Assembly (NCBI GenBank): GCA_937960435.1
Contig: CALGPN010000028.1
Span: 1 to 64,000, forward strand
Reading direction: 5' to 3'
From: an uncultured Desulfosoma sp.
Lineage (GTDB): Bacteria > Desulfobacterota > Syntrophobacteria > Syntrophobacterales > DSM-9756
DNA length: 64,000 nt
A program made the position numbers and the translations under genes. Below the pieces are notes generated by a model, which did no database searches, was not told where the DNA came from, and worked only from the letters and a program-made list of their open reading frames with translations. This document shows positions 1-64,000 of the stretch, piece after piece; within the stretch, counting starts at the first letter, position 1, and each line of letters begins with the position of its first letter.

Positions 1-197
1 TCGTGAAGTCGTGAAGTCGTGAAGTCGTGAAGTCGTGAAGTCGTGAAGTCGTGAAGTCGTGAAGTCGTGAAGTCGTGAAGTCGTGAAGTCGTGAAGTCGT
101 GAAATCGTGAAATCGTGAAATCGTGAAATCGTGAAATCGTGAAATCGTGAAATCGTGAAATCGTGAAATCGTGAAATCGTGAAATCGTGAAATCGTG
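1..197. repeat. Octamer tandem repeat, 12 x TCGTGAAG then 12 x TCGTGAAA
   Basis: Perfect 8-bp tandem array. Positions 1-96 are twelve copies of TCGTGAAG and 97-192 are twelve copies of TCGTGAAA, followed by a partial TCGTG at 193-197. The array starts at the first base of the window, so its true left end is unknown. It stops 28 bp before the GTG start of mlaE. A period of 8 is not a multiple of 3, so copy-number change would shift any overlapping reading frame or change spacing to mlaE. No spacers are present, so it is not a CRISPR array. Confidence 0.97.
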
Positions 198-225
198 GGC
201 CAGAAAGTGGGAATAGGAGCCGAAA

Positions 226-1020
226 GTGTCGGGGGTTTTGACTTTCCTGGATCGTTTGGGGCGTTGGGGCCTCGAGTCCGTGCACGGGACGGGGCGCGCC
301 GGCGTCTTCCTCTATGAGGCCGTTCGCGGGATTTTTCGGCCGCCCCGGAAATTCCACGCCGTCGTTCGGCACGTGTATTTCATCGGGACCAAATCCTTTT
401 TCGTCATCGGCTTTACGGCCGCCTTTACCGGCATGGTGTTGGGCCTGCAGGGCTATTACACGTTATCCAAATTCGGCTCCGAGGGTGCTTTGGGGGCGGC
501 CGTGGCCCTGAGCCTCATCCGTGAGCTGGGACCGGTCCTTTCGGCCCTCATGGTGACGGGGCGGGCCGGATCGGCCATCTGCGCTGAAATCGGCATCATG
601 CGCATCGAGGAACAAATCGACGCTCTGGAATGCATGGCCATCGACCCTCATGCCTATTTGGTGTCTCCGCGGTTTGTCGCCTCGCTTATCGCTCTGCCGC
701 TGCTCACCGCTTTTTTCGACGTGGTGGGCATCATCGGCGGCTATGCCGTGGGCGTGTCCCTTTTGGGCGTGAACCCGGGCGCCTATCTGGATGGGATGGA
801 AAAAGCGGTGGAATGGCTCGATGTGTCCATGGGGATCACGAAATCCTTCCTTTTTGCCGCGCTCTTTATTTGGATTTGCACCTACAAAGGGTTTTACGCC
901 GGGGTGGACGAGGGCCGTTTCGGGCCGGAGGATGTGAGCCGAGCTACGACGGACGCGGTCGTGCTGTCCTCGGTGGCGATTTTGGTCAGCGACTACGTGG
1001 CGACTTCGTTGCTGCTTTGA
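226..1020 (+). CDS. mlaE: MlaE-type ABC lipid transport permease
   Basis: Inner-membrane permease of the Mla/Mce phospholipid transport system (MlaE/YrbE family), 264 aa, the usual family length. Five to six hydrophobic segments are visible, including one near residues 55-80 and the conserved cytoplasmic region with GRAGSAICAEIG and EEQIDALE typical of the family. The GTG start is preceded by AGGAG at 215-219 with 6-bp spacing. The substrate-binding partner mlaD follows after 71 bp. The ATPase mlaF is not in the window and probably lies upstream of the repeat array. Role in the lipid asymmetry system is from family knowledge; direction of transport cannot be read from sequence. Confidence 0.93.
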   Translation: MSGVLTFLDRLGRWGLESVHGTGRAGVFLYEAVRGIFRPPRKFHAVVRHVYFIGTKSFFVIGFTAAFTGMVLGLQGYYTLSKFGSEGALGAAVALSLIRELGPVLSALMVTGRAGSAICAEIGIMRIEEQIDALECMAIDPHAYLVSPRFVASLIALPLLTAFFDVVGIIGGYAVGVSLLGVNPGAYLDGMEKAVEWLDVSMGITKSFLFAALFIWICTYKGFYAGVDEGRFGPEDVSRATTDAVVLSSVAILVSDYVATSLLL

Positions 1021-1091
1021 ATGGACCCTGAAACGGCGGGTGAGAAAGTTTTCGGCGCGGCGGATGCCGGGACGCATAAGGAGAGGTGTCG

Positions 1092-1547
1092 ATGAATCGC
1101 CAGGCATGGACGGTGGAAACGGGCGTCGGTCTTTTTATCCTCATCGGGCTGGTCTGTGTGGCCTACTTATCCCTCAACCTCGGCGACGTGCGGTTGTTTG
1201 GAGGCACCGACTACACGGTTTACGCCAAGTTTTCCAATGTCTCGGGCCTCAAAAAGAAGGCGAGCGTGACCATGGCCGGCGTGGAAATCGGCCGTGTGGA
1301 AGATATCCGGCTCCAAGACGGGGCCGCCGTCGTCACCATGCGCCTCACGAAGGGGATCAAGCTGGAAGAGGACGCCATCGCCAGCATCAAGACCATGGGA
1401 ATCATCGGCGATAAGTACATCGCCGTAAGCGCCGGGGCCTCCGAGGAACGGATACCGCCCGGCGGGTGGATTCGGGAGACCCAACCGCCGTTGGATGTGG
1501 AGGAGCTGGTCGGGAAGTTCGTTTTCGGAACCATGGACAAAAAGTAA
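1092..1547 (+). CDS. mlaD: MlaD/MCE family periplasmic lipid-binding protein
   Basis: Membrane-anchored MCE-domain protein that binds phospholipid for the Mla transporter. A single N-terminal transmembrane anchor (about residues 10-30) is followed by the MCE domain with VYAKFSNVSGLKKKASVTMAG and GRVEDIRL. At 151 aa it is about the size of other MlaD proteins. I prefer the ATG at 1092 because AAGGAG (about 1078-1083) sits 8 bp upstream; an in-frame GTG at 1086 is too close to that site. Co-directional with mlaE and probably in one operon. An intrinsic terminator follows. Confidence 0.92.
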   Translation: MNRQAWTVETGVGLFILIGLVCVAYLSLNLGDVRLFGGTDYTVYAKFSNVSGLKKKASVTMAGVEIGRVEDIRLQDGAAVVTMRLTKGIKLEEDAIASIKTMGIIGDKYIAVSAGASEERIPPGGWIRETQPPLDVEELVGKFVFGTMDKK

Positions 1548-1572
1548 CGGGCGAAGGCGGGAGCATCAAAAG

Positions 1573-1604
1573 AAAAAGCCGGCGATGGAAAACGCCGGCT
1601 TTTT
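1573..1604. terminator. Bidirectional intrinsic terminator between mlaD and lpp-like gene
   Basis: Perfect stem AAAAAGCCGGCG (1573-1584) / CGCCGGCTTTTT (1593-1604) with an 8-base loop. The + strand ends in T5 and the - strand in T5CT4, so it can terminate both the mla operon and the convergent lipoprotein gene. Confidence 0.9.
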
Positions 1605-1633
1605 CATGAAAACGGGTGGATAAGTGCCGAAAT

Positions 1634-1894
1634 TTACTTTTTCATGTGCTTCATGAAAATGGATTCCGCCTTGTTGGCCATCTTTTCGGCGCGATCGGCG
1701 GCAGCCTCGGCGCGACGGGCCGCGCTTTCAATCGCTTGCACGTTTGCGGCCTGAGCCTTTTCCAGGGAGTCCAGTCTCTGCATCATCTGGTCCTGTTGCG
1801 CCTGCAGCTTATTGACGGCGCTCTGGCTGGCGCAGCCGCCCAGGACCGACGTGCACAGTGCGAGAACAAAAACCACTGCCAGTACCCTCTTCAT
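1634..1894 (-). CDS. Lpp-like alanine-zipper murein lipoprotein
   Basis: 86-aa lipoprotein precursor. The signal peptide ends in the lipobox LGGC with lipidated Cys21. The mature part (about 66 aa) is a helical heptad-rich segment with many Ala and charged residues (AARRAEAAADRAEKMANKAE) and ends in Lys-Lys, which resembles Braun lipoprotein, where the C-terminal Lys is linked to peptidoglycan. AAGGAGG lies 7 bp before the ATG. The L,D-transpeptidase gene is immediately upstream on the same strand (69-bp gap), the enzyme class that attaches Lpp to peptidoglycan. Attachment here is an inference from sequence features and neighbourhood. Confidence 0.85.
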   Translation of the reverse strand: MKRVLAVVFVLALCTSVLGGCASQSAVNKLQAQQDQMMQRLDSLEKAQAANVQAIESAARRAEAAADRAEKMANKAESIFMKHMKK

Positions 1895-1963
1895 GACTCT
1901 TTCCTCCTTTTAGAGTTTTGAAAATTTGGAAAACCAACTCCTCGCACTTTCAGAATCGGAATT

Positions 1964-2986
1964 CTAGAAAGTGCCTCTGCCAAAATCAAGACTATTCTTG
2001 CGCCTCTCCATGTCTTCCACCAAGGTTGTCGGCGGGGCGCCGTTCAGAGCGCCCACGTCCGTGGGGACACCGTTTTGGAGCCGCACGGCAAGATCGAACC
2101 GTTTGCGGTCCACTTTGGCCGCCCACGGCGACCGATCCAGTTTTTCCACAGCGTAACGGGTGTAATCGCCGAGTTTTCCGTACACATCCGGGTGGGCTTC
2201 CACATAGACCCGACCGTTTTTCACGCCGAGTTTGACGGGTTCATAGATGATTTCCAACCGAGTGCCGACGGCGACCTGGGGGTACAGAATGCGGATGTGT
2301 TCGGGATAGCATCGGATGCATCCGTGACTGACCAGTCGCCCTACCCCCCAAGGCATGTGCGTCCCGTGAATGCCGTAGGGGCCGAGGGACAGCTTCATCA
2401 TGTATTCGCCCAACGGGTTTTCCGGGCCCGGCGGCATCACTTTCATGCCGTACTTGGCTTGCAACGACTCGGGGATGTACCAGGCGGGATTGGGACGCTT
2501 TTCGGCGATATAGCCCACACCGAGAGGCGTCTCCCAGCCTTCGTCACCGATCCCGATGGGGTAGGTCTGAACGGTTCGGCTTTTTTTGTCGAAAAAATAG
2601 AGCCGGAGTTCCGGGACGTTGATCACCAGCTCCTCGAGACGCGTGGGCGGAAGCACCCATGTGGTCGGGACGATGAGGTGCTTTTGCCGGGGCGGCAGCC
2701 ACGGGTCCATGCGAGGATAAAGCAACGCCATTTCGTTGTAGCCGAGCCCGTAGGCCCGGGCGATATCCAGGAGACTTTCCTCCGGCTTCACTTCGTGGCG
2801 CCGGGGCGCCCCAACGACCGTATCCGTTTCCAGGTTGTAAGGATACTTGACGACCTGGGCGGTGTACGTGTTGTCCTCGGCGTGGGCGAGGCTTGTGAGA
2901 AAAAGAAGAACGGCAAGAGTCCAGAGGGCCGGCGTTTTCCGGCCCAACCGTGTTTTTGGGGAGCCTCTGTCGTTTTGCAGGTCCAT
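1964..2986 (-). CDS. L,D-transpeptidase (ErfK/YbiS/YcfS/YnhG family) with LysM-like region
   Basis: Periplasmic L,D-transpeptidase, 340 aa. The N-terminus has a twin-Arg-like basic stretch and a hydrophobic signal segment ending near LAHA. A LysM-like peptidoglycan-binding region follows (about 65-110, KPEESLLDIARAYGL), then the YkuD catalytic domain. The catalytic motif SHGCIRCY is intact with nucleophile Cys223, and an upstream HGTH supplies the His. The family makes 3-3 crosslinks or attaches Lpp to peptidoglycan. The neighbouring Lpp-like gene favours the second role. The ATG at 2986 has only a weak upstream ribosome site, so the exact start is uncertain. Confidence 0.9.
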   Translation of the reverse strand: MDLQNDRGSPKTRLGRKTPALWTLAVLLFLTSLAHAEDNTYTAQVVKYPYNLETDTVVGAPRRHEVKPEESLLDIARAYGLGYNEMALLYPRMDPWLPPRQKHLIVPTTWVLPPTRLEELVINVPELRLYFFDKKSRTVQTYPIGIGDEGWETPLGVGYIAEKRPNPAWYIPESLQAKYGMKVMPPGPENPLGEYMMKLSLGPYGIHGTHMPWGVGRLVSHGCIRCYPEHIRILYPQVAVGTRLEIIYEPVKLGVKNGRVYVEAHPDVYGKLGDYTRYAVEKLDRSPWAAKVDRKRFDLAVRLQNGVPTDVGALNGAPPTTLVEDMERRKNSLDFGRGTF

Positions 2987-3062
2987 AGGCGCCGTGGCGA
3001 CCTCTTTCCCGACTGAAATAGGTTCGGCATATCGTCCGACCGAAGAGCTCTCATAGACGAAC

Positions 3063-3797
3063 TTACGAGAACCTGCAACAAAAAGACGCGTTCTTACCCC
3101 CTTTCAGAAAGAAAAGCACGTCGTTTCTGCGAACGGTCTTTTCGTCGAGCCGCTCCCAGACGATGGGTGTCCTCGGCGATTCCTTCCACGCCGTTCTGAT
3201 GACGCCATGCGGGGTGAGAATCCAGTGGAGGTAAACGTCGGTGGATTTCATGGGGATCGAGTCCATGACCCGCTCTTCGGAGACGACGCCCACCACTTGG
3301 GTGTCCGCGTGAATCCATCCCAGAGCGCTGAGGCAGGCGATTTGGAGATCGGCATGGCCCGATCCGTCGCCCAGGCGGCTGCCGTCGCGGGCCGCCGCCA
3401 TGCACGAAAAGACGATCACGTCGATGCGCAGTTTCTCTCCGGACCGATGCCCCGCTTTTCGGGCCCAAGGGTTGGGGGTGCGAAGGGAGGCGGCCGCGGC
3501 CTTTCGGGCGGGCGGGAGCGTGGCGGGATCCACCACGAAGAAGCCCTTGTGCATCCGGGATGAGGGGTAGACCAGCTTCTTCCCGTCCAGGAGAACGTTG
3601 AGCGCCGTCTGTCGGTAGAACGCCGTGGGAGGCACCATGACGCAGCGCGCCCCTCGGTACACCCCGAGCCGGCGAAGCCTCTGGGCGATTTTCCCGGCGT
3701 CCGCAAGGTCCGGGTCGGACTCGGCGACTCCGGCATGTGCTTCACCGAGCCGATCCCGTAGGGCTCTCTTCAAAGCCTCAACCAAGCCGTCTTCCAT
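3063..3797 (-). CDS. 5-formyltetrahydrofolate cyclo-ligase family protein
   Basis: 244-aa protein of the MTHFS (5-FCL-like) fold. The motif GSRLGDGSGHADLQ near residue 150 resembles the family GxxLGxGxGYYD signature, with Tyr-Tyr replaced by His-Ala. An N-terminal ATP-binding-like part (VMVPPTAFYRQTALNVLLDG) and a C-terminal EERV...PMKSTDVYL segment also fit. Classical members make 5,10-methenyl-THF from 5-formyl-THF. The changed signature and longer length resemble the divergent archaeal/MTHFSD-like subgroup, so the exact reaction is uncertain. AAGGAGG precedes the ATG closely. It is divergent from the aldolase gene. Confidence 0.72.
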   Translation of the reverse strand: MEDGLVEALKRALRDRLGEAHAGVAESDPDLADAGKIAQRLRRLGVYRGARCVMVPPTAFYRQTALNVLLDGKKLVYPSSRMHKGFFVVDPATLPPARKAAAASLRTPNPWARKAGHRSGEKLRIDVIVFSCMAAARDGSRLGDGSGHADLQIACLSALGWIHADTQVVGVVSEERVMDSIPMKSTDVYLHWILTPHGVIRTAWKESPRTPIVWERLDEKTVRRNDVLFFLKGGKNASFCCRFS

Positions 3798-3817
3798 GGG
3801 CCTCCTTCCGGCAAAAC

Positions 3818-3846
3818 TTGCACTTTTTCGGCCGATTTTCTATACA
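3818..3846 (+). promoter_or_regulatory. Candidate sigma-70 promoter for the aldolase gene
   Basis: TTGCAC (3818-3823) and TATACA (3841-3846) are separated by exactly 17 bp in the divergent gap before the aldolase gene. The match to consensus is moderate (3/6 and 4/6). The ATG is 48 bp downstream of the -10 box. Confidence 0.4.
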
Positions 3847-3893
3847 GGAACCAATCCACCTCCCAAAACGTCATGAAAAAAGGAGCGTGCATC

Positions 3894-5036
3894 ATGGCAT
3901 GGAAAGATTATCGCCCCGACAACGTCAAGAAGAGATTCCCTCAGTCCATCGTCCCTTTGGTCAACGGCAAGGCGCTCCTTCGCGCGGCCAAGAAACACAA
4001 AGCCATGATCATGGCGACGAACATTCGGTGCCGTCTGCCCGTGGAAGGCATCATCCGGGCCTCCATGGCCACGCAGGCCCCGGTGATGTATGAAATCGCC
4101 AAATCGGAGCTCACGTACACCGAATTCACCCCGGCGTCCTTTGTGGATTTCATTGTCAAGGAAAATGAGCGACTCGGCAACACCTGCGTGCCGTTCGCTG
4201 TCCACGGGGATCATATCACGGTCAAAAAGATGGACGACAAGGACCCCGTAAGGGCGCTCATCGCCGCCGAAATGGAAGCGGGGTACACGTCTTTTGCCAT
4301 CGATGCGTCCCACATGGAAAATGAGCTCAATTTGGCGGCGACCACCGAATTGGCTCGTCCGATCATCGACGCGGGCCTGAGCCTGGAAGTAGAATTGGGG
4401 GAGATCGGCGCCAAGAGCGGCAGCGCCGAAGGCTTCACCCGGCCCGATGAGGCGGAGTGGTTTATCGGAAATTTGGTAAAAAACGGCGTCCATCCGGATC
4501 TTTTGGCCATCAACAACGGGTCCATCCACGGCACCTATTTCGGCACAGCCCAGGAAGGCATCCAATTGGATTTGACGCTGGAGATCTGGAAAGCCATCCA
4601 GCCCTGGGACGTGGACATCGCCCAGCACGGCATCACAGGAACGTCGCTGGAAAAGATCACATCGTTTATCAACTACGGCATTCGCAAGGGAAACGTGGGC
4701 ACCTTGTGGCAGAACGTGTCTTTCGGTTTCGCCATGAACCAGAACGGCAACGCCATCACCACGCCGGAAAAGGGCTACGTGAAACGGCCCTACCGCGGCG
4801 TCCCCGATGAACTCTGGCAGGAAATGTGGGCCTGGGCCGTGGAGACGGGCAACATCGGCGGCAACATCAAAAACGCCAACAAGGTTTTTGCCCCCAAGCT
4901 GAACGCCATCGCAGCGGAATACAAGGAACGCATCACGGCCCACGCCTATGAAGAGGCCGTCCGGCTCTTTGAAGCCACCCATTCCATCGGGCTGGCCGAG
5001 GCCGTCTGGAAAGAGCTGGAGGCCATGGGCGCCTGA
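3894..5036 (+). CDS. Class II fructose-bisphosphate aldolase
   Basis: 380-aa zinc-dependent class II aldolase of glycolysis/gluconeogenesis (fructose-1,6-bisphosphate to DHAP plus G3P). Family motifs appear in order: VHGDHIT (metal His, catalytic Asp), EVELGEIGAKSG, NNGSIHGTYFG and QHGITGTS. The true start is the ATG at 3894, since AAAGGAG (about 3878-3884) sits just upstream of it. An in-frame ATG at 3873 would place that site inside the coding region. Related ketose-bisphosphate aldolases share these motifs, so the substrate is from family knowledge. A stem-loop follows the stop. Confidence 0.87.
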   Translation: MAWKDYRPDNVKKRFPQSIVPLVNGKALLRAAKKHKAMIMATNIRCRLPVEGIIRASMATQAPVMYEIAKSELTYTEFTPASFVDFIVKENERLGNTCVPFAVHGDHITVKKMDDKDPVRALIAAEMEAGYTSFAIDASHMENELNLAATTELARPIIDAGLSLEVELGEIGAKSGSAEGFTRPDEAEWFIGNLVKNGVHPDLLAINNGSIHGTYFGTAQEGIQLDLTLEIWKAIQPWDVDIAQHGITGTSLEKITSFINYGIRKGNVGTLWQNVSFGFAMNQNGNAITTPEKGYVKRPYRGVPDELWQEMWAWAVETGNIGGNIKNANKVFAPKLNAIAAEYKERITAHAYEEAVRLFEATHSIGLAEAVWKELEAMGA

Positions 5037-5074
5037 TGCGGCGGGGTCCCACGTCAACAAGACCGGTTTCGGCA

Positions 5075-5112
5075 AAAGCCGGCGGGCAGCAAAGAGCCGC
5101 TCGCCGGCCTTT
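5075..5112 (+). terminator. Probable terminator after the aldolase gene
   Basis: Stem AAAGCCGGCG (5075-5084) pairs with CGCCGGCCTTT (5102-5112) around a 17-base loop that can pair further internally. The T-tract is short (CTTTCT). The rest of the 5037-5276 gap shows nothing else I can support. Confidence 0.55.
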
Positions 5113-5276
5113 CTAAACCGGCCTTCCGGTTTTCTCTCCGCGTGGGGGGATTTCTTAAACGCCCTCTTTTTCCAGGTTTGCCGAAGGGGGGGCCGAGCCC
5201 GGCAGCCCCAAAAGATTTGTATTGGAGTAACACGCGGAATTTTGATTCGGCTGCCTCTCGACCCCTCATCGCTAGA

Positions 5277-5723
5277 GTGAAGCTTGAGCCCTCAGATCAC
5301 GACACCAAGGTCTTTGCCGCGGCCATGGAACCAATGGTGGAAAAAATCCGTGAGGTTTTGGCCCGATACCCGGAAGTGGCGGCCGCATACGTTTTTGGGT
5401 CTACGGCGACCGGTCGCCCTCGAAAGGCAAGCGACGTGGATGTGGCGGTCATGATCCACGGAGCTTTGGACCCGTGGCGGCGCATCGATATGGAGCGAGA
5501 GCTTTCCGTTGCTTTGTTAGCCGACGTGGATCTGGTGGTGTTCGCCGAGAGCTCGAGTCTCCTTCAGCATGAAATCCTTCGCACAGGGGTCCTCGTTTAC
5601 GAAAAAGACCGGGAGGAGCGCGTTCGTCAGGAAGTCATCGGGCGACGCCGCTACCTGGATGAACAGCATCTTCCCAAATGGATCCATTATGCCCTTTCGG
5701 GCTCCGATGAGGCGGCGTCATGA
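5277..5723 (+). CDS. mntA: MntA-type nucleotidyltransferase antitoxin
   Basis: 148-aa minimal nucleotidyltransferase. The GSX10DXD motif of MntA enzymes is exact: Gly41-Ser42, ten residues, then Asp53-Val-Asp55. In the characterised MntA-HepT system the enzyme adds AMP to a Tyr of the HEPN toxin. The start is uncertain. GTG 5277 is used here, ATG 5325 is possible, and the frame is open back to 5142 with no family-like sequence there. The stop overlaps the next start (ATGA), so the two genes are translationally coupled. Confidence 0.85.
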   Translation: MKLEPSDHDTKVFAAAMEPMVEKIREVLARYPEVAAAYVFGSTATGRPRKASDVDVAVMIHGALDPWRRIDMERELSVALLADVDLVVFAESSSLLQHEILRTGVLVYEKDREERVRQEVIGRRRYLDEQHLPKWIHYALSGSDEAAS

Positions 5724-6151
5724 GCCCGGAGGTGATCTCCCGAAAACTGGCAAAGATTCGTCAGGTCGTAGGCGCTTTGCAAGCGGCGAAGGACGTTACG
5801 TGGAAAGTGTTTCAAGAAGATATTCGGGCGCGTGCGTTCGTTGAGCGCTACCTCCACATGGCGGTGGAGGGCGTTTTGGATATTGCAAACCATCTTATTT
5901 CCGAAAACAGATGGCGCGAACCCATGAGCTACAGGGATATTTTCAATGTTCTTTCGGAACATAAGGTCATCCCGGAGGAGGATCTGGCCAGGTTTCAGAA
6001 TATGGTTTCCTTCCGAAACCTCCTCGTGAATGCTTACGAAAAAGTGGACCCGGAGATCATCTTCGGCATCTTCAAAGGCCGGCTGGAAGACTTCGACCTT
6101 TTTGAAAAACACGTGCTTCGATGGCTCCATCAGTCAGGATCGAAGCGATAA
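5720..6151 (+). CDS. hepT: HepT-like HEPN (DUF86) toxin with His-to-Asn change in the catalytic motif
   Basis: 143-aa HEPN-fold protein, DUF86/HepT family, with the typical VERYLHMAVEGVLDIANHLIS helix. The family RNase motif is RX4HXY. Here residues 99-106 read RNLLVNAY, so Arg99 and the AMP-acceptor Tyr106 are present but the catalytic His is Asn104 (AAT at 6029-6031; CAT or CAC would restore His). The protein is otherwise full length. From family knowledge this change should cripple RNA cleavage. It overlaps mntA by 4 bp and its 3' end overlaps the convergent sulfotransferase gene by 22 bp. Confidence 0.85.
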   Translation: MSPEVISRKLAKIRQVVGALQAAKDVTWKVFQEDIRARAFVERYLHMAVEGVLDIANHLISENRWREPMSYRDIFNVLSEHKVIPEEDLARFQNMVSFRNLLVNAYEKVDPEIIFGIFKGRLEDFDLFEKHVLRWLHQSGSKR

Positions 6152-6789
6152 CCGAACAGTTCGATATCCCGCCGATAGTGCCGCGCCACCAGTTCCGCCG
6201 TCTCATCGGTGTAGTAGGTGCGATAGTCGCGCCGATCGGAAGCTTTCCTCTTGTGGGGCAGAGCCGGAGCTCGGATGCCGATCCTGCGGCAGGCTTCCCG
6301 AAAATCTTCTTCCAGGTTTTCGTATCGCCCGATGAAATCCGTAAGAATCGTGCCGTCCAGGTCCATGAGATAGTCGCATTGGCGTTCGATGGAGACGTCA
6401 AAGTGGAAGACATAGGGCCGATGGGGGTTGAGCTTGTGCGTGAGAAACGCCTCGAAGGTCTCGATTCCTTTCAACAGATGGGGCCGTTCCCGGCGAATGT
6501 GATGATAGGAGCTCACCTGAAGGTCCCACGGGTTTCTCACGAAGGCGAATTTGAAAAGGCTGTCGAAAAAATCCCGAGGGAGCATTTCCTTCGCGGCGAT
6601 GATCTTGGCATGCCGGGGAAGTTTGCAGGCCAGGCGATGTCCTGAGAGGGCGCTCAGACGGCTGCAGACGAAAAGAGGGATCCGCCAGGGATCCTTCCAT
6701 TTGTAACCGCGCAGGGCGACGCGGATGCTGGTCCCGCCCGTTTTGGGGATGTGCACGAACAGGAACCGGTATTTCGGTGAAAGGAGCAT
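6130..6789 (-). CDS. Sulfotransferase family protein
   Basis: 219-aa PAPS-dependent sulfotransferase-like protein. The N-terminal 5'-PSB loop is HIPKTGGTS (about residues 13-21), and the 3'-phosphate-binding segment is FAFVRNPWD with a following SSYHHI. It resembles bacterial glycan/lipid sulfotransferases of the Sulfotransfer_2 group. The ATG at 6789 is chosen because the fold starts directly there (FLFVHIPK), with an AAGAGGA about 11 bp upstream; sequence further upstream in frame is not protein-like. It is the last gene of the - strand glycan cluster, 174 bp from the glycosyltransferase before it, so sulfation of the surface glycan is a reasonable inference. Confidence 0.82.
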   Translation of the reverse strand: MLLSPKYRFLFVHIPKTGGTSIRVALRGYKWKDPWRIPLFVCSRLSALSGHRLACKLPRHAKIIAAKEMLPRDFFDSLFKFAFVRNPWDLQVSSYHHIRRERPHLLKGIETFEAFLTHKLNPHRPYVFHFDVSIERQCDYLMDLDGTILTDFIGRYENLEEDFREACRRIGIRAPALPHKRKASDRRDYRTYYTDETAELVARHYRRDIELFGYRFDPD

Positions 6790-6963
6790 AGCTCGGAATC
6801 CTCTTCTGCGTCGGAAGAAGCCTTGGTGCCGGTGATCTCCGCCTTCGGCGCCACGCGCGAAAGCGTATCCATGCCCTTTTCCGTCCCCGGCGTCAAGCCG
6901 GCAGCTTCGCGCCATGGGGGAATCGCCGGACCCCACAGAGAGCCACGTTGGTTCTTTTGCCCC

Positions 6964-8163
6964 TTATCGGCCTTTTGGCAGAAGCTCCTGAGAACATCGG
7001 GGCGTGTTTTCGCCGTTTTCCGAGGGATCGGGCATTTGGATATCACAAAAACTTCCGGGGCGGCCCAATAAGACGTCCAAATAACGGCGCGCGCTGGCCT
7101 CTAGGGTATATTCGGCCACGGCCTCGCGAAGCCGCTCCGACTCGGGCGGGTTTTCCAGAACCTTGAGAACGGCTTGCGCCAGGGCCTCAGGGTCCTGCAT
7201 CGGCACCAAGGGCGCCACCTCTCCTCCCCGGAGGATTTCCCTCGGGCCGCTGGGACAATCCGTGGCCACCACCGGGGTTCCCAACGCCATGGCTTCTGTA
7301 AGTGCATTGGGCGATCCTTCCCAGATGGACGACAGCACGAAGACGGAGGCCCTTTTGAGGTACGGGTAAGGGTTGGGAACGAATCCGGCGAAGAAGACGT
7401 CGTCCGAAAGGCCGAGATTTTGCGCCAACCTTTCCAGGGCAGGGCGATGGGATCCCTCACCCAGAAGAATCAAACGACATGGGATGGTCTTTCTGACAAT
7501 GTGGAAGGCCTGAAGCAGGGTCGGAAAATCTTTTTGCCGGGTCAGTCGGCCCATGCCCATCAGGAGAGGTCGCCGCGGATCGTCGACCCATGGGTGGTTT
7601 ATCGGCTGTTCGGCCTGTGTGAAAAGCTTGGGCGTGATCACGGGGTTTGGGATGACCGTAAGGGAAGGCAAAGGGCGTTTCAGAAGGCGCTCCAGGTCAT
7701 GGGCCACGCCCCGGGAGACGGCCACCACGGCGTCGGCTTTCGGGTAAAAGACGCGCATGGGCAACGCCCATGCGGCTTGATGCAGCCGGGATTTATGAGC
7801 GATGGCGGCCGAGGTGGTCGTTCCCAACCGAAGAACGATGCGGGTCGACGTTTTGGCCAAAGCCCGGGCGATGACCGCCGCCTGATTGGCCCGATCCTTG
7901 GCGGCAAGCAGGGCGACCGGGCGGACTTTTTTGAGATACAGAGCCAATCGCGGGATGCTCTGCAGGGTGTGGTTCACCCCCAGGGACCGCAGAGGCACCG
8001 AGGTTTCCAAACCGTTGAGAAATCGGCTTCGGGTCTTGACGGCGAGAATGTTCACCGGGTCGTACAAGCTCTGGAGGCCTTCCGCCAGATTCAGGAGCAT
8101 GCGTTCCACGCCGCCTTGCCCGGAAAAGGAAAGAAAAAGGGTTATCGGGGGAATGGGGTGCAC
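6964..8163 (-). CDS. GT4 family glycosyltransferase (tandem copy 3)
   Basis: 399-aa GT-B fold glycosyltransferase. The C-terminal donor-binding domain contains SSIWEGSPNALTEAMALG followed by TPVVATDCPSGPREIL, the EX7E-type region of GT4. The N-terminal acceptor domain has SGQGGVERMLLNLAEGL. The GTG at 8163 is used because AAAGG sits 7 bp upstream and the gene before ends 12 bp away. It is clearly paralogous to the next two upstream genes. Probable role is adding a sugar to lipopolysaccharide core or another surface glycan; donor and linkage cannot be read. Confidence 0.88.
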   Translation of the reverse strand: MHPIPPITLFLSFSGQGGVERMLLNLAEGLQSLYDPVNILAVKTRSRFLNGLETSVPLRSLGVNHTLQSIPRLALYLKKVRPVALLAAKDRANQAAVIARALAKTSTRIVLRLGTTTSAAIAHKSRLHQAAWALPMRVFYPKADAVVAVSRGVAHDLERLLKRPLPSLTVIPNPVITPKLFTQAEQPINHPWVDDPRRPLLMGMGRLTRQKDFPTLLQAFHIVRKTIPCRLILLGEGSHRPALERLAQNLGLSDDVFFAGFVPNPYPYLKRASVFVLSSIWEGSPNALTEAMALGTPVVATDCPSGPREILRGGEVAPLVPMQDPEALAQAVLKVLENPPESERLREAVAEYTLEASARRYLDVLLGRPGSFCDIQMPDPSENGENTPRCSQELLPKGR

Positions 8164-8174
8164 GGAGTTGCCTT

Positions 8175-9317
8175 TCAATGTGCTTTCCCGTCTGCATCGC
8201 CGTCCGGGTAGCCCAGAAGTTTCAAATAGGCGTCCGTCGCAACTCGGACGTCGTAACGGGAGGCGGCGGCCATGAGAACGTCGGGATTTGTCGGGACGGT
8301 CAAAACGCACGCCAGCGCCTCCGACAGGGCTTCAGGGGCTTTCATCGGCACCAGGGGCCCGAGCCTCCCGTGGTCCAAAATTTCCCGCGGGCCGCTGGGG
8401 CAGTCCGTGGCCACGACGGGAGTGCCCAGAGCCATGGCTTCCATGAGGACCACGGGGAGCCCTTCACACGTTGAGGAAAGAGCGAAGACGGCGGCTTTGG
8501 CCATGTACGGGTACGGGTTTTCCACAAATCCCGGAAATCCCACCTGATCCCCGATGCCGAGATCCCGCGCCAGTTTTTCCAGCTCGGCCTTTTTTTTCCC
8601 TTTGCCCAAAATCACCAATCGGCAGAATTTGTCCTTGCTCAGGAGCGCAAAGGCTCGAATGAGCGTGGCAAAATCCTTCCGTTCGCAAAGCTCGCCGGCT
8701 CCCAAAACGACCGGCGGCGCCCCCGGCTGAAACCACGGGTGATCGATGGGTTCTCGAGCCGAATCCAGGATCTTTTCGGAGACCACGGGAGAAGGCAGCA
8801 CGCGGACGAACCCCTCCGGAAAAGAACCCACAGCCGCCAAATCCTCGGCGGCACCTTGAGATGGCACCACCACCGCATGGGCCCGACGATACAAGCGGCG
8901 GATGCTCCAGGTTTGTAAAGTGCGGTGCAGGAGACCCCGTCCCTGCAAATTTTTTGAAACCGTGGTGCCGACGCGGACCACGAGACGGCCGGTGTATTCC
9001 GACATGGCGGCGGCGAGAATGGCCGTGCGGTTGACCCGGTCCTTGTCGCACAGCAAAGCATCGGGCTGAGCCGTTTTCAGGTAATGCGCCAGCCGGAAAA
9101 TGCCGGACTGGACGTGACGCGTCCCCAGGGCAATGCGCCGCACGTTTTGCGGTAACGGATGAATATGTGGGCCGTGGCCTTCCACTTGGACAAGATCCAC
9201 ATGAACCGGCCTTTTTCCCAATTCGCCGAGGAAGTTTTTCATGATCCGGTCCACACCGCTGTGGCCGGACGTGGCCAGAAACACGGCCAGTCGCCAGGTT
9301 CTCTCGCGCGGCCTCAT
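8175..9317 (-). CDS. GT4 family glycosyltransferase (tandem copy 2)
   Basis: 380-aa GT4 glycosyltransferase with N-terminal TSGHSGVDRIMKNFLGEL and C-terminal STCEGLPVVLMEAMALG then TPVVATDCPSGPREIL. The ATG at 9317 overlaps the stop of the upstream gene as ATGA, and GGAG lies 8 bp before it. The third gene follows after 11 bp. The shared NPYPY...FALSSTCEG region marks it as a duplicate of its neighbours, with divergent acceptor domains. Confidence 0.88.
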   Translation of the reverse strand: MRPRERTWRLAVFLATSGHSGVDRIMKNFLGELGKRPVHVDLVQVEGHGPHIHPLPQNVRRIALGTRHVQSGIFRLAHYLKTAQPDALLCDKDRVNRTAILAAAMSEYTGRLVVRVGTTVSKNLQGRGLLHRTLQTWSIRRLYRRAHAVVVPSQGAAEDLAAVGSFPEGFVRVLPSPVVSEKILDSAREPIDHPWFQPGAPPVVLGAGELCERKDFATLIRAFALLSKDKFCRLVILGKGKKKAELEKLARDLGIGDQVGFPGFVENPYPYMAKAAVFALSSTCEGLPVVLMEAMALGTPVVATDCPSGPREILDHGRLGPLVPMKAPEALSEALACVLTVPTNPDVLMAAASRYDVRVATDAYLKLLGYPDGDADGKAH

Positions 9318-10501
9318 CGGGAGGTCTCCCCTTCGGCTTTTCCGGGGCAGTCCCCTACCGGGGCTTCCCGGTGAAAGGCAGGCAACAGCCCGAAGGCCTT
9401 CAAGTGTTCCCGGCTGCTCGAAGACAGCGTGTACCGGACCACCGCCTGCTTTAAGAACGAGGGATCGGGAGGAGCGTGGAGAGTCTCCAGCATGGCCTGA
9501 GCCAAAGCCTTTGGGTCGGCGCACGGCACCAGCCGACCGTAACGACCGTCTTGAAGGATTTCGCGGGGACCGCTGGGGCAATCGGTGGCGACGACGGGGG
9601 TGCCCATGGCCAGGGCTTCCGTGAGCACATTGGGGGATCCTTCCCACAGGGAAGAGAGAACAAAGAGGTCGGCGTGGGCGAGATACCCGTAAGGGTTTTC
9701 CACAAAACCGGGCAAATCGATCCGCGCCTCGATGCCCAGGGAGCGCCCGAGCTTCAAAAGTTTTTCTCTGAGACGGCCTTGGCCGAGGATGATCAATCGA
9801 ACCGGCCGTTCCCGATTCACCAGCGCGAAGGCTCGTAGAAGGGTGGGAAAATCCTTCGCTTTTCGAAGGCCCCCCATGCCGATGACGACGGGAGCGTCCC
9901 GAGGCGGTTGAAAGAAGGGATGGTTGGGAAGGGGGGGTGTCTCCGCGAGCATTTCCGGCGTGACCGCAGGGTTCGGCACCACGTGGATCCGTTCGGGAGC
10001 AACATGGAGAAGGCGCTCGACATCGCGAGCGACGCCGCGGGAGACGGCGATCACGCCGTCGGCTTTGGGAAAGAGGCGGCGCAATTGTCGCATGCGCCAC
10101 CAGGTTTTCAGAATCGAACGGTTTTCGTTCCGCGCCGAAAGGGTCGTGCCGACTCGGAAAAAAACGCGTGTTCCGACTTTTGCCGAACGAACCGCCGCCA
10201 GGGCTTCGGCATCGCTCCGCTTTCCGGAAAGAAGAATCTCCGGCCGGGCTTCGGCGACGTAGCGGGCAAGGCAGCGAATCCGCTCCGTCTCGGAGTGTCC
10301 CTCGATCACCAGCCGTCTCACGGCGGGAGGAAGGCTCCCCATATAAGGAGCCTGTGCGGTCCGCGTCAGAAAATCCACCGCACAGCCTTGTTCGCTGAGG
10401 CCGCGGGCGAGATGGACCAGCATCCTGTCGTTCCCGCCGTCCCCGGCGGAAAAGGTGATCAGGCCTATTCGAGGTGCCCGCGCTTTGCCGTCCCGCGTCA
10501 T
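9314..10501 (-). CDS. GT4 family glycosyltransferase (tandem copy 1)
   Basis: 395-aa GT4 glycosyltransferase. The N-terminus has FSAGDGGNDRMLVHLARGL. The donor domain has GLRKAKDFPTLLRAFALV, SSLWEGSPNVLTEALAMG and ATDCPSGPREIL. The ATG at 10501 overlaps the O-antigen ligase stop (ATGA); the long in-frame extension upstream is the antisense-free shadow of that ligase gene and is not used. First of three tandem paralogues. Confidence 0.88.
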   Translation of the reverse strand: MTRDGKARAPRIGLITFSAGDGGNDRMLVHLARGLSEQGCAVDFLTRTAQAPYMGSLPPAVRRLVIEGHSETERIRCLARYVAEARPEILLSGKRSDAEALAAVRSAKVGTRVFFRVGTTLSARNENRSILKTWWRMRQLRRLFPKADGVIAVSRGVARDVERLLHVAPERIHVVPNPAVTPEMLAETPPLPNHPFFQPPRDAPVVIGMGGLRKAKDFPTLLRAFALVNRERPVRLIILGQGRLREKLLKLGRSLGIEARIDLPGFVENPYGYLAHADLFVLSSLWEGSPNVLTEALAMGTPVVATDCPSGPREILQDGRYGRLVPCADPKALAQAMLETLHAPPDPSFLKQAVVRYTLSSSSREHLKAFGLLPAFHREAPVGDCPGKAEGETSR

Positions 10502-11823
10502 GGCCGGGGGTCCTTCCCTTGGCGAGGCCTGTCCCGGAACAAGGGTCCCGAGGTGATGATGCCGGCCAGAAAATTCCAGAAAAAGCGCCAATCGGGATGG
10601 AGGGATCGAAAATCGAACAGAGCCCAAAGAAAAAGATAGGTCAGCGAGGCCAGGGAAAACAACCACAGGGAGGTGCTCAGGGCCCCTTTTTTCCACGCCC
10701 CCTGAACTCCTACGAAAAGCGAGCCGTAGAGCCAGAGCCATAAGGCCCCGCCCACCACACCGTAATGGAAAAGGATCTCCAGTTGGGTACTGTGCAGATG
10801 ATCCCACCACTGCATTTCCCCTTTCCAGTTGGGGGCTTTCAGGGTCTCACGGCCGCTTTCTTGGATGAACCGTTTGGATGCGGCTGGCCCCGCCCCCCAC
10901 ACCGGGCGCTCGCGAATGCCTTCAAGCGCGAATCGATAAAGATGGGCTCGATAACCCGTCGAGTCTTGAGCCGGCCGGTTGAAGTCGAACGATTTCAGAT
11001 GCAGGAACGTCTCTTTTTCTTCATTCCATCGCTTTTCCAAAAGGGGTCGGTTCAGGACCGTGATGCCCACAAGGAGGACCCAAAAAACGAGGAGACCGCG
11101 TTTTAGGGTTACGGGAACGGGACGGGATCGGTCCGTCGTCCGAGTCGCGAACACGACCGCGGTGATGATGAGCGCCGTTGCTCCAAAGCCCAGGATGACA
11201 CCACGCGATTGGGTAAAGAACAAAGCCTGTCCCAAAAGAGCCACAAGGGCGAACCACAAGGCGATCCAGAAAAGTCTGAAGCGGTGCGCTTGCAAAAATT
11301 CAGGGGCGAAACATACCAAACCCCACAGGAACGTTCCGGCATAGAGCCCAAAGGCGACGATCCGAAGGTGAAAACCCGTGCGCATTCCTTGCCAGGCGCT
11401 TTCCAGGGTCTGCCAATCGACGGTTCGGATCATGCCCAAAACGAGCCCGGCAAGCGCCGCCCCGAGAAGCCGTCGGCATCTGGTTTCGCTGCCTCCACAC
11501 CACCACGCGACGATGGGAAAAAGGAGCAATCGAGCCCATCCCCACAGCCCGTCCACATGATACGCGGCCCATTCGAGCCGTTGCAGCGAGGCGGCGAGGG
11601 TCCTCAAGACGAGGTACCCCAGCAAAGACACCCACGGCCAGATCAGCCATGGCCCTTTCGGCAGTCCGGCCTTGGGGGCTCTCAAAAGAAAGAGCCCGAC
11701 CAAGGTCCACAAGGCGGCCGTGGCCGCGGTGGTGCTCAACAGGGTGGTGAAAGCGAAGATATAGAGGGCCGCTATCCCGGCCTTTTCAAGAAATTCGGAA
11801 TCCCTCAGGGATCGGAAATGCAT
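10498..11823 (-). CDS. O-antigen ligase family (WaaL/Wzy_C) membrane protein
   Basis: 441-aa polytopic inner-membrane protein with about 10-12 hydrophobic segments and a large periplasmic loop (about 260-350) containing RPVWGAGPAASKRF and HLHSTQLEILFHYGVVGG, the conserved H-x-H/N region of Wzy_C ligases. WaaL joins undecaprenyl-linked glycan to lipid A-core; Wzy polymerases look alike. The ATG at 11823 has GAGGGGG upstream. ATG 11856 is an alternative with a poor ribosome site and longer overlap. It lies between the frameshifted methyltransferase and three glycosyltransferases. Confidence 0.82.
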   Translation of the reverse strand: MHFRSLRDSEFLEKAGIAALYIFAFTTLLSTTAATAALWTLVGLFLLRAPKAGLPKGPWLIWPWVSLLGYLVLRTLAASLQRLEWAAYHVDGLWGWARLLLFPIVAWWCGGSETRCRRLLGAALAGLVLGMIRTVDWQTLESAWQGMRTGFHLRIVAFGLYAGTFLWGLVCFAPEFLQAHRFRLFWIALWFALVALLGQALFFTQSRGVILGFGATALIITAVVFATRTTDRSRPVPVTLKRGLLVFWVLLVGITVLNRPLLEKRWNEEKETFLHLKSFDFNRPAQDSTGYRAHLYRFALEGIRERPVWGAGPAASKRFIQESGRETLKAPNWKGEMQWWDHLHSTQLEILFHYGVVGGALWLWLYGSLFVGVQGAWKKGALSTSLWLFSLASLTYLFLWALFDFRSLHPDWRFFWNFLAGIITSGPLFRDRPRQGKDPRP

Positions 11824-12442
11824 GTGCCGGAGCCCCCTCGCCGTTTCTTGAACCATCGCCTGGGAAGTTTCCCAAGTCGATGAAGGATATTGGGGAGAGC
11901 ATGATACCCGATCCCTTGGTCCCTATGCCATAGGCTTTTGTCCAAGCCCTGCGGCACGGTGAAGAATTCGCGCCATCGTTCCGGGTGCTTTGCCCCGACA
12001 CCGAACACATAGACGGCGCTCATCCTGTGACTGTTCCAGTTCAGGGAAAGCACGGCAAGGCCGTTTTCCAGGTAAAGGCGTTTGAGACACAGAGGGGAAA
12101 ACCGCCAGTAGTCTCCGTAGTCCGAATGATAGGGCTGGAGAAAGGGAACACACACGATGACCACGTCACGGGACAGGAGGCAGAGGTTTTTGAAGGCCTT
12201 CTGCACGTTGAAGATGTGTTCGAGGGTCGTGTGGTTGAAGACCACATCGAAACGACCGATGAGCTCTCGGGGGAGATCTTCTTCCAGATCGAGATAGATT
12301 TCCTCGGGGGAACCTCATCCTTCCAAGCGCTCACGTTGACCACATGACCGTGGAAGAGGGGGGCGATCTTTTCCAGTTGTCGGTTGGACCAGACGCGAGG
12401 AAGGCGAAACCTCCGGTCCATACCCAAAGAAATCTTACCCAT
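11805..12442 (-). pseudogene. SAM-dependent methyltransferase, frameshifted at a C5 run
   Basis: Two reading frames encode one methyltransferase-like protein of about 212 aa. The N-terminal frame from ATG 12442 (GGGAG 7 bp upstream) reads to NVSAWKDEVPP. The second frame continues EEIYLDLEEDLP, then FDVVFNHTTLEHIFNV, the motif IV/post-IV region of class I methyltransferases, through 11805. The frames join at a run of five C on the coding strand (12306-12310). One extra C would restore a continuous frame. This is either a real inactivating or slippage-prone site or a sequencing error. It overlaps the upstream glycosyltransferase stop by 8 bp and the ligase start. Confidence 0.82.
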
Positions 12443-13559
12443 CGCGGGACTCCCGACGGTCGTTCAAAAGGATTTCTTGCAGGGTTCGGGCACGGTTTTC
12501 CCAGCTATAGCGGGAAGCTTCCTTATGAGCGTTGGCGGCCAAATGGTGGGCCCGCTCGGGATGATCCTGAAGAAACCGGACGGCCTTCAGCCAGGCTTCG
12601 GCATCGTCGGGGTCCACACAGAGGCCGTTGTGGCCGTGGCGAACGATTTCCCGAATGGGTTCCAGATCGCTCACGATGATGGGCCGGCCGGCGGCCATGG
12701 CTTCGAAAAGTTTCATGGGGCTGATGGATCCCGCATGGGGCAGATCCCTCTGGTAGGGCATCACAAGGATGTCCGCCTGTTCCAGGTACCGAGGGATTTC
12801 GTGATGCGGCACGAAGGGGACGACCTCGATGCGCCCCGTGTTGGGGCTGTCCTCCATGGCGCCCACCAGCGTGACCCGAAAGCCCTGCTGGCAGGCCAAG
12901 GCTTCTAGAATCTTGAGGCCCCGATGGCGGCTGATGCGTCCCACATACATGATGTGAGGCTTCTTCAACCCGGCCGGATCCCATGGGGCCATATTCCGGA
13001 AAAGACGCAAATCGGCCCCGCACGGGCACACATGGACGCGCTCGGGCGGCACGCCACGTTCCAGAAGGCCTTGAGCGGCGGCGCGACTGATGGGGAAAAA
13101 GTGATGAATCAACCCCTTGGCGAACCCCTGAAGAAGCTGTTCCAAAAGGCCGTGGCGTTGTAGGGCGGCCATGTCGTGCACTTCAAAGCTGTGCGGGATG
13201 CCGTGTTTCATAAGGGCCAGGCTGAGGGCGGCCGAACGGGTATAAACGGCGAGGGCGTTCTGCAGCCTTTTCTTGTGCCTCCAGAAAAACGAGGCGAAAG
13301 CGAAAGGTTTCCAAAAGGTGCGAAGACCGTTTTCCACGCGGATGCACACAGGCGCGGCGACGCCCAAGTCGCTCAAGATGTCCTGGGCACTTCGGCTTCC
13401 TTCCCATGGTGGGACGAACAGTTCCGCCGAAACGCCGATCCGGGCCAGGCCTTCCACGGTTTTGATCGTCTGGATGACGTTGGCTCGCGGCCGATGCAGC
13501 CGAGCCCGAGACACATAGACGAAAGGGATGGGGTTTGCCGGTGACTCAAACCGCGCCAT
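12435..13559 (-). CDS. GT4 family glycosyltransferase
   Basis: 374-aa GT4 glycosyltransferase. The N-terminal domain contains SRARLHRPRANVIQTIKTVEGL. The donor domain has MYVGRISRHRGLKILEAL and SPMKLFEAMAAGRPIIVSDLEP, with LFEAMAAG matching the EX7E region. Full length, ATG start 2 bp after the upstream stop. It is not one of the three tandem paralogues. Function in the surface-glycan cluster is inferred from context. Confidence 0.87.
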   Translation of the reverse strand: MARFESPANPIPFVYVSRARLHRPRANVIQTIKTVEGLARIGVSAELFVPPWEGSRSAQDILSDLGVAAPVCIRVENGLRTFWKPFAFASFFWRHKKRLQNALAVYTRSAALSLALMKHGIPHSFEVHDMAALQRHGLLEQLLQGFAKGLIHHFFPISRAAAQGLLERGVPPERVHVCPCGADLRLFRNMAPWDPAGLKKPHIMYVGRISRHRGLKILEALACQQGFRVTLVGAMEDSPNTGRIEVVPFVPHHEIPRYLEQADILVMPYQRDLPHAGSISPMKLFEAMAAGRPIIVSDLEPIREIVRHGHNGLCVDPDDAEAWLKAVRFLQDHPERAHHLAANAHKEASRYSWENRARTLQEILLNDRRESRDG

Positions 13560-13561
13560 GT

Positions 13562-14647
13562 TCAGGACCCTTCGAGGACTTCTTCATAGACTCGGAGGTT
13601 TCCCCGGACCATGGACTCAGGCGAAAAGTGAACGCGCACGAGATCCCGGCCTTGAAAGCCCATCCGGCGGGCTTCTTCGGGGTGATCCAGCATCCACAGC
13701 ACGGCGGAGCGCAGCGCTTCGTCCTTTTCGGGTTCCACCAGAAGCCCGTTTCGCCCGTGTCGAACGACTTCGGGGATCCCCCCGGCTTTCGACGCCACAA
13801 TGGGAACCCCCGCCGCCGCCGCTTCCAGAAGGCAGACGCCCAGCCCTTCCAAAGTCGCCGGGTGGACAAGAAGATCCAGGCAGGGGAAGATTCGATCCAT
13901 GTCTTCGCGAAACCCGAGAAAATGGATACGGCCGGAAATTTTCCGGCCTTTCGCATCCTGCTCCAAACGGTGCCGAAGAGGCCCTTGGCCGAAAAAGCAA
14001 AAATGGACGTCAGGGTGTCGAGCGCAGATCTCCGGGGCGACCGCAATGAGGCGCGCATGGCCTTTTCGGGCAATGAGCTGGGCGACCGTGCCGATGAGGC
14101 GGCTGCCCTCGGGGAGGCCCAAATCCCGAAGAAGATCTGCTTTGTTATAGGGCGCTTGGAAGCGATCGGGATCGATGCAGCTCGGCACGCACCGAATCTT
14201 TTCCTCCGGCACCCCTTCGGATTTCAGGACGTGGGCGATGGCCGACGAAATGGCGATGACGCGTCGGTATAAGCGGTATTTCAGACGTGCGGCGAGAGGG
14301 TGCTCCGGGTTGTCGACGCGGCGGGTGACGAGGGCCGGCGTTTGGGTCCGGGCGGCGACGATCCCGCCCCACCAGTCGGCGCCGCGCCGGCTGTGCACAT
14401 GGACGAGATGGGGCTTCCAGTGCTGCACGGCGCGCCACAGTCCCAGGGGCAACCTGGGGTCCAATTCCCCCGAAAAGGACAGAGGGGCCAGGGCCGCGTA
14501 AGGGAGAGCTTCCCGGGCAATGGCGCTGTCTTTGGGAGCGCACAGGATATTGTCCACGCCGAGACCGGACAGACCCTTGAGAAGGAGCACAACTTGGTAG
14601 GCCCCGCCGTAAAGATGCCGACCGGTTTCCACGTGAAGAATCCTCAT
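13562..14647 (-). CDS. GT4 family glycosyltransferase
   Basis: 361-aa GT4 glycosyltransferase starting MRILHVETGRHLYGGAYQ. It has HVHSRRGADWWG, GTVAQLIARKGHARLI and TLEGLGVCLLEAAAAGVPIV, the conserved donor-site region, followed by SKAGGIPEVVRHGRNG. The ATG at 14647 lies just after the heptosyltransferase stop (14652). The N-terminal glycine-rich loop and HVHS motif are typical of lipopolysaccharide-core GT4 enzymes. Confidence 0.88.
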   Translation of the reverse strand: MRILHVETGRHLYGGAYQVVLLLKGLSGLGVDNILCAPKDSAIAREALPYAALAPLSFSGELDPRLPLGLWRAVQHWKPHLVHVHSRRGADWWGGIVAARTQTPALVTRRVDNPEHPLAARLKYRLYRRVIAISSAIAHVLKSEGVPEEKIRCVPSCIDPDRFQAPYNKADLLRDLGLPEGSRLIGTVAQLIARKGHARLIAVAPEICARHPDVHFCFFGQGPLRHRLEQDAKGRKISGRIHFLGFREDMDRIFPCLDLLVHPATLEGLGVCLLEAAAAGVPIVASKAGGIPEVVRHGRNGLLVEPEKDEALRSAVLWMLDHPEEARRMGFQGRDLVRVHFSPESMVRGNLRVYEEVLEGS

Positions 14648-14651
14648 GGCC

Positions 14652-15755
14652 TCAGGGCTCCGCCGAACCGTCGAGAAGCCTTCGGGCCGCTGCCATAACC
14701 TCGTTATCATGGATGGCCGCCATGCAAGGGAAAGTGTTTTTGCACGTGGGGCGGCGCCGACACGGCGAACAGGGCAAAGGCTTGTAGAGCACCAGGGCGC
14801 GATCCGAGCGTGTCTTAAGGTAAGGGCACGTGGCGCCGAAGATGGCCACCGTGGGACGTTTCATGGCCACGGCCATGTGGGTCAGTCCCGTGTCGACGCC
14901 GATGACCAGTCGAGCCCGCTGCAGGAGGGCGGCGCTTTCCAGAAGGGACGTTTGGCCGACAAGATTCACGATGGAGGGGGCTAAGCCTGCCAGATGCGCA
15001 GCCGATTCCCCGTCGCCCGCTCCCCCCAAAAGGACGACGGGCAAGCGCCGTTCTTCGCTGATTTTTTCGGCACAGCGGGCCCATCGTTGGGCGATCCAGT
15101 GCTTTTGAGGCCTTGTGGTAAACGGGGCGAAGATGACGTAAGGTCGGGTGCCGAGGGCGGCGGTCAAGAGCCGATCGGCCCGTTGCGCGGCGTCTTCCGG
15201 GATGTTCAGCCCCATGGGAAAACCGTTCCGCAAAAGCCCCAAGAAGCGCACCATGTGCTCATACTCGGTCCCGATGGTCCGCGTTCGTGGCCCTTTGGAA
15301 ATAACCTCCGTCATGAGGAAACGCCCCGGTTCCTTGGAAGCGAAGCCGATCCGGCGGCGCGCACGGCTCAAAGCGGCGAGGATCCGGCTTCTCAAAAGCC
15401 CCTGGGCGTCCAGGGCCACATCGATGCGACACCGCTGGAGCATCCGATGAAAAGCCGAAACTTCCCGGACCAACGCCCCGAAACGCCACGAGCGCCCCAG
15501 GTCTTTCCAGCGTGATTTGGGCCACACCACAACTTCATCCACGTGGGGTTGAGCTCGAAGAAAATCCGCCACGTAGGGTTCCGCAAGCCACATCACGGAA
15601 GCGTCGGGAAGAGCCTCCTTGATGACCGCGGCCATGGGCAAAGCCATGACCACATCGCCGATGGCGCTGGGGCGAATGATCAAAAAACGCGTGGCTTTCT
15701 CCCTATCGGGAACTTGAAGGGACATGCCGGGCTCAGGGTGCACGTAATCCGTCAT
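14652..15755 (-). CDS. GT9 ADP-heptose:LPS heptosyltransferase family protein
   Basis: GT9 family enzyme, 367 aa from ATG 15755 (370 from the alternative ATG 15764). Motifs are LIIRPSAIGDVVMALPM at the N-terminus, DAQGLLRSRI, and the C-terminal VIGVDTGLTHMAVAMKRPTV followed by FGATCP, all characteristic of WaaC/WaaF/WaaQ enzymes that add heptose to Kdo-lipid A. The C-terminus has CSPCRRRPTCKNTFPCM, the Cys-rich tail seen in many family members. The 15755 start overlaps the upstream stop as ATGA, matching the coupling seen across this cluster. It supports a heptose-containing core in this organism. Confidence 0.88.
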   Translation of the reverse strand: MTDYVHPEPGMSLQVPDREKATRFLIIRPSAIGDVVMALPMAAVIKEALPDASVMWLAEPYVADFLRAQPHVDEVVVWPKSRWKDLGRSWRFGALVREVSAFHRMLQRCRIDVALDAQGLLRSRILAALSRARRRIGFASKEPGRFLMTEVISKGPRTRTIGTEYEHMVRFLGLLRNGFPMGLNIPEDAAQRADRLLTAALGTRPYVIFAPFTTRPQKHWIAQRWARCAEKISEERRLPVVLLGGAGDGESAAHLAGLAPSIVNLVGQTSLLESAALLQRARLVIGVDTGLTHMAVAMKRPTVAIFGATCPYLKTRSDRALVLYKPLPCSPCRRRPTCKNTFPCMAAIHDNEVMAAARRLLDGSAEP

Positions 15756-16834
15756 GGGGTGCATGTGCCCACAAGGTTCGTGTAAAGGTCCATGTATTGA
15801 TCGATGACGCGGGCTTGGGAGAAGCGTTCGGTGACCGTCTTTCGCCCGTTTTCCGCAAGCTCTCGGCGTCCGGAGGAATCTTCCAAAAGATTTTGGATCG
15901 CCCGAGCCATGGCCGCGGGGTCGGACACGGGCGTGAGGATGCCGTTTTCGCCTGAGGCGATGAGTTCCGCCGCACCCACCGTTTCCGTGGCCACAACCGG
16001 CACGGCGTGGCTCCAGGCCTCCAGAATGACGTTCCCCAGAGGTTCATGCCGCGACGGACACACAAAAACGTGGCTGAGAGTGTAGAAGGGCCCAGGATCG
16101 TCCTGCCAGCCCACCCATCGCACCTGGGGGGCGATTCCCAAGGCCTCGCATCGCTTTTGCAAATCGTTGCGATCGGGCCCGTCTCCCGCAATGACCAGCA
16201 CCCACGGGCGACCCGCAAGGGATCGCGGGAGACGGGAAAAGGCGGTCAGCAAGTCCGCGAAGCCCTTTTTGGGAACGAAGCGTCCCAGCGAAAAGACCAC
16301 CCAGGCCTCTTCGGCGATTCGCCATGTCGCGCGGAGGTCTTTGAGCGCCTCTTCCGAAACGGGAGGAGGCGCAGGCACGAAGTTGGGAATGTGAAAAACG
16401 CGCTGCGCAGGGAGCCCGTTTCGGATGAGGTAGTCGCAGATCCCCTTAGTGTTGCCGATCCACGCGTGGGCATGGGTGTAATAGCCTCGGATCTTGTAAT
16501 AGCCGCCCAAACGGGCGATGTGCACGGCGCCGGTATCCCGGGGAACGCGGGTCAGACGGGTGGCTCGGCCCATGTATGTTTGCACCACGGGGTATTGCAT
16601 CTGCCGGATCAGAGCCCGGAGCTTGAACAGGGAAATGACATCCCAGCCGTTTCGCATGGGAACGGGGTGGACCGAGACGGCCGGGTGAAGGAACCGAAGC
16701 ACGGGGCTCCTCGGGCGCACCGCCACGCCGAGGCCCTCTTGCCTTTCGGCCAGGCCGTTTACCAGTCGAATGAAAAATCGTTCGGCTCCGCCCAGTCCCG
16801 GGCTGCCCAGGATATGCAGCGACGAACACGTCAT
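15752..16834 (-). CDS. GT4 family glycosyltransferase
   Basis: 360-aa GT4 glycosyltransferase. It has LGSPGLGGAERFFIRLVNGL at the N-terminus, FSLGRFVPKKGFADLLTAF, and CPSRHEPLGNVILEAWSHAV then PVVATETVGAAELI. First glycan gene of the run. Its ATG overlaps the stop of the livJ-like gene (ATGA at 16831-16834), so it is translationally coupled to an amino-acid transport gene. Confidence 0.88.
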   Translation of the reverse strand: MTCSSLHILGSPGLGGAERFFIRLVNGLAERQEGLGVAVRPRSPVLRFLHPAVSVHPVPMRNGWDVISLFKLRALIRQMQYPVVQTYMGRATRLTRVPRDTGAVHIARLGGYYKIRGYYTHAHAWIGNTKGICDYLIRNGLPAQRVFHIPNFVPAPPPVSEEALKDLRATWRIAEEAWVVFSLGRFVPKKGFADLLTAFSRLPRSLAGRPWVLVIAGDGPDRNDLQKRCEALGIAPQVRWVGWQDDPGPFYTLSHVFVCPSRHEPLGNVILEAWSHAVPVVATETVGAAELIASGENGILTPVSDPAAMARAIQNLLEDSSGRRELAENGRKTVTERFSQARVIDQYMDLYTNLVGTCTP

Positions 16835-18018
16835 GGAGTGACCAGTTTCCAGCCGCCTTGGACCACCTGAACGATGACCAAGGAATCCGCCCCGAGGCCG
16901 TTGTGGTCTTCTGCGGTGAGGTTGTAGATGCCGCTGATGCCCACATAGCCTCGGGTCTGTTCAATGGCCGTTCGCAGGGCTCCGCGATCCGTCCCCACCT
17001 GGCGCATGGCGTTGGCGAGCATCATGATGGCGTCCCACGCATACCCGCTGTGGGTGTTGATGGGGTATTGTCGGTCGAATTGGTAGACGTCCTTGTAGAG
17101 ATGAATGAATTCCTGGATGACGGCTTTCTGGGGATCGCTGTCCGAGAGTTGGTCCACCACCATCAGCTTGGTGGAAGGCATGTAGCTGCCTTCCGCGGCG
17201 GAACCTGCCAATTCCACGTATTTGGGATCGGGTTGGCCGTGGCACTGGAAGAGAGGCATCGTCATGCCGAGTTGTTTGACGTTTTTGGCCACACGGGCTC
17301 CGGCCGGGCCGATGGTCCAGCAGATGACCACCTGGGCGGGTGTGGCCTTGATTTTGACGAGCTGTGTCGTCATGTCCGTATCGTTCACATCGAAGGCTTC
17401 GTTGGCCACGATCTCGATGCCGTAGTCGGGGGCGAGTCGGGTGAGCCAATCCAGGCCGTCTTTGCCGAAACCGTCCGTGGCGGTGAGCAGAGCTGCTTTG
17501 GTCCAGCCCTTGGCTTTCAGAAATTCATAGACTTTGGCGACGGCCGTGGAGGTCCGCTGTGGCGTCTTGAAGGTCCATGTAAAGGGGCCGTGTTTGCCGC
17601 CGGCGATCACGGGGTCCCCGCCCACGGTCATGATCACGGGAATCTGTTCCTTTTCCGTGTAGGCTTTGACGGCCATGCCGGTCCCCGTTCGGGTCGGGCC
17701 GATCAGGGCCACGACCTGGTCTTTTTCCACCATTCGTTTCGCCACGAGGAGCGCCTTGGTGGGGTCGCCTTCCGTGTCGCCGATTACCAGCTCCAAAGGT
17801 CGCCCGTTAATGCCGCCTTCCTTGTTGATTTTGTTGACCACCATTTCGGCCACGAGTTTCGTCGGCGTGCCGATGGACGCCGCAGGGCCCGAGAGGTCGA
17901 AGAAGGCGCCGATTTTGATGGGGTCCGCGGCCTGGAGCGACCCGAAACCCCACAGCACGGCCGTCATGACGACCGCCACCGCGGCCGTCGCCCTCATGAT
18001 GTTGCGACGTGAGTTCAT
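16831..18018 (-). CDS. Branched-chain/aromatic amino acid ABC transporter substrate-binding protein (LivJ-like)
   Basis: 395-aa periplasmic binding protein of the Leu/Ile/Val type. A signal peptide (hydrophobic from about residue 9, cleavage near LQA-ADP) precedes PIKIGAFFDLSGPAASIGTP and NKEGGINGRPLELVIGDTEG, the conserved type I fold motifs. A strong AAGGAGG ribosome site precedes the ATG. It belongs with livF, livMG and livH in the same run. The adjacent iorAB and PaaK-type ligases suggest aromatic amino acids or arylacetate-type acids as ligands, which is inference. Confidence 0.9.
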   Translation of the reverse strand: MNSRRNIMRATAAVAVVMTAVLWGFGSLQAADPIKIGAFFDLSGPAASIGTPTKLVAEMVVNKINKEGGINGRPLELVIGDTEGDPTKALLVAKRMVEKDQVVALIGPTRTGTGMAVKAYTEKEQIPVIMTVGGDPVIAGGKHGPFTWTFKTPQRTSTAVAKVYEFLKAKGWTKAALLTATDGFGKDGLDWLTRLAPDYGIEIVANEAFDVNDTDMTTQLVKIKATPAQVVICWTIGPAGARVAKNVKQLGMTMPLFQCHGQPDPKYVELAGSAAEGSYMPSTKLMVVDQLSDSDPQKAVIQEFIHLYKDVYQFDRQYPINTHSGYAWDAIMMLANAMRQVGTDRGALRTAIEQTRGYVGISGIYNLTAEDHNGLGADSLVIVQVVQGGWKLVTP

Positions 18019-18052
18019 GGCTGCCTCCTTTTTGATGAATGCACGGTCCTGA

Positions 18053-19351
18053 TCAATCTTCCCTGATGCGGTGGTCGAACACCCTTTTGCTTTTCCGGTC
18101 CGTGCGCGGGAGCGCCCCGTAGTCCACGAGCTCCACCGTGCATCGGACCAGGATCTGCCGGCGGATTTCGGCCTCGATGGTTTCTTTCAGCGGGACATCC
18201 GCTTCGGCGGCTCGGCCCTCGGCCCGTTCCACCTTGAGGATCATCACATCGCGGCCGTCTTCGCGGTGATTGAGATGCACCTGGTATTCACTGCCGACCC
18301 CGGGGATTTGGGAAAGCACGTGGTCGATCTGACCGGGGTAAATGTTCACGGCGCGGAAGATGAACATGTCGTCGGAGCGGCCCAGGAGGTGATCGTGTCG
18401 CGGCAGAGGGTTTCCGCATGGACAGGGTTCGGGGATGAAACGCGTGAGGTCCCGGGTGCGGTACCGAATGAGCGGGGCGGCTTCTTTTCGGAGCGTCGTG
18501 ACGACCATCTCCCCCAGTTCTCCGGGCGGCACGGGTTCCAGGCTCTCGGGGTCGAGGATTTCCAGAATGTAGTAGTCGGCCCAGTAATGGATGCCTTGAT
18601 GAGCCGTGCATTCCAAACCGGTTCCTGGGCCGTAGAGTTCCGTCAGGCCGGGGATGTCGAAGAGGTGTTCCGCACCCGTGAGGGCTTGGATGCGCTGGCG
18701 CATGCGACGGCTGTGGCGTTCGGCGCCGAAGATGATCTTTTTGAGGGCGATTTGGTCCCTCAGCCCTCGCCGTTCGATTTCTTCGGCCATGAGCAGGGCC
18801 ATGGAGGCCGTGGCGCAAAAAACCGTGGTCTGCAGGTCGGTGAGCATCTGGCAATGGATTTCCGTGTTGGCGGGCCCGACGGGAACCGCCAGGGCACCGA
18901 AACGTTCGCAACCCAACTGAAACCCCACCCCCGCCGTCCACAACCCGTAACCCACAGCGATTTGCACCCGGTCTTGGCGCGTCAGGCCGGCGATTTCAAA
19001 ACAGCGGGCAAACATCATGGCCCAGTCATCGATGTCTTTTTGTGTATAACACAAGATCTTGCGTTTGCCGGTGGTCCCCGAAGAGGCGTGGATGCGGACG
19101 ATCTTTTCGAAAGGCACGGCCCGAAGTGGGAAAGGGTAGCCGTCCTGAAGGTCTTGGGCCGTGGTGAAGGGAAGCCGTCGGAGATCGTCGAGCGTTCGAA
19201 TGTCATCCGGGGTGACGCCCGCCGCGTCCAGCCGTTGCCTATAGAAAGGGGAATTGTGATACGCGTGCTGCACCGTCCAGCGCAGTCCCTGCAGCTGCAG
19301 GTCTTTCAAATCTTCCCGGCTGGAACGCACCGGCATGAAACTCACGGTCAT
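18053..19351 (-). CDS. paaK: Phenylacetate-CoA ligase family protein, motifs intact
   Basis: 432-aa AMP-forming acyl-CoA ligase of the PaaK subgroup. The ATP-binding loop ASSGTTGKRK is intact, followed by GLTELYGPGTGLE (A5 region) and PLIRYRTRDLTRFIP. It activates arylacetate-type acids to CoA thioesters with ATP. In IOR-containing anaerobes these ligases are thought to work in the ADP/AMP-linked handling of aryl-CoA. AAAGGAG precedes the ATG. Its sister gene lies immediately upstream. Confidence 0.9.
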   Translation of the reverse strand: MTVSFMPVRSSREDLKDLQLQGLRWTVQHAYHNSPFYRQRLDAAGVTPDDIRTLDDLRRLPFTTAQDLQDGYPFPLRAVPFEKIVRIHASSGTTGKRKILCYTQKDIDDWAMMFARCFEIAGLTRQDRVQIAVGYGLWTAGVGFQLGCERFGALAVPVGPANTEIHCQMLTDLQTTVFCATASMALLMAEEIERRGLRDQIALKKIIFGAERHSRRMRQRIQALTGAEHLFDIPGLTELYGPGTGLECTAHQGIHYWADYYILEILDPESLEPVPPGELGEMVVTTLRKEAAPLIRYRTRDLTRFIPEPCPCGNPLPRHDHLLGRSDDMFIFRAVNIYPGQIDHVLSQIPGVGSEYQVHLNHREDGRDVMILKVERAEGRAAEADVPLKETIEAEIRRQILVRCTVELVDYGALPRTDRKSKRVFDHRIRED

Positions 19352-19365
19352 GGGTTGAGCTCCTT

Positions 19366-20640
19366 TCAGAATTCTTTCTTCTGGTGAAAGACGGTCTTGT
19401 AAGTCAATCCCTCCTGAGGCAGCCGTTCCGGCGGGACGTCCACGACGCGGACGCCCAAGCCCAGTTCGCGCCGAAGGCGGCTGCGAATCCGTTCCACACG
19501 GCTGCTCTTACTTCCCTCGGTGGAGGGTCCCAAGCTGATCCACACGTCCAAGCTGTCGCCCAAACCGAAGCGTGTGCCCACAAGGAGTCGAAAGTCCTGG
19601 AGGCCGGAATCCGTCTCCCGAAGGATCCGTTCCACGCGCTGCGGGCTTACGGGAACGCCGCGCACGCTCAGCCGGTGGTCCGTGCGTCGCAGAACCGGGG
19701 AGATGCGGACCGTGTCCAACCCGCAGGGACACGGCGAGACGTCCAGGGCGACGACGTCGCCCGTGCGGTAGCGGATGAGCGGATAGGCTTCGGCCGAAAG
19801 TGTGGTGATCACGAGTTCGCCTTCGGACCCCGGCCCCACCGGCTGTCCCGTCACAGGGTGGACCACTTCGGCAAGAAAATGGTCTTCGGCGAGATGAAAG
19901 CCTCGAAGCGCCGAACATTCCCCGGCCAGCCCCGGCTCCACCATTTCGGAAACCCCGTATAAGCCGAAGGCCGGGATGCCCAGTCGGGTGCGGATGCGTT
20001 CCCTCAACGCTTCGGGGATGGGATCAGGGCCGAGAACCATCAGCTTGAGCGAAAGGTCGTGCCTTTCCCGTCCCCGCTCGGTTTCTTCATCCAAGGTGTC
20101 CAAAAGGTGCAAGGCGAAAGACGGCGTGGCGGCCAGCACCGTGGAGCGAAAATCCCGCATGATCTGCAGCTGCAGTCTTGCCGATACGGTGGCCGATGGA
20201 GCTACGGTGGCCCCGAGGGCTTCGGCGGCCTGGTTGAACGTGAACGCGCCGGGAAACAGGCTGTAGTTGAAGGCCACCTGAACGATATCGCGATCGTGAA
20301 TCCCCAAGCGCTGGAAAAGGTGCACCATGAGCGATTGCCAAAGGCTCACGTCCCTCTTGGTGAATCCTACGACGATGGGCCTCCCGTCTCGACTCACGGC
20401 AATTTTCAATCGAACCACATCTTTCAAAGGGACCGCAAAGAGCCCGTACGGGTAATGGGCCGCCAAATCCTCACTCGTGGTGAAAGGAAGGTTTCGGAAA
20501 TCGTCTTCCGTTTTCACATCTTCCGGGACAAGGCCGAGAACGTCCAAGCGTGTCCGATAGAAGTCCACCTGAAGGTAGGCGCGGTTCAAGGTCATCTGCA
20601 GCCGTTCCAGTTGCCGTTGGCGAAGGTTTTCCCGATTCAT
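19366..20640 (-). CDS. PaaK-like protein with degenerate ATP-binding loop
   Basis: 424-aa paralogue of PaaK. C-terminal family motifs are kept (AFGLYGVSEMVEPGLAG, PLIRYRTGDVVALD), but where PaaK has ASSGTTGKP this protein reads AVSRDGRP, one residue shorter and without the Ser/Thr/Gly loop. It may therefore bind or activate ATP poorly, or act as a partner of the intact copy. The start is uncertain. ATG 20640 gives the normal PaaK N-terminus; ATG 20667 and 20700 are in frame, and none has a clear ribosome site. It lies between livF and the intact paaK. Confidence 0.83.
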   Translation of the reverse strand: MNRENLRQRQLERLQMTLNRAYLQVDFYRTRLDVLGLVPEDVKTEDDFRNLPFTTSEDLAAHYPYGLFAVPLKDVVRLKIAVSRDGRPIVVGFTKRDVSLWQSLMVHLFQRLGIHDRDIVQVAFNYSLFPGAFTFNQAAEALGATVAPSATVSARLQLQIMRDFRSTVLAATPSFALHLLDTLDEETERGRERHDLSLKLMVLGPDPIPEALRERIRTRLGIPAFGLYGVSEMVEPGLAGECSALRGFHLAEDHFLAEVVHPVTGQPVGPGSEGELVITTLSAEAYPLIRYRTGDVVALDVSPCPCGLDTVRISPVLRRTDHRLSVRGVPVSPQRVERILRETDSGLQDFRLLVGTRFGLGDSLDVWISLGPSTEGSKSSRVERIRSRLRRELGLGVRVVDVPPERLPQEGLTYKTVFHQKKEF

Positions 20641-20687
20641 GCGCTCGCCCGTAACCGTCCCCGTCATGGTCCGTTGGCCGGAGGATG

Positions 20688-21413
20688 TCACCGTTCCCAT
20701 TTGTGCCGATAATCCCGTCCCAAGTACGCCCGCTGCACTTCCTCGTGTTCGGCCAGTTCATCGGCCGAACCGGCCAACACGATCCGGCCCGTTTCCATCA
20801 CGTAGCCCCGTTGACAAATTTCCAGAGCCCCTGAGGCGTTCTGTTCCACCAGCAACACGGTGGTGCCGGCCTGGTGGAGTTTCTGCAATGTGGCATAAAT
20901 TTCTTCCACAATCAAAGGGGCGAGCCCCAGAGACGGTTCGTCCAGCATGAGAAGCCTCGGACGGGTCATGAGGGCGCGGGCGATGGAAAGCATCTGTTGT
21001 TCGCCGCCGCTGAGCGTTCCAGCCTTTTGACGGCGCCGTTGGGCCAAAATGGGAAACAAGGCAAACATTTCTTCCAGGGCGGGCCGCATGCGTGTGCGGC
21101 CGTGGATGTAGCCTCCCAATTCCAGGTTTTCCAACACGGTGAGGTTAGGGAAGAGCTGGCGGGCTTCAGGGACCTGAACAAGTCCCCGCCGAACGATGGC
21201 TTCGGGGGCCTCCCCCTGGATCGGCGCCTCGTCGAAGAAGACTTGTCCTTCGGTGGGCTTCAAGACGCCGCTAATGATTTTAAGGAGCGTGCTCTTTCCG
21301 GCGCCGTTGGCCCCCAGCAGACACACCATTTCCCCGGAATCCACATGAAGGCTGACCCGGCGAAGAACCTGCAAAGGGCCGTAATGCGCCGAAAGGTTCA
21401 CAACCTTGAGCAT
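20688..21413 (-). CDS. livF: LivF ABC transporter ATPase
   Basis: 241-aa cytoplasmic ATPase of the branched-chain amino acid uptake family. Walker A is GANGAGKSTLLK, the signature is LSGGEQQMLSIARAL, and Walker B is LLMLDEPSLGLAP. The switch His is in the expected place (VLLVEQNASGALEI carries the family Q-loop end variation). GAGGA lies upstream of the ATG. It pairs with the ATPase half of the fused livMG gene. Confidence 0.93.
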   Translation of the reverse strand: MLKVVNLSAHYGPLQVLRRVSLHVDSGEMVCLLGANGAGKSTLLKIISGVLKPTEGQVFFDEAPIQGEAPEAIVRRGLVQVPEARQLFPNLTVLENLELGGYIHGRTRMRPALEEMFALFPILAQRRRQKAGTLSGGEQQMLSIARALMTRPRLLMLDEPSLGLAPLIVEEIYATLQKLHQAGTTVLLVEQNASGALEICQRGYVMETGRIVLAGSADELAEHEEVQRAYLGRDYRHKWER

Positions 21414-21459
21414 CGCGGTTTTCCTCGTGGGCCCTCATCCATCGGTTTGGTTTTGGCGT

Positions 21460-23334
21460 TCATGGGTTAGGGTCTTCCTCGTGCTGTCGACGGACAAAGG
21501 AGCGCCGCTTCGTCCCCAGGTAGGCTTCGATGACCCGGGGATCCTTCTGAATGACCGCAGGAGGCCCTTGGGCGATGACGCGACCGTGGTGAAGCACCAC
21601 GACGCGGTCGGCGTAGGCCATGACGACGTTCATATCGTGTTCCACAAGGACCATCCCCATGCCGGCTCGTCGATGCGCTGCGATCCAGTCCATGAGCGTT
21701 CGGCTTTCGTTGGGCGTGCATCCCCCGACGGGTTCGTCTAGGAGAAGCACTGCCGGCTGCGTGGCCAGAGCCCGAAGGATTTCCAGAAGTTTCTGTTCGT
21801 AGAGCGAAAGAAGCCCCGCCGGTTCGTGGGCTTTGGGTGCCAGCGGGGTGTCGTCCAGAAGATCCATGGCGTGGCGGACAAGTCGAGCCTCTTCGGCACG
21901 TTCTCCCGGGCAATGGACCATGGCCCCCAAGAAGCCGGATTGAGCCCGAAGGTGAAGGCCCACCAGAATGTTTTCCGCCACCGTCAGATGTGGGAAAACC
22001 TGGACGGCTTGAAAGGTGCGGCCCACACCCGCGGCGGCCGTTTCATGGGCTGCACGCCGACTGATGTCCACACCGCGGACCGTCACCCGTCCCGCCGTGG
22101 GACGGATCAGGCCTGAAATGGCGTTCAGCACCGTGGTTTTGCCGGCTCCATTGGGCCCGATCACGGCGACGATTTCCCCGGGAGTCAAGGAAAAAGAAAC
22201 CCGAGTGAGCGCCTGAAGCCCTCCGAAGGAAACCGAAAGATCCTCGACCTCGAGAACCTTTTCTCCTTCACTCGCCCGATGGGGTCTCTTTTCCAGGGGG
22301 ACGGGTCGCCCGCCATAAGACGCTTGAAGTCGCGGTGCCCTGCTTTCTCGCCGGTCCTTGGAGGGTTGACGGGCAGCCCATGGAATCATCGTTTTTTTCA
22401 AAAAACCGACAAGGGCGGGGACCAAACCATGGGGAAAGAACATGAGGCAGAGGGTGAGCAGCAGCCCGTAAAGGAGCACCTGAAAATCTTCCATGGCATG
22501 GAGCACTTCGCGCAGGCTCGTCAAGAAGACCGCTCCGGCCAAGCCGCCCCAGAGACTTCCCGAACCTCCCACGACCACCATGGTCACGATCTGCACGGAA
22601 TAGAAAATATCGAACGTGCTCGGGCTGATAAAGGTCATGTAGTGCGCATAACAAAACCCCGCGAGACCTGCCAGCATGGCGCTCAAGGTAAAGACCTGGA
22701 CCTTGTACCGGTGTGTGGGTACCCCCAGGGTGCGGGCCGTGAGTTCCCTGTCGTGGATGGTTTTGAGCGCCCGGCCAATGCGGGAATCTTCCAAATTGAG
22801 GATCAACGCGAAAAGAAGGAAAAAGATCAGCCACACAAAGACAAAAAACCGCCGGTCGCTATCCACGGCTATAGGGCCCACGTGCAGCGCAGGGATGCCG
22901 GCGAGACCGGAGGGGCCGCCCGTCAAGGGTTCCATTTGGTTCAGGCAGATGCTCACGATGATGTTGAACCCCAGAGTGGCCATGACCAGGTAGTGGCCTT
23001 CCAGCCGCAGGGTCGGCACGGCCAGACACACTCCGAAAAAGGCCGTCACGGCCAGAGCCGCGGCCAGACCGGCCCAGAGCGGCCAGCCCCACTGGGTCGT
23101 GAGGATGGCGCTCGTGTAGGCCCCGAGGCCGAAAAAGGCTGCATGTCCCAAGGAAATCTGCCCGGCACAGCCGATGAGGAGATTAAGCCCCAAAACCACC
23201 ATGGCGTTCAGCGCCATGATGTTGAACAGCACGAGAAAATAATCGTTGGCCACCACAAAAGGCACGACAACCAGAAGCCCGGCGGGAATCGAAAGCGCTT
23301 TCCACGCCTTGGGAATGAAAGGGATGCGTCCCAT
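21460..23334 (-). CDS. Fused LivM permease and LivG ATPase
   Basis: 624-aa fusion. Residues about 1-325 are a LivM permease with eight or more membrane segments (NLLIGCAGQISLGHAAFFGL is diagnostic). After a basic linker (about 325-365), residues 366-610 are a LivG ATPase with GPNGAGKTTVLNAISG, VFPHLTVAENILVG, LLLDEPVGGCTPNE and VLVEHDMNVVMAYADRV. The signature reads LLSLYEQKLLEI where LivG usually has L-x-YGQQRRLEI. The frame is continuous with no internal stop, so this is a true fusion. It belongs with livH and livF. Confidence 0.92.
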   Translation of the reverse strand: MGRIPFIPKAWKALSIPAGLLVVVPFVVANDYFLVLFNIMALNAMVVLGLNLLIGCAGQISLGHAAFFGLGAYTSAILTTQWGWPLWAGLAAALAVTAFFGVCLAVPTLRLEGHYLVMATLGFNIIVSICLNQMEPLTGGPSGLAGIPALHVGPIAVDSDRRFFVFVWLIFFLLFALILNLEDSRIGRALKTIHDRELTARTLGVPTHRYKVQVFTLSAMLAGLAGFCYAHYMTFISPSTFDIFYSVQIVTMVVVGGSGSLWGGLAGAVFLTSLREVLHAMEDFQVLLYGLLLTLCLMFFPHGLVPALVGFLKKTMIPWAARQPSKDRRESRAPRLQASYGGRPVPLEKRPHRASEGEKVLEVEDLSVSFGGLQALTRVSFSLTPGEIVAVIGPNGAGKTTVLNAISGLIRPTAGRVTVRGVDISRRAAHETAAAGVGRTFQAVQVFPHLTVAENILVGLHLRAQSGFLGAMVHCPGERAEEARLVRHAMDLLDDTPLAPKAHEPAGLLSLYEQKLLEILRALATQPAVLLLDEPVGGCTPNESRTLMDWIAAHRRAGMGMVLVEHDMNVVMAYADRVVVLHHGRVIAQGPPAVIQKDPRVIEAYLGTKRRSFVRRQHEEDPNP

Positions 23335-23340
23335 GACGGC

Positions 23341-24231
23341 TTAAAGCCTCCGCACCCTTTGGCTGCCGAAAAGGCCGGCGGGGCGGACGAACAACACGGT
23401 CAGAAGGGTGAGAAAAGCGAAGGCGTCTTTGTAGGCGGACGAAAGGGTTCCGGCGGCGAAAGATTCCAGAAGTCCCAGCCCGTAGCCCCCGAAAACCGCG
23501 CCGACGGCGCTGCCGTAGCCTCCGAGGATGGCGGCGGCGAAGCCTTTGAGGCCCAGCATAAGGCCGCCGCTGTAGCTCATGCTTGTGAGCGGGGTGATGA
23601 GGACGCCCGCCAGGGCGCCGAGACACCCGGCCAATGCGAAAGCCAGGGCCGTCACCTTGTGCACGGAAATGCCGATGAGCGCGGCCCCGTAAGGATTGTC
23701 GGCCGCCGCGCGCATGGCTTTACCCAGAAGCGTGTGGCGATAAAAGAAGAAAAGCATCGCGAGGATGCCCAACGACACGCCAAGGATCCACAGCACCTGG
23801 GGAGCGATGGCCGCAGAGCCCAAAAGGATTGGATCTTCCCCGCTGAGGGGCGGCAGGGAATGGACGTTTTTCCCCCAAACGATCATGCTCGTGCCGCGCA
23901 CACTCATGGAAACGCCCACAGTAATCATGACGAGCACCAACACGTCTCGATTGCGGGCATGCCGCAAGGGACCCCGCTCGAGAGCCAACCCGGCCGCGGC
24001 CCCGAACAAGACGGCGCCGAAGAACGCAGGCACCATAGGCACGGAAAGCTTTTGCATCAGAGTGACGGCCATGAGGGCACCGAGCATGACGAAATCGCCT
24101 TGAGCGAAATTGACGATGCCAGTGGCGTTTTGGACCATGCAGAATCCCAAGGCGATCAAGGCATAGAGGCTTCCGTTGGTCACCCCTGAGACCGCAAACT
24201 GGGGAATCTGCTGCAGCAGCGCGCCGTCCAT
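23341..24231 (-). CDS. livH: LivH permease
   Basis: 296-aa polytopic permease of the branched-chain amino acid ABC family. It has QFAVSGVTNGSLYALIALGF at the N-terminus, NATGIVNFAQGDFVMLGA and the loop KAMRAAADNPYGAALIGI. The ATG at 24231 has GAGG 8 bp upstream; an in-frame ATG at 24237 is possible. It starts just after iorB and ends 6 bp before livMG. Confidence 0.9.
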   Translation of the reverse strand: MDGALLQQIPQFAVSGVTNGSLYALIALGFCMVQNATGIVNFAQGDFVMLGALMAVTLMQKLSVPMVPAFFGAVLFGAAAGLALERGPLRHARNRDVLVLVMITVGVSMSVRGTSMIVWGKNVHSLPPLSGEDPILLGSAAIAPQVLWILGVSLGILAMLFFFYRHTLLGKAMRAAADNPYGAALIGISVHKVTALAFALAGCLGALAGVLITPLTSMSYSGGLMLGLKGFAAAILGGYGSAVGAVFGGYGLGLLESFAAGTLSSAYKDAFAFLTLLTVLFVRPAGLFGSQRVRRL

Positions 24232-24241
24232 ATCCATAACC

Positions 24242-24811
24242 TCACGCCGTCTTCTCTTCGCGGGCCGCGCGGGCTCCCGCATCCAGAGCCGAGAGACTCA
24301 CCTCCATGCGGGATCCGCCCCATTGCTGCAGCACGGCTCGGAGCTCGTCCACGGTGCAGAAAAGACCGCCGCGTGCCGCCGCATAGCCCAAAAGGACCAC
24401 ATTGGCCGCCACGGCGGACCCCACGGCTTTGGCTCGAGCCACGGCATCCACATCCGTCGGGCCCTTCGGGTCGCTTCGGTTGCAAAAAACCGCACCTTCG
24501 GGTTTCACCAGAAAGCCGTGGGCCGCCAGGGCTTCTTCGTGAAGCGCCAGGAGCACGTCGGCGCGGCCCGGCCGAATGAGCGGGCTGGTCATGGGCTGCA
24601 TCGATAAGGAGTCTTCGGCCGCCTCTTCCTTCGAATCGTGCCGGGGGAAAACCTTTAGGTGACTGACTACGTTTCCTCCGCGTTGGGCCATGCCGTGGGT
24701 TTCGGAAACCAAAACGGAAAAACCTGTCCGAAGGGCGGTTTCCGCCAAGAGCTTGGTCACGAAAAGAACGCCCTGACCTCCAAGGCCGCTGACGGCAATC
24801 TGTTGCTCCAT
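24242..24811 (-). CDS. iorB: Indolepyruvate ferredoxin oxidoreductase beta subunit
   Basis: 189-aa gamma-type domain subunit of indolepyruvate oxidoreductase. SGLGGQGVLFVTKLLAE is the conserved N-terminal motif and ETHGMAQRGGNVVSHLK follows. With IorA it converts aryl pyruvates (from Trp, Phe, Tyr transamination) to arylacetyl-CoA with reduction of ferredoxin. ATG 24811 has AAGGA 8 bp upstream. It lies 22 bp after iorA. Confidence 0.92.
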   Translation of the reverse strand: MEQQIAVSGLGGQGVLFVTKLLAETALRTGFSVLVSETHGMAQRGGNVVSHLKVFPRHDSKEEAAEDSLSMQPMTSPLIRPGRADVLLALHEEALAAHGFLVKPEGAVFCNRSDPKGPTDVDAVARAKAVGSAVAANVVLLGYAAARGGLFCTVDELRAVLQQWGGSRMEVSLSALDAGARAAREEKTA

Positions 24812-24833
24812 GGGATCGGTCCTTCTCCTCGGT

Positions 24834-26702
24834 TTAGGCCGGCGAAACCGAAGGCCATTGGATGGCGTCATGGGGACACACGTGGACACACACGCCGCAT
24901 CCGGCGCACAGGGTTTCATCGATGGTCACGGCTTCCTTTTCGCCGTGGAAAACTAAAGCGGGGCATTCGAAAAACTTGAGGCAGAAGCCGCAGCCTTCGC
25001 ATTTTTCGGTAATTGTGGGAGCATGGGCCGGGCTCCTTCGGGCTTCGCGCCGGGCTTGGTCCATGAGGCACGGACGGCGGGCGATGACCACGGCCATCCC
25101 GCCGTTTTCCTCATCCCGGCAATGGTCCTTGGCGGCTTTCAGAAGGGCGGTAAACCCAGGGACATCGTACGGGTCCCCGACGCTCACATGAGTCACACCA
25201 CAGGCGGCGGCCAGGTTTTCCAGCGTCACGGCCGGCACAGGCGTTCCGTTCGTCGTCATGCCGGCGGCGGGAGTGGGCTGATGCCCTGTCATGGCCGTGG
25301 TGCCGTTATCCAAAATCACGACCGGAAAGCGGCACCCTTGGGCCACCGCGTTGATGAGAGCCGGGATGCCCGCGTGGTAAAAAGTGGAATCCCCGATGGT
25401 GGCCACCACAGGCCGGCTGTTTTGGCCGGCGGCGCGAAACGCGTGATGAAAGCCGGCCGCCTGACTGATGGAGGCCCCCATGCACAGGACCGTATCGACG
25501 GCCCCCAGGTTTAGGCCCAACGTGTAACAGCCGATGTCACTCGCATAAATGCCCTTGGGGAAAACTTTGCGGATGGCAAAGAAGGCGGCCCGATGCCCGC
25601 AGCCGGCGCACAGCGTGGGACGGCGTCCGGCAGCCGGCGGGCTCAGCGAAACTTCCGGGAGGCCCGCAAAGCGGCGGATGATGTTCTCTACGATTTCGGG
25701 CAGCAGTTCCCCTTCCCGAGGCACATGGCCGCTCAAACGTCCCAGGACTTTTGCCCGATCCCGCAATTGTCCTTCGATCACCGGCTGGGTTTCTTCCAGG
25801 ACGAGGATCGTGCCCGCCTTTTCCAAAAGTTCGGTGCAAAACCTTTCCGAAAGAGGATAGGGCATGGGGACCTGAAAAATGGGAAGGCGTGTCCAGAGAT
25901 TCAGGTCCCGAAGGATTTCCACGGCGTGGGCGCACGCGGCTCCTGAAGCGACGATGACTTTGTCGAAACCGTCGGCCGTTTTCCATTGCCCGGCCTCGTC
26001 CAAGATTTTGCGGTTGAGCATCTGAGGCTGCCAACGGGGGTCGTCGGCGATCTTGTCCAGCTTTTCGTTCAGGCGTTTATGGAGCAGGTATCGAAACTTG
26101 GGGGTCGCCGCCCACCGAGCGGGATCCTTTTCGAAAACGGGTTGGGGGGCGGCCGTTTGAAAAGCTTTGGGCGTCATGTCCTGGCGAGCGTGACACACGC
26201 GGGTCGTAGGCCGAAGGATCACGGGGATTTCATAGGCTTCGGAAAGCTCATAGGCTGGGGCGATCCAAGCGCGGGCCTGAGCCGGCTGGGCCGGGTCCAG
26301 CACGGGCAACTTGGCGAACATGGCGAACTGGCGGGTGTCCTGTTCCGTTTGGGAACTGTGCGGCCCGGGGTCGTCCGCTACGATGAGGAGAAAACCGCCC
26401 TTTACCCCCGTATAGGCGGCGCTCATGACCGGATCGGCGGCCACATTGAGGCCCACCTGTTTCATGGCGGCGGCGGATCGTCTCCCGGCGTAGCTGTTGG
26501 CCAGAGCCGTTTCCACGGCCACCTTTTCATTGACGGACCATTCCAGATGGCACGAGAGGTTGTGCCTGCGTTTGAGCTGCATCAAAGCGCTCATGATTTC
26601 CGAGGCGGGCGTGCCGGGGTAAGACGTCGCCATGGTGCATCCGGCTTCCAAAAGCCCATGGGCAATGGCTTCGTTGCCGAGGAGGATTGTCCGCGCTCCC
26701 AC
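24834..26702 (-). CDS. iorA: Indolepyruvate ferredoxin oxidoreductase alpha subunit
   Basis: 622-aa TPP- and Fe-S-containing subunit. The N-terminal pyrimidine-binding domain begins LLGNEAIAHGLLEAG and has SYPGTPASEI. The TPP domain (about 355-520) has LCAGCGHRAAFFAI and TIGDSTFYHAGIPALINAV. The C-terminus carries two ferredoxin-like motifs, CEGCGFCLKFFECPAL and CAGCGVCVHVCP. The GTG start at 26702 has GAGGAG 6 bp upstream. It is the first gene of the long - strand run ending near 6130. Aryl pyruvate specificity is from the family. Confidence 0.94.
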   Translation of the reverse strand: MGARTILLGNEAIAHGLLEAGCTMATSYPGTPASEIMSALMQLKRRHNLSCHLEWSVNEKVAVETALANSYAGRRSAAAMKQVGLNVAADPVMSAAYTGVKGGFLLIVADDPGPHSSQTEQDTRQFAMFAKLPVLDPAQPAQARAWIAPAYELSEAYEIPVILRPTTRVCHARQDMTPKAFQTAAPQPVFEKDPARWAATPKFRYLLHKRLNEKLDKIADDPRWQPQMLNRKILDEAGQWKTADGFDKVIVASGAACAHAVEILRDLNLWTRLPIFQVPMPYPLSERFCTELLEKAGTILVLEETQPVIEGQLRDRAKVLGRLSGHVPREGELLPEIVENIIRRFAGLPEVSLSPPAAGRRPTLCAGCGHRAAFFAIRKVFPKGIYASDIGCYTLGLNLGAVDTVLCMGASISQAAGFHHAFRAAGQNSRPVVATIGDSTFYHAGIPALINAVAQGCRFPVVILDNGTTAMTGHQPTPAAGMTTNGTPVPAVTLENLAAACGVTHVSVGDPYDVPGFTALLKAAKDHCRDEENGGMAVVIARRPCLMDQARREARRSPAHAPTITEKCEGCGFCLKFFECPALVFHGEKEAVTIDETLCAGCGVCVHVCPHDAIQWPSVSPA

Positions 26703-26735
26703 CGATAGCTCCTCTCATGTGTCTAGGAATCCATG

Positions 26736-26778
26736 GGATCTAAAAACTGAAAGCCGTGGACGAGGCGCCGTCCACGGC
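26736..26778 (-). promoter_or_regulatory. Stem-loop with T-rich tail in the iorA leader
   Basis: A perfect 10-bp stem, GCCGTGGACG (26753-26762) with CGTCCACGGC (26769-26778), is followed on the - strand by TTTCAGTTTTTAG. It lies about 50 bp upstream of the iorA start and no - strand gene precedes it in the 26703-26982 gap, so it could be an attenuator or a terminator for transcripts reading in from the right. Function is inferred only. Confidence 0.45.
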
Positions 26779-26982
26779 CTTCGATGGCTTCACCCACGGC
26801 CCCGGGGTGGACGGGCGGCCCGTTGCCTTTTATCCCACCACCAGCCCCGCCACCGCAGCGTGGCAATCCCAAAAGTTGGCCGTGTCGTCATCGTTGTCTT
26901 CTCCCGGGGAAAAGGCCTTTCCAAAGCGGTCCGTTTGTAGCAAAAGAGATTCAAAACTTCAACATGGAGGGACAAGGCCGCG

Positions 26983-27405
26983 ATGGATGAAAAAGTCAAA
27001 GCGTTCCTGACGGAAAAAACGGCCGCGGAACCCTACGCGCGCCATCTGGGCATGAGGCTCATTCGGGTGGATGCCGGATACGCCCTCGTGGAAATGGATT
27101 TCGACGAAACCAAGCAAAACATTTTCGGGTTGGCCCATGGGGGGGCGATCTTTTCTCTGATCGACGAAGCCTTCGAGGTGGCGTCCAATTCCCACGGGAT
27201 TATGGCCGTGGCGTTGAACATGAACGTCACCTATATGGCCGCTCCGCGCCTGGGCGCCACGTTGCGCGCCGAAGCGACGGAAATCCACCGCACGATGCGC
27301 ACGGCCAGCTACGGAATCCGCGTGACGGATGCCGAGGGCACGCTTGTCGCCGTGTGCCAAGCCTTGGTCTATCGCAAGAAAGACAAAGCTTTCGCGGCCA
27401 CATAA
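26983..27405 (+). CDS. PaaI-family hotdog-fold thioesterase
   Basis: 140-aa hotdog acyl-CoA thioesterase. The conserved FGLAHGGAIFSLIDEAFEVA helix motif (His-Gly-Gly and catalytic Asp) is intact, followed by NVTYMAAPRLGATLRAEAT. PaaI members hydrolyse phenylacetyl-CoA-type thioesters. Its position back-to-back with iorA and the PaaK genes fits release of aryl acids from CoA. GGAGG (about 26966) lies upstream of the ATG. The 3' end overlaps the convergent LhgO gene by 37 bp. Confidence 0.88.
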   Translation: MDEKVKAFLTEKTAAEPYARHLGMRLIRVDAGYALVEMDFDETKQNIFGLAHGGAIFSLIDEAFEVASNSHGIMAVALNMNVTYMAAPRLGATLRAEATEIHRTMRTASYGIRVTDAEGTLVAVCQALVYRKKDKAFAAT

Positions 27406-28571
27406 TCGCCGATGGCCAAAGACGACGTGGCGGCCGGAGACGGGGCGTTGAGCACATGCACCTGCCCGGGTTCGGCCAGAATGGCGAAATCGTCCAAGAG
27501 CCGCCCGTCGGGACTCAAGGCCTGGGCCCGGACGCCGGCCCCTCCCGGCGCCAGATCCCGTGTCGTGACCTCAGGCACCAGCTTCTGCAAGGCCTTGGCG
27601 AAAAGCCTTGGGGAAAAGGATCGCACCATTTCCTGGAGACCCGTTTTCCAATAGAGCCGGGCGAGGCGCCAAAATCCGGGGTAAGAGAGGGTTTGCAGGG
27701 TTTCGTCGATCCGGATGTGCCGATGGGAATAACCTTCCCGAGCCCAGGCCAGGACGGCGTTGGGACCCGCTTCCACGGACCCGTCGATCCGTCGTGTGAA
27801 ATGCACGCCGAGGAAAGGAAACCGCGGATCGGGCACGGGATAGATGAGCGACCGGACGAGCCGACGGCTTTCCGGCCTTAAACTGTAATACTCGCCTCGG
27901 AAGGGCACGATGCGCCAGGGCGGGTCCATGCCGGCCAGCCGGGCGATGTGGTCCGCATAAAGGCCCGCGCAACTGATGAGAAGCCGGGCGGCGAATCGCC
28001 CCCCCGGCGTTTCGATGATCGTCCGCCCATTTTCTTTCCGGATGGCCGTCACCGGCCTGGAAAACTCGACGCGGCCTCCGCGGGAGGCAATGTTTTGGGC
28101 GAGTTTTTTCGCCACCTGCCGAAAGTCCGTAATCCCTGTGGAAGGGACCCATAGGGCTTGGACGCAGCGCACATGGGGTTCGATGGTTCGGGCTTCCGCG
28201 GGGGAAATGAGGGCCATGCCGGAAACCCCGTTGGCGGTCCCTCGGCGGAAAAGTTCTTGAAGCCGTTGGGTTTCCACGGCGTCCGTTGCCGCGACGATTT
28301 TCCCGCACATGTCGAACGGGACGGAGTGCTCCCGGCAAAAAGCCGTCAAGGCTTTGGCCCCTTCCACGCACAGGGAGGCCTTCAACGATCCCGGGCGGTA
28401 GTAAATCCCCGAATGGATGACCCCGCTGTTGTGGCCTGTCTGGTGAGCCCCCGGGCCGGTTTCCTTTTCCAAAACAAGCACTTCCAAAGACGGGCGCCGT
28501 TCCAGAAGCCGGTACGCCGTGGCCAGTCCCACAATGCCGGCACCGATCACCACCGCATCACACCGATGCAT
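27369..28571 (-). CDS. lhgO: L-2-hydroxyglutarate oxidase family FAD protein
   Basis: 400-aa FAD-dependent oxidoreductase of the DAO fold. The N-terminal dinucleotide loop is VVIGAGIVGLATAYRL, then GAHQTGHNSGVIHSGIYY, a hallmark of LhgO/L2HGDH. The C-terminus has PEVTTRDLAPGGAGVRAQ, also typical. It oxidises L-2-hydroxyglutarate to 2-oxoglutarate and passes electrons to the respiratory chain. GGAGG sits 5 bp before ATG 28571. Convergent overlap with the thioesterase gene. Confidence 0.88.
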   Translation of the reverse strand: MHRCDAVVIGAGIVGLATAYRLLERRPSLEVLVLEKETGPGAHQTGHNSGVIHSGIYYRPGSLKASLCVEGAKALTAFCREHSVPFDMCGKIVAATDAVETQRLQELFRRGTANGVSGMALISPAEARTIEPHVRCVQALWVPSTGITDFRQVAKKLAQNIASRGGRVEFSRPVTAIRKENGRTIIETPGGRFAARLLISCAGLYADHIARLAGMDPPWRIVPFRGEYYSLRPESRRLVRSLIYPVPDPRFPFLGVHFTRRIDGSVEAGPNAVLAWAREGYSHRHIRIDETLQTLSYPGFWRLARLYWKTGLQEMVRSFSPRLFAKALQKLVPEVTTRDLAPGGAGVRAQALSPDGRLLDDFAILAEPGQVHVLNAPSPAATSSLAIGDYVAAKALSFLR

Positions 28572-28611
28572 GTCCACCTCCACACATCTCTTTCCACGTA
28601 GCCCGTAGCCT

Positions 28612-28643
28612 GTAGGTTGGGGTGAGCGCAGCGAACCCCAACA
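28612..28643 (+). repeat. Type A palindromic repeat, copy 1
   Basis: 32-bp element beginning GTAGGTTGGGGT and ending ACCCCAACA; TTGGGGT pairs with ACCCCAA around an 11-base centre. Identical to 28768-28799 and, inverted, to 33400-33431 and 33590-33621. Confidence 0.95.
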
Positions 28644-28680
28644 CCGACAAACATCGCCCGCCCTAGAATCTCCGGAGTTT

Positions 28681-28706
28681 CGGGCGGGCACAAGGCCCGC
28701 CCCTAC
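28681..28706 (-). repeat. Type B palindromic repeat, copy 1
   Basis: 26-bp element; GGGCGGGC pairs with GCCCGCCC around a 5-base loop ACAAG. Identical in inverse orientation to 33481-33506. Confidence 0.93.
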
Positions 28707-28767
28707 AAGCGCGCGCTTCCCGCTCCTAAAGACGCAGGCCGCGTGCCCCCAAGAGCCGGCCGTAGCC

Positions 28768-28799
28768 GTAGGTTGGGGTGAGCGCAGCGAACCCCAACA
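28768..28799 (+). repeat. Type A palindromic repeat, copy 2
   Basis: Identical 32-bp copy of the element at 28612-28643, same orientation. Confidence 0.95.
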
Positions 28800-28802
28800 T
28801 CT

Positions 28803-28835
28803 CTCCCCATTCTCCCCATTCTCCCCATTCTCCCC
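28803..28835. repeat. 9-bp tandem repeat CTCCCCATT
   Basis: Three full copies plus a six-base partial copy, directly after the second type A repeat. Confidence 0.9.
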
Positions 28836-28925
28836 GCTTAACCCGGTCTCCGCTCAACCCGCCTTCTTGCTGAAGCGGCCGGCCGCTGCCTTACCTTTCC
28901 CCTTGTTGTGTTTCGCCCCCTGAGC

Positions 28926-30233
28926 TCAACGGTTCGGTGGTTCTTCCTCATGTTCAGGGTCCAGACAGGGGTTGAAGTATCCGAAACGAATGTCTGGAAA
29001 CCGCTCTTGAATCCTTTCCATGACCTTCAGGATGCCCAAAGGTTTCCGGTCGCACCGAAAACCGATCGCTCTCAGGATCCATTCGGGGTCCGCGTTAAAG
29101 TTCCGCATCTGAATCAAATCCGCCGGGGCCTTGTCCAAAAGAGCGCACAAAGCCGCCACCTCTTCCGGATCGTCGGTGAAACCCGGCAAGACGAAGTAAT
29201 TCAACGACACAAACCGACCCCGGGATTTCATCGCCTGGATGGAGCGGATCACGTCGTCGAAACCGTAACCTTTCGGCCGATAGTAAGCCTGATAGAACGC
29301 TGGTCGCGCCGAGTTGAGACTTACCCTCAGGCTGTCTAGGCCGGCATCGGCCAACCGCGCGACCGTGTCCGGAAGGCTCGCGTTGCTGTTGCAATTGATG
29401 GTCCCTCGGGACGTTTCCCGGCGCATGATCCGGATGGATTCTTCCAAAGTTTTCCCCTGAATGAGCGGTTCCCCTTCGCAGCCCTGGCCGAAACTCACCA
29501 CGGGTCGCGGGGCTCTCAGGAGATGCGGAACGGCCGTTTCCGCGATTTCCTCGGGGGTCGGCACAAACCGGATGCGTTCCTGGGTGGCGCACAGACCCGA
29601 TTCTTCCTGCAAACTGATACAGCCCAGGCACCGGGCGTTGCAGACGGGCGATGTGGGCAGAGGGGCCTCCCACCGGCGCATGAAGAGGTTTCGGGCCGCC
29701 GGGCAGCCATAAGTCAAGGCGCATCTGCCCAGGTGCTGGATCAAGCGGTTGGACGGCGTCCCGCGCATGCTTCGGCGGGCGTTTCGGGCGATGGTTTCCG
29801 GGTCGAAATGCTTGAAATCCTGGCGGGGATCGGGATCCACCCGAACGGCGGCAGTGACGAACCCGCCCTCGGACCAGCCCACGGCCGTGTACGCGAAAAG
29901 GGGCAAAAGAGGCGCCCCTGGACGGGTTTTGTAGGCGGCCATGTAAAGCTGAGTATGAGCCGGGGCGATGAAGGCCGCCACGGCTTCCACAGGGCGATGT
30001 GCGTTGTAGGGATCTCGGGTCAAAACCACGTAGCGTTTCTTTTCCCGGTCATAACCGACGGGGTACCGGCCGGGGAGCCGAAAAAGTTCGCTCCCTTCGG
30101 GCAGTGGAATGAGTTCTTTCAGGGAAGGGCGCGTGAAGCGCCCGGCGCTGGACCCCACCATTTCGAGAAAGGGATGTTCCAGGATGCGGCCCGAAGCGTC
30201 GGCATAGAGCATCAAAGGGCGTGAAGCGGTCAT
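28926..30233 (-). CDS. Radical SAM protein of unknown function
   Basis: 435 aa. Residues about 1-170 form an N-terminal domain I do not recognise. The radical SAM core begins with PVCNARCLGCIS, a CX3CX2C cluster motif, followed by SFGQGCEGEPLIQ (GxGEP-like) and TINCNSNASLPDTVARLADAG. The C-terminus has no extra Cys cluster of the SPASM type. It may modify or cleave a substrate by a radical mechanism; the target is unknown. It starts 20 bp downstream of the deacetylase-like gene on the same strand, with a weak ribosome site. Confidence 0.83.
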   Translation of the reverse strand: MTASRPLMLYADASGRILEHPFLEMVGSSAGRFTRPSLKELIPLPEGSELFRLPGRYPVGYDREKKRYVVLTRDPYNAHRPVEAVAAFIAPAHTQLYMAAYKTRPGAPLLPLFAYTAVGWSEGGFVTAAVRVDPDPRQDFKHFDPETIARNARRSMRGTPSNRLIQHLGRCALTYGCPAARNLFMRRWEAPLPTSPVCNARCLGCISLQEESGLCATQERIRFVPTPEEIAETAVPHLLRAPRPVVSFGQGCEGEPLIQGKTLEESIRIMRRETSRGTINCNSNASLPDTVARLADAGLDSLRVSLNSARPAFYQAYYRPKGYGFDDVIRSIQAMKSRGRFVSLNYFVLPGFTDDPEEVAALCALLDKAPADLIQMRNFNADPEWILRAIGFRCDRKPLGILKVMERIQERFPDIRFGYFNPCLDPEHEEEPPNR

Positions 30234-30253
30234 GGTGGACGCTCGACGGCTCC

Positions 30254-31078
30254 CTAGGGACTGTGCAAAAGATCGTCAAAGGACAAGAAGTCGGCTTTGC
30301 CGGAGGTTCGGAGCTGATCGATGAGTTCTTCGAGAAACGCAAAGGCGAAAGGCGTCATCCTTTGATGATGGATCATGACCCCGACAGGGGAGTCTTTCGA
30401 AAAAGCGGCGCTCAATTCGTGGAGCAGCCGGTCGAAATCGGCGGCGCCGTCGGGATCCTTGCGCGTGTGCAGATCGATCCCGATGCGGAAGTTCTTGAGT
30501 CGACGCTCAGTCTTTCCGGCTTTGGGCAAAGGATCTGTGCAGGAAACCGCTTTGAATCCCAGCTGGTCCAGCACTTCCAGCGTCATGGCGCTCAGGCGGT
30601 TCCACGGAGGGGTGAAAACGGGCAGAAGGCGATGCTGAAAAACATTCACCAATTTCATATGGCCTTGCCAGATGTCCCTCCATTGTTTTTCCAGCGGGCG
30701 CTGGTCGCCGAATTCGGACTTCTTCCCGCTTCGTTGCCAGTTCACATGACGCCATCCGTGTTGGTGCCATCCCCAGAGAGGTTCTTCCAGTGGCGCCGAG
30801 GCGGCAAGCTGCGCGATGCGCGTGTCGCTGAGCCAGGCCGGAACGACGGCCAGCGCCAAAGGCACGCTGTAGCTTCGAAAAAGCGAGCACAGAGCGTCGA
30901 AGCCGCGCCCTCCCGCGCCGATGTCGTCGGCGCGGAAGAACAGGCGCGCCTTGTTTCGGCCTGGGAGGCGCTGAAGGGTCTCCGCCAAGTGTTCCCGCCA
31001 TCCCGCCGTCGGTGCACTCCATACGGCGGAAAAGGTTCTGGGTTTGAGAAAACGAAAGCCTTGCCTTCCATCTGCCAT
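30254..31078 (-). CDS. Polysaccharide deacetylase-like (NodB-fold) protein
   Basis: 274-aa protein of the glycoside hydrolase/deacetylase superfamily. ARLFFRADDIGAGG carries the catalytic/metal Asp pair, GWHQHGWRHVNW the metal His motif, and VFTPPWNRLS the second-shell motif, spaced as in polysaccharide deacetylases. ATG 31078 has AAGAAAGG 7 bp upstream; the in-frame ATG at 31138 lacks one. No signal peptide is evident, so a cytoplasmic or saccharide-precursor role is possible. Pairs with the radical SAM gene (20-bp gap). Confidence 0.78.
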   Translation of the reverse strand: MADGRQGFRFLKPRTFSAVWSAPTAGWREHLAETLQRLPGRNKARLFFRADDIGAGGRGFDALCSLFRSYSVPLALAVVPAWLSDTRIAQLAASAPLEEPLWGWHQHGWRHVNWQRSGKKSEFGDQRPLEKQWRDIWQGHMKLVNVFQHRLLPVFTPPWNRLSAMTLEVLDQLGFKAVSCTDPLPKAGKTERRLKNFRIGIDLHTRKDPDGAADFDRLLHELSAAFSKDSPVGVMIHHQRMTPFAFAFLEELIDQLRTSGKADFLSFDDLLHSP

Positions 31079-31276
31079 ACCACGGCCTTTCTTGACGTCG
31101 ATCCCAAAGATCGCTAGGAGGCTCTCTGACGACGGCACTTCAGAACACCGTCCCGTCTACAGCATCCGCACGGCGAAGGCAACGGGTTGCACGTCGGCTT
31201 CGAGGAAGCGATGTGGGGAAGAAACGCCAACGAAGCCAACATTGAGGCCGGCCTTCGCCTCAAAGGGGCAAAAACG

Positions 31277-32497
31277 ATGGAAACCGCCCAGTCCTTGGAA
31301 CGACGAATCCGGACACACATTCGGGCCAAAGAACATCGGTTCGCCGCCCTGGTGCCTCGGGAACTTTTCCCCGTGTGCCGGGGCGAAATGGAACGCTTGG
31401 GCTTGAACGTTGTGGAGGAATCCGAAGCAGGCATCGAATTCCAGGGAAGGTTGGAAGCTTGTTATCGCGCCAATCTGTGGGTGCGCACCGCCGGCCGGAT
31501 TTTGTGCCGGTTGCCGGCGATGAAGGTCGGGGCTCGTGAGGAGCTTTTCAGCAAGACGGTTCGTATACCTTGGGAGTTGTGGATCGATCCCCGTGTGCCT
31601 GTTCGGGTGGAGCTGCGGCTCATCGCATCCCGGCTCGATCATGCCGGCCTTGCCCAAAAAGCTTTTCAGGATGCGCTTCGGCATCGGCTGGAAACGGTGG
31701 GGGCGTCGGTCTGTTTCGCGGACGAAGACCCGGCGGCACCGGAAGACGACGAGGACGCTTCGGTACAGGATCGGGGAAGCACGCAGCGCATCTTCCTTCG
31801 CATCGAACACAAGCAGGCCGTCGTGAGCCTCGACACTTCCGGGGCGCATCTCCATCAGCGAGGTTACCGAATGCGGCATGCGGGGGCGCCTCTTCGGGAG
31901 ACCCTGGCCGCGGCGCTTGTCCTCCAGTCCGGCTGGAACGCCGGCGATCCCTTTGTGGACGGCATGTGCGGGTCGGGTACGGGCGTAATCGAGGCGGCGC
32001 TGATGGCGGCAAACATTCCTCCGGGGAGGCATCGGCGGTTTCTTTTCGAAAAGTGGCCTTCGTTCCAGGAAAAAACGTGGCGGTACCTTTTGAGGAAAGC
32101 CGACGAGGGCGTCCGAGACACTCCTGCGGGGCGCTTCGTCGCCGTGGATCGGGATCCCAAAGCCTTGGCTGTGGCTCGGGAAAACGCCGCTCGAGCCGGC
32201 GTCGCGTCCTGCGTGGCATGGCACGTCATGCCCTTTGAACATCTGGATCCATTAAAGTTGGGGCTGGATCCCGGGTTGGTTTTTTTGAACCCGCCCTACG
32301 GCGTGCGGCTCCATGCGGATCGAGATCTTTATCGGCGCGTTTTGAACCATCTCGGGGCGTGTTTCGGCCGCTGGAAGGCTGTCGTGTTGGCTCCGGACCG
32401 CGAATTGTTGGTCTCGGGCTCCGTAAGACCCCGGAAGATCCGCCGCCTTCGCCACGGCGGCTTGCCCATCGTGGCAGGCTTTTATGACCTCCCCTAA
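31277..32497 (+). CDS. THUMP-domain RNA guanine-N2 methyltransferase (RlmL/RlmK-type)
   Basis: 406-aa class I methyltransferase. The N-terminal ferredoxin-like plus THUMP region (about 1-160) has FAALVPREL and ACYRANLWVRTAGRIL. The catalytic part has FVDGMCGSGTGVIEAALMAA (SAM-binding motif I) and LVFLNPPYGVRL (motif IV NPPY), which marks N-methylation of a base, as in m2G2445 of 23S rRNA. ATG 31277 has AAGGGG 8 bp upstream; TTG 31187 and ATG 31211 are alternatives. The 198-bp divergent gap before it shows nothing clear. Confidence 0.85.
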   Translation: METAQSLERRIRTHIRAKEHRFAALVPRELFPVCRGEMERLGLNVVEESEAGIEFQGRLEACYRANLWVRTAGRILCRLPAMKVGAREELFSKTVRIPWELWIDPRVPVRVELRLIASRLDHAGLAQKAFQDALRHRLETVGASVCFADEDPAAPEDDEDASVQDRGSTQRIFLRIEHKQAVVSLDTSGAHLHQRGYRMRHAGAPLRETLAAALVLQSGWNAGDPFVDGMCGSGTGVIEAALMAANIPPGRHRRFLFEKWPSFQEKTWRYLLRKADEGVRDTPAGRFVAVDRDPKALAVARENAARAGVASCVAWHVMPFEHLDPLKLGLDPGLVFLNPPYGVRLHADRDLYRRVLNHLGACFGRWKAVVLAPDRELLVSGSVRPRKIRRLRHGGLPIVAGFYDLP

Positions 32498-32517
32498 GAC
32501 GTTGTAAGGATCGACCC

Positions 32518-33393
32518 ATGCCCATCCTCATCGAAGAGACGGCGCCGCGAGACGGCCTTCAGAACGAAAAGGACCTTTTGACGCTCTCGGAAAAGATCCG
32601 CCTTGTTGAAGATCTGGTGGACTGCGGTCTTCCGCGCATTCAGGTGGGTTCGTTCGTGAACCCTCGGGCGGTGCCTCAGATGGCCGATACCGAAGCTGTT
32701 TTCCAAGGACTCCGGAAGAAGCCGGGGGTGATCTACCGAGCCCTGGTGCTCAACGAAAAGGGGTTGGAAAGGGCCGCATCGTGCGGAGTCCGGGATGTGG
32801 CCGTGTTCGTTTCGGCATCGGAAACCCACAGCCGAAAGAACAGCGGGTGTGAAACGGCGGAAGCCTTGAAAAGAGCCTGTGACGTAGTGCGGCAGGCCAA
32901 ATCCCAGGGGCTTTCGGTTCAGGCCGGGGTTATGAACGCCTTCGGGTGCCGCTTTGAGGGCACCGTTCCGGAACAACGGGTCTTGTCCCTGGCGGCCTCG
33001 CTTGTCGATGCCGGAGCGGACGAACTTTGTCTTGCGGACACCTCCGGTCTGGCCAATCCTTTACAAATGGAGAAAATCGTCGCCGAGGCGCTGCGGAACT
33101 TTCCCATCCCTTTGGGCCTGCATCTGCACGATACCTTCGGGTTCGGGCTGGCCAACGTCTATGCGGCCTGGAAATTGGGGGTCAGCCGGTTCGACGGAGC
33201 CTGCGGGGGCTTGGGGGGATGTCCTTTCATCCCCGGGGCTCCGGGGAACATCCCCACCGAAGATTTGGCGCATCTTTTCCACGCCATGGGCTTACCGACG
33301 GGCATCGATTTGGAAAAGCTGACGGCCGTGCGCCGGCGGTTGGAATCCAGGTTAAAGCGCATCCTGCCGGGTCGCTACGGCCGCTCTGTATAG
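32518..33393 (+). CDS. Hydroxymethylglutaryl-CoA lyase family protein
   Basis: 291-aa HMG-CoA lyase-like TIM-barrel enzyme. EETAPRDGLQNE at the N-terminus, the metal HLHD (LGLHLHDTFGFGLAN) and the active-site GGLGGCPFIPGAPGNIPTED with catalytic Cys are all intact. It cleaves HMG-CoA to acetoacetate and acetyl-CoA in leucine or ketone-body metabolism. AAGG is 8 bp before the ATG, 20 bp after the methyltransferase gene. The related DRE-TIM enzymes share the fold but not the GGLGGCP signature. Confidence 0.88.
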   Translation: MPILIEETAPRDGLQNEKDLLTLSEKIRLVEDLVDCGLPRIQVGSFVNPRAVPQMADTEAVFQGLRKKPGVIYRALVLNEKGLERAASCGVRDVAVFVSASETHSRKNSGCETAEALKRACDVVRQAKSQGLSVQAGVMNAFGCRFEGTVPEQRVLSLAASLVDAGADELCLADTSGLANPLQMEKIVAEALRNFPIPLGLHLHDTFGFGLANVYAAWKLGVSRFDGACGGLGGCPFIPGAPGNIPTEDLAHLFHAMGLPTGIDLEKLTAVRRRLESRLKRILPGRYGRSV

Positions 33394-33399
33394 GCTGGG

Positions 33400-33431
33400 T
33401 GTTGGGGTTCGCTGCGCTCACCCCAACCTAC
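33400..33431 (-). repeat. Type A palindromic repeat, copy 3 (inverted)
   Basis: Exact reverse complement of the element at 28612-28643, beginning TGTTGGGGTTCGC. Confidence 0.95.
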
Positions 33432-33480
33432 GGCTGACTACGGCTGACGGCCGCCCCGTGTAGGTGGACGGCGCGCGGCT

Positions 33481-33506
33481 GTAGGGGCGGGCCTTGTGCC
33501 CGCCCG
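33481..33506 (+). repeat. Type B palindromic repeat, copy 2
   Basis: Exact reverse complement of 28681-28706, beginning GTAGGGGCGGGC. Confidence 0.93.
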
Positions 33507-33532
33507 AAGAGGCGGCCCCCCTGTGTCGACCC

Positions 33533-33558
33533 GTAGGGGCGGGCCTTGTGCCCGTCCG
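33533..33558 (+). repeat. Type B palindromic repeat, copy 3 (one mismatch)
   Basis: Same as 33481-33506 except GTCC in place of GCCC near the 3' end. Confidence 0.9.
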
Positions 33559-33589
33559 GAAGTTTTGTGGGTGTGTGGAGGCGTGTGGG

Positions 33590-33621
33590 TGTTGGGGTTC
33601 GCTGCGCTCACCCCAACCTAC
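33590..33621 (-). repeat. Type A palindromic repeat, copy 4 (inverted)
   Basis: Identical to 33400-33431. A 15-base partial fifth copy (CTCACCCCAACCTAC) follows at 33624-33638. Confidence 0.95.
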
Positions 33622-33683
33622 GACTCACCCCAACCTACGGCCGTCGTATCCCGTTCATAGGGGACTATGTGAAAAAATTTTTC

Positions 33684-33714
33684 TTGACGGGTGCGAATCG
33701 TCGTTTTCTATTAG
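33684..33714 (+). promoter_or_regulatory. Candidate promoter for the giant oxidoreductase operon
   Basis: TTGACG (33684-33689, 5/6 to consensus) and TATTAG (33709-33714, 4/6) are 19 bp apart in an AT-rich stretch unlike the flanking GC-rich DNA. The first giant gene starts about 240 bp downstream, leaving a long leader. Confidence 0.35.
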
Positions 33715-33955
33715 AATTTACCGCGAGGCGACGGTCCCCCATTGCTTACCCCCGATGGACGGCCCGCCGCAAAGAGTCGTATTTCCCAGAGAACCACGTC
33801 GATTTGAGCCGCTAAAGGCCGTCCTTGTCCTGTTCCCGTGATGCGGGCGCTTCGGGGCCCCGCGATGTGGATTTCTTTTCTCCTGTGCCGATTCCTCTTT
33901 TCACAGCTTCCCGAAATTCGTGCCGGCGGCCGAGTGAGCATGAAGGAGAAAGGCC

Positions 33956-36900
33956 ATGGAGCACGCTCTTTTCCCTTGGGTGTGGGATTCGTCGATCTCG
34001 GAGCCGCCGTGGGAGCGCTCCCGCCGTTCCAATGGGTCGTGGTGGCCCGTTGTCACGGACGGCGGTTTCGGCCCATGCCTGGAAACCCCGAAAGGCCGAT
34101 ACCGTATTCTTTCTGAAGAATGGATCGCGGCAGGGCTTCGGCTGGCTTTGATGGGCGCCCGCATCGCCGTGGATCGTTTTAAGAACGGGGCCGATTGTTC
34201 CACGGAAGCGTCCCTGTGCCGAAAACACTTTACGGACGGCCGTTTTTACGGGCTCTTGGCGAGTCCCCCCCAGGAGCCGGCAACGGCCTTTGCCGTCGCG
34301 ATCTTCGTGCAGGACCCCCAAGGCGATTACACCCTTGTGGAAAGTCCTCTGGACGGGGCCGACCTCGGACCTTTTCTCCTCGCTTTTTCCCAGCTTGCGG
34401 GCCTGAAGCCTCAGGATCCGTCGCGCTACGACGACTACGGGGACGTCATGGTTTTGGGCGGGCACAATGTGGTGGAGCGGCACAGCACGGACAAGCGGGT
34501 CCGGTATCTTTCCCGCAAGGTCCACGTGGATGCATCCCAATGCACCCATTGTTTGCATTGTGTGGGCTTGTGCCATGAAATGCGCATGGCCGTGACCCCG
34601 ACCGGGATGGAACTTCTGGGACCCGCGGAAGACCACTGTACCCATTGCGGCTTGTGCCGGATGCGCTGCCCGTACCTTTTTTCCGTGACCCGAACGGAAG
34701 ACGCCGAGGAAGGTTGGGGACGCCGGGCTCTTGTGGAACTGGGAGCCGGAGTGAGGCTTTTGGGAAAACACGCCGTCTTCTGGAGGGAATGGCTCGATGC
34801 TCTGGAGGCGGGAAAACCTTCCGTATGGCCTTACATCATTCGAAGCCATTCTTATGGCGACGGCCTGGGAGTTTACGGCGAAATCTACCAGAAGATCTTG
34901 ACGCCCGTTCGTTCGGGATCCTTTTCCGGCACCGTGCCGGAAAGGGGCCTCAGCGTGACGTTCTTTTCCCAAAACGACATGCCGCGATGCCTCATCCGGC
35001 CGCATTTTACGGCGGGGCTTTTGTGCACCACGGAAGAGGGCCGGGTGGAGCGTGATCTTTTCCATGCGGCTCTGCAAGCCGGGCTGGAGGTTCGAGCCAC
35101 CGGGTTGTTTGAAGTGCCCGTTTCCGAGCCGGAACGTGCCCCTTTTGCCGCGACGCAAGATCTGCGGCGCCTGTGGGTTCCGGCCAACGAGACCACGCGC
35201 TTTTTCAAGGAACAAGGCGTCTGGGACGGCCGATCCATCGGGCGGCTGTGGCGGGAAAAGGCCGTCGATTGCATCCTGGTTCCGCGGCAGGAAGACGTCC
35301 CCGTGGACGTCCAAAGAAACGTGCTCCGTGACACGGGCCGCGAGGCGCTCATCCTGAGCCCCCATCTGCCGCAAAAACTTCCCGTGACCAAAAGCCCGCT
35401 TCTGAACGACCTTTCCGGACGGCTCCACGAGATCTTCCTCCGGCATCCTGAACTGCTGCAGGCTGAAGCGGGCATCGCCCGAAAACTTCTGGAAAACCTC
35501 CCACATTCCGCGGGTCCGCTCCACGCCCGTTACGGGCCCATGGCTTTTGCCGGGGGGCATTCGGCATGTCCGTCCTGCGCCGAAGCTCAGGTCTTGGCCG
35601 TTCCCGTGGCCATGGCCCTGGCCATGAGTCTCGCTCGGGGTGAAGTGCCTCAGGTGGCCTTCACCTGTGAAACGGGGTGCATGAGCGAAACCTTGAACAA
35701 GATGAACGAGACGGCTCAAAAGGTGCCCGGGGGCCGCACGGTGTTCGGGGGTGGTTTTGCTTTCGGCGAGGCCATGACCCAGGTGTTCGACCGGGCAGTG
35801 CGAATGGGCTTGCTGAAGAAAGGGCGGCGTTATGTCGTGAGCCAAGGCGGCGACGGCGGGGCTGTGATCGGTCTCCCGGCTTGGCTCAACGCCTTGCGCC
35901 AGCAGGCGTTCCTCATCCGGCAGCGCTGGCCCAATGCGCTCCATTTCATCACCATCACGGACACTCAGGTTTATTCCAACACGGGCGGCGAAAGTTCGGC
36001 CAGTTCGCTTCTCGGCATGGGCACGCTCACCACTCCCATCGGCAGGTTCCTCATGGGAAATCAGAAGATCCAGTGGAACCTCATCAACCTGGCGGCCGAA
36101 TTCCCCGGCATCGTCGTCGGCATGGGCCACAGTGCGGATCGGGCGTCCATTCAGGAATTTTGGCTTCTGGCGGATCGATTGAGTCGGTCCGGAATCCGCT
36201 GGGATGTGACGCCGTGTCCCGAAACCGGAAAATTTTTCGGGCAAGATCCCGACGACTATGCGCGCATTATGGCCTACGCCGGAATGCTGCCCCAAGTGGT
36301 CTTTTATGGGCGATACCGAAAACGGGTGGCGCCGTACCACCCTGAAGACCGGGGCAAACCTTTCGAAGAATGGCGGCGCGATCCCAAACCCATCTTGTAT
36401 TGGATTTCCCGGGATCCGCGCTACAAGGCCATGCTCGTGCGGGATCCCCACACGGGCGAATGGGTCCCGAGAAACGCCCTGGCCCGGTTCCTCATGATGC
36501 AGCTCGAGACCTACCGGGATCAGATAAATTGGCAGATCGATCTGGAAACACGGCTCATCCTGCAGGCCGAAAAAAGGGTGCGCGCTTTCCTGGGCGAGCT
36601 TCAAACCCAGTGGGCGGCACATCGGCACGACCCCGACGCGTTTCCTTACAGCGTGCTTTTTGACGAGGACGGTCGCCTGAAGCCGCACTTCGCCCACAGC
36701 CTGGAGCATGACATGGTGGTGCGTCTTTTGGGGCGGGAGACAGGCAACCGTTATGCCGCCCTCCAGGAGGCTTTTCAGGATGAAGACCAAAAACGATGGG
36801 AGGCGGTGACGCGGGCTTTGGAAAGTTTGGAAGCCTACGAGGCGGGCGTCGAACCTTTCGGGGACGATGAGGAGGAACTCACCCGCAGGCGCCAAGACGC

Positions 36901-39900
36901 CCGGGAGGCTTTGGAACACCTCCGAAGAGCGTACGCGAAACTTCGAGAGACGGTGACGAACCTGTGGGCGTCGGATCCCATCGGGCGGGAGCTCCTGCGT
37001 CCCGTGGATCCCGATGAAGTCGGCCCCGAAGTCGGCCCCGAACGACGCCCCGCCGGGGTGCTCTATGAGATTCTGGATCGAATCCTCGAAGAACGGGCCC
37101 TGGCCGAATGGACGGAATTTCAGCAATATCGGCTTTCCCGGGAGCTTCGGCGGGATTTCCTGCGCACAGGCGGGCTCATCCGCACCCAGCACGTTCAGGC
37201 GGCCCTCGAGGAACGGGAAGCGCTTCGGCACACCATTGCCCGATTCGGCCCCTTTAGCATCGCCGTCGCCAGTTTGGCCGGCGATCGTGGGATTGCCATC
37301 AATCGGGTTTTCGCCCAGTTTCTGACGGCGAAGGGCTGTTGGGCGGGGATGGCCTGGCAGTTCGGATCATCCAAACGAGGCACCCCCGTTCTTTCGGCCA
37401 CCTTCGTGGACAGCCGGCCGCTGGAACGAAAAGACGCCATGTTTACGTTTCCCTCCCTGGTGACGACCGTGACCAACTTCGAGGAAATGAAAAGAGACCC
37501 CGACTTGCTTTTCGGGTCGTTACGGGTGGGCGGCACGGTCATCGTGAATCACTGGGAGGACCCGGAACGACTGTGGCGAGAAGTGCTGCGGTTTTGCCCG
37601 CAGACCATTCAATCCGTGGTGATCGGTCTGCGCCGTCGGGCGCAGGAAGAGGCCGGTTGGAGCCTAGAGCGACTGGAATCGGAACTGGAGAAAGCTTTGG
37701 CTTCCTTAGGGGTGCGGCCAGGTTCCCGGGAAGGGGATCGCCTGCGCGCCCTGTGTCGGGCGTTGGTCTCATGCCGCATGGTCACCGTCGATATGGACGG
37801 CATCATGGAAAAGGTTTCGGGTCGTCCCGGTATGGTTTCCAACCTGGTGGCGGTTTCCCCCATTTTCGACACTTTGGCGCGGTCCGGGCTTCCTTTCGAC
37901 TGGAAGCGGGACAAAGACAGCCTCATCCGGGGATTTCCCGAGGCCGTCCTGAAGAACCCGAATCTGCTCCGCATCTATGGGGACGCCATGGAAAGGGCGC
38001 GAACCCAACGCCGGGAGTGGCCGTCTCCGATCCTCGACGCCTTGCCCGCAGCCGAGAACTCTGCAACCCCGGCCGCGAAACGGGCATTGTCTCCCCTTTC
38101 CCCCGATGTTCGAAGCTGTGGGGACGACCCAGGCGATGCCCTCATGATCATGGGAGGCACCCTGGCGGGCATGGTGCTTTCCCAGATCGCCCTCCCGGAA
38201 CACCCCCTGTTTTATGTGGGTTTTCCCATCACCCCTGCGGGGAATCCCTTTTATGCCATGGCGGAAGCTTTCGCCAACGGCCACCCCTACATCGTGGTCG
38301 ACGAAATGAACCCGTCGGAAAAGGTGGCGGCGGAAAAGCTCTTGGGCGTGGCCCGAACGGGGTTGTTTCTGCCGGTGACGTTTACGGCGTCCCAAGGCTG
38401 GAGGCTTTTTACGGAAATCATTCCCCAGTTTGTGGGCGCTCGCCTGGAAGGCCTTTTCCTGTTGGCCAAAAGAGCCTTGGCCGCCCCGAACCTCAACATC
38501 GAGGAAAGCCACACGGATTTCATGAGCTTTCGGGATGATGGGGGCATCATGTTGGCCCCGAAGAGCATCCAAGAGTATGTCCCCTGCCTGTACCTGGCAA
38601 GGTTGCTCACTCATTTCGCCAAGCTGCCCGTCATTCTCTCCATCGGGGGCATCACGGACACCCACAAGATCGGGTTGACCCGCGTGCCCCCTGATGCAGT
38701 GGTGCGCCGATGGCTCTCGGAAACCCTGAAAGGGTTCGATTTTCTGGAAGACCGCATCGTCAACCGATCGGGCCGGCGGATCGTGCACGGTCCCAGCTGC
38801 ACGGCCGCAACCTACCAGGAAACCCAAAGCGAAGTGGAAAAAGCCCATGAAATGGTCCGCTCGGTGTGGCCCTACGCCGTGGAGGCCGTGCGGCGCCTGA
38901 CCGGGGTCGCTTTGAACCCATGCGAAGTGCGCACGGCCGGATCGGTCATGGCCGAGGCCCAAGCGCCTCAAAAGGAAGGACTGGAAACCCTGCTCATCCT
39001 CCAGGGGTCTCTCTTTCCCAATGCCGTGGAGGCCCTGCAGGAACTGGAAGAGGAAGGCTGGCGGGGCTTGGGGGCCATGTCCGTGCGGCTCATGAATCCT
39101 TTTCCCGAAGAGGACATCCGGCGGTGGACTGAGGGCCTCCGGGCCGTGGCGGTTTTGGACCGCTCCAACAGTTTTGGGTCCATCCCGCCTCTGGCCTCAC
39201 GGGTTTTCAATACCTTTGCCCGCATGGCGCCCGGCGGGGATCGTCTTTCGCCGACGATCCTCAGAACCTTGGTTGGGGGCTTGGGCGGCCGAGAAATCAC
39301 CGTGCCGGAGATGAAAGAGCTGCTTCTTTCCACGCACCTGCTGTTCAGCCCCGCCGAACCCTGGGAACGGGAGGCTCTGGAACGCTGGGTTTCTGAAGAC
39401 GGGGCGCTGACCGATTGGGTGGAAGAACTCACGGCCCTGTACCTGAGGGCCATGGCGCGTCATACGCGGGTTCCGGCACACGTGAGGAAACAGGGGTTTC
39501 GGGAAGAAGAGTCGATTTGTCGAGAACGGATCCGCCGACAGATCGTCTCCCGCGATTATGTGGGCCTCCTGGCCCATTACAACCAGGTGGAATTTGTGGC
39601 GCCGAGAGAACTCTACGGTGAAACGGTGCTGCGACAACAACTTGTCCTGGAATTGGAAGTGCGGTTGGCGCGACTGGCGGCCGAAACCGGTCGTGTTGAT
39701 CCCCGACGCGCTCTGGTGCTGCTCCATTACGGAACCGGCCCCGAAGACCGGGAAGCAGGGCGAAGGCTCCTTGGGCAACCCGCCAAAGCCTGCATGTCTC
39801 CAGGTTTGCTCCGCCGCTTCGGGCTGGAACCGCAATCCCGTTGGGATGCTCCGGCGAGGGATGTTGCCGGGGGGACTCTCGAGGACCGTGCCGCCCCTAT

Positions 39901-40315
39901 GTGGCCGGCGCCTGCGCCAACGTCGGAAAGGACGACGGTCGTGCCTTGGACGTGCCTTTTGGAAGATGAGAAAAAGAACGCCGAACTGGAGGTGGCTTTC
40001 GAACCCGATGAGGCTGCGCGGATCGAAAAAGTCCTCGAACATCTGGTGGATCGGGCGGCGCGTACGCCTCTGTTTTTCAACCCCGAAGACTACGATCGGC
40101 GGCTTCTGGAAGTGTTGGCAGAAGACGCCGAGGCCCAATGGAGCCGCCTCCGTCGGGATGTGTCGCCGGATTCCTTGCCGGCGTTGGAAGATGCCTATCT
40201 GTGGACGTATCGGGATGTCATCGACCGATGCGTTCCGAGGAAAGTGCTTGCCGCATTCTATGGCGTGGACATCGACCGGTTCGGCTCGTTCGACCACGAC
40301 CGCGGCCGAATATGA
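33956..40315 (+). CDS. Giant fused PFOR-type 2-oxoacid oxidoreductase (ferredoxin-beta-gamma-alpha), 2119 aa
   Basis: One chain with all 2-oxoacid:acceptor oxidoreductase modules in an unusual order. Residues about 190-245 carry two ferredoxin-type Cys motifs (CTHCLHCVGLC from Cys196, CTHCGLCRMRCP from Cys228). The TPP/beta domain (about 530-770) has Cys538-x2-Cys541, Cys575 and Cys754 as likely proximal-cluster ligands, GDGG at 633 and TDTQVYSNTGG near 670. A gamma-like domain follows (about 1100-1280). Alpha domains I-II (about 1390-1790) include GFPITPAGNPFYAM, TFTASQGW and RLMNPFPEEDI with AVLDRSNSFGS. About 330 C-terminal residues are unassigned. Single-chain PFORs run alpha-gamma-delta-beta. 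AAGGAG precedes the ATG. Expected chemistry is oxidative decarboxylation of a 2-oxoacid to acyl-CoA, or the reverse; the substrate is unknown. Confidence 0.85.
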   Translation: MEHALFPWVWDSSISEPPWERSRRSNGSWWPVVTDGGFGPCLETPKGRYRILSEEWIAAGLRLALMGARIAVDRFKNGADCSTEASLCRKHFTDGRFYGLLASPPQEPATAFAVAIFVQDPQGDYTLVESPLDGADLGPFLLAFSQLAGLKPQDPSRYDDYGDVMVLGGHNVVERHSTDKRVRYLSRKVHVDASQCTHCLHCVGLCHEMRMAVTPTGMELLGPAEDHCTHCGLCRMRCPYLFSVTRTEDAEEGWGRRALVELGAGVRLLGKHAVFWREWLDALEAGKPSVWPYIIRSHSYGDGLGVYGEIYQKILTPVRSGSFSGTVPERGLSVTFFSQNDMPRCLIRPHFTAGLLCTTEEGRVERDLFHAALQAGLEVRATGLFEVPVSEPERAPFAATQDLRRLWVPANETTRFFKEQGVWDGRSIGRLWREKAVDCILVPRQEDVPVDVQRNVLRDTGREALILSPHLPQKLPVTKSPLLNDLSGRLHEIFLRHPELLQAEAGIARKLLENLPHSAGPLHARYGPMAFAGGHSACPSCAEAQVLAVPVAMALAMSLARGEVPQVAFTCETGCMSETLNKMNETAQKVPGGRTVFGGGFAFGEAMTQVFDRAVRMGLLKKGRRYVVSQGGDGGAVIGLPAWLNALRQQAFLIRQRWPNALHFITITDTQVYSNTGGESSASSLLGMGTLTTPIGRFLMGNQKIQWNLINLAAEFPGIVVGMGHSADRASIQEFWLLADRLSRSGIRWDVTPCPETGKFFGQDPDDYARIMAYAGMLPQVVFYGRYRKRVAPYHPEDRGKPFEEWRRDPKPILYWISRDPRYKAMLVRDPHTGEWVPRNALARFLMMQLETYRDQINWQIDLETRLILQAEKRVRAFLGELQTQWAAHRHDPDAFPYSVLFDEDGRLKPHFAHSLEHDMVVRLLGRETGNRYAALQEAFQDEDQKRWEAVTRALESLEAYEAGVEPFGDDEEELTRRRQDAREALEHLRRAYAKLRETVTNLWASDPIGRELLRPVDPDEVGPEVGPERRPAGVLYEILDRILEERALAEWTEFQQYRLSRELRRDFLRTGGLIRTQHVQAALEEREALRHTIARFGPFSIAVASLAGDRGIAINRVFAQFLTAKGCWAGMAWQFGSSKRGTPVLSATFVDSRPLERKDAMFTFPSLVTTVTNFEEMKRDPDLLFGSLRVGGTVIVNHWEDPERLWREVLRFCPQTIQSVVIGLRRRAQEEAGWSLERLESELEKALASLGVRPGSREGDRLRALCRALVSCRMVTVDMDGIMEKVSGRPGMVSNLVAVSPIFDTLARSGLPFDWKRDKDSLIRGFPEAVLKNPNLLRIYGDAMERARTQRREWPSPILDALPAAENSATPAAKRALSPLSPDVRSCGDDPGDALMIMGGTLAGMVLSQIALPEHPLFYVGFPITPAGNPFYAMAEAFANGHPYIVVDEMNPSEKVAAEKLLGVARTGLFLPVTFTASQGWRLFTEIIPQFVGARLEGLFLLAKRALAAPNLNIEESHTDFMSFRDDGGIMLAPKSIQEYVPCLYLARLLTHFAKLPVILSIGGITDTHKIGLTRVPPDAVVRRWLSETLKGFDFLEDRIVNRSGRRIVHGPSCTAATYQETQSEVEKAHEMVRSVWPYAVEAVRRLTGVALNPCEVRTAGSVMAEAQAPQKEGLETLLILQGSLFPNAVEALQELEEEGWRGLGAMSVRLMNPFPEEDIRRWTEGLRAVAVLDRSNSFGSIPPLASRVFNTFARMAPGGDRLSPTILRTLVGGLGGREITVPEMKELLLSTHLLFSPAEPWEREALERWVSEDGALTDWVEELTALYLRAMARHTRVPAHVRKQGFREEESICRERIRRQIVSRDYVGLLAHYNQVEFVAPRELYGETVLRQQLVLELEVRLARLAAETGRVDPRRALVLLHYGTGPEDREAGRRLLGQPAKACMSPGLLRRFGLEPQSRWDAPARDVAGGTLEDRAAPMWPAPAPTSERTTVVPWTCLLEDEKKNAELEVAFEPDEAARIEKVLEHLVDRAARTPLFFNPEDYDRRLLEVLAEDAEAQWSRLRRDVSPDSLPALEDAYLWTYRDVIDRCVPRKVLAAFYGVDIDRFGSFDHDRGRI

Positions 40316-40354
40316 GCCTTGAAGCCGGCTCATATGCCGTGAACGGAGAAGACC

Positions 40355-43300
40355 ATGGGGATTGAAGGCATCCGCTCGCAACATTCCTTGGATCGCTTTT
40401 TCGCCACAGTAGCCGCCGACCGAAACCGGGGTGTGCGCAAAGCAGCCCGCGAGCTCACCGCGGCTTTGGCCGGCAGGTTTCGCCTCAGAGATTCTGTTCA
40501 AGAAATTCACTCAGCCGTGGAACAGTCTCTCCGCGCCCTTCGAGACATCGATGCAGGCGTGCAGGGCGCGCCCGAGGGTCTGGATCCGGAGGCGTTATGC
40601 CTCGGGCTTTTCCGCCGCCGATGGTTCGAGGCCGCCCATCCTTTAGACCACGCGGGTCGTGCGGGATTCTTCGCGGTGCAACCGTGCAATGTGCTTTCCT
40701 GGGTTCGGTGGTTTCTCCTCGTGGAAAACTACCATCGGACAGATCCCGAGCATCACGATCGCCGGTTGGATCGGTTGCGTTTCTTAAAAACCGAAAACCC
40801 CCTCGCCCCGTGCGTCACGCATGAAGACCTGCTCCTCTGGTTGGAACACGAACTCCTGGCCGACGAACGGGAACCGTTGCCCGAAGTCGCGCGCCGATGC
40901 GTTCGGCAGCTTGAGCGCCGGCTGGATGCGACCCTTAGGCCCGACGTCCCTTTGGAAGCCTTCTTCTACGTCCTTTTGCGCTGCCATCAATTTTGCCTTG
41001 CCGAGACGCTTTCCGAAGAGGATGCGGCAAGACTCCAGACTGTTTTGGGACGGCGCCGATTCCTTTCTCTTACAGAGCTCATGCTCGTCGTCATTCACCG
41101 AGTCATCGACAAGGAACCTCTTCCGGACGCCGTCACGGTCCTGGAAGGTCTCATGGCGGATGGCTTTCAGTTGCGTCACGCAAGCTTTAAGGATCCCTAC
41201 GAGGCGGACATGGTGCCGCCGGAAGAGACGGCTCGCTTTGACGAAGCCGTGATCCGTCTTTTCATGCCCGTGGAGGCTCTGAGCGGGTTTTTGGAGAAAG
41301 ATTGCCGGACCGTCTTGGAGGAATGGCAGGAAAGACGCCGGAGGGTGCTGGATGAGCTGCTGGAAGAAATTCGAGAACTGGAGCGCCTCGTCGTTCGGCC
41401 CTTGCCTCGAAAACATGCCCTTGCGCAAACCGCTCGACTGCTCACGTCCTGGTGTTTGGCTTTCTGGGAAGGGGCGGCTCACGAAAAAGGTCCCGCTTTG
41501 TTGATCGATCGGGTGAAGGCGGCGGTTCCCGAAAGGATCGTCAAGGCGCTGGTTCGGCAACGGCGGGGCTATGAGCTGGCGACGCGAAAAGAGCTGACGG
41601 AACTTGTGGAACGGGAATGTCGCCTCCAATGGGACAGCTATTGGAAAAAGGCCGGCTCCCGAACCTTCGGGGAGGCCGATTTTCGAACGACAACCCGCAC
41701 CCAGGCCTTGGCCTCCGGACCGGAACCCCCTGCGGACAATGCCGTGGATCCGGTGCGGCTTGCGGAGAGCCTGAAAGCTTTGGCGGACCAGGTGGAACGG
41801 TTCAAGGTCACGGAGGAGGCGGCCGCTTCGGGTTCGTGCCTCGCCGGCCCCATCTCTTTTCCCATGATGGGAACTCCGATGGAGTTTGTGGCCTATTTTC
41901 GAGATGTTGTTCCCATGGAAGAGGTCAGCCGCCATGGTCCCCTTTGGGAACGGGTGAACCCCGGGGAACTGGAAGCGCTCTATGAACGCACGGCTGCACG
42001 TTGTGCCGGGGCTTTCTACCGGTTCGTGTGCGCGGACGTGAAAAAGGCTCAGGGCGCAATTTTGGAGCTTTCCTTGGCAGAGGTTCCGGATTTGGCGGCG
42101 GTGCTTGTTCCCCCGTGGGGTCGTGTGGCCGAAGCACTGGCTGAAAGCGCCTTGCGGCGGTTTCAGGACCAGGCGGAGCCTTTGTATCGACGCCGCAAAA
42201 ATCCCGTGTGCGTGGACCGGGAAGAGATAGGTGTGCATTTGGCGCATTTTCTGGTGCGGGACCTCGGAGCCGATGTGCTCGAGGCGGCTGAAACGGCTTC
42301 CGTGGCATCGTTGCGCACCGCGCTTGTTGAAGAAGCGACACGGATCATCGCCCCGACGTCCGTGCGGACCTCGACGGCGCCCGAAGCCTTCCTGCTGCAG
42401 TGGGCGGGGGTGCTGAACGGAACCAAAGGTGCGGAAGAGCTCACACGAACCCTCGCGGCGACATTGCCGGGTCTGAACTGTGGGGCTTGTGGAGAAAGCC
42501 GGTGTTCAGCCTTCGCCTTGGCCCTTGCGCAGGGACGACGGCGTGCGGCGGAATGCGTTCATTTGTCGCCTGCGGAACGGCATCGGCTTGAGGACATGCT
42601 TCGCAGCCAGGCGACCCAGGCGGGGGGGGAAAACGGTTTCGGGTCGGCTTACGATCTCTTTCGAAATCCCCAGATGTGGCGCTGTCTCTCCCCAGGGCAT
42701 CCCCTGCGTCGGTCGGTGGTGAGAGTGCTGGATTGGAGCCGACAAGAAGTGCGGCGTCGGGTCTTGGATCGGGCCGAAGAGATTTGGCAGGGTCTGGAAC
42801 CCAAGCCGAGCCTTTTTAAAAGGCCGAGCCCGGAAGCGTTCTACGAAAGTCTTGTGGAAACTCTCGGCTACGAAGCCGCCGAGAGAATCCGCCCCGAAGA
42901 GCGCCACTGGCTGTGCCGTCACGGCCTCAAACGATTGGAAAAGGAACTGGAGCGACTGAACGGCCGAGCCGATTGGCTGACCCTGGAACGCGTTCGGGTT
43001 TCCAGCGGCCCTTTCAAACAAGAAGCCGACCCCGAAACCCAATCGGAACGGTTTTACGGCTCGGTCAGCTACCTCCACCAGCTGCACGAACTCGATCGGC
43101 GCCGTCTGTTGGTCCATCGGATGGAGCGGTTCGAAGAAGGTTTTTCCCAATGGTGGAATCAGGACCTTCTCGCCATGAACCATCCCAGGTACCGGATCGA
43201 CAACTGGGAAGAATTTTCCAAAGTGATCAAAAACGCTTATTGGCATCAGGAAAATTTCCCGCCGCCCCGGCGCGTGGCCTCCGAGCTCCTCGAGGAACTG

Positions 43301-44818
43301 GAAAGGGATGGCGAAAAGGAAGTGTTTTTCCGAGACCTTTTGGCCTCGTGGATGAAAAGCGTTCCCATGGAAGGCACCGGGGCCTTGGCTGCGGCAGTGG
43401 ATGAAGCCGTCGCCTCGGGCCGGGCCGAAAACCTTCCGGCGGAGGCCCTGCGTGCGTGGATCGGGGACGCCCTCGCCAAAGGGGAGGATTCGGGCCGGGT
43501 TCTGGAAAAGGTGCTGAGCCGGCTTCACCAGTCCCCTTTGTGGAAGGAACGGCTCCTCGTGGATGCCTTGCAGAAAATGGTGAGCCTCACCCGGTGGCGG
43601 GTGCTCACGGAAAGTTTTTCGGGTGTGGTTCTCGAGGGCATCCCGCAAGAAGAGGCGGCCTGGTACGCGGAAAATTTTCCCCGATGGATGCCCAAAGTGG
43701 AAACGGCCGTCCGGCGCAAAGGGGATTTCGACCGGGATCGGCTCCTCCATTACCTCTACGTGCTGGCCAAAAGGGAGGGCGATCTGGACGTCATCACGGC
43801 CCTTTTGAGGGAGATTCGAGAAACGTCGGATATCATCGAGGCGGCGTGGTTGCAGTTTACAAACGATCGGCTGACCGAAGCGCTCCCGGTGCCTTTGGCC
43901 AAAGGGCTCGGGGCGCGCTACAGCTTGTTGCTCAATCGGGTCAAGGATCACGAAGCCGTGCGGCGATGCCTGAGCCAGGGGATTTCTCGAGATGAGAAAG
44001 CCGATGTGGCGGCTGCCGTCCGTGAGCTGCTGCTCTACATGCGCTTCCACATGGTTCAGGATGCAGCCGAATCCATGGATCTGGACGCGTGTTTCGAGTC
44101 GTTTTGGGAAGAGGGCTACAATGTGGAGGGACTGGACAAGGACGTGTTGCACCAGGCGTTTGCCAGAGAATGGAAAAATCGGGATCGGTGGCGCAAGGAC
44201 CGCGTCTGGATCATGACCATGGCCGTCGCCCGAAGGTTGGCCTCCCAAAGCCATGAACTGTACGAAGCCGACAAGGCTTTCGCCAAACTCCGCCAGGGGC
44301 TGCTCAAGGAAGAAGGGCCGGCGGAAGGTCGAGACCTGGTCCGACGTCGGGGGATCGCCCTGGGTACCATCAAGGAAGCCATGTACCGGGAACTGTCGGA
44401 GCTGCTCCAGAGAGAACGCATGGAATCCTTTCGAACGCGCATCCGCCAGATCGTCCATGAGCTGGACCGAAAGAGGCTGCGCATCGTGCAGTCGTGGTTT
44501 TCCGGTTCCCTGGATCGCTTCAGTGTTTTTCATATCCTTCGCCAATTTCAAAAAAGGCCCGAACCCCCGAGCTCTGACGATTTGAGGGATTTTTTCCTGG
44601 AGCAATGGTTTGACCGTATCGAACGACTCCGGGAATCGCATCGGCAGGACCGACACGATCGGATTCGCGAAGCGGACGAGGGGATCCAGGCTGTTTTCGG
44701 TGTGTCTCCTTTGGCCATGGAAAAAGAAGCCGAAAAGGAGGCCGCTCGGGAATGGAGCGCCTGGTGCCGGGATGTGGAAAACCAAATCCGGCGGCTGTGC
44801 CTTCACGCCCCGGCGTGA
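40355..44818 (+). CDS. Giant mostly helical protein with one Fe-S motif, 1487 aa
   Basis: I do not recognise this protein as a whole. Most of its length looks alpha-helical, rich in Leu, Glu and Arg, with no signal peptide or membrane segments. One recognisable element lies at residues 705-735: LPGLNCGACGESRC, giving Cys709-x2-Cys712-x4-Cys717-x16-Cys734, the pattern of the 4Fe-4S domain in RnfB and CODH/ACS gamma proteins. It lies 39 bp after the 2-oxoacid oxidoreductase gene, with GGAG 6 bp before the ATG, and 32 bp before the NAD-module gene. An electron-relay scaffold joining the two is inferred from position. The frame is continuous over 4.4 kb. Confidence 0.8.
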   Translation: MGIEGIRSQHSLDRFFATVAADRNRGVRKAARELTAALAGRFRLRDSVQEIHSAVEQSLRALRDIDAGVQGAPEGLDPEALCLGLFRRRWFEAAHPLDHAGRAGFFAVQPCNVLSWVRWFLLVENYHRTDPEHHDRRLDRLRFLKTENPLAPCVTHEDLLLWLEHELLADEREPLPEVARRCVRQLERRLDATLRPDVPLEAFFYVLLRCHQFCLAETLSEEDAARLQTVLGRRRFLSLTELMLVVIHRVIDKEPLPDAVTVLEGLMADGFQLRHASFKDPYEADMVPPEETARFDEAVIRLFMPVEALSGFLEKDCRTVLEEWQERRRRVLDELLEEIRELERLVVRPLPRKHALAQTARLLTSWCLAFWEGAAHEKGPALLIDRVKAAVPERIVKALVRQRRGYELATRKELTELVERECRLQWDSYWKKAGSRTFGEADFRTTTRTQALASGPEPPADNAVDPVRLAESLKALADQVERFKVTEEAAASGSCLAGPISFPMMGTPMEFVAYFRDVVPMEEVSRHGPLWERVNPGELEALYERTAARCAGAFYRFVCADVKKAQGAILELSLAEVPDLAAVLVPPWGRVAEALAESALRRFQDQAEPLYRRRKNPVCVDREEIGVHLAHFLVRDLGADVLEAAETASVASLRTALVEEATRIIAPTSVRTSTAPEAFLLQWAGVLNGTKGAEELTRTLAATLPGLNCGACGESRCSAFALALAQGRRRAAECVHLSPAERHRLEDMLRSQATQAGGENGFGSAYDLFRNPQMWRCLSPGHPLRRSVVRVLDWSRQEVRRRVLDRAEEIWQGLEPKPSLFKRPSPEAFYESLVETLGYEAAERIRPEERHWLCRHGLKRLEKELERLNGRADWLTLERVRVSSGPFKQEADPETQSERFYGSVSYLHQLHELDRRRLLVHRMERFEEGFSQWWNQDLLAMNHPRYRIDNWEEFSKVIKNAYWHQENFPPPRRVASELLEELERDGEKEVFFRDLLASWMKSVPMEGTGALAAAVDEAVASGRAENLPAEALRAWIGDALAKGEDSGRVLEKVLSRLHQSPLWKERLLVDALQKMVSLTRWRVLTESFSGVVLEGIPQEEAAWYAENFPRWMPKVETAVRRKGDFDRDRLLHYLYVLAKREGDLDVITALLREIRETSDIIEAAWLQFTNDRLTEALPVPLAKGLGARYSLLLNRVKDHEAVRRCLSQGISRDEKADVAAAVRELLLYMRFHMVQDAAESMDLDACFESFWEEGYNVEGLDKDVLHQAFAREWKNRDRWRKDRVWIMTMAVARRLASQSHELYEADKAFAKLRQGLLKEEGPAEGRDLVRRRGIALGTIKEAMYRELSELLQRERMESFRTRIRQIVHELDRKRLRIVQSWFSGSLDRFSVFHILRQFQKRPEPPSSDDLRDFFLEQWFDRIERLRESHRQDRHDRIREADEGIQAVFGVSPLAMEKEAEKEAAREWSAWCRDVENQIRRLCLHAPA

Positions 44819-44850
44819 TGGCGGCCGAAGGTTTCAGGGGAGTTGTGATC

Positions 44851-47800
44851 ATGAATGTCTATCAGCCTTTGGATCCTGAGACGACGTGTCGTCCCTCATG
44901 GTGGTTGGAGCGCCTTCGGTGGGCTTCGGCCCGTCCGGGGCCGATCCGCGATACCCGGATCCCGAAGGATCTGCAGCCTCTGGCCGCGGTCGTGAGTGTC
45001 TTGCGGGCGGGCTTGGATGAACTGCGCCTGTTTCTGGCCACGGATTCCGAAAAGCTCCGGACGTTTCTCCAGGCATTGGAAGAAGAAGCCCAAGGGCCGT
45101 GGGGGCCTGATCCGGAAAAGCATACGGTCTGGCTGGTCCGGGAAGCTCTGGCGCGTGGGGATTGGCGGGAAAAGGACGTCATCGACATGATCCTGAGCCT
45201 GGTGTCGTCTTTCGAACCCCAACTCCCCCCACAGGTGCGCGACGCCTTGAGGAGGTTCCAAAAAATCCGCGCGTCCTCAAACGCTCATGCCCGCACGATC
45301 ATGGACGGCATGATCAGTGAAGCTCGAGGCCGTCTCGGGGGGTTGCAGTGGGTGCGCCAATCCGATGCTTTCCAAGGGTGCCCTCAAGGCCCCTTGGGAC
45401 TCGGCTCCATCCGGTGGCTCCGGGACACCTTCGCTGCCATGACCGGTTGCGCTCGGGATCTTCCCCAGCGATCGGACGAGGAGCTGTCGGGCATGGACGG
45501 CGCCGAATTGTGGCGGGACGTGGAAGAAGCCGTGAACACCGCCTGGAGAAGAGCGGGGCGGGTTTTCCCCATGAAAGATGTGGAAAAGGCTTCCCTGTAT
45601 CTTATGGAAGACATGCCCGCACGGGATCCAAACCATGGGTTCTTCATTCGGTATTTGATCGAAGAAGAGTCGGCGTACAGGCGCGTGCTGAAAACGTGTT
45701 ACGCGGACGTGTCCGTGCAGAAGGAGGCTTTGGACGAAGAGTGCCGTCGGTTCAACCGTCTTCCGGAACATGCTGCCCATCCCGTATTCTATGACGCCGA
45801 CGAAAAAACATGGTGGCTGAGGGCCTTTTTCTTCCGCCCGGATGTGGTCCAATGCTTCGTGGAGCGGGAGAGGGCCAAGGACATCTATGGTGTGCTCAAG
45901 GGTTTGGACGCCCGGGCCTATCTGCCTCGGGTGCTCCACGAAGTCCAGGGTTTGTTCGGCTATGTGACGCCGGAATCGTGCGAAAGGATCGTGGACCGCC
46001 TCGGCTTGGATCCCGAGGACGTCCTTCGGGTCATCGCCTCTTACAAGCAGTACAGTGCCGACCCGTCCGGGGAGATCATCGTCTACGTGTGCAAAGGCAC
46101 GGCGTGCTTTTTGAGGGGGCAGCCGGAACTGAGCCGGCGCCTCACGGCGGAAATCGGCGCGGATGTGGGAGCCGTCGGGCGCTGGGGGGTGCAGTATGTG
46201 GAAATGGACTGTTTCGGTGTCTGCCATCTGGCCCCGGTGGTTCGGGCCGGGAACCGCTTTTTCGGAACCCAGAAGCCCGAGGATATCCCGAGGCTTGTGA
46301 GCCGGCTTATTCAAGGCCCCGATTACGAAAACCGGCGGCTTTTCGTGGAACGCCTGCTGGAAAAGATGCCTGTGGAAACGGTCAGCGAACCTGTCGAGGC
46401 CTTGACGGCGGCCCTGGTGGGAAGGTTTCCCAAAGAGGTTCGCGCGGGAGAAGGGCCGGGAGGTTTCTGGGACGAAGCCTACCGGGACCGGCCGGTGATT
46501 GTGGACCATAAGGGGACTATCGCCGTCCAAAACCCGGACGGGACCCTTGACAGCCTCGGCCGACTCATGAGCGGGGCGATTCCTTTCAAGACGCGGGATG
46601 TGGACGGATCGGAGCGTTTTGGGGCGGTGCTGGTCGATGATGGCGGTGGTGTGACCTTTGGGTTGGGCCTGCCCGATGTCGCCGACGGCGCTTTGGGGGG
46701 CAGGACTGGGAGCCCGACGGCTCGTGTGACGGACGGTCAGGTGGTGCTCTCGTTTCCGGACCGTTCTCTGCTCTTGGGGCCCTACACGGATCGGGTGCTT
46801 GTGGCGGAAGCGGCCAACGCCTATGTGTGCCTTGTTTTGAAGGCCGAAGGCTCTTCCGTTCCCCCTGCCGTCGAAGATTCCCCCGCCGCCGAGAAGGGGG
46901 CTGTGGAAGACGGAGCGTTTCGATCCGCCCAGGATCGGGTGGTCTTGGATTTCGCGGCGGCGGGGCAGCCGACACAGATCGATTCCTATCGGGCGGCCGG
47001 AGGCTATGAATCGGTGTACCGTGTCTTGGGGTTTCGAGGCGAACCCCGGTGGGATCCGGATCGGATCATTGCGGAGGTGCAGGAAGCGCGCCTCCGCGGA
47101 CGCGGCGGAGCGGGTTTTCCCACGGGACGCAAGTGGGAGGCCATGCGCCGAGCCGTGTGCCGGATTGAACCGGAGGACGGCAATCGGGATCCGGTCAAGC
47201 TCATTGTGGCCAACGGAGACGAAGGGGATCCCGGGGCTTTCATGGATCGGACCCTCATCGAGGAAAAGCCTCACCAACTTTTGGAGGGGATGATTTTGGC
47301 GGCCGTCGCGGTCGGCGCCCGCTACGGGGTCATCTACGTGCGCAAGGAATACGAAGATGCCGTGCGTCGTTTGGAGGACGCCCTGTTCGAAGCGCGCCGC
47401 TGCGGGTTTCTCGGGCGGGATATTTTCGGGGTCCCGGGGCTGGATTTCGACATTGAAATCCGTTTGGGGGCCGGCGCGTTCGTGGCAGGAGAAAAACGAG
47501 CCATCATGCGGGCCATCGAAGGAAAGCCTGCCGAACCCACCATTAAGGCCCCGTCCAACACGGTGCGAGGCCTGTGGGGGAAACCGACGCTCCTCAACAA
47601 CGTGGAAACCTTCGCCAACGTGCCCGTGATTTTGCAACGTGGCAGCGCGTGGTACGCTCGTCTGGGGACTTCCCGAAGCGGCGGCACGAAAATCTTCTCC
47701 GTTGCCGGCATCGTGAAGAAAACGGGGCTTGTGGAAGTCCGGTTCGGCAAGACTTTAGGAGATATCATCGAAATCTGCGGCGGGATCCAAGACGGGAAAA

Positions 47801-48516
47801 AACTCAGCGGCGTCCAGATCGGAGGGCCCTCGGGGGCCATCCTCTCTCTGACGGGCGCTCGGGCCTACCTGCTCCAGACCCCTCTGGACTTTGACACCTT
47901 CAACGATGCCGGAGCCATGCTGGGATCGGGCGGTCTTGTCTTCATCGGGGAAGACGACGATGTGGTGCGTCTGGCCCGCCATTTTACGGACTGGCTGGCG
48001 GAAGAATCCTGCGGGCAATGTCCGTCGTGTTTTCGAGGCACCCGCGCTTTGGGCCGGGTTTTGGACAGGATCCTGGCCGGCCAGGGGACGGCGGCGGATA
48101 TTCACGAACTGTGGGCTCTCAGCGACGTGGTGCGGGCCGGAAGTCAGTGCGGCCTGGGGACGACCGCCGCCAACCCGGTGACCAGCGCTCTGAGGTTCTT
48201 CCCGGCGGCTTTCTTCCATTATCTTCTGGGTAACCCGGAGATGAACCCTCGGGAGATGTTTGAGGCGTTGGAGGCCCTTAGGCTTCTCACACGTCAGGAA
48301 ATCGTCCGTGTCACCGGGGTGCGGCGACAAGTGGAAGGGGCGGCGTTTACCCTGAAACGGCATTTGGTACGGTTTCTCGTGGAAGAAACGGAAAGAATCG
48401 ATCAGTATCGCCCGGAGTCGCTTCGAATGACGGAGCGGCTCCTGAGGCTTCTGGGGCTGCCCCGATACGAGGTGGGCCAAAGGGAAGTGCTCATGGAATG
48501 GCGTGATGTCGCCTAA
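44851..48516 (+). CDS. Giant NuoE-NuoF (HydB/HoxF-like) flavin and NAD module, 1221 aa
   Basis: Residues about 1-345 are an unassigned helical region. A NuoE-like thioredoxin-fold [2Fe-2S] domain follows (about 350-500; Cys414-x4-Cys419 and Cys454-x3-Cys458). Residues about 510-690 are unassigned. The NuoF part (about 720-1110) has the FMN/NAD motifs RGRGGAGFPTG at 750, ANGDEGDPGAFMDR near 787 and the [4Fe-4S] ligands Cys1054, 1057, 1060 and 1100. The usual GEETAL segment reads GEKRAI (about 881-886). The ANGDEGDPGAFMDR form matches HydB/HoxF rather than respiratory NuoF. No C-terminal ferredoxin domain is present. ATG 44851 has GGGGAG 8 bp upstream. Likely passes electrons between Fe-S clusters and NAD(P). 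Confidence 0.88.
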   Translation: MNVYQPLDPETTCRPSWWLERLRWASARPGPIRDTRIPKDLQPLAAVVSVLRAGLDELRLFLATDSEKLRTFLQALEEEAQGPWGPDPEKHTVWLVREALARGDWREKDVIDMILSLVSSFEPQLPPQVRDALRRFQKIRASSNAHARTIMDGMISEARGRLGGLQWVRQSDAFQGCPQGPLGLGSIRWLRDTFAAMTGCARDLPQRSDEELSGMDGAELWRDVEEAVNTAWRRAGRVFPMKDVEKASLYLMEDMPARDPNHGFFIRYLIEEESAYRRVLKTCYADVSVQKEALDEECRRFNRLPEHAAHPVFYDADEKTWWLRAFFFRPDVVQCFVERERAKDIYGVLKGLDARAYLPRVLHEVQGLFGYVTPESCERIVDRLGLDPEDVLRVIASYKQYSADPSGEIIVYVCKGTACFLRGQPELSRRLTAEIGADVGAVGRWGVQYVEMDCFGVCHLAPVVRAGNRFFGTQKPEDIPRLVSRLIQGPDYENRRLFVERLLEKMPVETVSEPVEALTAALVGRFPKEVRAGEGPGGFWDEAYRDRPVIVDHKGTIAVQNPDGTLDSLGRLMSGAIPFKTRDVDGSERFGAVLVDDGGGVTFGLGLPDVADGALGGRTGSPTARVTDGQVVLSFPDRSLLLGPYTDRVLVAEAANAYVCLVLKAEGSSVPPAVEDSPAAEKGAVEDGAFRSAQDRVVLDFAAAGQPTQIDSYRAAGGYESVYRVLGFRGEPRWDPDRIIAEVQEARLRGRGGAGFPTGRKWEAMRRAVCRIEPEDGNRDPVKLIVANGDEGDPGAFMDRTLIEEKPHQLLEGMILAAVAVGARYGVIYVRKEYEDAVRRLEDALFEARRCGFLGRDIFGVPGLDFDIEIRLGAGAFVAGEKRAIMRAIEGKPAEPTIKAPSNTVRGLWGKPTLLNNVETFANVPVILQRGSAWYARLGTSRSGGTKIFSVAGIVKKTGLVEVRFGKTLGDIIEICGGIQDGKKLSGVQIGGPSGAILSLTGARAYLLQTPLDFDTFNDAGAMLGSGGLVFIGEDDDVVRLARHFTDWLAEESCGQCPSCFRGTRALGRVLDRILAGQGTAADIHELWALSDVVRAGSQCGLGTTAANPVTSALRFFPAAFFHYLLGNPEMNPREMFEALEALRLLTRQEIVRVTGVRRQVEGAAFTLKRHLVRFLVEETERIDQYRPESLRMTERLLRLLGLPRYEVGQREVLMEWRDVA

Positions 48517-48536
48517 GACGTACAGGAGGGGGGGCC

Positions 48537-49103
48537 ATGACGAAAGAGAAAACCTATTTCGAAACGTTTCGAGAAATGGTGCAGGTGGTGAGCGGGTCCT
48601 TGGATGTGCAGAGCGTGCTCCAGGCCATGGTCCACACCATTCCCCGAGTTCTCGGGGTTAAGGCGTGCGCCGTTCGCCTCCTGGATCCCAAGGGTCGGAC
48701 TCTGGAATTGGCCGCAAGCTATGGGCTGAGTGACGCCTACATCCATAAAGGCCCCGTGGACGCGGACCAAAGCCTGGCGGATTCGCTCCAAGGCCGGACG
48801 GTCATCATCACCGACGCGGGGACGGATCCTCGGGCCCAATACGGCGACGCCGCCCGCCGGGAGGGAATCGTGGGGATCTGTTCGGTGCCGCTCAAGGTCA
48901 AAGGGCGCGTCATCGGTGTGTTGAGGATCTACACGGACGCCCCGAAGGATTTCCAGGAAGAGGATGTCGCTTTTGTGGAAGCCTTGGGGGAATTGGGAGG
49001 CATCGCCATCGAAAACGCCCGCATGTACGAGCGGCTGAAGAAGGATTACGAAGAAGTCATGAGCGATGTGTTCCGTTTCGTGGGCTATCGCCGGAGCCTG
49101 TGA
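48537..49103 (+). CDS. GAF-domain protein
   Basis: 188-aa stand-alone GAF domain with no output domain. It has DVQSVLQAMVHTIPRVLGVKA, DADQSLADSLQGRTVIITDA, and EGIVGICSVPLKVKGRVIGVL, the core GAF pattern, then a helical tail. AGGAGG lies just before the ATG, 20 bp after the NAD-module gene, so it is probably the fourth gene of that operon. The ligand is unknown. A sensor or allosteric role for the complex is inference. Confidence 0.85.
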   Translation: MTKEKTYFETFREMVQVVSGSLDVQSVLQAMVHTIPRVLGVKACAVRLLDPKGRTLELAASYGLSDAYIHKGPVDADQSLADSLQGRTVIITDAGTDPRAQYGDAARREGIVGICSVPLKVKGRVIGVLRIYTDAPKDFQEEDVAFVEALGELGGIAIENARMYERLKKDYEEVMSDVFRFVGYRRSL

Positions 49104-49288
49104 TTGAGGCCCGGACCGGAGAACGTCGGGGAAATTTCTAGGGTAAAGGTCGTGTCACATTTTGGGATGGTTAGAAAAGCTTTCAAGTTTTCAGCGAATC
49201 CGCCGATAGATGTTTTAAGGTAGAGGGGGCGGCGCCCCGAGTGGGGGCGGTGTGGGCCATGGAAGCGTTCATTGCGGGGTAGGCGGTC

Positions 49289-50338
49289 ATGGCGGGAGCT
49301 GTTGCGGTTGCAGAGAGCACATACGGGCCCGTGGATTTTCGAAAGGCGACAAAACGGTCCTTGGAGGGACCCGTCAGGATCGAAGATCTCGGCTACGTGC
49401 CCTTTCCGGTCAAGTTCCTGGTTCCCGATTTCATGATCCCGTGCGACCTTTTCGTCCCGGTTCTGGCCAAAGGAGAAGAAGTGCCCACTTTCGTCAAGGT
49501 TTTGGATCGAGGGCAGTTCTTTTCCGAGGAATGGCGGTTCGCCCTCCATGAGCAGCGGGTGGAGACGCTGTACGCGGAAGAAGGCGCCGTGACGGATCTC
49601 GACGATTATTTCGCCGAAGTCCTCCATGCTTTCTCTGAAGACGAAGTCACGACGGCGTGGCAAAAGGCTCAGGTTGGTTACCATTACGGGGAGTTCCTCG
49701 CCCGACGTGTTTTTCAGGATGTCTTTGACGGCGAACTGTTTGAGAAGGCGACGCAATGGGGGGACTTTCTTGTTCGGCTTTTTGAACACGAACAAACCAA
49801 GGTCTCCGTGATCTATCGCCTCTTTTCTCGGAACTACGAAACCTTTACTCACTGTGTCCAGGTTGCCCTCATGGCGGCGGCTTTTTGCGGTTTTTGTGGA
49901 AGGCGTTCCGAAGATGCGGGCTCCGTGGCGGTCGCCGGCCTTTATCACGACATCGGGAAGATTTGGGTAGACCAACGGATCCTTCTCAAACCCGCATCCC
50001 TCTCCCGAGAAGAATTTGCTCACATCCGTCGGCATCCTCAGGCCGCCTATGACCATCTGGCGGCCATGGACTGGATGAACGCCGATCAATTGGCCGCCGT
50101 TCTCGAACACCACGAGTCCATGGACGGCACGGGCTATCCTCGGGGCCTTCAAGGGGCCGACATTCACCCGCACGCTCGGGTTTTACGTCTCTGTGACTGT
50201 TTTGACGCTTTGACCACACACAGACCTTACAAGAAAGCCGTCACACCTTACAGAGCCCTCAAACTCATGCAAAGTGAGATGAGGCTTTCTTTAGATCGCC
50301 ACCTCCTGTATAAATTCATTCAATTTCTCGGCTCCTGA
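49289..50338 (+). CDS. HD-GYP domain phosphodiesterase
   Basis: 349-aa protein. Residues about 30-105 look like a beta-rich N-terminal regulatory domain (PilZ/DUF3391-like). The HD-GYP domain has YHDIGKIWVDQRIL with His220-Asp221, the HIRRHPQAAYDHL segment and HHESMDGTGYPRG (about 274-285), all intact. Such enzymes hydrolyse cyclic di-GMP. The gene is separated from the GAF gene by 185 bp with no terminator seen, so it may have its own promoter. Possible regulator of lifestyle; the target is unknown. Confidence 0.85.
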   Translation: MAGAVAVAESTYGPVDFRKATKRSLEGPVRIEDLGYVPFPVKFLVPDFMIPCDLFVPVLAKGEEVPTFVKVLDRGQFFSEEWRFALHEQRVETLYAEEGAVTDLDDYFAEVLHAFSEDEVTTAWQKAQVGYHYGEFLARRVFQDVFDGELFEKATQWGDFLVRLFEHEQTKVSVIYRLFSRNYETFTHCVQVALMAAAFCGFCGRRSEDAGSVAVAGLYHDIGKIWVDQRILLKPASLSREEFAHIRRHPQAAYDHLAAMDWMNADQLAAVLEHHESMDGTGYPRGLQGADIHPHARVLRLCDCFDALTTHRPYKKAVTPYRALKLMQSEMRLSLDRHLLYKFIQFLGS

Positions 50339-50398
50339 GTCGTCTCGGCCGGGAAATTCACGAAATCCCTGAACGTTACGAGAGCCTTGAGGTGTGTG

Positions 50399-52006
50399 AT
50401 GCCCGAAAGACAGGTTTATCTTTACGATACGACGTTGCGTGACGGCACGCAGGCCGAGGATTTCAACCTGTCCCTGGCCGACAAGATCCGGGTGGCTCTG
50501 AAATTGGACGACCTCGGCATTCACTACATCGAAGGCGGATGGCCGGGTTCCAATCCCAAGGATGAGGAATTTTTTTCGGAGATCAGAAACTACGAATTGA
50601 AAAGGGCTAAGATCGCCGCTTTCGGCTCCACCCACCACCCGGAGAAGCGTGCCGAACACGACCCTAACCTCCGCGCCCTGCTGAGCGCCGCGACGCCGGT
50701 GGTGACCATTTTCGGCAAGAGTTGGACGGTGCACGTCAAGGAAGCGTTGAAGACGACGCTGGACAAAAATTTGCAGATTATCCGCGACAGCTTGGCCTTC
50801 CTGAGACCCCACGTGGGGACGCTCTTCTATGATGCCGAACATTTCTTCGACGGTTTTCGGGACAACCCTGAGTACGCTCTGGCCACTTTGGCGAAGGCCG
50901 TGGAAGGCGGGGCCGAGTGCCTCATTTTGTGCGACACGAACGGGGGCAACCTGCCGTGGACTATTCAAGAGGCCATCAAGGCGGTGCAGGCGCGTTTCCC
51001 CGATGTTCCTCTGGGCATTCATGCCCATAACGATTCAGATTTGGCGGTGGCCAATACGCTAACGGCTGTGGAAATGGGGGCCGTGCAGGTCCAAGGGACC
51101 TTCAACGGTGTCGGGGAACGCTGCGGCAACGCCAATCTCTGCTCCATTATTCCTGCATTGTGCCTGAAGATGAACATCCCCTGCGTGGCGCCGGAGGATT
51201 TGAAAAAACTGCGGCAAGTCAGTCGGTTCATCCTAGAGATTGCCAACGTGCCGCCCAACCGGTACCAACCCTATGTGGGCCGAAGCGCCTTTGCCCACAA
51301 GGGTGGGGTTCATATCAGTGCCGTGGAACGCAGTCCCCGCACCTATGAACACATCGATCCGGAACTGGTGGGCAACAAACGCCGGTTCCTTATTTCCGAC
51401 CTGTCGGGGAGGGCGGCGGTTCAGAGAAAAGCCTCGGAGTTCGGCATTCCCATTTCGTCCAAGGACCCGGTCGCCTTGCAAGTCCTTAACCAAATCAAGG
51501 AACTGGAACATCAAGGCTATCAGTTCGAGGCCGCCGAGGCCAGTTTTGAGTTGCTCATCAACAAGGCCATGGGCAAGTTCAAGAAATACTTTGAACTTAT
51601 CGGTTACCGCGTGGTGGACCAAAAACTCAGTGAAAACGGGGAGCCGGTCTCGGAAGCGACGATTCGCGTGCGTGTCGGAGGGCAGGAAGAGCACACGGCG
51701 GCCCTCGGGGAAGGCCCCGTGAACGCCTTGGACAATGCGCTGCGCAAGGCTTTGGAAAAATTTTACCCTGAGCTCAAGACGATGGAACTGACCGACTACC
51801 GGGTGCGCGTCCTTCCCGGCAAGGAAGGGACCGCGGCCAAGGTGCGGGTGCTCATCGAATCCCACGACGGCAAGGAACACTGGGGCACCGTGGGCGTTTC
51901 CCACGACATCTTGGAAGCCAGCTGGCAGGCTCTTGTGGACAGCATCAACTACAAGATGTACATGGGCGAAAAGACCCAGGACAGAAAAAGCCCCTCTCGG
52001 ACATAG
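50399..52006 (+). CDS. cimA: (R)-citramalate synthase
   Basis: 535-aa DRE-TIM acyltransferase, CimA/LeuA-like type 2. [33 protein letters not shown] and [12 protein letters not shown] are the catalytic motifs. The C-terminal (about 400-520) is the LeuA allosteric dimerisation domain. It condenses acetyl-CoA and pyruvate to citramalate in threonine-independent isoleucine synthesis. ATG 50399 has GAGG 6 bp upstream; TTG 50387 is less likely. The 3' end contains the terminator of the convergent UPF0210 gene. It uses acetyl-CoA and pyruvate, possible products or substrates of the neighbouring oxidoreductase. Confidence 0.9.
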
Positions 52007-52010
52007 GGGC
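51984..52010 (-). terminator. Intrinsic terminator for the UPF0210 operon, inside cimA
   Basis: On the - strand, GCCCCT (52010-52005) pairs with AGGGGC (51995-51990), followed by TTTTTC (51989-51984). It lies 13-40 bp past the UPF0210 stop and within the last codons of cimA. Confidence 0.75.
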
Positions 52011-52022
52011 GAGGCGGGGCCC

Positions 52023-53396
52023 TTAGTTGTTGAGACTCTGGACGGGCGCGGGAATGCGGCCGCCAAGTCGAATAAATTCCGTGGACAGATCACCGTTGGC
52101 GACGGCAATGATGGTGGCTTCTCCGAGAAGGCCCCCAAAGTAGGCTTTTTCTCCGGCCTTTTTCCCGGGGACGGGGATAAGCCGGGCGGCGGTGGTCTTT
52201 CGGTTGATGACACCGATGGCCATTTCATCGGCGATAATGGCGGCGAGGGTTTCAGCCGACGTGTCCCCAGGGAGCGCCACCATGTCCAAGCCTACCGAAC
52301 AGACGCTGGTCATGGCCTCCAACTTTTCCAGGCTGAGATACCCCCGGCGGGCCGCTTCGGAAATGTTCAGGTCCTCGCTCACGGGAATGAACGCCCCGCT
52401 TAAGCCGCCCACATAACTGCTGGCAAAGGCGCCGCCTTTTTTCACGGCATCGTTCAGCATGGCCAAAACGGCCGTCGATCCGGGGGCGCCGATGCTGACC
52501 AGGCCCAAGCTTTGGAAGATTTCTCCCACGCTGTCCCCCACGTTGGGCGTGGGCGCCAGGCTCAAGTCCACGACTCCGAAAGGAATTTCCAGGCGACGGG
52601 CGACTTCCCGCCCGATGAGTTCGCCCACACTCGTCACTTTGAAAGCCGTGCGCTTGATGACCTCGGCCAATTGGCCCAAATCCAAAGTGGGATTGGCTTT
52701 CCGCGCCCGATCGATGGCCTTGCGGACCACTCCGGGGCCGCTCACCCCTACGTTAATGACGCACTCCGGCTCTCCGACCCCCAAGTAGGCCCCCGCCATA
52801 AAGGGAATATCCTGAGGAATGTTGGCAAAGACACACAACTTGGCGCATCCGATGCCGTCTGCGTGGGCGGTGGCGGAAGCCGTGCGTTTGATGACATGGC
52901 CCATCATGAAGACCGCATCCATGTTGATGCCGGCTTTTGTCCCGGCCACGTTGACCGAGGCACAGACCCGTTCCGTCTGGGCCAGGGCTTCGGGAATGGC
53001 GTCGATGAGGCTCACATCGCCGTTGGTGAACCCTTTTTCCACCAAAGCGCTGAAGCCGCCGATGAAATCCACATGAACCATCTGAGCGGCCTCGTCGAGT
53101 GTCCGAGCGACCTTGACCAAATCTTCTCGGCCGAAGGCGGCACCCACCACGGCAATGGGGCTTACGGCGATGCGCTTGTTCACGACGGGAATGCCGTATT
53201 TGTCTCCCACATCATCGCACACGGAGACGAGGTTTTGGGCGAGGCGCACGATTTTTCGCCGCACCTTGTCGCAAAAAAGGTCCACATCCGGGGCGACGCA
53301 ATCAAAAAGACTCACGCCCAGGGTCACCGTCCGAACATCCAGGTGTTCGCTGCGAAGCATTTCCAGGGTGGAGAGGATTTCCCGATCCGAAAGCAT
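52023..53396 (-). CDS. UPF0210/DUF711 PFL-like family protein
   Basis: 457-aa UPF0210 protein, related in fold to glycyl radical enzymes but without known activity. VSVCDDVGDKYGIPVVNKRIAVSP, NINMDAVFMM-like NMDAVFMMGHVIKRTA and LSLAPTPNVGDSVGEI are recognisable family segments. It lies 39 bp downstream of an ACT-domain protein, the same neighbour seen in other bacteria and archaea. A terminator follows inside cimA. Function unknown. Confidence 0.88.
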   Translation of the reverse strand: MLSDREILSTLEMLRSEHLDVRTVTLGVSLFDCVAPDVDLFCDKVRRKIVRLAQNLVSVCDDVGDKYGIPVVNKRIAVSPIAVVGAAFGREDLVKVARTLDEAAQMVHVDFIGGFSALVEKGFTNGDVSLIDAIPEALAQTERVCASVNVAGTKAGINMDAVFMMGHVIKRTASATAHADGIGCAKLCVFANIPQDIPFMAGAYLGVGEPECVINVGVSGPGVVRKAIDRARKANPTLDLGQLAEVIKRTAFKVTSVGELIGREVARRLEIPFGVVDLSLAPTPNVGDSVGEIFQSLGLVSIGAPGSTAVLAMLNDAVKKGGAFASSYVGGLSGAFIPVSEDLNISEAARRGYLSLEKLEAMTSVCSVGLDMVALPGDTSAETLAAIIADEMAIGVINRKTTAARLIPVPGKKAGEKAYFGGLLGEATIIAVANGDLSTEFIRLGGRIPAPVQSLNN

Positions 53397-53435
53397 AATC
53401 GAAACGACTCCGTATGGGCTCTTGAGAAGTTTGAG

Positions 53436-53993
53436 TTAGATGCGATGGATGGCCTCAAAAATGTCCCGATGTTGAAGACTCAGATCCAGCCCCAGGTCTT
53501 CGGCCCTTTGGCGCAGAGCCCTGCGGAAGGCCTGCTGGTCAATAGACAGAGGAATGTCCACTTCATAGATCATCACGTTGCGTCGGGGATCGGAACCTCC
53601 GCGGAAAGCGGCCCGCAAGTTCGTGATGTTGACGCCGAAACGGGCCATCACCTCCGTGATGCCGGCCACCAGCCCCAAGCGGTCCGGTCCGATGGTGGTG
53701 ACGACGAAAGGTTCGCTGGGAGACGGGGCATAGCGGCCCGCTTCGTGCATCGGCTTCAGGAGCACGGCCAGCCCGAGAGGCGTGAGCTGCTCTTGGAGCT
53801 GCTTTTCCAAAGCCTCCAAAGAAAGGTTCTCGGGCAGAGAGGCGATGAAAATGCCGGCAAATTCCGACTGGAGAATGGTTTGACTCACGTCTTCGATATT
53901 GCATCGGTTTTCCGAAAGGACTCGCGAAACGGCCGCGACGATCCCGGGCCTGTCGGACCCGAGGACGGAAATGACAACCTTTGAGGCGGACAT
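53436..53993 (-). CDS. Two-ACT-domain protein (GcvR-like)
   Basis: 185 aa made of two ACT domains (about 1-80 and 92-175). Each begins with a GxDRPGIVAAVSR or GPDRLGLVAGITE loop, the ligand-binding turn. It resembles the glycine cleavage repressor GcvR and the UPF0237 group that pairs with UPF0210. Probably senses an amino acid and controls the neighbouring UPF0210 protein; neither is proven. The 242 bp to the next gene hold no clear element, apart from a loose palindrome TTGTT...AACAA at 54137-54155. Confidence 0.82.
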   Translation of the reverse strand: MSASKVVISVLGSDRPGIVAAVSRVLSENRCNIEDVSQTILQSEFAGIFIASLPENLSLEALEKQLQEQLTPLGLAVLLKPMHEAGRYAPSPSEPFVVTTIGPDRLGLVAGITEVMARFGVNITNLRAAFRGGSDPRRNVMIYEVDIPLSIDQQAFRRALRQRAEDLGLDLSLQHRDIFEAIHRI

Positions 53994-54235
53994 GATCGAA
54001 ACCTCCGTGCCGTGTCGTTGCTCATCGTGAGGCCCGCACGCTATCGTGACCGTGACGAGAAGTCAATGATCCACAAGGGGTTTCCTCGCCTGGGGCTTTC
54101 GCCACGAAAATGTCGCTCGACTTCGGAGGCCTCTTCTTGTTAAAAATTTCAACAAATGGACCCGTAAAACGTCCGATTGAGACAACCGTATGTTCCCGGC
54201 GTGACGAGACCGTCACGTCTGCAAGGAGAGCCTCC

Positions 54236-55753
54236 ATGAAAGTCCTTTTGGTTTATCCGGAAGTTGCCGAAACATTTTGGAGTTTTAAACATGCGTTGCG
54301 CATCGTGCGCCGCAAAGCGGCTTTCCCGCCGCTGGGTCTTCTGACCGTGGCCGCCCTCTTGCCGGACCATTGGCAAAAGAAAGTCGTGGATATGAACACG
54401 CGGCCCTTGGAAGACAAAGACATCCTCTGGGCGGACTACGTGTTTGTGAGCGCCATGATCGCCCAACGTCGTTCCACCGTAGACGTCGTGCAGCGCTGTG
54501 TTCGGTTGGGGGTGCCCGTGGTGGGCGGAGGGCCCTTGTTTTACGGCTATGCCGAGGATTTTCCCGAGGTGCAGCACGTGGTCATCGGGGAAGGGGAGGC
54601 TCTCGTCCCGGAACTGGCCGCGGACCTCGAACGGGGATGTGCGCGTCGTCTGTATCGAACGGACGAACACCCCGATTTGGACCAGACCCCTTTGCCCTTG
54701 TGGGATCTCATTCGGCTCAAAGATTATGCCAGCATGAGCATCCAGTATTCCCGGGGATGCCCGTTCAACTGCGAGTTTTGCGACATCATCGTTTTGAACG
54801 GCAGAAAGCCGCGCACCAAATCGCCCGAACAGATGATCGCCGAACTGGATGCCCTTTACTGGAGAAAATGGAAGGGCTCGGTCTTCATCGTGGACGACAA
54901 CTTTATCGGGAACAAGCACCGCGTGAAGGCCGTGCTGGAAGCCATGATCCATTGGCAGGAATGTCGAGGGTGGAAGTTCAGTTTCTACACCGAGGCGTCC
55001 GTGGATTTGGCCGAAGACAAAGAACTGATGGATCTCATGGTCCGGGCCGGTTTCAACAAGGTGTTCTTGGGCTTGGAGACGCCGGCGACGGAAAGCCTCA
55101 AAGAATGCGGCAAAGGGCAAAATCTCCGACGCCCCTTGGATGAATCGGTGCGGATCATTCAGAAGAGCGGTCTTGCGGTCATGGGCGGCTTTATCATCGG
55201 CTTTGACAATGACCCTCCCGACATCTTCCAAAAGCAAGTCCGTTTCGTCCAGTCCACCGGTGTCGTCACCGCCATGATCGGCCTTCTGACCGCCGTGCCC
55301 GAAACGCGATTATACAAGAGGCTGGAAAGGGAAGGGCGATTGTTGTTCAAGCCCAGTGGGGACAACACCAGCCTTGAAGGGACCCTGAACTTCATCCCGA
55401 AAATGGATCGGCAAAAGATCCTGGACGGCTACCGCTGGGTGATGGATACCATCTATTCGCCCAACATGTATTACGAGCGCATCAAAGTGTTTTTGGAAAC
55501 ATACCGACCGAGGGCCAGAGCCGCCCTGGAAAAGAACGACATCCTCACCTTCCTGCGCTCCATGTGGTACTTGGGGGTGCGCGACACCAAGGCGTCTCGA
55601 TCCTGCTTCTGGAAACTCCTCAAGGAAACCCTCATCCACTACCGCGCAAGCCTTGCCGATGTGGTGACCGTGCTTGTTTACGGTTATCACTTCCGCAAGC
55701 TGTTTCATTCGGGCCTCTTCAGCGGCGAGCAACTCCCCGACGCGCAATCGTGA
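54236..55753 (+). CDS. B12-binding radical SAM protein (DUF4070-containing)
   Basis: 505-aa cobalamin-binding plus radical SAM enzyme. Residues about 1-140 are the B12-binding Rossmann domain. The radical SAM motif is SRGCPFNCEFCDII (CX3CX2C), then VFIVDDNFIGNKHRVKAVLE and GLETPATESLKECGK. A C-terminal helical DUF4070-type domain follows (about 390-500). The family includes hopanoid C-3 methylase HpnR, but no hopanoid gene lies nearby, so the substrate is unknown. AAGGAG lies 8 bp before ATG 54236. Confidence 0.86.
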   Translation: MKVLLVYPEVAETFWSFKHALRIVRRKAAFPPLGLLTVAALLPDHWQKKVVDMNTRPLEDKDILWADYVFVSAMIAQRRSTVDVVQRCVRLGVPVVGGGPLFYGYAEDFPEVQHVVIGEGEALVPELAADLERGCARRLYRTDEHPDLDQTPLPLWDLIRLKDYASMSIQYSRGCPFNCEFCDIIVLNGRKPRTKSPEQMIAELDALYWRKWKGSVFIVDDNFIGNKHRVKAVLEAMIHWQECRGWKFSFYTEASVDLAEDKELMDLMVRAGFNKVFLGLETPATESLKECGKGQNLRRPLDESVRIIQKSGLAVMGGFIIGFDNDPPDIFQKQVRFVQSTGVVTAMIGLLTAVPETRLYKRLEREGRLLFKPSGDNTSLEGTLNFIPKMDRQKILDGYRWVMDTIYSPNMYYERIKVFLETYRPRARAALEKNDILTFLRSMWYLGVRDTKASRSCFWKLLKETLIHYRASLADVVTVLVYGYHFRKLFHSGLFSGEQLPDAQS

Positions 55754-55811
55754 ACCGGCGAAATTTCGTTGTCTTTGCTGCGGGGCATGGGATTTACGGA
55801 GACTTAAGGAG

Positions 55812-55844
55812 GATTTCGGCCGTTTTTCACAAACGGCCGAAATC
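55812..55844. terminator. Perfect 14-bp hairpin between convergent genes
   Basis: GATTTCGGCCGTTT (55812-55825) and AAACGGCCGAAATC (55831-55844) form a perfect stem with loop TTCAC. There is no T-run on either side. The tsaE stop codon (TGA, 55827-55829) sits in the loop. It may act as a transcription end or mRNA-stability structure. Confidence 0.6.
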
Positions 55845-56300
55845 GCCGAAACGGCGTCGAAGATCATCTGTGTGAGGGACAAAGCGCAGTCGGCGCGTCG
55901 TGGGACCCAGGATTTCTAGGAAAATGTCCAGCCGTGCCGAAGGCAACAAAGGCCCGAGCCGCTCGGGCCATTCCACAACGGCGACGCCGTGCCCGTAGAG
56001 AGCTTCGCGCCAGGGAAGGCTTTCCAACTCCCCGGGATCGCCGAGGCGATAGCCGTCCATGTGGTAGAGATGCAGCCGGCCTTCGTATTCATTGATGATC
56101 GTGAAGGTGGGGCTGGTGACCGCCGTCTCCGGAGGGACCCCCAAGCCTCGAGCGATGCCCTGTGTCAGAAGGGTTTTCCCTGCGCCCAGTTCGCCCCACA
56201 GAGCGACGACATCGCCCGAAAGCAAGCGCCTGCCCACGGCTTCCCCCAAGGAGAGGGAAACCTCGGGAGACGGAGATTCCACGCAGAGATCGCCGTTCAT
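55827..56300 (-). CDS. tsaE: TsaE, tRNA t6A synthesis ATPase
   Basis: 157-aa ATPase of the TsaBDE complex that makes N6-threonylcarbamoyladenosine in ANN-decoding tRNAs. Walker A is WGELGAGKTLLTQGIARGLG and SPTFTIINEYEGRLHLYHMDGYRL is the conserved core. The ATG overlaps the nnr stop (ATGA). The C-terminal codons lie in the hairpin at 55812-55844. Confidence 0.92.
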   Translation of the reverse strand: MNGDLCVESPSPEVSLSLGEAVGRRLLSGDVVALWGELGAGKTLLTQGIARGLGVPPETAVTSPTFTIINEYEGRLHLYHMDGYRLGDPGELESLPWREALYGHGVAVVEWPERLGPLLPSARLDIFLEILGPTTRRLRFVPHTDDLRRRFGDFGRL

Positions 56301-57850
56301 GACCTTTCCAGAGCTCCGATCACGAAAGGAATGTGCTCCAACACGTCACCGGCCAAGAGACCGCGCGTCGTCTCCCCTTGGCACGCCATCTCGGCCGCTT
56401 TGCCGTGGACATACACCCCGAGGCAGGCCGCGAGGAAAGGTTCTATTCCTTCCCCCACGAATCCCGCGATCATTCCGGTCAAGACATCGCCCATGCCCCC
56501 GGAGGCCATGGCCGGCGTGCCGGAGCCGTTGACGGCCAGGCGCCCGTCGGGTGAGGCGACCACGGTGCGATGACCCTTGAGAACCACGATGACCCCGTGT
56601 TGCCGGCTGAATTCCTGGGCCGCCCGAAGCCGATCCTCCTGAACCTCGGCAACGGAACAGTGTCGCAGCCGAGCCATTTCGCCCGGATGGGGCGTCACGA
56701 TGACGGGAACGGGCGCCTTGTGGAGGATTTCCGGCGTGTCGGCCACAATGGTCAAGGCATCCGCATCCAACACCAAAGGACAGGGCGACCGTAGGATGAG
56801 GTTCAAGACAAGGCGACGGGTCTCTTCATGGAGTGAAATGCCGGGTCCGAGAGCAAAGACCTCTTTCCCTTCGAGAAACGCCAGAATTTCCGATTCCGCG
56901 GCCGCGGCGGCGCTCTGTTCCGAAGTTTCCGCGATGGGCAGGGTCATGGCTTCGGTAAGTTTCACTTCGAGGATGGGATTGAGGGATCTGGGGATGAAGA
57001 GGGTGACGAGCCCCGCCCCGACGCGAGCGGCGCCCAAGCAGGCCAGTGTGGCGGCTCCGGTTTTCCCCGGGGACCCGGCGAGGACGCATACATGGCCCGC
57101 CCGTCCCTTGTGGGTTTCGACCGGCCGCGGCTGAAGCCACTGCCGGCACGTGTCATGGTCAAGCCACCATCGCCGGATGCCTGCGGAGGCCACCACATGG
57201 GGCGGAATGCCGATATCCACCACATGCAGCGTGCCGACCAGCGCATCCCCTTGGGCGATTCTTTGACCCAATTTTGGCAGGCCGAAAGTGGCCGTCGCCG
57301 TCGCCCGGACGGCCGCACCGAGGATTTTTCCCGTGGTTGCGTCCAGTCCCGAGGGCACATCCACGGCCAGCACCGGTTTTCCCAGAGCGTTGACCGCTTC
57401 GATGACGTCACGGTACAGCCCTTGAACGGGACTGGAAAGACCCGTGCCGAGAATGGCGTCGATGATGACGTCCGCATCTCGAATCAGGGCAAACTGGGAC
57501 GAAAAATCGGAGGTCTCGTCCCAGTGATAGGGCCTCAGGCCGAGATTTTCCAAAATCCGGTAATTGATGAGAGCATCCCCCCGCAGCCGTTCCGCAGGAC
57601 GCAGGCACACAACGCGCACCGTTGCCCCCTGGCAGAGCAAAAGGCGCGCAAGGACGAACCCGTCTCCTGCATTGTTTCCCGTGCCGGCAAGAACCACGAG
57701 GCGGCGTTGCGCGAGGTCGGGGAGGATGTGTTCGAAAAAGGCCAGAGCCCCCCGAGCCGCATTTTCCATGAGCACGACGCCGGGGATGCCGATTTCTTCG
57801 ATGGTTTGTCGGTCTAGTTCGGCCATTTCTTGGGCGGTGACGAGGATCAT
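56297..57850 (-). CDS. nnrD: Bifunctional NAD(P)H-hydrate epimerase/dehydratase
   Basis: 517-aa fusion of NnrE and NnrD. The N-terminal epimerase (about 1-215) has VLAGTGNNAGDGFVLARLL and AVDVPSGLDATTG. The C-terminal ADP-dependent dehydratase (about 225-500) has VTPHPGEMARL and NGSGTPAMASGGMGDVLTG. It repairs damaged NAD(P)H hydrates. AGAGGA precedes the ATG, 18 bp after acpS. Overlaps tsaE by 4 bp. Confidence 0.94.
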   Translation of the reverse strand: MILVTAQEMAELDRQTIEEIGIPGVVLMENAARGALAFFEHILPDLAQRRLVVLAGTGNNAGDGFVLARLLLCQGATVRVVCLRPAERLRGDALINYRILENLGLRPYHWDETSDFSSQFALIRDADVIIDAILGTGLSSPVQGLYRDVIEAVNALGKPVLAVDVPSGLDATTGKILGAAVRATATATFGLPKLGQRIAQGDALVGTLHVVDIGIPPHVVASAGIRRWWLDHDTCRQWLQPRPVETHKGRAGHVCVLAGSPGKTGAATLACLGAARVGAGLVTLFIPRSLNPILEVKLTEAMTLPIAETSEQSAAAAAESEILAFLEGKEVFALGPGISLHEETRRLVLNLILRSPCPLVLDADALTIVADTPEILHKAPVPVIVTPHPGEMARLRHCSVAEVQEDRLRAAQEFSRQHGVIVVLKGHRTVVASPDGRLAVNGSGTPAMASGGMGDVLTGMIAGFVGEGIEPFLAACLGVYVHGKAAEMACQGETTRGLLAGDVLEHIPFVIGALERS

Positions 57851-57868
57851 GGGTGTTTCCTCTGAAAT

Positions 57869-58273
57869 TCAGGCGGTGTGGGCGGGAGGGTCTTTGGTTT
57901 CCAGGAGCGCCACCGCCACGCCATAAAGCCCGTCATCGCTCAGGCTGATATGCCAGGCGTGGACGCCCAAACCATGGACAAAACCTCTGGCCCTCTCGGA
58001 GAGGATCAGAACCGGTTTTCCGGAAGCGTCCTGGCGAATTTCCATGTCTTTCCAAAAGAGGGGCGCGCGAACGCCTGTACCCAAGGCCTTGGCGAAGGCC
58101 TCTTTGGCGGCGAAGCGCACGGCGTAACAGGAGGCGGGGTTTTTTTTGGCTCCGCAGGTCCGCTTTTCGAAAGCGGTGAAAACCTTTTCGAGGAACCGAT
58201 CGCCCCATCGGGCCAGCCCCGCCTCGATGCGGTCGATCCGCACCATATCGATCCCGATGCCATAGACAGCCAT
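57869..58273 (-). CDS. acpS: Holo-acyl-carrier-protein synthase
   Basis: 134-aa phosphopantetheinyl transferase of the AcpS family. GIGIDMVRIDRIEAGL and RFAAKEAFAKALGTG carry the Mg and CoA-binding Asp and Glu. It adds the 4'-phosphopantetheine arm to ACP in fatty acid synthesis. Its ATG overlaps the pdxJ stop by one base (TGATG). Confidence 0.93.
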   Translation of the reverse strand: MAVYGIGIDMVRIDRIEAGLARWGDRFLEKVFTAFEKRTCGAKKNPASCYAVRFAAKEAFAKALGTGVRAPLFWKDMEIRQDASGKPVLILSERARGFVHGLGVHAWHISLSDDGLYGVAVALLETKDPPAHTA

Positions 58274-58989
58274 CAGCCGTTCACCAGTGCGATCATTTCC
58301 TTGACAGCCCGCTCCATTCCCACAAGGACGGCTCGGGCGACAACGGCGTGGCCGATGCTGAATTCCTCAATTTCCTTGATGACGCGCAGCCACAGAACAT
58401 TGCGATAATCCACGCCGTGGCCTGCATGGACAATGAGGCCGATTTTGGCGGCCAATTTGGCCGCGTCTTGGACGCGTTCGAATTCTTCCTGACGTTGCCT
58501 GTAGGTTTTCGCTTCGGCGAACGAGCCTGTGTGGATTTCCACGCAGTCGGCGTCGATTTTGGCCGCCGTCTTGATGTGCTTGGGATCGGGATTGATGAAC
58601 AGGCTGACGGAAATGCCGCCCTCGTGGAGCCGGCGGATGGCTTCGGCCAGGGTATCTTCGTACAGGACCACGTCCAGGCCGCCCTCGGTGGTCAGTTCCT
58701 GGCGCTTTTCGGGAACCAAGGTCACCAGATCCGGTTTGATGCGCAGCGCCGTCTCGATCATGGCTTCCGTGGCGGCCATTTCCAGATTGAGGCGCGTTTT
58801 GACCGTGCGGCGCAAAATTTCCACATCCCGATCCTGAATATGACGTCGATCTTCCCGAAGATGGACCACGATGCCTTGGGCTCCGGCCAATTCCGCCAAG
58901 GCGGCGGCCGTGACCGGGTCTGGTTCCGAGGCGAGTCGGGCTTGGCGCACCGTCGCCACATGGTCCACATTGATGGCCACCCGTGCCAC
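58273..58989 (-). CDS. pdxJ: Pyridoxine 5'-phosphate synthase
   Basis: 238-aa TIM-barrel enzyme that condenses DXP and amino-acetone phosphate to PNP in DXP-dependent vitamin B6 synthesis. INVDHVATVRQAR at the N-terminus and VHLREDRRHIQDRDVEIL are conserved, as are EIHTGSFAEA and HAGHGVDYRNV. GTG start at 58989 with AGGAGG 8 bp upstream, inside the end of ybeY. Confidence 0.95.
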   Translation of the reverse strand: MARVAINVDHVATVRQARLASEPDPVTAAALAELAGAQGIVVHLREDRRHIQDRDVEILRRTVKTRLNLEMAATEAMIETALRIKPDLVTLVPEKRQELTTEGGLDVVLYEDTLAEAIRRLHEGGISVSLFINPDPKHIKTAAKIDADCVEIHTGSFAEAKTYRQRQEEFERVQDAAKLAAKIGLIVHAGHGVDYRNVLWLRVIKEIEEFSIGHAVVARAVLVGMERAVKEMIALVNG

Positions 58990-58992
58990 GTT

Positions 58993-59487
58993 CTATCCCT
59001 CCTGTGAATCCTGGGAAAAATCCGTCCGATACCATCTGAAGCGCTCGGGTTGATGCCCGAGGCTGCGCAACAGGTTCATGGTCAAAGCTTCCATGGTTTG
59101 CGCTGTGTCGGAGGCGTCGTGATCATAGCCGAGCAGGTGGAGGATGCCATGGATCAGAAGGAGGTCCAAAATTTCATCCAGGGTGCAGGACCTTTCTTGG
59201 GCCATGGCTTCGGCCGTTTCCACTCCGATGACCACGTCACCCAACATGTGCGGCGCGATATCCCCGAAGTCCCCTTCACGCATGGGAAAAGACAACACAT
59301 CCGTCGGTTCCGCGACACCCCGGAACCGTGCGTTCAAATCCGCCATTTCCTCGTCGTCCGTCAAAACAAGGCTCAATTCCCCGTCACTGCAGTCCAAGGC
59401 GCTTAAGATCCGTTCGGCTGTTTGGGCCAGCCGCTGCAGATCGATCTTTATCCGGTCGCAATTCTCGCTGATTTGAATCTGTGCCAT
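58993..59487 (-). CDS. ybeY: Endoribonuclease YbeY
   Basis: 164-aa zinc metalloprotein acting in 16S rRNA maturation and ribosome quality control. The metal motif HGILHLLGYDHD is intact, with VLSFPMREGD upstream. Its 5' end overlaps the pgpH-type gene by 104 bp in another frame. It precedes pdxJ with a 3-bp gap. Confidence 0.94.
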   Translation of the reverse strand: MAQIQISENCDRIKIDLQRLAQTAERILSALDCSDGELSLVLTDDEEMADLNARFRGVAEPTDVLSFPMREGDFGDIAPHMLGDVVIGVETAEAMAQERSCTLDEILDLLLIHGILHLLGYDHDASDTAQTMEALTMNLLRSLGHQPERFRWYRTDFSQDSQEG

Positions 59488-61876
59488 GGGGTTTGCCCTT
59501 CGAAGGAGTCGTCTGTGCGGGATATTCGATCCGCTTGTGATGCACGGTGGCCAGGATCTGATGAAAATGCTTGGCGATTTGATGGAGATCCTTGAGAGTC
59601 AGTTCGCATTCGTCCAGTTGCCCGTCGGTGAAGGCATTGTTGATCAGGCGGCTGACCATGCCCTGGATGCGCGCCGGGGTCGGCTCACTCAAGGAACGGC
59701 ACGCCGCCTCCACCATGTCCGCCAGCATCACCAGACCGGCTTCCTTGGTCTGAGGCTTAGGGCCGGGGTAACGATAGTCGTCGATGTTGATGGGAGGCAA
59801 TTCGGCTCCCTTGGATGTCTTGGCCTTCTCCCGAGCCTCGATGGCCTTCTGGTAAAAATAGGAAATCAAACTCTTGCCATGGTGCTGATTGATAATATCG
59901 ATGATCGGTTTTCCGAGGCGATGTTTTCGGGCCAGTTCGACGCCGTCCTTGACGTGGGAAATGAGGATGAGGCTGCTCATGGACGGGGCGAGTTTTTCAT
60001 GCCGGTTTTCCGCATCGAATTGATTTTCGATGAAATAGAGGGGCTTCTTGATCTTCCCGATGTCGTGATAATAGCTGGCCACCTTGGCGAGCAGGGAATT
60101 GGCCCCGATGGATTTGGCGGCCGCTTCCGTCATGTTTCCCACGATGAGACTGTGGTGATAGGTGCCCGGGGCTTGGATCATGAGTTCCTGGAGAAGAGGT
60201 TGATCCATGCTCGCCAATTCCAAGAGCCGAATGTCCGTGGTGTAGCCGAACAAGAGTTCCGCCAGAGGCGTAAACCCCGTGGCCAGGACCCCTGAGACGA
60301 TCCCTCCCATGAAGCCGAGAAAAGCGTCCGTGAAGAGGGCGACCGAAGAGGGGCCTTCTCGGAAAAGGGCCAGAAGGATGAGACACGCGGCGTTGGCCGC
60401 CCCGGTGAGCAAACCGGCCTGGATGGGGACCAGTCGATTGCGGCACGGATTGACCCCGTAGCTTCCGATGAGCGAGCCCAGGAGCGCGAAAATGAACACC
60501 TGAAAGTCGTTGCCGCACACCAAGGCGATGTAGACACTGACCGCGAGGGAGAAGAAAACCGCTACGGGAAGCCCGAAGAAGATGCTCGCCAGCATGGCTC
60601 CCGAGGCCACGGGCACGGCATAAAGGAAACTGCGTTGGTCGAAATAGCCGGGGTTACTGCCCAGGGAGGTGCTGATCCAGTCGGCGGTGCGGCACAGGAC
60701 CAGCAAAACGAGCATAAGGCAGGCCAAAAACACGTAGTCGTTTCGATTCAGGCGAACGGAAGGAATCCGCAGGGAAAGCATATGCCACAACACGGCCAAG
60801 AAGAGGCAGGAAAACAAAAAGACACCGAGGAAAGCCGTGAACCCACCCCCTGTGGGCAGCATGGTGGCGTAGGCGCTGAGTTTATGGACATCTTCCTCGG
60901 TCACGCGCTGGCCGTCCCGGATGATCATCTCGTTTTGCTTAATTTGAATGTAGACAGGCTTGACGGCTTCCGCGGCGGCACTTTCCGCCTGTTGGGTTTC
61001 CAGGCGATTGAAGAAAAGGTTGGGTTCCAGAAGATGGGCGCAGAGGTAAGCGATGGCCCGGGCCGTTTGGATGTCGCCTTCCCGCTGGAGAATCAACGTG
61101 GAGGCCTTTTCTCGGGCACGATCGATATGAGGGAATTCGCTCACGGAGGCAAAGGTCTCTTCCCGTAGCGATGGGATCTTTCGGACCAAAATCGGTCGGG
61201 CGGCCGTTGGAATCTGCTGGAGAGCGACCAGATCCGGATCGTCGGCTTCGGGAAGGATCCCTTGATCAAAAAAGATCTGCAACCATCTCTTGATGCGGTT
61301 TTCCAAAAATTCGGAGAACCCGTCCCCCGCAAGGATGAAATGGATGTTGTCCGGAACGGGAAAACCCAACGCCCCTTCGAGCGTGGCTCGATAGGGTGCG
61401 AGGCGGTTTTCCCGAGGTACGGCGCCCTGGGGTGAGGACCGCCGCAGGAGTTCCATCCGTCGATCCGGCATGAGTCCCATAGTGTCCTGGAGCAGGGCGT
61501 CATGGACCACGCCCCGCATGATTTTAAATGCGTTGGCTAATCGGAGAGCTGCGGTCTGAGCGGCCTTTTCATGAAGATCGAAGATGAGCGGGGCTTCGTG
61601 GCGAGCCGCTTCACGTTTTCGCTTCGTCGCTTCTTGGTCCAGGAGCAAAAAGTCCCGATCCGCTCTGATGTCTTTTCGGGCCACGTCCCCCACATGGTAA
61701 ACGGGGGCGCGCTTCATGAACGACGGCGTGATCACGAAGGCGGCCGCCAAGGAGAACACCCCCACAACCAACACCTTGGCATGTTCAGGATGGTTCCACC
61801 ACCGAAAGACCCTTGAGCGCCCATCGGGTGTTTCAGGGCACAGCCGCCGGTTTTCGACTTTCTTGTCCTTGTCCAT
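59384..61876 (-). CDS. PgpH/YqfF-type seven-TM HD hydrolase
   Basis: 830-aa membrane enzyme of the 7TM-HDED/HDIG family. One TM near residue 35-55, an extracellular region (about 60-310), seven TM helices (about 340-540) and a cytosolic HD domain follow: SYYHDIGKIKKPLYFIENQ, LISHVKDGVELARKH and INQHHGKSL. Members such as PgpH hydrolyse cyclic di-AMP. Residues after ATVHHKRIEYPAQ are a basic tail of about 35 aa that runs into ybeY. It lies between phoH and ybeY, its usual place. Confidence 0.9.
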   Translation of the reverse strand: MDKDKKVENRRLCPETPDGRSRVFRWWNHPEHAKVLVVGVFSLAAAFVITPSFMKRAPVYHVGDVARKDIRADRDFLLLDQEATKRKREAARHEAPLIFDLHEKAAQTAALRLANAFKIMRGVVHDALLQDTMGLMPDRRMELLRRSSPQGAVPRENRLAPYRATLEGALGFPVPDNIHFILAGDGFSEFLENRIKRWLQIFFDQGILPEADDPDLVALQQIPTAARPILVRKIPSLREETFASVSEFPHIDRAREKASTLILQREGDIQTARAIAYLCAHLLEPNLFFNRLETQQAESAAAEAVKPVYIQIKQNEMIIRDGQRVTEEDVHKLSAYATMLPTGGGFTAFLGVFLFSCLFLAVLWHMLSLRIPSVRLNRNDYVFLACLMLVLLVLCRTADWISTSLGSNPGYFDQRSFLYAVPVASGAMLASIFFGLPVAVFFSLAVSVYIALVCGNDFQVFIFALLGSLIGSYGVNPCRNRLVPIQAGLLTGAANAACLILLALFREGPSSVALFTDAFLGFMGGIVSGVLATGFTPLAELLFGYTTDIRLLELASMDQPLLQELMIQAPGTYHHSLIVGNMTEAAAKSIGANSLLAKVASYYHDIGKIKKPLYFIENQFDAENRHEKLAPSMSSLILISHVKDGVELARKHRLGKPIIDIINQHHGKSLISYFYQKAIEAREKAKTSKGAELPPINIDDYRYPGPKPQTKEAGLVMLADMVEAACRSLSEPTPARIQGMVSRLINNAFTDGQLDECELTLKDLHQIAKHFHQILATVHHKRIEYPAQTTPSKGKPHGTDSNQRELRPDKDRSAAAGPNSRTDLKRLGLQ

Positions 61877-61884
61877 AACGTCGC

Positions 61885-62898
61885 CTATCGAGGATCCGTG
61901 GGTTTTCTCGGCGGTATCCTGCGCTCGGCATTTTCATAGGCTTCGATAATGTCTTGAACGAGTCGGTGGCGGACCACATCCACATGGGAGAAGAAGATGA
62001 ACCGGAGACCCCGAATGCCCTGCAGGAGCTCCATGGCTTCGATAAGGCCTGAAGGTTTGTTGTCGGGTAGGTCGATTTGGGTCACATCGCCGGTGATCAC
62101 CGCTTTGGATCCCAGCCCGAGACGGGTCAAGAACATTTTCATCTGTTCACTGGTCGTGTTCTGGGCCTCGTCCAAAATGACAAAAGCTTCGTTCAGCGTG
62201 CGCCCTCTCATGAACGCTAAGGGCGCCACCTCAATGGCGCCGCGCGCCAGCAATTTGGACGCCTTCTCAAAGTCCATCATGTCATGAAGTGCATCATAAA
62301 GAGGTCTGAGGTATGGGTTGACCTTTTCGGCCAGATCCCCAGGAAGGAACCCCAATTTTTCTCCCGCTTCCACAGCCGGGCGGACCAAAATGATGCGCCG
62401 CACCTGGTCGGCCGTCAGTGCCGAAACGGCCATGGCCATGGCCAGGTAAGTCTTCCCCGTCCCTGCGGGACCAATTCCGAAAACGATGTCGTGGGACCGA
62501 ATGGCCTCGATGTATTCCTTCTGCTTTAGACTCTTGGGCGTGATGACGCGTTTGCTGGAGGTGACAAAAACTTTGTCCAGAAAAATGTCCTCCAGGCGGC
62601 TTCGGGGGTTGTCGCTGAGGATCCTCACAGCGTAAAGCACATCGGAGGCGTAAAGGGGGTAGCCCTTGTGGAGTAAAGCTTCCAATTCGTCCAAAACGCG
62701 TTCCGCCAAGGTCACGTGGGCTTTGTCGCCGGTGATGGTCACTTGGGTGCCGCGCACATGGAGCCGCACGTCCAATTGTTTTTCGATAATTTTGAGATGC
62801 GTGTTGCGTTCCCCGGCGAGGTCCTGAAGCACGGACGGATCGTCGAAGTTCTTGCTCTGGGAGCACGCGACCGAATCATGCATGCGAGACGCCAACAA
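61885..62898 (-). CDS. PhoH-family ATPase
   Basis: 337-aa PhoH-like protein with an N-terminal KH-like RNA-binding region (about 20-85) and the PhoH ATPase domain: Walker A GPAGTGKTYLAMAMA, Walker B FVILDEAQNTTSEQMKMFLTR, and GDVTQIDLPDN. The start is uncertain. TTG 62898 has AAGGA 7 bp upstream, whereas GTG 62952 and ATG 62883 have none. PhoH is commonly next to ybeY in rRNA-processing operons. The gap to pgpH is 8 bp. Confidence 0.88.
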   Translation of the reverse strand: MLASRMHDSVACSQSKNFDDPSVLQDLAGERNTHLKIIEKQLDVRLHVRGTQVTITGDKAHVTLAERVLDELEALLHKGYPLYASDVLYAVRILSDNPRSRLEDIFLDKVFVTSSKRVITPKSLKQKEYIEAIRSHDIVFGIGPAGTGKTYLAMAMAVSALTADQVRRIILVRPAVEAGEKLGFLPGDLAEKVNPYLRPLYDALHDMMDFEKASKLLARGAIEVAPLAFMRGRTLNEAFVILDEAQNTTSEQMKMFLTRLGLGSKAVITGDVTQIDLPDNKPSGLIEAMELLQGIRGLRFIFFSHVDVVRHRLVQDIIEAYENAERRIPPRKPTDPR

Positions 62899-63138
62899 AC
62901 AGTTTTCCTTTCTTCGCGGATTGGTGCGGGATCTTCCCAGCACGGTTGTCACATATCACCAGCATCAAGTTCTGACAATGACTTCTTGAAAGCCGTATCG
63001 GGAGCCGGGTGCATCGTCGAGTGCCCGAGCTGTGGAAACCCGTTGAACGTTCCTCGCGAAATGATCTATGGTTTGCCAAGGGGCAAGAGCGGTCGAAGTC
63101 CCTGGCGTGAGGAAGTGGGACGGCGGGAGAAGAAAGCG

Positions 63139-63735
63139 GTGAACATTTTCGATTGGATTCTCATTGCCGTTGGCGCCTTCTCGGTGCTCCGGGGCTTGTG
63201 GCGAGGAGCCGTCTCCCAGATCTTCGGTCTTCTCGGCTTTGGGGGCGGCTTTTTCCTGGCCTATCATCAGGGGGAAGCCTTGGGCGCGCGCCTCGCGGCA
63301 AGTTTTCCCTCTTTGCCTCAGCCCGTGTTCTTGAGCTATGCCCTGCTGTTCGTCCTCACCTGGTTTTTGATCGCCCTCGCCGGGGCATGGATCTCCCGGA
63401 CGTTGCACAGCGGCGGTTTGGGTGGACCGGACCGGATCCTCGGGGGAGCCTTGGGCATGGTCAAAGGGGCACTGGCGGCGCTTCTCCTGGTTTGGGGCGC
63501 AAGCCTTCTCCTGCCTCCGAATCACCCGCTCTTGGAGCGCTCTCGTCTCGTCCCTTACGGGCAACAGGCGACCCGATTTTTGGTGGAAGCGACTCCCAAG
63601 AGTTTTCGAGAAAAATGGGAAGATCGCTTCAAGCAAACACCGTTGGCTTCGCCCCGAAAAAATGCGCCGCCGGAAACGGAAACGGAGAAAAAGAACGGTG
63701 CCGGAAAAAATCAAAGCGCAAAGCGAGGGCTCTGA
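63139..63735 (+). CDS. CvpA family membrane protein
   Basis: 198-aa membrane protein with four hydrophobic segments: NIFDWILIAVGAFSVLRGL, SQIFGLLGFGGGFFLAYH, VFLSYALLFVLTWFLIAL and GALAALLLVWGASLLL, the CvpA pattern (colicin V production, now linked to envelope stress). GTG 63139 has GGAG 9 bp upstream. The reading frame is open further upstream and contains a zinc-ribbon-like ECPSCGNPLNVP at about 63014, so a longer form from TTG 62986 is possible. The 3' end overlaps mazG by 38 bp. Confidence 0.82.
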   Translation: MNIFDWILIAVGAFSVLRGLWRGAVSQIFGLLGFGGGFFLAYHQGEALGARLAASFPSLPQPVFLSYALLFVLTWFLIALAGAWISRTLHSGGLGGPDRILGGALGMVKGALAALLLVWGASLLLPPNHPLLERSRLVPYGQQATRFLVEATPKSFREKWEDRFKQTPLASPRKNAPPETETEKKNGAGKNQSAKRGL

Positions 63736-64000
63736 GAACAGGGAACGCTGGGCCAAGGTCGGGCGCATCTGGGAGATCATTGACCGGCTGCGGGGTGAGA
63801 ACGGCTGTCCCTGGGATCGGCAGCAGACTCCCGAAACCGTGCAGACCTATCTCGTCGAGGAGGCCCACGAGGCGGCGGCGGCCGTCCGAGCCGGGGCGGT
63901 CGACGAGGCCGCCGAAGAACTGGGGGATGTGCTTTTTATGGTTCTCTTCCTCATCCATCTTTATGAGGAAGCCGGAGGATGCAGCCTGGAGACGGTGTGC
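63698..64000 (+). CDS. mazG: Nucleoside triphosphate pyrophosphohydrolase MazG, partial
   Basis: First 101 codons of MazG, cut by the window end. The start is GTG 63698 (GGAG about 10 bp upstream), overlapping cvpA by 38 bp. Motifs are LRGENGCPWDRQQTPETV then YLVEEAHEAAAAV and EELGDVLFMVLFLIHLY, with the EEXXE and EXXD metal ligands. It hydrolyses NTPs to NMP and PPi and limits ppGpp-related stress. Confidence 0.93.
   Translation, partial: MPEKIKAQSEGSENRERWAKVGRIWEIIDRLRGENGCPWDRQQTPETVQTYLVEEAHEAAAAVRAGAVDEAAEELGDVLFMVLFLIHLYEEAGGCSLETVC

Follow-up and report, generated by a model that had tools for sequence, protein, structure and literature searches.

The window, a 64,000-nucleotide stretch of DNA from an uncultured Desulfosoma sp., carries on its forward strand three large genes in a row, the middle one of which (40355-44818) starts with ATG and encodes a protein of 1487 aa. 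Since open-frame homologues are found in 17 other genomes, the reading frame is a real gene. With the window included, its relatives come from 18 genomes and measure about 1490-1730 aa, a scarcity that restricts co-variation tests on this protein. Scanning 84,980 species genomes with a sequence pattern returned only two Desulfacinum loci because such a scan reaches close relatives only, and viral contigs gave no homologues. The first-pass annotation had placed the protein between two redox enzymes, which is correct, and both neighbours turn out to be giants themselves.

AlphaFold2 models of residues 1-790 (pLDDT 83.8) and 690-1487 (pLDDT 84.3) are almost entirely helical and, together with the coordinates and the open-frame homologues, bear out the earlier description of a long helical protein. 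Also in agreement with that description, no membrane-like segment is present, the highest 19-residue Kyte-Doolittle mean being 1.58. A self-comparison, performed by profile-profile comparison of eight segments, found no internal repeats, and no domain is common to the protein and its two neighbours. Searches of the helical parts with Foldseek and VIA gave nothing convincing, but VIA barely tests long models outside a few stretches, so that these parts may have a known fold. In this regard, structure-based searching matched convincingly only the cluster domain of the corrinoid/iron-sulfur protein (CFeSP), and we found no convincing fold match beyond that domain for what appears to be a new protein family.

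The exception is a [4Fe-4S] domain of the CFeSP/RnfB type at residues 697-753 (42443-42613, forward strand), which contains the motif CX2CX4CX16C (Cys709, 712, 717 and 734), a spacing that appeared once when the protein was shuffled 20,000 times. The Pfam family FeS (PF04060) matches residues 704-735 (E=6e-11; 42.3 bits, cut-off 23) and is the only Pfam family common to all 12 members scanned. The four cysteines, singled out in the first-pass annotation, are invariant in the 16 sequences that cover them, down to about 20% identity, while other cysteines vary; Cys214 was considered as an additional ligand and discarded, being Leu in two relatives (G283 and G216). The predicted fold of the domain resembles the N-terminal cluster domain of CFeSP (in VIA, 55 residues superpose on 9fzy_F at 1.2 Å rmsd, Z 9.5-9.6). 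NCBIfam gave partial matches only, all at the Fe-S site: the AcsC/CdhE large-subunit model NF003195 scored 30.2 bits against a cut-off of 306, over residues 703-750 only, and the RnfB model TIGR01944 20.6 bits against 68.7, over residues 694-757. Neither a loss of the cysteines nor a known family with another role (Pfam, NCBIfam, Foldseek, VIA) came to light, the two outcomes that would have spoken against the earlier reading.

The upstream gene (33956-40315, forward strand) encodes a 2119-aa fused and permuted 2-oxoacid:ferredoxin oxidoreductase (OFOR) of the pyruvate type. An N-terminal region with no assigned domain is followed by two [4Fe-4S] sites (C196, 199, 202, 206 and C228, 231, 234, 238), a PorB/TPP domain (residues about 520-870; C538, 541, 575, 754), a helical insert, POR gamma (about 1095-1290), POR_N alpha (1419-1636; 92 bits), PFOR_II (1677-1785; 41.9 bits) and a C-terminal region, again with no assigned domain; both Pfam scores exceed their cut-offs. 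The eight Fer4 cysteines, the proximal-cluster cysteines, the catalytic residues and the TPP ligands are kept, and E1455, T1426, R1506 and N675, whose functional roles we take to be those of PFOR, are invariant along with the cluster cysteines in the eight sequences aligned. The protein therefore has the POR_N and PFOR_II domains, the TPP glutamate and the cluster cysteines of a pyruvate/2-oxoacid:ferredoxin oxidoreductase; its domain order is permuted, and it scores 76.1 bits on the equivalog TIGR02176 (pyruvate:ferredoxin oxidoreductase; cut-off 911).

The downstream gene encodes NuoE and NuoF fused into one giant chain, which measures 1254 aa when the overlapping ATG at 44752 is taken as its start. 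The true start is probably 44851 (44851-48516, forward strand), because a ribosome site (AGGGGAG) lies there and homologues begin there. Numbered from ATG 44752, the conserved sites are a NuoE [2Fe-2S] (C447, 452, 487, 491), an FMN/NADH site (residues 776-958) and a [4Fe-4S] (C1087, 1090, 1093, 1133). A GAF-domain gene (48537-49103, forward strand) adjoins the trio in 12 of the 14 loci examined downstream, and its product is a possible regulatory partner.

The complete trio occurs in identical order in 13 genomes that span several families, made up of the window and 12 further loci, and partially in five more, its hosts being sulfate-reducing bacteria and their relatives. The order is constant across families while the flanking genes differ; a functional tie to the neighbouring citramalate synthase or HMGL-like gene was rejected, as both flank the trio in the window's family only. 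Within a 395-genome sample of the phylum, the full-length middle protein and the giant OFOR co-occur in the same eight genomes; in one extra genome (G001) the OFOR and NuoEF genes lie on broken contigs. At one locus (L060) a single ORF of 2411 aa joins the middle protein to NuoEF. This fusion is one ORF of a metagenome-assembled genome, where these genes often overlap and a sequencing indel could imitate a fusion. All three proteins are enlarged by stretches with no Pfam match. The gene order in 13 genomes, the near-identical distribution with the giant OFOR and the fused ORF support the idea that the three proteins would share a complex. No description of the trio was found in the open-access literature, the scope of our search.

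Taken together, these features make it reasonably probable that the three gene products form one soluble, NAD-linked 2-oxoacid oxidoreductase of giant size, on our best reading roughly 550 kDa, in which the 1487-aa protein is the central subunit and has no catalytic part. The 2119-aa subunit would decarboxylate a 2-oxoacid, most likely pyruvate, with TPP, and single electrons would run through its three [4Fe-4S] clusters to the [4Fe-4S] domain of the middle protein. From there they may pass to the [4Fe-4S] and FMN of NuoEF, where NAD+ would be reduced, while the helical remainder would tie both enzymes together. The middle protein would thereby replace, as scaffold and single-cluster relay, the BfuA of Por-Bfu-type enzymes, which are predicted pyruvate-linked BfuABC enzymes of Chloroflexi and syntrophic Proteobacteria (PMC9304861). 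A single cluster between two redox enzymes with complete cofactor sites would fit such a role. The first-pass annotation had proposed a scaffold and electron relay as well, and gene order, co-distribution, fusion and invariant cysteines favour it in part, with binding, complex formation and electron transfer as predictions. Against this explanation, a relay 1487 aa long would be expected to hold more than a single cluster, and the bulk of the protein has no explained role; eight other POR_N matches in the host genome also make the physiological need for the enzyme less evident.

The enzyme probably does not bifurcate, because it lacks the clusters with which the Bfu core faces ferredoxin. Bifurcating beta subunits have three diagnostic marks, namely A/E together with M at the NADH site, F close to FMN, and GGPSG in SLBB (Losey et al., PMC7311640). 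All 11 giants carry these marks without variation (A829, M831, F910, GGPSG 1024-1028), where the non-bifurcating NuoF encoded in the same genome shows T/K/Y/GGASF; retention of the marks counts against a plain non-bifurcating label. Schut et al. (2022) nevertheless define the Bfu family by clusters B2-B5 (PMC9304861), and these are missing in all 11 giants, which were compared with genuine BfuB proteins of those genomes as controls. None of the five B2 [2Fe-2S] ligands (Cys438, Cys/Thr476, His525, Cys531 and Cys536 of A. mobile HydB) is kept, the first two being D1070 and L1108 and the last three having no equivalents. The ferredoxin-type clusters B3/B4 (IPR017896) would need a C-terminal Fer4 motif, which is absent, and for the N-terminal B5 there is neither a second [2Fe-2S] site nor a further conserved cysteine set. 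Nor does the trio, its flanks covered in part, contain a homologue of BfuA (IPR017896 and IPR001041 domains; Bfu Types 1-3), the middle protein carrying FeS alone. The first-pass annotation was right about a redox neighbour, but missed its likeness to bifurcating Bfu proteins and the fact that the middle protein takes the usual place of BfuA.

It is accordingly unlikely, in spite of the marks and of the existence of predicted Por-Bfu enzymes, that the trio still bifurcates or confurcates, with ferredoxin served by the OFOR Fer4 or the middle Fe-S domain, NAD by FMN and the ferredoxin branch moved out of BfuB. A tree of NuoF cores, in which the giants form one group, does not settle them inside the Bfu side or among non-bifurcating NuoF. 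Less probable still is a bifurcating or confurcating 2-oxoacid oxidoreductase of new architecture, whose ferredoxin branch would have shifted to the 1487-aa protein and the ferredoxin domain of the OFOR and would dispense with B2-B5. We consider it improbable that the protein serves both giants in assembly or cluster loading without being a stable subunit: co-occurrence and adjacency are compatible with this, and CFeSP, whose domain it resembles, is reductively activated by a partner (complex 4c1n), but one ORF is fused with NuoEF, the cluster ligands are invariant and the family lacks any ATPase or chaperone domain. Gene adjacency by itself is no proof of a complex, yet separate enzymes in one operon (a ferredoxin-linked giant OFOR and a giant NADH enzyme, beside an Fe-S protein with no relation to them) are very improbable given the order kept despite changing flanks, the shared enlargement and the NuoEF fusion.

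Our findings point to a giant enzyme, not described before, which seems to couple 2-oxoacid chemistry directly to NAD. Its NuoF relative, with the marks kept and B2-B5 and BfuA gone, is a natural test of which clusters Bfu bifurcation requires; were the trio to bifurcate, flavin-based bifurcation would work without the B2-B5 clusters now held essential for the family. The question is testable, as the cultured strain Desulfacinum infernum DSM 9756 carries the trio.

With regard to known systems, the middle protein shares an FeS-family [4Fe-4S] domain with the CFeSP large subunit (AcsC/CdhE) and RnfB, a likeness confined to about 57 residues, the rest of either protein being unmatched. The NADH-dependent phenylglyoxylate dehydrogenase (PadEFGHI) is an OFOR linked to NAD, and its models NF045764 and NF045766 match weakly; to our knowledge, its NAD side is not a NuoEF module and it has no giant helical Fe-S subunit. 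In alignments, the NuoF part comes closest to HydB from the bifurcating [FeFe]/[NiFe] hydrogenases (BfuB; PDB 7p5h, 7t2r), sharing the NuoF core, FMN, the B1 [4Fe-4S] and the A/M, F and GGPSG marks, but it lacks the B2 ligands, the C-terminal 2x[4Fe-4S] and HydB's own N-terminal [2Fe-2S], and has NuoE fused in front. The nearest relatives of the trio are the predicted Por-Bfu enzymes, which likewise encode a pyruvate-type OFOR together with a NuoE/NuoF-like NADH module. The trio differs in its three giant fused chains, the lack of BfuA in the unit, a BfuB-like part without B2-B5 and the added 1487-aa helical Fe-S protein, and is thus a variant built around a new protein family.

The open reading frame at 40355-44818 (+) encodes a 1487-aa iron-sulfur protein whose homologues retain the frame at approximately 20-69% identity, indicating a genuine gene and no artefact. 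In agreement with the first-pass annotation, nothing beyond the Fe-S motif is recognisable in it: Pfam gives only FeS (PF04060; residues 704-735, E=6e-11), a domain matched by 12/12 scanned family members, and NCBIfam yields partial matches at the same site to the gamma subunit of the corrinoid/iron-sulfur protein (CFeSP) and to RnfB, with scores far under the cut-offs. The four proposed ligands, Cys709, 712, 717 and 734, prove to be invariant, as they are cysteine in all 16 covering sequences of an alignment comprising the window protein and 18 others; Cys214 and the remaining cysteines are not invariant in the same alignment. Their CX2CX4CX16C spacing arose once in 20,000 shuffles of the protein. 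Besides the Fe-S domain, the best-conserved stretches are residues ~901-966 and ~1126-1172 and the C-terminal region to ~1400, and a search for internal repeats found none. The window protein is the shortest complete family member, its relatives being ~105-245 residues longer, chiefly owing to a variable segment around residue 1000. At ~43350-43500 (residues ~1000-1050) it lacks at least ~105 residues present in all complete relatives, same genus included.

The suggested helical, non-membrane character is borne out by two AlphaFold2 models, for which the window and fetched loci supplied the alignments (residues 1-790, pLDDT 83.8, pTM 0.71; residues 690-1487, pLDDT 84.3, pTM 0.68), both nearly all helix, and by a computed scan in which no segment is membrane-like. 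The segment 697-753 of each model overlays the [4Fe-4S] domain at the N-terminus of CFeSP (9fzy_F) with Z scores of 9.5 and 9.6 and an rmsd of 1.2 Å across 55 residues, a match well separated from the lower-ranked unrelated rows. No other match stood out in the structure searches with either model, which probe the regions outside 697-753 weakly.

This gene lies between those of a giant 2-oxoacid:ferredoxin oxidoreductase (OFOR) and a giant NuoE-NuoF fusion (NuoEF); the three chains have calculated masses, in gene order, of 238, 171 and 139 kDa (sum 548 kDa). The complete order is found in 13 genomes (the window's, Desulfacinum infernum G003, and G002, G004, G006, G007, G022, G025, G028, G029, G035, G036 and G283), partial trios lie at contig ends in G008, G009, G010, G033 and G216, and G001 carries both outer genes on broken contigs. 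The distribution is patchy within Syntrophobacteria (16 of 56 genomes) and, among 395 genomes sampled in Desulfobacterota, extends outside the class only to G283 and G216; the flanking genes vary between families. In one MAG, G009, the middle gene and NuoEF form a single 2411-aa ORF with a new linker, which may be an indel error, conceivable because the trio genes often overlap. Immediately after NuoEF lies a GAF-domain gene (48537-49103). Such a gene adjoins the unit in several families, in 12 of the 14 loci covered by a search of the downstream DNA, and two GAF domains are present in L062 and L098; its product could act as a regulator or form a fourth subunit.

The upstream 2119-aa OFOR (33956-40315), by its Pfam/NCBIfam domains, fuses a Fer4 pair, a PorB-like TPP domain, POR gamma, POR_N and PFOR_II in an order that differs from the usual arrangement. 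Invariant in an alignment of eight relatives are the Fer4 cysteines C196/199/202/206 and C228/231/234/238, the proximal-cluster cysteines C538, C541, C575 and C754, and E1455, T1426, R1506 and N675 (YSNTGG motif). From D. africanus PFOR, we take E1455 to be the TPP glutamate and T1426 and R1506 to be pyruvate contacts; the roles of the cysteines and N675 are assumed likewise. Among possible 2-oxoacids, pyruvate is the likeliest predicted substrate, since the OFOR most closely matches pyruvate enzymes. Eight further POR_N matches occur in the window's genome, so that the giant OFOR is not its sole enzyme of such kind.

Two copies of a REP-like palindromic repeat, TTGGGGTTCGCTGCGCTCACCCCAACCTACG, sit immediately upstream of the OFOR gene; the window has four (28611-28641 and 28767-28797, -; 33402-33432 and 33592-33622, +) and the genome 117 at ≤2 mismatches, against 0 for the reversed control pattern. 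At both places the REP-like repeat is adjoined by another palindromic repeat, GTAGGGGCGGGCCTTGTGCCCGCCCG, present in three copies (28681-28706, -; 33481-33506 and 33533-33558, +). Elsewhere in the window, branched-chain-type ABC transporter genes adjoin a phenylacetate-CoA ligase-like AMP-binding gene and one for a 622-aa TPP enzyme that has a POR_N match and resembles an indolepyruvate-type OFOR (16831-26702, -), possibly an aryl or amino-acid degradation cluster; glycosyltransferase, heptosyltransferase and O-antigen ligase genes form a surface polysaccharide cluster (6964-15764, -).

Downstream, NuoEF retains [2Fe-2S], FMN and [4Fe-4S] sites, and its nearest solved structures are HydB chains of bifurcating hydrogenases; like the OFOR, it carries long additional regions without Pfam match. 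Losey et al. (2020, PMC7311640) tell bifurcating beta subunits from non-bifurcating ones by A/E plus M at the NADH region, GGPSG, and F in place of Y near FMN; 11/11 giant NuoF sequences show A, M, F and GGPSG. For the electron-bifurcating Bfu family, Schut et al. (2022, PMC9304861) take as definition a BfuBC core that carries clusters B1-B5 and C1. The giants have B1 and C1; in the NuoF sequences checked, all five of the B2 ligands are substituted and there is no B3, B4 or B5. Two NuoF sequences of the window's own genome differ, showing that the comparison works: L116, a BfuB, shows every mark, the full set of B2 ligands and two Fer4 motifs at its C-terminus, whereas L115 has non-bifurcating marks. 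NuoEF is related to the Bfu type but, by its clusters, is not a member; in the NuoF tree, which does not fix their position, the giants form one group.

The retained marks leave room for a bifurcating trio, but this is judged less likely than direct NAD+ reduction because the ferredoxin-facing clusters are missing. For direct reduction, cofactor content and gene order suggest that a 2-oxoacid would be oxidised on TPP, with electrons entering the three OFOR clusters, passing to the 1487-aa protein's sole [4Fe-4S] cluster and thence through B1 and FMN to NAD+.

Taken together, we rate the trio as built around a new protein family; no description of either was found in the open-access literature searched. 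Of the published kinds, Por-Bfu, the predicted pyruvate-linked Bfu type, comes closest. Unlike Bfu enzymes, however, the trio is without BfuA, whose place is occupied by the 1487-aa protein.
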